This document shows, one piece after another, positions 1 through 21,697 of a stretch of DNA of 21,697 bases. Position 1 is the first letter of the stretch. Each line of letters begins with the position of its first letter. The DNA is from a virus, in IMG/VR virus record IMGVR_UViG_3300042373_000587, positions 1 through 21,697 of that record. The stretch is one strand, 5' to 3'. The translations under genes and the position numbers were made by a program. The notes below the pieces were generated by a model. That model saw only the letters and a list, made by a program, of their open reading frames with translations. It ran no database searches and was not told the origin of the DNA.

Positions 1-2
1 AA

Positions 3-899
3 GACTGGACACCGGAAGCAGCTCGTCGATTCAAGGAACTCAAAGCCGAACTCAAGACCTACCGCAGTAGGTCTGAGGAACTGGAGCAAGTCGCGGCTCA
101 GAAGGAAAGCCGACTTCAGGAATTGGAGGCACTCGCCAACAATCCAGAGTACCAGCAACTCCAAGACCGGATTGCTGAGTACGAGAAGAACATGCTCGTC
201 ACGAAGCTGGAGCAGAGCCACGCCTACCAGACCCTTGTTGAGCAGCCACTTGCCAACCTCGTACAGGAAGCCGATAACATTGCCGAGAAGTACTCGCTCG
301 ACTCCAATACTCTCCTTGAAGTCATTGCCAGCGACGACGAGGCCGCGCAGGAAGAACAACTTTCTGAGTTACTTGCCAACGCCAGCGACCGCGACAAGTT
401 CCGCATCTACAAAATTATCGAGGAGACCAAACCAATCCTTGAGCAACGTAGGGTTTTGCAGGAGCACGCTGAGGCGGCTCTGCGCGAAGCTGAGGAGCTT
501 GACAGCGTTCGGAACCAGCAGAGCCTTATCGAGCGTGTGCAACAGCGTCAGGAGGCTGCTAACGCAGTTGCTGACAAGCTCAAGAACAAGCTCACGTTCC
601 TTTCCGGCATGGAGGGTGTGGACCTTTCGGCCTACGCCAAAGAAGCGGCAGAGCTTGAACCCTCTACCCTTGACCCTGTAACCGGAACCTATCACGCGAT
701 TGCTGCAAAGCTGTTGCCGAAGATGGCCGCTCAGTACATCAGTCTCCAGAAGGAGATCGATTCGTTGACCGACCGCCTTGCCGAGTACGACCGTGCCACA
801 CCAAAGGCTGGTGGCGGATCGCTCGCTACGGCTGGCGCACCTGTCGCCGCTGACGGCAAGTCATTCCTTGATGCAGTCTCTGCTGCATTTGGTCGCTAA
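3..899 (+). CDS. Capsid scaffold/assembly protein, coiled-coil, 5' end cut by window
   Basis: The frame is open from base 3 with no stop, so the true start lies upstream and 298 residues are visible. A TTG at 123 is an internal Leu codon, not a credible start, because coding continues smoothly before it. The protein is rich in Glu, Lys, Arg, Ala and Gln with long heptad-like stretches over the first 130 and again around residues 130-190, then a Gly/Ala-rich linker and a short amphipathic C-terminal helix ending AVSAAFGR. Helical body plus a short C-terminal helix, immediately upstream of the capsid gene, is the arrangement of phage scaffolding proteins, which template procapsid assembly through the C-terminal helix and are then expelled. 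Function rests on position and composition; no specific family is recognised. An internal core or portal-associated protein is the alternative. Confidence 0.7.
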   Translation, partial: DWTPEAARRFKELKAELKTYRSRSEELEQVAAQKESRLQELEALANNPEYQQLQDRIAEYEKNMLVTKLEQSHAYQTLVEQPLANLVQEADNIAEKYSLDSNTLLEVIASDDEAAQEEQLSELLANASDRDKFRIYKIIEETKPILEQRRVLQEHAEAALREAEELDSVRNQQSLIERVQQRQEAANAVADKLKNKLTFLSGMEGVDLSAYAKEAAELEPSTLDPVTGTYHAIAAKLLPKMAAQYISLQKEIDSLTDRLAEYDRATPKAGGGSLATAGAPVAADGKSFLDAVSAAFGR

Positions 900-910
900 T
901 CAAATTCGAC

Positions 911-958
911 AGCTTCGTACAAATTTGTATTGACAACTAATGCGATTTGTACGAAGCT
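911..958 (+). repeat. Perfect 14-bp inverted repeat between scaffold and capsid genes
   Basis: Left arm 911-924 (AGCTTCGTACAAAT) and right arm 945-958 are exact reverse complements, separated by 20 bases. It starts 12 bases after the scaffold stop codon. There is no T-run after the right arm, so it is not a classic intrinsic terminator. It could be an RNase III-type processing site, an mRNA-stabilising hairpin, or a DNA operator. Confidence 0.8.
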
Positions 959-961
959 ACC

Positions 962-980
962 CGCAACCCCAAAAGTTGCG
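962..980 (+). repeat. Small hairpin in capsid leader
   Basis: CGCAAC at 962-967 pairs with GTTGCG at 975-980 across a 7-base loop. It sits directly downstream of the 14-bp inverted repeat and may stack on it in the transcript. Confidence 0.5.
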
Positions 981-1073
981 ACACCGACGGTCCGCTCCGT
1001 ACCAGCCAAAAGCAAACACGGTTCTAGTAGGTGAGACACTTGAAAGGTAACTTGAAGCTAAGGCCCATGCGCC

Positions 1074-1094
1074 TGTCGCCCCGCTTCTGCGACA
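1074..1094 (+). repeat. Small hairpin in capsid leader
   Basis: TGTCGC at 1074-1079 pairs with GCGACA at 1089-1094 over a 9-base loop. It marks the 3' edge of the structured part of the leader, just before the G-free stretch. Confidence 0.45.
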
Positions 1095-1146
1095 CCCGTG
1101 TATTCTTTAACTTTAACAACCTTTTAACTTCTAACTACCTACTACT

Positions 1147-2442
1147 ATGGCTGTAAACGCTGGACAACTCTTTTCGCAAACTGATGCGAATACCGCAATC
1201 GATACGGTCCTCACACAAGAGGCTAACCGTATCGGTCAGGACATTCATCGCCGCACGCTTCACGTGTCGCCTTGGATGGACCTCATCAAACAGACTGCCT
1301 TTCCGGACGGAATGGGTTACACCCTCGGCACTCTGATCTACGACCGTGCTCTCCCGACCACGACTGCTAACGGCTCGACCCTTGGCACGAACTGGATCGA
1401 CGTGGGCGGTGCAACCGCTGATTCGCTTGCTACTACTAGCACCCTCGATCAGATCATCACTGGTTCCAAAGACACCAACATCGGTGCTGGCACCAACAAC
1501 GCTAACGGCAAGTCGTTCATCTCGTTCGCTCGCCAACTCAAGCAGTACTCGTTGAAACGAGCCACCGTTGAGTCGCCGCGCATCAACGTGGAAGACCTTC
1601 GTTTCGCCGCTTATCGCACCGAGCAGCTCCGCGCTGTCATGGATGCGCTTACCGACGCGACCAAGTACTCGTGGGAAGAGCGTTATCGTGACGAGTATGA
1701 CCGTATCTGCGCTAACTACGTGATCTGCGAAGCGAGCGGTACTGTCATCACTTCGACTGGTAAAGAAGGCAACGCTTCCGCCGACATCGACTTCGGTGCC
1801 GCTGGTGCTACTCCTTCCGCCAACATCTCGAACAAGATCCTTGACTCGATCTACTTCCGCTTGGTCCGTGCCGGAGCTGGTACGAACGCCTACGGTCGCG
1901 AGAACGCACGCCCTGTCTTCGCCCTTGTCTGCTCGTCGGAAGCCTCCTACGCGCTGCAAACCGAAGCTGGTTTCCGTGACGACGTTCGCTACAACAATGC
2001 GAAGGTCTCGGAACTCATCGCTCCGCTTGGCGTCGAGAAGTCCTTCCGTGGTTTCTACCACTTGATCGACGACCTCGCTCCTCGCTTCACCGATGACGGC
2101 GACGGCAACCTCACCCGCGTTCTGCCCTACACCGCTTCGAGCGGCGTGGTCACTCCGAACGCCTCGTACGAGACAGCCCCGATCGAAGCTGCTTACATCC
2201 TTCACCAAGACGTGATGGAGTCGCAGATCCCTGAGCCGATCAGCGGTTCTAACGGACTCACCTTCGATCCCGTCAACTATCGCGGTAAGTTCGCTTGGAA
2301 GAACATCCCTTCCATCGACCTCAACCCCGATGGCACAGTCGGCTTCTTCCGTGGTGTTCTCGCTTCTGCCTCGAAGCCCATCAAAACCGAGTTCGGTTTC
2401 GTGGTGCTCTTCGCTCGCACAAGTGCAACTCCTGCTGCCTAA
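1147..2442 (+). CDS. Major capsid protein (probable)
   Basis: A 431-residue soluble protein follows the scaffold-type gene and a long structured leader. Codon choice is strongly biased (many CGT, AAC, CTC, GCT), unlike most genes downstream, which fits very high expression. The N-terminal ~60 residues are helical and charged; the middle alternates Gly/Thr/Ala-rich loops with a helical stretch around residues 155-190 rich in Tyr, Glu and Arg. This profile fits an HK97-fold shell protein, with the N-terminal helix and a long spine helix, but I recognise no signature motif, so the call rests on order, length and codon bias. ATG 1147 is chosen because the upstream stretch is non-coding and G-free; it has no Shine-Dalgarno sequence. 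The same TACTACT-ATG start context recurs at 7731. Confidence 0.72.
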   Translation: MAVNAGQLFSQTDANTAIDTVLTQEANRIGQDIHRRTLHVSPWMDLIKQTAFPDGMGYTLGTLIYDRALPTTTANGSTLGTNWIDVGGATADSLATTSTLDQIITGSKDTNIGAGTNNANGKSFISFARQLKQYSLKRATVESPRINVEDLRFAAYRTEQLRAVMDALTDATKYSWEERYRDEYDRICANYVICEASGTVITSTGKEGNASADIDFGAAGATPSANISNKILDSIYFRLVRAGAGTNAYGRENARPVFALVCSSEASYALQTEAGFRDDVRYNNAKVSELIAPLGVEKSFRGFYHLIDDLAPRFTDDGDGNLTRVLPYTASSGVVTPNASYETAPIEAAYILHQDVMESQIPEPISGSNGLTFDPVNYRGKFAWKNIPSIDLNPDGTVGFFRGVLASASKPIKTEFGFVVLFARTSATPAA

Positions 2443-2449
2443 TTAACCC

Positions 2450-2481
2450 GCCGGAGGTTCTCTAAATAGGGGACCTCCGGC
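2450..2481 (+). terminator. Terminator-like hairpin after capsid gene
   Basis: GCCGGAGGT at 2450-2458 pairs perfectly with ACCTCCGGC at 2473-2481. Adding one G-T and one C-G pair makes an 11-bp stem with a 10-base loop. The tail is only moderately T-rich (ACATCTCTTT), so it probably attenuates or protects the 3' end of the capsid mRNA rather than stopping all transcription. Confidence 0.6.
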
Positions 2482-2497
2482 ACATCTCTTTACGACA

Positions 2498-2671
2498 ATG
2501 CCGACTCTTGACGACGCTCCTATTGTTCCTAAAATCACTGGCGCTGATGTTGCTGCTGACGATCTGATTCAGATCTATGACGTTTCGGCTCAACGCCCCA
2601 AAACCATCACGATTGCCCAACTGATCGTTGCACTTGATGCACTTGACGCTGGCGCTCTTGCTGACAGCTAA
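2498..2671 (+). CDS. Small phage protein (57 aa) between two hairpins
   Basis: ATG 2498 to TAA 2671 gives 57 residues beginning MPTLDDAPIVPK. The central part, DDLIQIYDVSAQRPKTITIAQLI, is split here as DDLIQIYDVS and KTITIAQLI; this D-L-x-x-x-Y-D-x-S then I-T-x-x-x-L pattern is familiar to me from short segments of phage fibre and head-decoration proteins. There is no signal peptide or membrane segment, and the protein is acidic. It is transcribed behind the capsid gene and ends nine bases before a strong terminator, so it should share the high capsid expression. A minor capsid-associated or decoration protein is plausible but unproven. Codon use is similar to the capsid gene. Confidence 0.6.
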   Translation: MPTLDDAPIVPKITGADVAADDLIQIYDVSAQRPKTITIAQLIVALDALDAGALADS

Positions 2672-2679
2672 CCTGAATC

Positions 2680-2721
2680 GGCACCCTGTAGCCTAAAAAC
2701 TACAGGGTGCCTTTTCTCTTT
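2680..2721 (+). terminator. Strong intrinsic terminator closing the capsid unit
   Basis: A perfect 12-bp stem (GGCACCCTGTAG at 2680-2691 with CTACAGGGTGCC at 2700-2711) has an 8-base A-rich loop and is followed by TTTTCTCTTT. This is a textbook Rho-independent terminator separating the capsid unit from the lysis block. Confidence 0.9.
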
Positions 2722-2781
2722 ACAAAAGGTTCCAGATCTGCCAACCTATTTCTGTAACCGAAAACATCAATTTCCAAAACA

Positions 2782-3018
2782 ATGCCCGCCTACATCCCAA
2801 TGCCCGAAGGTCTTCAGCTCCCTGAAGAACCACAATTTGATCTTCCTGTAACCTTCGAGGTGCGTGACAATATGCTTTACGCTCTTGCTGTTGGGGGCCT
2901 ACCTGTTCCGCAAGAGGGCGAAGAGCCTGAAGAGATGGAAGAGGAAGCACCAGAAGGCGGAGAAATGGATTTCATGGCTGCTGTCGAAGCTGGTATGAAG
3001 AAACCACAACCTAAATAA
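2782..3018 (+). CDS. Acidic small protein A (78 aa), paralogue of the 3944 gene
   Basis: A 78-residue very acidic protein. Order: Pro-rich start (MPAYIPMPEGLQLPEE), a short beta-like part (VTFEVRDNMLYALAVGGLPVP), a Glu/Gly-rich low-complexity stretch at about residues 46-62, and a C-terminal amphipathic helix (DFMAAVEAGMKKP). The same order and many of the same residues recur in the 103-residue protein at 3944-4255, so the two are paralogues. They flank the lysis genes. No domain is recognised; the acidic tract might bind a basic partner, but that is speculation. ATG 2782 follows an A-rich leader without a Shine-Dalgarno sequence. Confidence 0.65.
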   Translation: MPAYIPMPEGLQLPEEPQFDLPVTFEVRDNMLYALAVGGLPVPQEGEEPEEMEEEAPEGGEMDFMAAVEAGMKKPQPK

Positions 3019-3022
3019 CACT

Positions 3023-3175
3023 ATGAAGACCACAGCATTGGGTATCCTGACTATTGTTGCCACGCTTGCTAATGTGGGCGTGCAAGTCCTTAAAGGTGGC
3101 GCACCTGATTTCATGGCTGCGTTTGCCGCTGTAACCGCCGGAATCGGCCTAATCAAAGCTCGCGACAACAAGTAA
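3023..3175 (+). CDS. Small two-segment membrane protein, holin-like (50 aa)
   Basis: ATG 3023 to TAA 3175, 50 residues. A hydrophobic segment at about residues 4-23 (TALGILTIVATLANVGVQVL) is followed by a short Gly/Pro turn and a second at about 29-44 (DFMAAFAAVTAGIGLIKA), then a charged tail (RDNK). Short size, two hydrophobic helices, a charged C-terminus and a place just upstream of an endolysin fit a holin-type or holin-associated inner-membrane protein. Its stop shares bases with the next start (TAATG), so the two are probably translated together. No sequence motif proves pore formation. Confidence 0.6.
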   Translation: MKTTALGILTIVATLANVGVQVLKGGAPDFMAAFAAVTAGIGLIKARDNK

Positions 3176-3351
3176 TGACTACAGACCAAGGCAGGGACCT
3201 ACTGCACGGCGTTGCTGGCACTGTGGCCCCTGCCCTTGGGGTCATTACTTCGTTCCAAGAGCAACTAGAATGGGGCTTGCGCATGACCTCACTGACAATC
3301 GGTATTGTCGTGGGGTTGCTTTCCCTATTCCGACTGCTTAAGAAACTCTAA
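3175..3351 (+). CDS. Single-span membrane protein, holin candidate (58 aa)
   Basis: ATG 3175 overlaps the previous TAA. The 58 residues start with a soluble part of about 36 residues, followed by one hydrophobic helix (LTIGIVVGLLSLF, about 40-52) and a basic end (RLLKKL). A single membrane helix with a positively charged terminus, next to another small membrane protein and directly before the amidase, fits a holin or antiholin. Which of the pair forms the lethal hole cannot be told from sequence. It could also be a spanin-like accessory, but no lipobox or paired spanin gene is seen. Confidence 0.58.
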   Translation: MTTDQGRDLLHGVAGTVAPALGVITSFQEQLEWGLRMTSLTIGIVVGLLSLFRLLKKL

Positions 3352-3352
3352 A

Positions 3353-3375
3353 TAGGTCAAGTATAACACGACCTA
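3353..3375 (+). repeat. 6-bp inverted repeat upstream of the endolysin
   Basis: TAGGTC at 3353-3358 and GACCTA at 3370-3375 are exact reverse complements with an 11-base spacer, beginning just after the holin-candidate stop and ending 17 bases before the amidase ATG. It could be an operator or a small leader hairpin controlling endolysin timing. The arms are short, so chance is possible. Confidence 0.35.
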
Positions 3376-3392
3376 CAACGTAGATCCTAAAC

Positions 3393-3947
3393 ATGAGCAC
3401 CATCGGAATCTGCATCGGCCACAGCCGCAGCGGCGATAAGGGTGCCGTCAACACAAAAGGTGCAAGCGAACACACCTTCAATAGCAAAATTGGGCACATT
3501 ACCGCCGATTTGCTACGAAAAAAGGGATATACAGTGCATGTTGTTGACGAATATAAGGGGGGGTCCTACTCCTCAGCGATCTGCTGGCTATCGGACCACC
3601 TTGCAAAACTCGGCGTAAATGTGGCTGTTGAGCTGCACTTTAACTCTGCCGGACCGTTCGCTCAAGGCCATGAGTGGTTGCACTGGTTCCGTAGCACAAA
3701 GGGGCAGCGTCTGGCATCCTGTTTCAATCACGCTTTTAAGGAATCCTTTCCAGAAGCTCGTGTACGCGGCGTCAAGTCCGCTGATAAAGAGGACAGGGGC
3801 AGCTTGTTCCTGCGTATTACCCGTTGTCCAGCGGTTATTCTTGAGCCTTTCTTCGGTTCCAATAAGTCCGAAACGGACTTTTATACAGCCAACCAAACCA
3901 AGATGGCGGAGTGTTACGCCAAAGCCCTAACCGATTACTTGACATGA
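3393..3947 (+). CDS. Endolysin: N-acetylmuramoyl-L-alanine amidase (Amidase_3)
   Basis: The 184-residue protein cuts the amide bond between N-acetylmuramic acid and L-alanine in peptidoglycan, using one zinc ion. All expected Amidase_3 signatures are in order: GICIGHSRSGDKGA near the N-terminus with zinc ligand H10, then SEH with E26, then VELHFNSA with H82, and ILEPFFGSN with catalytic E151. The length matches a bare catalytic domain with no cell-wall-binding module or signal peptide, so export should depend on the holin candidates just upstream. A peptidoglycan target reached from the inside without a binding module is usual for phages of Gram-negative-type hosts. The stop overlaps the next start (ATGA at 3944-3947), tying its translation to the acidic protein downstream. 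Confidence 0.92.
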   Translation: MSTIGICIGHSRSGDKGAVNTKGASEHTFNSKIGHITADLLRKKGYTVHVVDEYKGGSYSSAICWLSDHLAKLGVNVAVELHFNSAGPFAQGHEWLHWFRSTKGQRLASCFNHAFKESFPEARVRGVKSADKEDRGSLFLRITRCPAVILEPFFGSNKSETDFYTANQTKMAECYAKALTDYLT

Positions 3948-4255
3948 AAGGAATGATCCCACTGCCCGACGGCATCGCCCTACCGGAAGACGCTTCGACC
4001 AAACCCTTTAGCCTTAGTGGTATGTTCCTGCTCCGTGGGGACAAACTGATGGCTCTTGAACTTGACGGAAAGCCTGTACCTTGCGGTGAGTATGAGGAGG
4101 AAGAGGGTGAAGAAGAGGAAGAAGGCGGTGAGGAAAAAGAACACGGCTGCTGTGGAGCATACAAGGAAGGCGAGATGTGCAAGGACTGCCCTAAACAAGA
4201 AGGCGGGTTCCTTGTTGCTATTGAGCGAGCCATGAAACCCTCAAAACGTAGTTGA
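3944..4255 (+). CDS. Acidic small protein B (103 aa) with Cys cluster
   Basis: ATG 3944 overlaps the endolysin stop (ATGA). The 103 residues repeat the plan of the 78-residue protein at 2782: IPLPDGIALPED, a beta-like LMALELDGKPVP, a Glu-rich tract (about residues 50-65), and a C-terminal FLVAIERAMKP helix. It adds a cysteine cluster, HGCCGAYKEGEMCKDCP, absent from protein A, which could bind a metal or form disulfides. Its TGA stop lies inside the -35 box of the 4252 promoter. ATG 3953 is an alternative start; 3944 is preferred for the coupling overlap. Function unknown; retention of two diverged copies around the lysis genes suggests a conserved role. Confidence 0.65.
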   Translation: MKGMIPLPDGIALPEDASTKPFSLSGMFLLRGDKLMALELDGKPVPCGEYEEEEGEEEEEGGEEKEHGCCGAYKEGEMCKDCPKQEGGFLVAIERAMKPSKRS

Positions 4256-4280
4256 CAAAGCACTTAACACTGCCTATCCT
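4252..4280 (+). promoter_or_regulatory. Sigma70-type promoter P1, probably leaderless start
   Basis: TTGACA at 4252-4257, a 17-base spacer and TATCCT at 4275-4280. Transcription would begin about seven bases later, at or next to the GTG start codon at 4288, giving a leaderless or near-leaderless mRNA for the first tail-fibre block. One of four promoters with the same layout. Confidence 0.72.
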
Positions 4281-4287
4281 GTAGGCC

Positions 4288-4620
4288 GTGAGCGCAGCAA
4301 ACTACGATCTCTCCATCTCTTGCGGCGAGGACTTCAACTTCACGTTGCGAGTCCTTGACGCCTTTGACGATCCAATCAATTTTACTGGATCTAGTTACGT
4401 CGCGGAGATCCGCGAGGAACACAAGAAGCCGCTTATTGCAGCATTTGCAGTAACATCTTTGGGCGACGGCACACTCAAGTTCGCCTTAACAGACACCCAA
4501 ACAAAGCTCATTAGCCCCACTCGAAAGTACAAGTGGGACTTCTTTTGGACCCAATCTGGTATCACAACTAAACTCCTTTACGGCAGCGTGACTGCTGTAT
4601 CCAACATCAGTAACTTGTAA
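4288..4620 (+). CDS. Small Ig-like tail-fibre adaptor/baseplate protein, copy 1
   Basis: A 110-residue all-beta protein starting with GTG. The GTG start is supported by the paralogue at 9531: SAANYDLSI here, LAANYDITI there. The rest follows a plan common in short phage proteins: G-x-x-F-x-F-T-L near the N-terminus, P-I-N-F-T-G, then a Y-x-W-D strand and LLYGSVTA near the end. This resembles BppU-type N-terminal or Ig-like domains of baseplate and fibre proteins. It directly precedes a fibre gene and overlaps it (TAATG at 4618-4622), so it is probably an adaptor or attachment partner for that fibre. Length matches a single domain. Confidence 0.6.
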   Translation: MSAANYDLSISCGEDFNFTLRVLDAFDDPINFTGSSYVAEIREEHKKPLIAAFAVTSLGDGTLKFALTDTQTKLISPTRKYKWDFFWTQSGITTKLLYGSVTAVSNISNL

Positions 4621-6104
4621 TGGCCTCTAACGAAACATCGAAATATAAGTTGTCTGTAGTTGAGGGCACTGAATTAAAGCTGTCTCTCAACGGCGCTCAA
4701 GGACCAATCGGACCAGCCAACACGCTGTCGATTGGTACTGTCACGACCGCCGAAACTGGTGTGCCAGCAGCGGCTAGTATTACTGGTTCCAGCCCGACGC
4801 AGACGCTTAACCTGACTTTGCCGAAAGGAAATACAGGCACAGGCGCTGTTGTTATGGTTGGCTCAACTACAACTGGCGCTGCTGGTAGTTCTGCCTCCGT
4901 CACCAATTCTGGTACGAGTAGTGCGGCTGTCTTAAACTTTACTATTCCGCGTGGCAACACTGGAAATACGGGCGCAACCGGTCCAGCTAATACTCTTTCG
5001 ATTGGCACTGTCGGAACTGGCGTAACGCCATCCGTTACTATTACTGGTGCAAGCCCCAACCAGACCCTTAACTTTGTACTCCAAAAAGGTGATAAAGGCG
5101 ATACAGGCGATACTGGTCCCATCGGACCAACTGGCGCGTCGTCGAGTGTGTTTCCTTATTTTGCCAGAACAACTTCGACCAGTGGCGACCCATCCGTAAC
5201 ATTCATTACGTGGAACCAATCGACTCAAGTTAATGCTACATTCCTAAATATTAATCATATTGGATCTGATGGTAATGACTACGATGTATTCCTTGCTTTA
5301 ATTAAACAGAATGACTTTGTAATTGTTCAAGCGCAAGGAGACTCCGATAAGTTTCAAAAGTTTCTAGTTACTGGTGCACCAACTATTATATCAAATAGTT
5401 ATGTTCGGATTCCAGTAACTAATGATTCTTTCGGAACCAGCCCAACAAACTTTACACATAACGATCCCGTTCTTTTCATTATCCAGTCCATCGGCCCTAC
5501 TGGCCCGACTGGACCATCTAATACACTCTCCATCGGAACTGTAACTGCCGGAGGAATTGGTGTTGCTTCTGCCACGATTACTGGTACTTCGCCAAACCAG
5601 ACGCTGAATCTGGTTATACCTACTGGTGCAACTGGCGCTACAGGAAATACTGGTACAGCAGCTACTATCACTGTTGGCTCCGTTGCAACTGGTGCGGCTG
5701 GCAGTTCTGTAACGATCAACAATAGCGGAACAAGTGCCGCAGCTGTTTTCGATTTCTCTATTCCGAAAGGCGATACTGGAGAAACTGGTCCGATTGGCCC
5801 TTCGATTGAGTCGCTCATCATCAACGAAACTACGACGGCGCGCACGCTCTCATTGACGGACACTAATCAGTACATCCGTTGTACAAACGTCTCTCAGACA
5901 TTTATCACAGTGCCGCCGGAATCCGCAGTCGCATGGACCGAGGGCGCAGTCGTCTATTTCCGCCGCGACTCTACTGCTGGCGCAATTAGCCTGACCGCTG
6001 GTTCCGGTGTCACAATCAACAACGGCAGCATCGCGCCAACTATTCCAGTCGATCAGAACTTCGCTCTCAAGAAAGTAGGAACGAACATTTGGGATCTCAT
6101 CTAA
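4620..6104 (+). CDS. Collagen-like repeat tail fibre protein
   Basis: A 494-residue fibre. The N-terminal 25 residues (KYKLSVVEGTELKLSL) likely anchor it. Then follow alternating beta modules of the pattern NTLSIGTV...ITG-x-SPxQTLNLxLPKG and AAGSSASVTNSGT...FxIPRG, separated by collagen-like Gly-X-Y tracts (GDKGDTGDTGPIGPTG, GPTGPTGPS, GATGATGNTG, GDTGETGPIGP). Such Gly-X-Y stretches form trimeric shafts in phage fibres. A non-repetitive block at about residues 175-285 interrupts the shaft and could be a knob. The C-terminal ~95 residues form a distinct beta domain, probably a receptor-binding tip. It overlaps the adaptor gene upstream and abuts the next fibre gene (TAAATG). Thr/Gly/Ala-rich composition reflects the repeats. 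Confidence 0.85.
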   Translation: MASNETSKYKLSVVEGTELKLSLNGAQGPIGPANTLSIGTVTTAETGVPAAASITGSSPTQTLNLTLPKGNTGTGAVVMVGSTTTGAAGSSASVTNSGTSSAAVLNFTIPRGNTGNTGATGPANTLSIGTVGTGVTPSVTITGASPNQTLNFVLQKGDKGDTGDTGPIGPTGASSSVFPYFARTTSTSGDPSVTFITWNQSTQVNATFLNINHIGSDGNDYDVFLALIKQNDFVIVQAQGDSDKFQKFLVTGAPTIISNSYVRIPVTNDSFGTSPTNFTHNDPVLFIIQSIGPTGPTGPSNTLSIGTVTAGGIGVASATITGTSPNQTLNLVIPTGATGATGNTGTAATITVGSVATGAAGSSVTINNSGTSAAAVFDFSIPKGDTGETGPIGPSIESLIINETTTARTLSLTDTNQYIRCTNVSQTFITVPPESAVAWTEGAVVYFRRDSTAGAISLTAGSGVTINNGSIAPTIPVDQNFALKKVGTNIWDLI

Positions 6105-7718
6105 ATGGATCTGAAGCACATCATCCCGCAACAGCGTAGGCGGTCCGCAGGACCTGCTTTGGATATTCAGTATTCGGTAGATAGGACGAACGTCCCGCGT
6201 GTCGGACCGACTCCGACATTTACACGCGCAAGCTCAGGCACGTTCGTGAATGAGAACCGACGTATTGTCGGAAAAACGACCAGCACCACTTCACTCAATC
6301 CGGCATCCGTTCCGGTCGGCGGTGTCGCTGTATTCGCTGTCCCATCCGGCAGCGTTGTCGGTTGGCTCAATGACTCCGTCGTCTCCGTCATGGTTGACTC
6401 GGACGGCAACGATCAGGTTGACGCGCAAGCACACGTCACCGGAACCCTGCTTCATAAGACCAATACCGCGATCACCCTTCTCGTCACCAGCAAAGTCGGC
6501 ACGGCAACAGTATCGAGTTGGTTCGTGTCTTATCGTGGGCAGCGCATCACGCACGATCCGGTTACAGGCAGGTGTTTGGGTACATTGATCGAGCAAACAA
6601 GGACGAATTTATTACTCCAAAGTCAGAATTTCGGAACAACTTGGACTGATGATATTGCGCGAATATCCATCTCCATCGACCAGACAGTAAGTCCGTCCGA
6701 AATAAACGACGCCGACAAAATATCAGAAAATACTACAATTTCAGAAAGAAGGATATGTATTCAAAGTTTAAACTTTACATCTGGAACGACGTATACATTT
6801 TCTTGCTATGTTAAAGCCGCTGAAAGAGAAATAGTTCAATTGGGGTTTGGCACAAGTATTGGGGCTCAGTATCAAAATTTTATTGTTGGTGGCGTTAATG
6901 CGGGCTCATTAGGGGGCGGATCTGGAACAACCGCCTCTATTCAAACGTTAAAGAATGGTTGGTACAGATGTACTGCTACTATCACAGCTTCTGCAACTGG
7001 TTCCAGTCAAGTAACTGTCGGACCTAATATTTCATCAACGGCACTAAGATGGGCTCCGTATGTCGGCACAATCGGTAGCGGAATCTTTGTTTGGGGCGCT
7101 CAACTTGAAACCTCACTAAACGCAACCAGCTACATTCCGACAACCGCTGTTAGCACAGCGCGAGCGCAAGACTTGCATACGATTACGGGAGCCAACTTCT
7201 CGTACATGTACAACCAGAGCAGCGGGACTGTTTTCTGCTCTCATGAGGTTTCTCCGTTTAATGGCACTCACGGAGTCTACGGGATTACAGCTTCAATTAG
7301 AGCAGCAGCAGGTATTACTGCGGTCAGAAATAATTCTACATTGCTGGTTACGGGAGTGTATAGTTCGCCTCCGAACTTTGATAGTCAGGCGTCTTTTGCT
7401 TCTAGTGTGTCAGCATCTGGTCAAACAAAAAGTGCGATTGCCGTTCGCACAGATGATTTTGCTTACTCCGCCAACGGATCAATTTCAACGGATAGTTCAG
7501 GCACACTAAATCCGATCATGGATAGATTTGTGATTGGGGCGACAGGCAATTTATCAGGCCCGCAAGTCGGTAGTAACATATTTTCCGCGATCCTCTACTA
7601 TCGTGATCGCCTACCAAACGCCGAACTCCAAACCCTAACCTCTACCGTATCAGAAACTATCGTTTACAACGGCGTTGCCATCTGGTACAACGGTGAAGGA
7701 CTCATTGAAACATCATAA
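6105..7718 (+). CDS. Tail fibre/spike protein with CBM-like and LamG-like regions
   Basis: A 537-residue protein with a modular tail-fibre layout. Near the N-terminus is TFTRASSGTFVNENRRI, later THDPVTGRCLGTLIEQTRTN with LLLQSQNF (about residues 150-175), familiar from phage tail proteins. A carbohydrate-binding-module-like beta region (about 175-360) ends in the typical FVWGAQLE...SYIPT pattern. A concanavalin/LamG-like region (about 370-537) ends in DRFVIGATGN and a YYRDRLPNAELQTLTS motif. Between residues about 57 and 145 lies an extra Val/Thr-rich beta segment where related proteins usually join directly, so it looks like an inserted domain. Likely role: binding host surface glycans. It begins one base after the preceding stop codon. 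Confidence 0.78.
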   Translation: MDLKHIIPQQRRRSAGPALDIQYSVDRTNVPRVGPTPTFTRASSGTFVNENRRIVGKTTSTTSLNPASVPVGGVAVFAVPSGSVVGWLNDSVVSVMVDSDGNDQVDAQAHVTGTLLHKTNTAITLLVTSKVGTATVSSWFVSYRGQRITHDPVTGRCLGTLIEQTRTNLLLQSQNFGTTWTDDIARISISIDQTVSPSEINDADKISENTTISERRICIQSLNFTSGTTYTFSCYVKAAEREIVQLGFGTSIGAQYQNFIVGGVNAGSLGGGSGTTASIQTLKNGWYRCTATITASATGSSQVTVGPNISSTALRWAPYVGTIGSGIFVWGAQLETSLNATSYIPTTAVSTARAQDLHTITGANFSYMYNQSSGTVFCSHEVSPFNGTHGVYGITASIRAAAGITAVRNNSTLLVTGVYSSPPNFDSQASFASSVSASGQTKSAIAVRTDDFAYSANGSISTDSSGTLNPIMDRFVIGATGNLSGPQVGSNIFSAILYYRDRLPNAELQTLTSTVSETIVYNGVAIWYNGEGLIETS

Positions 7719-7730
7719 ACAAATACTACT

Positions 7731-8621
7731 ATGCCAATCGACTTAGGAAACGCACCAACTGGAACGCCGCCAACGGCTGAAGAGAAGACACAGATCCTCT
7801 CCGCTTTGGGTATTCCAGACGTATCGACCCGCTCCGGCGCAGAGAACCTCTCAAACAAGACCCTTGTCAGTCCGGCCTTTAGTGGCACGGCGACTGGTCA
7901 GTTGGAGCTTCCGACGCAAGCGTCGTCGTCAGCTAATAGCGTTATGACGCGAAATCTACATGAGCAAGAGTTTCACCAAAACTTTTGGGCTCCGATCAAT
8001 TGGGTCACGCCTACTGCGACAGCAAATGCTAGTGGATCGGTATCTGGACAGAATGCTGTTTTGGGTGTGACGGTTTCTGCAGTAACTGGCAACAACGTAT
8101 ATACATCAGATTTTGACAGCATCTTTGCTAACTCTGGTTCCGGTTCTAACAATCGTTTTAGTGGTGCGAATTTTACCATGTGCTTTGACGCGCAATGCAA
8201 CGTATTCAGTAACAATGAGATTAGATTACTTTATGGTGTGACGAATTCTACCACATCACTAGCCGCCGCTGGTTTCGCCGTAGTATGGACTTCCAGCACG
8301 ACATTAAAACTTCAGATTCACAATGGAACTACGCTGCAAGAATCGCCATCTCTAACAATACCATCTCTTTCGATCAACAACTTTCATAGATATATGGTCG
8401 TTTGGAGTGGATCAACTCTAACTCTGTACAACAAGCAATGGGCTCCAACTGGAGTCCAGACCCGTTGGTCATTGATTGGCTCGTTTACCGGAACTTCTTT
8501 ACCGACGACCACTTCGGGGACTAAGATTGTTGCTTCAAGTGTCGCAATCGGGGCGGGTGCAAATAATTCAAACTTCCGAATCCGCAGCTTTTATGTAGCC
8601 CCATTTGTGGCAACTATCTAA
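7731..8621 (+). CDS. Tail fibre-associated protein with lectin-like C-terminal region
   Basis: A 296-residue protein. The first ~45 residues (MPIDLGNAPTGTPPTAEEK then ILSALGI and NLSNKTL) carry the short helix and Asn-Lys-Thr motif seen at the start or in linkers of many phage fibre proteins. Residues about 75-296 are Ser/Thr/Asn-rich beta strands with aromatic residues (FHRYMVVWSGSTLTLY, FRIRSFYVAPF), suggesting a jelly-roll carbohydrate-binding domain. It is the third fibre gene in a row, probably a side fibre or tip. The start ATG 7731 has no Shine-Dalgarno sequence but shares TACTACT-ATG with the capsid gene. Confidence 0.65.
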   Translation: MPIDLGNAPTGTPPTAEEKTQILSALGIPDVSTRSGAENLSNKTLVSPAFSGTATGQLELPTQASSSANSVMTRNLHEQEFHQNFWAPINWVTPTATANASGSVSGQNAVLGVTVSAVTGNNVYTSDFDSIFANSGSGSNNRFSGANFTMCFDAQCNVFSNNEIRLLYGVTNSTTSLAAAGFAVVWTSSTTLKLQIHNGTTLQESPSLTIPSLSINNFHRYMVVWSGSTLTLYNKQWAPTGVQTRWSLIGSFTGTSLPTTTSGTKIVASSVAIGAGANNSNFRIRSFYVAPFVATI

Positions 8622-8626
8622 ACCCG

Positions 8627-8950
8627 ATGACCGACTACCTCCTCAAGTTCCCGTCCAGAGACGTCGCCATCCAGTTTGGCGCGTCTACTGGCCTTGCCGT
8701 GCAGGATGACGACGGCAACTGGTACCCGAATCTTGCATCCCACGAACATGCACTTTTGGAGATCGGGCCCCACAACGGAGAAAATTATTGGATTTTGTTC
8801 CGCGATCTGGTCGGTATCCCCATCCCAACTGGCGGCGAAGCGTTCATCTATTGGGCATCCGACTGGAGCGTTCTGGACGAAGACGGTCTGGAAACCCACA
8901 TCCCACGGCCTGTAAATGATCCCGATGTCCCGAACGTCTTTTGGGCTTAA
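8627..8950 (+). CDS. Hypothetical phage protein (107 aa) in fibre block
   Basis: A 107-residue acidic protein rich in Trp, Asp and Pro (NYWILFRDLVGIPIP, FIYWASDWSVLDEDG). There is no membrane segment. The start, MTDYLLKFPSRDVAIQFG, resembles short proteins often found among phage fibre genes, but I cannot assign a family. It lies five bases after the upstream fibre gene and ends four bases before a new promoter (P2), so it is the last gene of the first tail-fibre unit. A small tail accessory or chaperone for fibre folding is possible. Confidence 0.55.
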   Translation: MTDYLLKFPSRDVAIQFGASTGLAVQDDDGNWYPNLASHEHALLEIGPHNGENYWILFRDLVGIPIPTGGEAFIYWASDWSVLDEDGLETHIPRPVNDPDVPNVFWA

Positions 8951-8953
8951 TCC

Positions 8954-8982
8954 TTGACCCCGAACCCCAAACCCTGTAGACT
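8954..8982 (+). promoter_or_regulatory. Sigma70-type promoter P2, probably leaderless start
   Basis: TTGACC at 8954-8959, a 17-base spacer and TAGACT at 8977-8982. ATG 8989 lies six bases after the -10 box, so transcription should start at or within a base or two of the start codon. It drives the tandem ~85-residue genes and probably the second fibre cassette. Confidence 0.7.
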
Positions 8983-8988
8983 CCTATT

Positions 8989-9246
8989 ATGACTGACACA
9001 ATCCTCAAACAAAATGCCGGACGCGGTGGTGCTGAAATTGTGAAGGGCCCCATTCAAATTCCAGCGGGCAACTATTGTGCCATTGAATTCCTCACTAGCG
9101 GCGGTTTTTTGGTTGCTATGAACGCGCCCCTTTTGGAGGGGAACCAACTGAGCCTAAGCCTTCCTGCTGGATTTCGTATTGACACCCCAATTATTGGGGG
9201 CTCCGGCATTGTCAATGCAACTGCAATTCTATATCGATCTGTATAA
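8989..9246 (+). CDS. Small beta protein, tandem copy 1 (85 aa)
   Basis: An 85-residue protein beginning MTDTILKQNAGRGGAEIV, with predicted beta strands and no membrane segment. It is a clear paralogue of the next gene, matching at MTDTILKQ-x-AGRGGA, PAGxYC, the NAPLL segment, and the IIGGxGxxxxTAIxY C-terminus. It is transcribed directly from P2, likely as a leaderless message. Position between fibre genes suggests a small tail or tip component. The family is not recognised. Confidence 0.62.
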   Translation: MTDTILKQNAGRGGAEIVKGPIQIPAGNYCAIEFLTSGGFLVAMNAPLLEGNQLSLSLPAGFRIDTPIIGGSGIVNATAILYRSV

Positions 9247-9263
9247 CTTAAAGTTTTTATCTT

Positions 9264-9524
9264 ATGACTGACACCATCCTTAAACAAGAAGCCGGACGCG
9301 GCGGCGCCGTAATTGTGAGTAACGGAACACCTCCGGCTGGCGAATACTGTAGACTTCATTGGGTTTCCTCCGGCACAATTACGACGGCCCTAAACGCACC
9401 GCTCCTTACCGGAACCCAAACCGGAATCACGTATCCTGCAAACAGCAGCATTAAGACCACGATCATTGGCGGGACTGGCGTAATTACCGGAACCGCTATC
9501 TTCTACAAAGCAATTATCGACTAA
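9264..9524 (+). CDS. Small beta protein, tandem copy 2 (86 aa)
   Basis: An 86-residue paralogue of the upstream gene, 17 bases after its stop. The first eight residues are identical (MTDTILKQ) and AGRGGA, YC, NAPLL and the C-terminal IIGGTGVITGTAIFY pattern are kept, while the middle has diverged. That points to an old tandem duplication with retained scaffold and altered surface. No promoter is seen in front, so it should be co-transcribed from P2. The start is fixed by the conserved MTDTILKQ. Confidence 0.62.
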   Translation: MTDTILKQEAGRGGAVIVSNGTPPAGEYCRLHWVSSGTITTALNAPLLTGTQTGITYPANSSIKTTIIGGTGVITGTAIFYKAIID

Positions 9525-9530
9525 GCTAAA

Positions 9531-9908
9531 ATGCTCGCCGCCAACTACGATATCACGATCGACCGTGCAGCTGAATACAGCTTCGTTCTGACCATCCAGA
9601 ACCAGTTGCAGCAGCCGATTGATTTGGACCCGCCAGCGGCGGCAGCTTACGGTTTCTTTGCCGACATCCGCGATGCCGTTACGAAGAAAGAAGTGGTGTC
9701 ATTTACGCCGACCATTCTTGACGATGGCAACAACGGTCAGGTAGCCTTCAACCTTTCAGAGGCGAACACGCTTTCGTTGAAGCCTTCCGGTAGCTACGAG
9801 TACGATATCTTCATGCAACGCGCCGCCACTATGGAACGCTTGCTTTACGGCTCCGTTACGGTGCGGGCCAACATCACCAAAGGAGCACCAGTAGACCCAA
9901 TTAGTTAA
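9531..9908 (+). CDS. Small Ig-like tail-fibre adaptor/baseplate protein, copy 2
   Basis: A 125-residue paralogue of the 4288 protein. Shared landmarks in order: AANYDITID at the start, YSFVLTIQ, QPIDLDP, FFADIRD, NNGQVAFNLSEANTL, YEYDIFMQ and RLLYGSVTVRANI. It carries an extra Pro/Ala loop (DPPAAAAYG) and a longer C-terminal tail (KGAPVDPIS). As with copy 1, a repeat-rich fibre gene follows immediately, here after four bases. The repeat of this adaptor-then-fibre order argues that the small protein works with its fibre, for example as an attachment domain. The BppU/Ig-like assignment is from pattern only. Confidence 0.6.
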   Translation: MLAANYDITIDRAAEYSFVLTIQNQLQQPIDLDPPAAAAYGFFADIRDAVTKKEVVSFTPTILDDGNNGQVAFNLSEANTLSLKPSGSYEYDIFMQRAATMERLLYGSVTVRANITKGAPVDPIS

Positions 9909-9912
9909 GACC

Positions 9913-12162
9913 ATGCCCTCAGACACCTACATCTTGACCGTTTCAGAAGCCGGAGTTTCGGTTCCGTCCACCCACGCCAGCACCCACATTACTGGCGGCA
10001 GCGACGTGATCCCAACTGCGACATCGAGCACTAGCGGCCTGATGAGCGCAGCCATTTTTAACCAGCACGTTACTAACACCGCTAAAGTCTCCAACGCCAA
10101 CCACACTGGCGACGTCACTGATGCTTCCGGTGTCCTTACTGTTAACAAGATTAACGGCGTAGCTCTATCTTCTTTCCCAAACAACACAGTTTTAAAAACT
10201 ACAACTGGTGGTATTATTGCGGCTGCTACCGCTAACGACTACCCAACGCTAAACCAGTCTACAACTGGCAACGCACTTACGGCGACAACCGCTACAACCG
10301 CTACAAATATCGCTGGCGGTGCTATCGGTTCAGTGCCATACCAAACTGGATCTGGAGCCACAGCACTACTCGCAGCCGGAACCGCTGGATATGTTCTCAA
10401 GTCGAACGGATCAGCCGCTCCTTCATGGGCTCCCGTCGATCTTTCTGCTGGAATCTCTGGCAGTCTTCCTGTCGCTTCTGGCGGCACTGGCGCAGCTACC
10501 TTCACTGCTGGTGTCTTGAAGGCGAACGGAACGAGTTCGTTTACCACTGTCGCTGCTCCAGCTGGAGATCTTGTTGGAACATCTGATTCGCAGACGCTTA
10601 CCAATAAAACGTTTGGTAGTGGTGTTACTTTTAGCACAGCTATTCCAGTTACTTCCGGCGGCACTGGTGCGGCTACCTTCACTGCTGGTATCTTAAAGGC
10701 GAACGGAACAAGTTCATTCACAACTGTGACTGCTCCAGATGGAGCTATTGTTGGGACAACTGATACCCAAACCTTAACGAATAAGACTCTTACTTCTCCG
10801 ACAATTTCTGGTGGCACAATTTCTTCGCTGTCATCCCCTATCGCAGTTGCTTCCGGCGGTACTGGCGCAGCTACCCTTACTGGTTATGTAAAAGGAACAG
10901 GCACTACAGCAATGACTGCTGCTGCTACAGTTCCGGTTGCTGATCTTACTGGAACTCTACCAGTCGCAAACGGCGGTACTGGCGTAGCTACCCTTACTGG
11001 TTATGTAAAAGGAACAGGCGCTACAGCAATGACTGCTGCTGCTACAGTTCCGGTTGCTGATCTTACTGGAACTCTACCAGTCGCAAACGGCGGTACTGGC
11101 GTAACTACTTCGACTGGTTCTGGCGCAAACGTACTTGCAACTTCACCGACTTTAGTTACTCCTGTTTTAGGCACACCAGCAGCTGGCAGTATCCTCACTA
11201 ACTGTACTGGTTTGCCTCTTACTGCTGGCGTAACAGGAATACTGCCAATCGCCAATGGAGGCACAGCGAATGACGGCACTGCCGTAACAGCACTTACATT
11301 TGACACACTCAAATTTAAAACATCTAGCCAATCAACTGGCGCTCTTTCGGAGGGCCAGCTTCGTTGGAACGGGATCGACAAGACACTGGACCTTAAAATG
11401 TCTGGCACTTCTGTCACGCAACAAGTTGGTCAAGAGGTGCTAATGCGGGCAACGGCCTCTCAGAATATTCTAAACGGACAAGTAGTCTATATCGACGGTT
11501 CTTTTGATGGGATGCCCGAAGTTGGTTTGGCTTCCAATAATTCGTTGTCGGCTAAGTCGGTTGTCGGACTCGCTACAGAAAATATAAATATTGGTGAATC
11601 TGGTTATGTTACCTTAACTGGATTGGTGCGCGGCTTAAACCTAACTGGATATACCATCGGACAAGAAGTATGGCTATCAACTAGCGGTGGGATCACGGCA
11701 ACTGAGCCAACGTATCCTGCACACAAAGTACGTGTTGGATACGTTTCTCACGTAGACGCCTCTACAGGTTCTATTTACGTAACCCCAAAATATTTTGAGA
11801 ACGGTCTAGTAAATGGCACTGGCAAGATTGGTTATATTAATGGTTCTGGCGGTATTGTTACACAGAATACAAGCAAGACAACTGGCGTTACCCTTAACAC
11901 AACAAACGGGCAGATTACGATGAATAGTGCCGCCCTCTCAGCGAACACAACTGTTTCGTTTACTCTTACAAACTCCAAAATAGAAGCTGGTGATGTTCTC
12001 ATCCTGAACCATATTTCCGGCGGCACTAACTTCGCATCATATGTCCTGAACGCTAGATCAGCTGCTGGTTCTGCGACAATTGATGTCCGTAATGTGACTA
12101 GTTCATCACTGTCAGAAGCAATCGTAATCGCCTTCGCTGTAATCAAATCTGTAACAATTTAA
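9913..12162 (+). CDS. Long repeat tail fibre with conserved C-terminal tip (749 aa)
   Basis: A 749-residue fibre. The short N-terminus (YILTVSEAGVSV) resembles that of the collagen-like fibre, followed by a THASTHITGGSD start block common in phage fibres. Residues about 180-450 are a shaft of repeated LPVANGGTGVATLTG and VTSGGTGAATFTAG modules with TQTLTNKT linkers. Two 117-bp DNA copies here differ at one base. Residues about 500-630 form a beta region containing VVYIDGS and GQEVWLSTSGG. The final ~100 residues (TSKTTGVTLN, GQITMNSAALSANTTVSFTL, SLSEAIVIAFAVIKS) match a widespread phage fibre tip. Function: host recognition, as a trimeric fibre. It is transcribed behind its adaptor gene. Confidence 0.86.
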   Translation: MPSDTYILTVSEAGVSVPSTHASTHITGGSDVIPTATSSTSGLMSAAIFNQHVTNTAKVSNANHTGDVTDASGVLTVNKINGVALSSFPNNTVLKTTTGGIIAAATANDYPTLNQSTTGNALTATTATTATNIAGGAIGSVPYQTGSGATALLAAGTAGYVLKSNGSAAPSWAPVDLSAGISGSLPVASGGTGAATFTAGVLKANGTSSFTTVAAPAGDLVGTSDSQTLTNKTFGSGVTFSTAIPVTSGGTGAATFTAGILKANGTSSFTTVTAPDGAIVGTTDTQTLTNKTLTSPTISGGTISSLSSPIAVASGGTGAATLTGYVKGTGTTAMTAAATVPVADLTGTLPVANGGTGVATLTGYVKGTGATAMTAAATVPVADLTGTLPVANGGTGVTTSTGSGANVLATSPTLVTPVLGTPAAGSILTNCTGLPLTAGVTGILPIANGGTANDGTAVTALTFDTLKFKTSSQSTGALSEGQLRWNGIDKTLDLKMSGTSVTQQVGQEVLMRATASQNILNGQVVYIDGSFDGMPEVGLASNNSLSAKSVVGLATENINIGESGYVTLTGLVRGLNLTGYTIGQEVWLSTSGGITATEPTYPAHKVRVGYVSHVDASTGSIYVTPKYFENGLVNGTGKIGYINGSGGIVTQNTSKTTGVTLNTTNGQITMNSAALSANTTVSFTLTNSKIEAGDVLILNHISGGTNFASYVLNARSAAGSATIDVRNVTSSSLSEAIVIAFAVIKSVTI
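10480..10775 (+). repeat. Diverged 177-bp (59-residue) tandem repeat in fibre gene
   Basis: GGCGGCACTGG recurs at 10480 and 10657, a period of 177 bases. The encoded unit runs SGGTGAATFTAG, LKANGTSSFTTV and on to TQTLTNKT. Copies have drifted at many silent sites, so this duplication is older than the 117-bp one. Confidence 0.75.
10870..11103 (+). repeat. 117-bp near-perfect tandem duplication in fibre gene
   Basis: Copy 1 (10870-10986) and copy 2 (10987-11103) are identical except for A at 10903 against G at 11020, changing Thr to Ala. The unit encodes 39 residues and keeps frame, so copy number can change without breaking the gene. Confidence 0.9.
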
Positions 12163-12167
12163 CGCAT

Positions 12168-13325
12168 ATGCCATTTGAAATAGCATCTCTATCATCTAGT
12201 GATACAACGATAAAAGTCTTGCGGAATAAGCCATTTAACATAGCTTTGAGTAGTTTTTTATCCATATCCTCTGATGAGGCGTTTGGTTCTCCGAAATTTT
12301 CAAGTGGCCTCTTTTATTCGGTAAGATCAAATTCTTGGGATCAATTTAACAGAGAGGGTTATGTGGTAGTTAGTCCGTCTCTTAGTTCGAACAGTACTCC
12401 CAACACAACTCGGGAGTTGTACCTGTGGAGTTCTCTTTTTGCATCTATTACATGCGATAATCTACCGTCCGGTGTTAATTTTTTTAAAGAACGAAACTCA
12501 ATATATTATTATTGCGACCCATTTGATTTATTAATTAATTCATACCCATCTAATACTAGACTTTATGGAACTATAAACACTTCTGGAACATATGAATTTT
12601 ATTTAAAAGCAAACATACTCTTTGTACCAAATCAGTATTATAAAGTTACAGCGGACTATCTTAGTTACGGCACCTTTTCCCTACCTCATGACTCATATTC
12701 ACAATTTGTAGCTTCCCTAGTGCCTGAACCTTCTGGTAATGTAGCACAACCATTACAAATTGGAGAAGAAAGAGATAGAGACATAATTCGAGTCTCTAGT
12801 GATACCATTAAAGTAACTTTAGTTGTGGAAGACCCACCTGATGAAGTTAATTCTAACCCTAATCCTAACCCCAACCTTAACCCGACTCAAGCAACTACTG
12901 GATCGAGTACAAGCGAAGTCGAGTTGCATGTGGTACCAATCACGACTTCAACCCTTACTTCGTCCGCTAGATCTATTACAGTACCGTTTACCGCAACTCG
13001 AATAGCGACTACTTCTGCACCCACACAGAGCTTCATGGTTAAATTCGGCGGAGTTAATGTGATGGACGCGGCGTTTGTTACCACTTCAATTGCAGCTACG
13101 TCTTGTGTAATTTCTGCAAAAATATCAAAAACATCTTCGTCAATGTTTAGATTTGATATTTCAATAAACAGCAGCATTGATGGTGTACAACAACAATCTA
13201 TAACACGTACTAAATCTGTTTCTATTTCAAGTTTCTCAAACTCAAATCTAAGTTTACACGCAACCAATGCTGCTGGATCAAGCGCACCTATTATCTCTAA
13301 TTACGGAAATATAATTAACGTCTAA
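12168..13325 (+). CDS. Hypothetical AT-rich virion protein with Asn-Pro linker (385 aa)
   Basis: A 385-residue Ser/Asn/Thr-rich protein, with visibly more A+T than the fibre gene before it. Two regions are joined by a flexible linker. The N-terminal ~230 residues have aromatic-rich strands and end in IKVTLVVEDPPDE. Then comes an Asn-Pro repeat (NPNPNPNLNP, about residues 230-240) and a C-terminal ~140-residue beta region beginning STSEVELHVVP. No membrane or catalytic motif is seen. Position right after a fibre gene and no obvious enzyme suggest a fibre-associated or decoration protein. Composition suggests recent acquisition. The linker DNA mimics a telomeric repeat only by chance of codon choice. 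Confidence 0.55.
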   Translation: MPFEIASLSSSDTTIKVLRNKPFNIALSSFLSISSDEAFGSPKFSSGLFYSVRSNSWDQFNREGYVVVSPSLSSNSTPNTTRELYLWSSLFASITCDNLPSGVNFFKERNSIYYYCDPFDLLINSYPSNTRLYGTINTSGTYEFYLKANILFVPNQYYKVTADYLSYGTFSLPHDSYSQFVASLVPEPSGNVAQPLQIGEERDRDIIRVSSDTIKVTLVVEDPPDEVNSNPNPNPNLNPTQATTGSSTSEVELHVVPITTSTLTSSARSITVPFTATRIATTSAPTQSFMVKFGGVNVMDAAFVTTSIAATSCVISAKISKTSSSMFRFDISINSSIDGVQQQSITRTKSVSISSFSNSNLSLHATNAAGSSAPIISNYGNIINV

Positions 13326-13342
13326 TAGACTAGAATTAAAAT

Positions 13343-15973
13343 ATGGCAGTCTCACAATTACCACAAGCCCCGTATAGGCAAGACCGCAAGATCTTCCCAA
13401 CCCCAATTATTGGGGATGTCTTGTTCAGTGAAGTACGTGACTGCAATCGTGGCAACCCGTTCCCTGAATACGGAACCCCGTATCCTAACGCCAACAAATG
13501 GCCTAACCATAAACTGGTTTATATTAAGCCAGTTGATATCGAGCGCAACGAGATCTTTGAGTTCTTTTATGCAGCAGAGCGCGAGAATCAGGATCTCTAC
13601 AACTTCGCTTTCGGACTACGGAGTATTGGCAATAGGGAGTTCCGCACAGTTACTCGTACCTATGTCACGCTCCGTGAGAACTTCAAGCCGACAGATATCG
13701 AGTTTGGTACTCCGATGCTGAACGTACCGGAAGATAAGTTTGAAGGAGTCAATTACGTTTTCTACGACAAGGAACAGCAGAACACGCAGCAGGAAGAACT
13801 GAATGCTCTGTTCGTTATTGAGGCCCACAGCTACGTGGAAGAGGCTGTGCTCGACGAAGTACTGACGCTTTCTACTGAGAGGCAAGATCCTTTGCCGCCT
13901 AAGTTCCGTGTGCTGTCGCCCACTACTACGACAGATGAATTGGCAGAAGGATCGGTCGAAACGCCAGTACTTACAGGCGACCAGCTCGCAGCGACTGAGG
14001 ACCAACTCAATACGAATCTCAAACGCAAGCGTACCGTTTCTCGCTCGTCAGCGGAGAACACCAGCTCGTTGAGTGGTAAACAAGTCACTAATGATCTTCA
14101 AGTCGCTAATGTAGTAGAGACCATTGTGCCAGATGGCACAACGATTACTACATCCGCTCTTACTGTTGATGGCTCCGTCGAATCATTGGGCAACGGACAA
14201 AGCATTCAGCGTGTCATAACTGCACCGGAACTGTTCGCCGCAGAATCGTATTCTGCTGAAAGGCCGGACGTTGTTCCGGAAAAGTTCCGTACTGCCATTC
14301 CGACAACTACGGAAGAGCGGAGTATAGAAGGAATAGCCGAAACGCCAGTTCTTGAAACTGGTGATATTTCTGCTACAGAACAACAGCAAAATGTTCACGT
14401 TAAGAGGACTAGAAAAACTAGACGCGATACAGCGGCTCTTCCTAAATCTCTCACTCAAAAAGCCACCACTAACGATAAGCAACTTGCTACCGTTACTGAA
14501 ACCCTTCAGGTTGGTGATACCGCCACACAGCCGTCGGCGCTTATTGATATCCAAAGTGAGGCTTTGGGCGACGGTACATATGTAGTTCGCAAAGTCGAAG
14601 TGCCTGAACTTTTTGAAGAAAAGGCTTTCGGTGTTGAAAAGTTTGACAATATCCCAGAAAAATTCAGGGCTGAAGTTCCAACGAAAACCCAAACCACAAA
14701 TAAGATTGGGCAAGTACCGGAACCCCAACTCGCAACTGGAGAACTTTCAAGAACTACACAGCAGCTGAATGAGTTTGTCTATAAAGAGCAAATCACTAAG
14801 CGTGACGTGACAAGCAATGTCGCACTTCCCGAAGTCCAGAGAGCTTATGTCGAAGGAACAATTGCCAAAGTTAATGAGAAACTGTCAACAAGCCCGACGA
14901 TTGAATCTGGTCTACTGATTTCTGAATCCGCCGCCACTCCTATTGGAGATGGTAAATTCATTGTTCAAACGGTTAAAGTTAATGAATGGCCACAACTTAC
15001 AAGCTCTGAGTGGGACAACGAGCTTCAGGTACAGGTGCAAAAAACGGAACAATTTGTTGCTCCGTCTTCGAGTTTTACTGAAGTAAATACTTCTTACCGC
15101 GCAGTAAATAAAGATAGATCTCTGAAGGTTACGGAAACTGAGCCTACAGCGGCTCTTTCTTCATACGTAATGAGTTTCCCGATTCAGGTTGATGTCCGAC
15201 TTCCAGATGTGCTTAAATCAATTTCTGTAGTATGGGCAGAAGACTTAGCTGAAGGCAATTACGACTCTCAGTGGCAGGGCTCTAGTAGCGGTACGTCGTA
15301 TGGTTTAACGGGCAGTGAGAGTGCCTCTTCTGAATCTTCAGCCAGCATTAAGCCAGAACTTATAATCGACATTGAACGTCCATGGGGCGCAGATGTGTCC
15401 GCAACAGCGTATTACTTCTTCCTAAAAGGAAACAATAATGTAATAAGTGAATCAGCATTTTTAAGTAAAGTTTCCCGAATAGCTGGAGCAGCACAACGCT
15501 GGCCCACCTTTAAACCAGTATCTCATACTATTGTACTAACTGGTGGCTCTGCTCAAGTTCAAGCTAAAGTCAATTGGAGCGCAGCTAGATCTGCATCTAG
15601 CTCATCCAGTACAAGCGAAAAAACTACAGGACAAGGAACTAGCTACGGCGTTGGCACATCTTTAAACGCCGTAACAATTTCCCCAACAATTCATGGGGCG
15701 ATTACAATTAGTGGCGCAGAAGCCAAAACAAAATTAGTCACGTCTAATTGTAATTCGGGAACAGGTCCAGTAAGCAACTTTCCTTTCGTCCTAACGGCAG
15801 CAGCAGCAAGTCACACCTTAAACGCGGATGTAAATCCTAAAACATTAGCGGCCACAACCCCTACTGTAATTCCAACATCAGGAAAATACATCCTTAAATC
15901 AGAAGTTGTGCCCTACAAATGGGGCTGGGCCCGCTGTTCTGCTGTAGTTCTTGACGCATCAGTATTAGCATAA
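13343..15973 (+). CDS. Large modular virion protein with three ~126-residue repeats (876 aa)
   Basis: An 876-residue protein. The N-terminal ~185 residues form a distinct domain rich in aromatic and charged residues (GNPFPEYGTPYP, IFEFFYAAERENQDLYNF). Three tandem repeats follow, marked by P-x-KFR at residues 187, 314 and 440, each continuing into a Thr-rich strand, an ATEDQLN / ATEQQQN / TTQQLN helix and a basic R-K-x-R segment, then a LGNGQ / LGDGT / IGDGK turn and a PEL motif. A C-terminal Ser-rich beta domain (about 640-876) ends KYILKSEVVPYKWGWAR. No enzyme motif or membrane segment is seen. Length and repeats suggest an extended virion component, such as a baseplate, tail shaft or internal protein. 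The next promoter's -35 lies in its last codons. Confidence 0.62.
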   Translation: MAVSQLPQAPYRQDRKIFPTPIIGDVLFSEVRDCNRGNPFPEYGTPYPNANKWPNHKLVYIKPVDIERNEIFEFFYAAERENQDLYNFAFGLRSIGNREFRTVTRTYVTLRENFKPTDIEFGTPMLNVPEDKFEGVNYVFYDKEQQNTQQEELNALFVIEAHSYVEEAVLDEVLTLSTERQDPLPPKFRVLSPTTTTDELAEGSVETPVLTGDQLAATEDQLNTNLKRKRTVSRSSAENTSSLSGKQVTNDLQVANVVETIVPDGTTITTSALTVDGSVESLGNGQSIQRVITAPELFAAESYSAERPDVVPEKFRTAIPTTTEERSIEGIAETPVLETGDISATEQQQNVHVKRTRKTRRDTAALPKSLTQKATTNDKQLATVTETLQVGDTATQPSALIDIQSEALGDGTYVVRKVEVPELFEEKAFGVEKFDNIPEKFRAEVPTKTQTTNKIGQVPEPQLATGELSRTTQQLNEFVYKEQITKRDVTSNVALPEVQRAYVEGTIAKVNEKLSTSPTIESGLLISESAATPIGDGKFIVQTVKVNEWPQLTSSEWDNELQVQVQKTEQFVAPSSSFTEVNTSYRAVNKDRSLKVTETEPTAALSSYVMSFPIQVDVRLPDVLKSISVVWAEDLAEGNYDSQWQGSSSGTSYGLTGSESASSESSASIKPELIIDIERPWGADVSATAYYFFLKGNNNVISESAFLSKVSRIAGAAQRWPTFKPVSHTIVLTGGSAQVQAKVNWSAARSASSSSSTSEKTTGQGTSYGVGTSLNAVTISPTIHGAITISGAEAKTKLVTSNCNSGTGPVSNFPFVLTAAAASHTLNADVNPKTLAATTPTVIPTSGKYILKSEVVPYKWGWARCSAVVLDASVLA
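13895..15050 (+). repeat. Three protein-level repeats (~378 bp each) inside the large virion gene
   Basis: The marker Lys codons of P-x-KFR lie at 13901, 14282 and 14660, spaced 381 and 378 bases. DNA identity between copies is low but the order of short motifs is kept, indicating old internal triplication. The boundaries given are approximate. Confidence 0.65.
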
Positions 15974-15979
15974 TACTCT
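15951..15979 (+). promoter_or_regulatory. Sigma70-type promoter P3, probably leaderless start
   Basis: TTGACG at 15951-15956, a 17-base spacer and TACTCT at 15974-15979, with ATG 15986 six bases further on. The -35 box is embedded in the last codons of the 876-residue gene (Leu-Asp-Ala), and the spacer carries its stop. Predicted transcription start coincides with the start codon. Confidence 0.65.
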
Positions 15980-15985
15980 AAAAAT

Positions 15986-16540
15986 ATGGCTGAAGAAGAT
16001 AAGGACGATTTCCGTGCGAAAGAAAGCGCCGCACGTGAAGAGAGGCGTGCAAAAGAAAATGCTTCGCGTGAAGAGAGGCGTGCAAAAGAGAACGCATCGC
16101 GTGAGGATAGGAAGGCGAAGGAAAGCGCATCGCGCGAAAGGAGTCAGGGAAAGGCCCCAAAGGGAACATCGGAAAGAAAGGCCGCAAGGGAGGAAGCTAA
16201 CAAGTACGACATCGACACAAAAGGGATGTCTACTAGAGAGATTAAAGGGGCGGTGTCCGAAGCCAAAGCGGTCGAGGAAGACATGATGAAGTTTATTGAG
16301 AAGAGTCTCGGAAACTTTACAGCCAAAAAAGGCGGGGAAGTCGCCCCGACAAATACACCAGCTACGACTACTAGCAGAATCACAGAAGACAAACCATCTC
16401 CATTAACACCAGCTGGGGGGACTCCAAAAGGTAGGGGTGGTGGTGGTTCTAGTATACCGGAGCCACCTTCTAGTGGGATATATGTGCTCGGCTCTGTCGA
16501 TGGCGAGATTGAGTGGTTTGAAACTGATAGCTGTAATTAA
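15986..16540 (+). CDS. Charged hendecad-repeat protein with phage C-terminal motif (184 aa)
   Basis: A 184-residue protein. Residues about 10-53 are four 11-residue units of the type RAKENASREER, extremely rich in Arg, Lys and Glu, predicted to form one long charged helix or right-handed coiled coil. A further basic helical part to residue ~110 follows, then a Pro/Thr/Gly linker (TPAGGTPKGRGGGGSS) and a short C-terminal strand pair, YVLGSVDGEIEWFETDSC. That last motif resembles C-termini of phage virion proteins. No enzyme motif is present. A tail-attached rod, tether or DNA-binding internal protein is possible. It is the first gene behind promoter P3, with no Shine-Dalgarno sequence. Confidence 0.6.
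   Translation: MAEEDKDDFRAKESAAREERRAKENASREERRAKENASREDRKAKESASRERSQGKAPKGTSERKAAREEANKYDIDTKGMSTREIKGAVSEAKAVEEDMMKFIEKSLGNFTAKKGGEVAPTNTPATTTSRITEDKPSPLTPAGGTPKGRGGGGSSIPEPPSSGIYVLGSVDGEIEWFETDSCN
16013..16144 (+). repeat. Four 33-bp in-frame tandem units
   Basis: Units at 16013-16045, 16046-16078, 16079-16111 and 16112-16144 encode 11 residues each. Units 1-3 begin CGTGC and end with GAGAGG or GATAGG; unit 4 has diverged. Any gain or loss of a unit keeps the reading frame. Confidence 0.85.
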
Positions 16541-16541
16541 A

Positions 16542-17306
16542 ATGGCAAATCCAAAAATACCAATCAATAGTTATTATGGGGGCGATATAAATATTGTCCA
16601 AATTAAAAGTCGTGCGGGGGAGTATAAGATACCGTGTAGGTGTTGTATTTCTTGTTATAGCGGGTCTCCTAGTGGGCCTAATGTATTTGAAATCACAGAA
16701 GATGAGTTTTACGACATCGCCACTGCAACTAGTTACACAGCAACTATAAGTGGTTCGGTGAGCGCAAAATACATTAGATATCTTAGCGGCCAATTCTGCC
16801 AACTCGGACAGTATACAAATTTTAAAGGCGAGGGAGTTTCCGAAGCCCTCATCAATTTGAGTGAGACGCGAATATCAAGTGGTTGTCAGCTAAACTACCT
16901 AAACTTAAGCTATGTACAAGACACATGGCACGAAAACTGGACAGTTATTGAGGGTCCCCCGTGTGATCCCCCTGTAGAGGAGACAAGCGGAAACGACTAC
17001 TCTCAAGACATTATAAAGTTTGGATTTCTATCATCTCTTTGGAGCGCAGATGATAAATTTTATTTGCAGCTAGACTTTCCTAACAATACTTATCAAAGTA
17101 GGGGTGTTGTAGATGGCACATTTTTGTTTTTACCTGACTACCAACAACCACCTTCAGGATATATTCAATCAAATGGGGGTTGTTCTTTTTCTATAAACGG
17201 GAATGTTGTGAATCTTATAGCTTATGAATATGTCACACCATATGGCCCGCCCCCAGAATTTAGACCTATTTTTACAGCAAATCTTTCTTTTGAGGTTAAT
17301 ATGTAG
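16542..17306 (+). CDS. Hypothetical AT-rich Cys-containing phage protein (254 aa)
   Basis: A 254-residue protein starting at ATG 16542, two bases after the preceding stop. An in-frame extension upstream to 16437 exists but overlaps the previous gene for no reason. An N-terminal cluster, CRCCISCYSG (about residues 32-41), could bind a metal or form disulfides, and further Cys occur at about 86, 115, 142 and 215. The rest is beta-rich with many Tyr and Ser and several Pro loops (GPPCDPPVEE, PYGPPPEFRP). No membrane segment is seen. It is AT-richer than the structural genes upstream. The family is not recognised. An exposed virion protein is the best guess from position behind the hendecad-repeat gene. 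Confidence 0.55.
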   Translation: MANPKIPINSYYGGDINIVQIKSRAGEYKIPCRCCISCYSGSPSGPNVFEITEDEFYDIATATSYTATISGSVSAKYIRYLSGQFCQLGQYTNFKGEGVSEALINLSETRISSGCQLNYLNLSYVQDTWHENWTVIEGPPCDPPVEETSGNDYSQDIIKFGFLSSLWSADDKFYLQLDFPNNTYQSRGVVDGTFLFLPDYQQPPSGYIQSNGGCSFSINGNVVNLIAYEYVTPYGPPPEFRPIFTANLSFEVNM

Positions 17307-17336
17307 TAGTTTTTGGTTTAACATAACAATAATCTA

Positions 17337-17759
17337 ATGAATTGCCAATATAGAAATATATCTTATCCTATTTGCGGATTGGGGTTATATAAAGGAATGC
17401 CAAGTATAGGAATGTGTAATTTGTGTATAGAGAAAGAAGAAAATACTATTAAACACGCGCAGACCGTGTTAGATAAAAAAAATATCAATATCCGGCTAAC
17501 GAATCAAGTTGAAGCTCAAGTCGAAACCCAAGTTGAAGCACAAGTTAAGTCTCTAGCAAAAGCAATAACTAAATGGGGCTCGTCCGGATTTCAAATAACT
17601 GACCCATCTGTATTTAATCAAAGAATGACAACCTGCAAAGGATGCGAGTTTTGGGACTCAGAGGCACTCAACGGCACTGGACGCTGCCGCAAATGTGGCT
17701 GTTCCACATGGGCCAAACTAAGGATGGCCACTGAAAAGTGCCCTATTGACAAGTGGTAA
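17337..17759 (+). CDS. Small Cys-rich zinc-ribbon-like phage protein (140 aa)
   Basis: A 140-residue protein with cysteines at both ends. The N-terminus has C3, C13, C27 and C30; the C-terminal ~45 residues carry TTCKGCEFWD, then GRCRKCGCSTWAK and EKCPIDKW. This C-x2-C ... C-x2-C-x-C ... CP-x2-KW order recurs in small phage proteins and is consistent with one or two zinc sites. The middle contains a Val-Glu-x-Gln repeat (VEAQVETQVEAQV, about residues 58-70), likely a short coiled coil. A run of eight A at 17475-17482 is a site where sequencing errors or slippage could shift frame, though the frame reads through cleanly. Function unknown. Confidence 0.6.
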   Translation: MNCQYRNISYPICGLGLYKGMPSIGMCNLCIEKEENTIKHAQTVLDKKNINIRLTNQVEAQVETQVEAQVKSLAKAITKWGSSGFQITDPSVFNQRMTTCKGCEFWDSEALNGTGRCRKCGCSTWAKLRMATEKCPIDKW

Positions 17760-17767
17760 AGAATTAC

Positions 17768-17796
17768 TTGACAACTGATAGCCGACAACCTACCCT
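17768..17796 (+). promoter_or_regulatory. Sigma70-type promoter P4
   Basis: TTGACA at 17768-17773, a 17-base spacer and TACCCT at 17791-17796. ATG 17807 lies ten bases after the -10 box, so the mRNA would have at most a few leader bases. It begins in the short gap after the zinc-ribbon-like gene and would drive the small basic protein, the neck candidate and the nuclease-like gene. Confidence 0.7.
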
Positions 17797-17806
17797 CTGA
17801 CCTGTA

Positions 17807-17935
17807 ATGAAAACTAAGACCAAAAAGCAAGTAGCCTACCTGCTCAGTAAGGTTAGCCCCCTCAGTAATAAGGAGCAGGGCAAACTGAAGGGTGAGCTTC
17901 ACAGCGGTGAAGTCAAAACCAAACCCAAAAAGTAA
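17807..17935 (+). CDS. Small basic protein (42 aa)
   Basis: ATG 17807 to TAA 17935 encodes 42 residues, Lys-rich at both ends (MKTKTKKQVAYLLSK and VKTKPKK) around a short helical core (SNKEQGKLKGELHSGE). There is no membrane segment. The strong promoter ten bases upstream and the TAATG overlap with the next gene support it as real despite its size. Small Lys-rich proteins with GKL and LHSG-type cores are common in phage late regions. A DNA-packaging-associated or minor head protein is conceivable, but the function is not known. Confidence 0.62.
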   Translation: MKTKTKKQVAYLLSKVSPLSNKEQGKLKGELHSGEVKTKPKK

Positions 17936-18879
17936 TGCCCGCCACTACGGTAAATCAGCTGGTTCCGATGCTCAGTCAGTACATCGAACCAGACGGCGAG
18001 TTCAAGACAAGCCTTAATCAGGTCTTGTCTCGTATCTACAACATGGGGACTTACCGTGATCTTACTATCCAGTACAGTCTGCCTGTTGTTGACAATTGCG
18101 TTACGCTGCCGGACGAAGCTGATTCGGTACTTCACACCATTGTGGATAACCAGCCAGTGCCCGTCCGTTCTTTGTGGCACGACTTCAAATCGGTCGGCAT
18201 GGGGGTCGGCGCAGCTGACCTTACATGGGGTCTGGTTGACGCTGGTTTTCACCCGTTGAAGCGGTTGATTACTACCGCTACCGATACTTTGCACATTGTT
18301 CCGTCCGACCAGTCACCGACGAAAACCAATTTCAATCCTAATGACGGCGGCGAGATCGTGGTCACAGCGACAGATGGCGATAAGATTTATCAGTCAACCA
18401 CCGATACCGTATCTGATAACGACGTCCCTCTCACGTTCGCAGAGGACATTAACGCTGTGATTAGTATCCGCTTCGACGGTCTTACGGATGCCTACGACAT
18501 CCGAACTACTGCGGGTAATTCCGATACCACAATTGCCACAGTCGGACCGGATTCCGGCGTCACTCGCTATCGTAGGTTCAGACTGAACCGTTCGACCAAT
18601 GACGAGACTGTCGTTCATGTTCTCTGCAAACGAGCCTTCCAGCCTGTGCGCTCCGATAACGACATCGTGTATGTCGGCAATGTCGGTGCTTTGAAGCACG
18701 GTCTTATGGGCCGCTTGATGGAGGACAACGCTGATATCGAGCGTGCTGAATACCACTGGAACAAGTGCATGCAGCTAATGGAAGAGGAAGCCGCCACCTC
18801 AAGGGGCGCTGCCATTCCGAGGCTGAATGTTGATCCATACGGTACTGGCAACCTTAATCGTATTTACCAACTGTACTAA
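17935..18879 (+). CDS. Neck/head-tail adaptor protein candidate
   Basis: A 314-residue protein. N-terminal helices (VNQLVPMLSQYIEPDG and LNQVLSRIYNMG) lead into DLTIQYSLPV, VTLPDEADSVLHTI and PVPVRSLWHDF, a pattern I associate with podovirus-type tail tube A or neck adaptor proteins. A central beta part (about residues 130-220) follows. The C-terminal ~80 residues form a helical bundle with FQPVRSDNDIVYVGNVGALK and AEYHWNKCMQLMEEEA, typical of such adaptors. Its job would be to join the portal to the tail. Translation is coupled to the 42-residue gene by TAATG and to the nuclease-like gene by another TAATG at 18877-18881. The assignment is by pattern, not by a diagnostic motif. Confidence 0.55.
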   Translation: MPATTVNQLVPMLSQYIEPDGEFKTSLNQVLSRIYNMGTYRDLTIQYSLPVVDNCVTLPDEADSVLHTIVDNQPVPVRSLWHDFKSVGMGVGAADLTWGLVDAGFHPLKRLITTATDTLHIVPSDQSPTKTNFNPNDGGEIVVTATDGDKIYQSTTDTVSDNDVPLTFAEDINAVISIRFDGLTDAYDIRTTAGNSDTTIATVGPDSGVTRYRRFRLNRSTNDETVVHVLCKRAFQPVRSDNDIVYVGNVGALKHGLMGRLMEDNADIERAEYHWNKCMQLMEEEAATSRGAAIPRLNVDPYGTGNLNRIYQLY

Positions 18880-19403
18880 TGATAGTTATTAAACCTTCCG
18901 GTGAAGACCGGAAACAAGCACGCGCTGAAGCCAAAGCGATGGGTGTGCTCAGGGGCTCAATCGCAAGAGGTCGGGGCAACGAGATTGGAATGATGGGCGA
19001 GATGCTTGTCCACCGCGAGATCGGAGGCAGTAGAGTAGGCGACATAAACTTCGCTTACGACATCACTATGCCAGACGGCGTAACCATTGACGTGAAAACG
19101 ACTAAGGCCGCTAGTGTGCCGGAACCCCATTATGTGGCTCGCGTGTACGGTGCAGAGTCCAGTGCAGAAAAGATAGGCAGCAAATGTGATGTCTACTATT
19201 TCGTTAGGTGTAACCAACAAATGACTCTCGCCACTATTATTGGTTGGTTGCCAGCAAAAGAGTTTATTGCGAAAGCAACCTTCCTGCCTAAAGGCAATGT
19301 TGATCCAAATGATGGCAAGCTATCTTTCTCTGATGAGTTTGTGGTACCCATCTCAGAACTGAACCCGCCCTCCGTGAAGATCACGAAGAAGCGGGTTCGT
19401 TAG
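18879..19403 (+). CDS. PD-(D/E)XK nuclease-like protein
   Basis: A 174-residue protein with a compact core typical of the restriction-endonuclease fold: helix GMMGEMLVHREI with E41, strand and turn FAYDITMPDG with D61, then strand VTIDVKTTKA with D71 and K73 as the D-x-K motif, and a hydrophobic strand CDVYYFVRC. A basic N-terminal 35 residues (KQARAEAKA, ARGRG) may bind DNA. It would cut or process DNA using Mg2+. Coupling to the neck gene suggests a late role such as genome trimming or host DNA degradation rather than replication. It is the last + strand gene and meets the - strand primase-helicase with four bases between the two stops. No fused domain is seen. Confidence 0.66.
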   Translation: MIVIKPSGEDRKQARAEAKAMGVLRGSIARGRGNEIGMMGEMLVHREIGGSRVGDINFAYDITMPDGVTIDVKTTKAASVPEPHYVARVYGAESSAEKIGSKCDVYYFVRCNQQMTLATIIGWLPAKEFIAKATFLPKGNVDPNDGKLSFSDEFVVPISELNPPSVKITKKRVR

Positions 19404-19407
19404 TTCC

Positions 19408-21564
19408 TTAGAAGTCGCCACCTTGATCGATGTCGTACGCCTCTGAGAGATCGATCTCCCAGATCTTGCCGCCACCTTGACCCTTGCTCCGTACCGGACG
19501 GACGTTCTTGTTGTGCTGACTTACCTCTTCGAGGACCGTCATGCCGCGACGGACGAACTCCAGATTTCCGCTGTTGCCGACGCTACGACCGCCGTTACAT
19601 TCTTGTAGCACAACGGTGAACTCAGTAAGAGTGCCACGCCACTTGGTAAGAGATACGGTTTCACGGACCTTCTTAGCGAAGAACTCCACCATTTCCGCAA
19701 TAGCAGAACGCGAGCTATTGTCGTAAGCTGCGGCTTCGATGAATGAGTCGATATAGGTCTTAACGCCGAATCGGTTGGAGTCCTTTATCTCAATCGGTAC
19801 CTGCCAGTCGTAAAGCCACTTGAGGAAGAACGGCAGTTCGGTGTTGATCGTGTTCTCTACGAACTCGTTTGAGCCGAACTTCACCTTGTGTCCGCTATTG
19901 ATGCGCAACGCAATGATCTTGTCTCGGTTACTACTGTCAAGTGACGGCAGAGCGGCAAGGGAGTTGGCATCAAGGTTGAGGGACATCATAACCCTACCGG
20001 ACCACGGCAACGGAATAGCATCCGCATACTTCGCATGGTACTCAAGTCTAGGGTTGGCTACACACCTCTTGGTAAGCTCGACGAACTTACGCTGATCGGC
20101 GTAGGTCGCTGCTGCTGTCTGGTCGTCCACAACCCAAGCGGCAGATCCGCAGAGGTCACGGTTAAAGCTGGTCTTGCCTGACAGATAGTCCGAGGCATCA
20201 CTAAACCCGCCGACCGAAGCACCAATAATTTTGTTGGTGAGTAGGGTCTTACCGTGTCCGGCTGGTCCCAATAGGATCATCAGTTGCCCTTGATCGAGTC
20301 GGCATTCCAGCACCGCTTTGTACAGGCGTTGGAACCACGCTAGGAAATACGGCAGCGTTTCCTTGCCGTCACTGTCCTTTGCAAAGAACGGCATGAGATA
20401 TGAATGAATCCACGGCCAGTTAGCTGGATCTCCATTGTCGGCTGGCTGCACGGCGTTTGCCCTACAGTTGTTGAGGATCTTTCTGCCGTAGTAGTCAACC
20501 ACTCGCTCTTTGGAGAACACGACAGGCGCGACCTCTTCGACACGGCAGTCGTTGGAGATAGTGAGGATAGCTTGTTCGATCTCCGACACCGTCTGGTTCT
20601 TCTTGAGTTTAGGGCTAAAGCCAGCCTTGCGCAGTTCGAGCACCAATTGTTCTTTCGGTATTACCACAGGTCCGCCGTTGAGGAGCTTATAGAATGACTT
20701 GCCGTTGAACCAGTATTGGTCTAGTAGAGTAGACAGTTTCTTCTCCTCGTACTGGTCGACGAACTTCTTACCGAAGATCGAACCCCACGACTTGAACCCT
20801 GTACCCGCACGGTCTGAGTAGCAGATCATTCCGTCTTCCCGTACCTGACAGCCGTCGCGGTCGATGCCGTCGTCAATCCAGAACAGTGGTCCGCGAGCAC
20901 CTACGGTAAACTCACCTTTCCATCGGTTCGGGAACTTACGCGCAACTTCCGCTGCAATGTCATCGAGCGGGATGTTGGTTTCGTCGGTCTTGATTGGTGT
21001 GTCGTTTGCCGATTTCAGCAACACGGTACGGACAAAGGATATGGAAATAGGGTCCCCGATACGGGTCCAGTCTGCGCCCAACTCAAAGTACTGCGACACC
21101 TTCAAGCTGGTCTTGTCGAAACCAGCAAGCAGCATCGATGCTTTGAGCGCGTCACTCAACCGCTTCATAAAGGAGTCGGCAAGTGCTGGAGCGAGTGGAA
21201 GTGGCTTGTCAAATTCCCACACAAGTCGGATGTAACCAGACTGAGTTTTGGTACGCCATGTTGGCATGTGTCCGCCCTCGCAGCGGATCTTGAGAGTCTC
21301 GTCGATCTTGTCCCAATCGACAGGAGCGTCGAAGTCAGCGACAAATCCGTGTATCTTATGTACTGGATTGTCTTCGCTGATGCGGGCGTTTGGGCTGTCG
21401 CCCTCTGCCATAGAATAGAAACAGTGGTCGGTGTTTGCATCGGCGCACCATGCCCGATACTCAGCCTTAGAGGCAAACTGTGGTTTGTTAAATGATAGGG
21501 TTGATGGGTCGTCGATTACGGTTACTGTAGTTGCGCGATGATTTTTAAGGTATCTGTATTTCAT
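19408..21564 (-). CDS. Primase-helicase (SF3/D5-like, degenerate AEP-like N-terminus)
   Basis: A 718-residue protein. The C-terminal ATPase has Walker A GPAGHGKT (residues 433-440), Walker B AAWVVDDQ (acidic D480/D481) and a sensor-like RVMMSLNLD near residue 527, matching D5/SF3-type phage helicases that unwind DNA at forks. The N-terminal part shows IHGFVADFDAP with D77 and D79 (archaeo-eukaryotic primase motif I), SGYIRLVWEF where the usual Ser-x-His histidine is replaced, and DWTRIGDP near 165-172. It may prime DNA synthesis, or the primase part may be inactive. It runs opposite to the virion genes and is preceded by the end of another - strand gene. ATG 21564 has no Shine-Dalgarno sequence. 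Confidence 0.8.
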   Translation of the reverse strand: MKYRYLKNHRATTVTVIDDPSTLSFNKPQFASKAEYRAWCADANTDHCFYSMAEGDSPNARISEDNPVHKIHGFVADFDAPVDWDKIDETLKIRCEGGHMPTWRTKTQSGYIRLVWEFDKPLPLAPALADSFMKRLSDALKASMLLAGFDKTSLKVSQYFELGADWTRIGDPISISFVRTVLLKSANDTPIKTDETNIPLDDIAAEVARKFPNRWKGEFTVGARGPLFWIDDGIDRDGCQVREDGMICYSDRAGTGFKSWGSIFGKKFVDQYEEKKLSTLLDQYWFNGKSFYKLLNGGPVVIPKEQLVLELRKAGFSPKLKKNQTVSEIEQAILTISNDCRVEEVAPVVFSKERVVDYYGRKILNNCRANAVQPADNGDPANWPWIHSYLMPFFAKDSDGKETLPYFLAWFQRLYKAVLECRLDQGQLMILLGPAGHGKTLLTNKIIGASVGGFSDASDYLSGKTSFNRDLCGSAAWVVDDQTAAATYADQRKFVELTKRCVANPRLEYHAKYADAIPLPWSGRVMMSLNLDANSLAALPSLDSSNRDKIIALRINSGHKVKFGSNEFVENTINTELPFFLKWLYDWQVPIEIKDSNRFGVKTYIDSFIEAAAYDNSSRSAIAEMVEFFAKKVRETVSLTKWRGTLTEFTVVLQECNGGRSVGNSGNLEFVRRGMTVLEEVSQHNKNVRPVRSKGQGGGKIWEIDLSEAYDIDQGGDF

Positions 21565-21631
21565 AAACGTTGTGTCGGTTGATGACGTGCCGACTGCACG
21601 GTTGTTGTTTTGGGTCTACACAAGCAAACTA

Positions 21632-21697
21632 TTACTTGGTGTAGTAGTCGAGTACATGTCCCTCAGCGGCGACCGGAATGTCCGGAATCCACTGCGG
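21632..21697 (-). CDS. C-terminal end of another - strand gene (partial)
   Basis: On the - strand an open frame enters from the window edge and ends at TAA (21632-21634). The 21 visible residues read PQWIPDIPVAAEGHVLDYYTK. This is too short to name. It ends 67 bases before the primase-helicase start and runs in the same direction, so it is probably the preceding gene of the replication operon. The gap between them holds no clear promoter or terminator, only a 5-bp inverted GTCGG/CCGAC pair at 21574-21594. Confidence 0.45.
   Translation of the reverse strand, partial: PQWIPDIPVAAEGHVLDYYTK

Follow-up and report, generated by a model that had tools for sequence, protein, structure and literature searches.

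Probable sigma-70-type promoters adjoining the start codons of structural genes in a phage family lacking Shine-Dalgarno sequences

We describe four sites in the genome of an uncultured phage that are probably conserved host-type sigma-70 promoters of structural (late) genes. Their mRNAs would be leaderless or nearly so, and transcription would be re-initiated from them within the late block. The four sites belong to a promoter class, TTGAC-N16/17-TANNNT, in which 5-10 bases, most commonly 6, separate the -10 box from an ATG or GTG downstream. The motif itself, its enrichment, position, conservation and strand restriction, and the absence of Shine-Dalgarno (SD) sequences were all established computationally.

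The four sites and their genomic setting

The window, by which we mean the whole 21,697-nucleotide stretch analysed, corresponds to positions 34833-56529 of the 66,279-bp virus contig G011, which ends in 127-base terminal repeats. One strand of the contig carries terminase, a 3852-aa protein, portal, capsid and tail genes, the opposite strand replication genes (DNA polymerase A, helicase, resolvase). The phage family is uncultured and comes from water and soil. No cultured relatives were found by capsid, portal or giant protein, and matches to cultured phages, all remote, concern terminase and DNA polymerase only. In the literature searched, whose coverage was incomplete, neither the family nor late leaderless promoters in it were reported.

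The product of the gene at 1147..2442 (+ strand), a putative major capsid protein, served as query for relatives. Each of the 15 best PDB matches of its low-confidence model is a phage capsid or virion structure, which gives weak support to its identity as a phage capsid protein. The 3852-aa protein (G011:6010-17568, locus L125) lies outside the window; it has no Pfam or PHROG matches, a search with its first 833 aa found no relatives in the phage collection, and it is perhaps an ejected virion protein. A single-subunit RNA polymerase within it was considered and rejected, a non-exhaustive motif search being negative and Pfam and PHROG matches absent.

The pattern TTGACV-N17-TANNCT has exactly four matches in the window, at 4252, 8954, 15951 and 17768, all on the + strand with none on the - strand, and no further match elsewhere in the contig. 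These are the same four sites as in the preliminary description, which had put the start codon 6-10 bases past the -10 box; on recounting, the gaps are 7 (GTG 4288), 6 (ATG 8989), 6 (ATG 15986) and 10 (ATG 17807).

Promoter 1 (4252..4280, +) consists of a -35 box TTGACA (4252-4257), a 17-bp spacer and a -10 box TATCCT (4275-4280). The TGA stop of the preceding gene (4253-4255) falls within the -35, and the GTG 7 bases after the -10 opens a PHROG 1084 gene of the structural region (4288..4620, +), the N-terminus of which could be aligned with orthologues. Promoter 2 (8954..8982, +; -35 TTGACC 8954-8959, -10 TAGACT 8977-8982) has a 17-bp spacer of the CCTG(A/T)A(C/T)-like 7-base repeat type and precedes a small structural-region gene (8989..9246, +), whose ATG is 6 bases past the -10. 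Promoter 3 (15951..15979, +; -35 TTGACG 15951-15956, -10 TACTCT 15974-15979) is the weakest. Its -35 lies within the final codons (LDA) of gene 13343-15973 and its -10 just past the stop of that gene; the gene 3' of it (15986..16540, +) begins with an ATG 6 bases past the -10 and has no full-length orthologue among the relatives gathered via the capsid protein. Promoter 4 (17768..17796, +; -35 TTGACA 17768-17773, 17-bp spacer, -10 TACCCT 17791-17796) stands before a 42-aa gene (17807..17935, +) with its ATG 10 bases past the -10 and a predicted leader of about 4 nt; the stop of this gene overlaps the ATG of gene 17935-18879. Each site lies at a gene boundary, as the preliminary description said; the overlaps at 4252 and 15951 bear this out.

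Several other features of this region were recorded. Genes 4288-4620 and 9531-9908 are paralogous PHROG 1084-type genes of one structural region, and in some relatives a start-adjacent promoter precedes both kinds. A 117-bp repeat (10854-11108; 2.2 copies, 97% identity) lies within the 749-aa tail-like gene 9913-12162, and an in-frame 33-bp repeat (16013-16138; 3.8 copies) codes for a charged repetitive stretch of gene 15986-16540.

Enrichment, conservation and spacer length among relatives

Four matches gathered after the fact might be due to chance. Dinucleotide shuffling of the window yields 0.12 matches of the four-site motif, a flattering figure, as the motif was read off the same four sites. 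A looser sigma-70 rule finds 23 sites in the window, near the shuffled mean of 19.7 and thus without excess, and site 15951 taken alone could be a chance match. Since the motif had been derived from the sites themselves, an independent test was made.

Eighty relatives were gathered through the putative capsid protein, and the motif was counted in them without annotation, an ATG or GTG at 5-10 bases that opens a reading frame of 40 codons or more being taken as an ORF start. In these 80 sequences (2.02 Mb), TTGAC-N17-TANNNT occurs 172 times, 97 times followed by an ORF start 5-10 bases on, and TTGAC-N16-TANNNT 122 times, 49 times with such a start. Controls with wrong spacers, a reversed motif, a flipped -10 or altered hexamers gave few or no matches. 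Start-adjacent sites were found before 27 protein families. With a TTGACA-like -35 and a TANNNT -10 separated by 16-18 bp, the sites are of sigma-70 type in sequence.

A weight matrix was then trained on 74 distinct sites, the lineage of the window being left out. It scores the four sites at 18.3 (4252), 17.4 (8954), 17.2 (15951) and 18.7 (17768); together with one minus-strand site they are the five top scores in the 66-kb contig. Applied to 943 homology-refined starts, the matrix finds 82 matches at gap 4-12, most often at gap 6, whereas shifted ranges yield 13 and 0. In 13 large genomes, the + (structural) strand holds 73 matrix matches, 46 of them start-adjacent, and the - strand 27, of which 3 are start-adjacent; shuffles of these genomes give 35 matches per strand, 1.7 of them start-adjacent. 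The start-adjacent expectation is 0.045 per 21.7 kb and strand, and the probability of four is about 2e-7. Enrichment before start codons in the genome and its relatives, which had been proposed as the check, is thus strong (46 start-adjacent sites for 1.7 expected).

Conservation was examined in non-redundant upstream regions of orthologues picked without requiring the motif. This motif-independent test is unbiased, whereas alignment columns selected by the motif necessarily overstate conservation at TTGAC, TA and T. Upstream of the 4288 orthologues, the start-adjacent motif is present in 16 of 44 regions, compared with at most 2 in shifted ranges. The 8989 orthologues have the strict motif in 9 and the relaxed one in 13 of 21 regions (0-1 when shifted), so that the strict motif is found in under half of the orthologues of both genes. 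For the 17807 orthologues the figure is 8 of 11, with 0 in shifted ranges. The families of 4252 and 17768 have kept the hexamers while their spacers diverged.

At site 15951, the -35 letters coincide with codons of a conserved C-terminal LDA(S) peptide of the upstream gene family, and may be owed to coding constraint. TTGACG persists in some orthologues that have no -10, while G001 and G003 form a start-adjacent promoter there; judged by these sequences, the site is a plausible candidate promoter, only partly conserved. For the set of four as a whole, a chance origin is ruled out by the independent matrix, the relatives, the shuffles and the orthologous positions, which agree with the earlier judgement that such a design is unlikely by chance; we regard the probability left to chance as negligible.

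The preliminary description had also given the spacer as exactly 17 bases. This holds for the four sites and fails as a general rule for the family, where 16 is also common. Within the contig, start-adjacent sites with 16-base spacers occur at 29992, 30577 and 31085; the last precedes the portal GTG, and 37 genomes have such sites before members of the portal family. Given these 16-base spacers in the contig and in the family, the fixed 17 follows from the way the first pattern was chosen. A TTGTCA-N17-TATGTT also stands six bases before a terminase ATG of the contig. The promoter set therefore exceeds four and covers structural genes.

In one promoter subclass the spacer is a degenerate 7-base repeat, CCTG(A/T)A(C/T). 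Such spacers were seen at 8954-8982, G006:13204, G016:15760 and G002:26903 and 27323 (-). Of 31 runs of 3-5 such repeats, 27 are on the minus strand, and several runs stand immediately before early genes.

Absence of Shine-Dalgarno sequences and predicted leaderless translation

An SD-like 5-mer stands before 2.8% of the 945 refined starts (70 families), as compared with 3.8% in a control stretch, as befits leaderless genes. None of the 24 genes of the window has even a 4-base SD match; T7, taken as a control in the same tests, gives 84% (5-mer) and 96% (4-base). The start codons adjoining promoters are ATG in 84 cases, GTG in 25, CTG in 1 and TTG in 0.

Sigma-70 polymerase usually initiates 6-8 bases after the -10 box. 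With a gap of 6 the start codon itself would hold +1, and with a gap of 10 the mRNA would have a leader of about 4 bases. The term leaderless is therefore not exact for every site, gaps of up to 10 leaving a few leader bases. Leaderless or near-leaderless late mRNAs, already suggested in the preliminary description, are predicted by the gap-6 peak together with the absence of SD sequences. In the bacterial leaderless genes described by Zheng et al. (2011, PMC3160421), common in Actinobacteria and Deinococcus-Thermus, a TANNNT box stands some 10-12 bp upstream of the start codon; over the 945 starts TANNNT peaks at gap 5-7, which is the leaderless signal in the sense of these authors.

An ordinary promoter with a leader would look the same if start codons had been mis-called and the true starts lay further downstream. 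The start codons are indeed predicted ones, and for some genes an in-frame ATG or GTG downstream is possible. Yet the proteins of divergent relatives can be aligned from the predicted start onwards, the gap-6 peak is sharp over many families, SD sequences are missing before all of these starts and TTG is absent from the promoter-adjacent start positions. We consider this reading very improbable.

If the four sites are near-leaderless promoters, host sigma-70 polymerase would initiate at or within about 4 bases of the start codon and the first gene would be translated from a leaderless or near-leaderless message. Many internal genes of the window start on or beside the preceding stop, which suggests translational coupling; the genes that follow the first would be translated by such stop-start coupling.

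The promoters would also restart transcription inside the late block, including past two strong terminator-like hairpins 3' of the capsid gene. One, with 14 pairs (2450..2481, +), lies directly 3' of the putative capsid gene, the other, with 12 pairs and a T-rich tail (2680..2711, +), after the next small gene. If these putative terminators work, downstream genes need new promoters, and in this way the hairpins support the idea of a late-gene restart. T7 offers a likeness in its Tphi terminator after capsid gene 10.

Strand restriction, promoter recognition and meaning for the family

Start-adjacent sites are confined largely to the structural strand (46 versus 3 on the other), and at the level of protein families the difference is 10 of 46 versus 0 of 24 (P 0.012). 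This restriction to the strand of the structural genes supports a late set, and from gene content we infer that the set is late. The transcription start, leaderless translation, use of the host polymerase, late timing and the host are all predictions from sequence.

The sites had been proposed to form a regulon read by host polymerase. The sigma-70 hexamers and spacing uphold the second part, while shared control is visible only as strand restriction. A true late regulon might need a phage sigma factor, or a phage activator binding the spacer or flanks. It would explain why the sites keep to the structural strand and early genes are without the motif, and a subclass indeed has the conserved CCTG(A/T)A(C/T) repeat spacer even before non-homologous genes. 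But most spacers are unconserved, as in the 4252 and 17768 families, near-consensus -35 boxes need no activator, and neither a phage RNA polymerase, a sigma factor nor a known activator was found among the subset of proteins scanned. Dependence on a phage factor is thus unlikely in our view, and direct reading by host sigma-70 polymerase is preferred.

Replication genes, on the other strand, show no excess of the TTGAC/TANNNT promoter in the 13 large genomes (G011 included) and have few good sigma-70 matches upstream. Early genes have A-rich, SD-less leaders. The family might thus use two SD-free modes according to phase, late genes with consensus sigma-70 promoters and leaderless messages, early genes with A-rich SD-less leaders and non-consensus promoters; we offer this as a tentative and rather doubtful reading. 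Early phage genes normally carry consensus host promoters, and the two-mode reading, if true, would reverse this usual order.

As the host must translate leaderless messages well, the promoter design itself hints at the host. The capsid gene was met in four metagenome-assembled genomes (Blastopirellula, Verrucomicrobiales, Opitutae and Acidimicrobiaceae), three of which are Planctomycetes or Verrucomicrobia; this could be mis-binning, and wider searches of two phyla, covering 388 and 396 genomes, yielded no further case of the gene. Counted over 96 genomes of Verrucomicrobiota, the promoter followed by an ATG occurs 1011 times at gap 5-8, 739 times at gap 25-28 and 270 times with the pattern reversed. 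Some Verrucomicrobia are described as SD-scarce (PMC10783764). Promoter counts and SD scarcity are consistent with a Verrucomicrobiota host, which we put forward tentatively, as perhaps the right one.

Among phages, leaderless messages are generally regarded as uncommon. The PRM-cI message of lambda is leaderless, its host sigma-70 promoter placing +1 at the AUG; the sites described here share with it a host sigma-70-type promoter at the start codon, although in lambda this concerns a single repressor gene of an SD-using phage. The bacterial genes of Zheng et al. (PMC3160421) are alike in their -10-like box, its equal distance to ATG or GTG and the lack of SD, and differ in that here we deal with a phage family, a strong TTGAC -35 and the structural strand only. 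In Deinococcus-Thermus, -10 boxes adjacent to ORFs were demonstrated by reporters and transcriptomes to act as promoters of leaderless mRNAs (PMC12340547). The likeness is a -10 box adjoining the start codon; there, cellular genes of one phylum are concerned, here phage genes on computational evidence only. Cluster O mycobacteriophages PL1 and PR2 have two divergent SigA promoters predicted to be leaderless (PMC4351075), two promoters in one cluster, whereas here many structural-gene promoters occur in a diverse SD-less family. Leaderless genes as such have thus been documented in bacteria and predicted for some mycobacteriophages; what appears to be new is that an SD-less phage family uses them systematically and in a strand-restricted manner.

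Start-adjacent promoters would improve the calling of start codons in such genomes. The family would offer a natural test of how structural proteins may be abundantly expressed without ribosome-binding sites.
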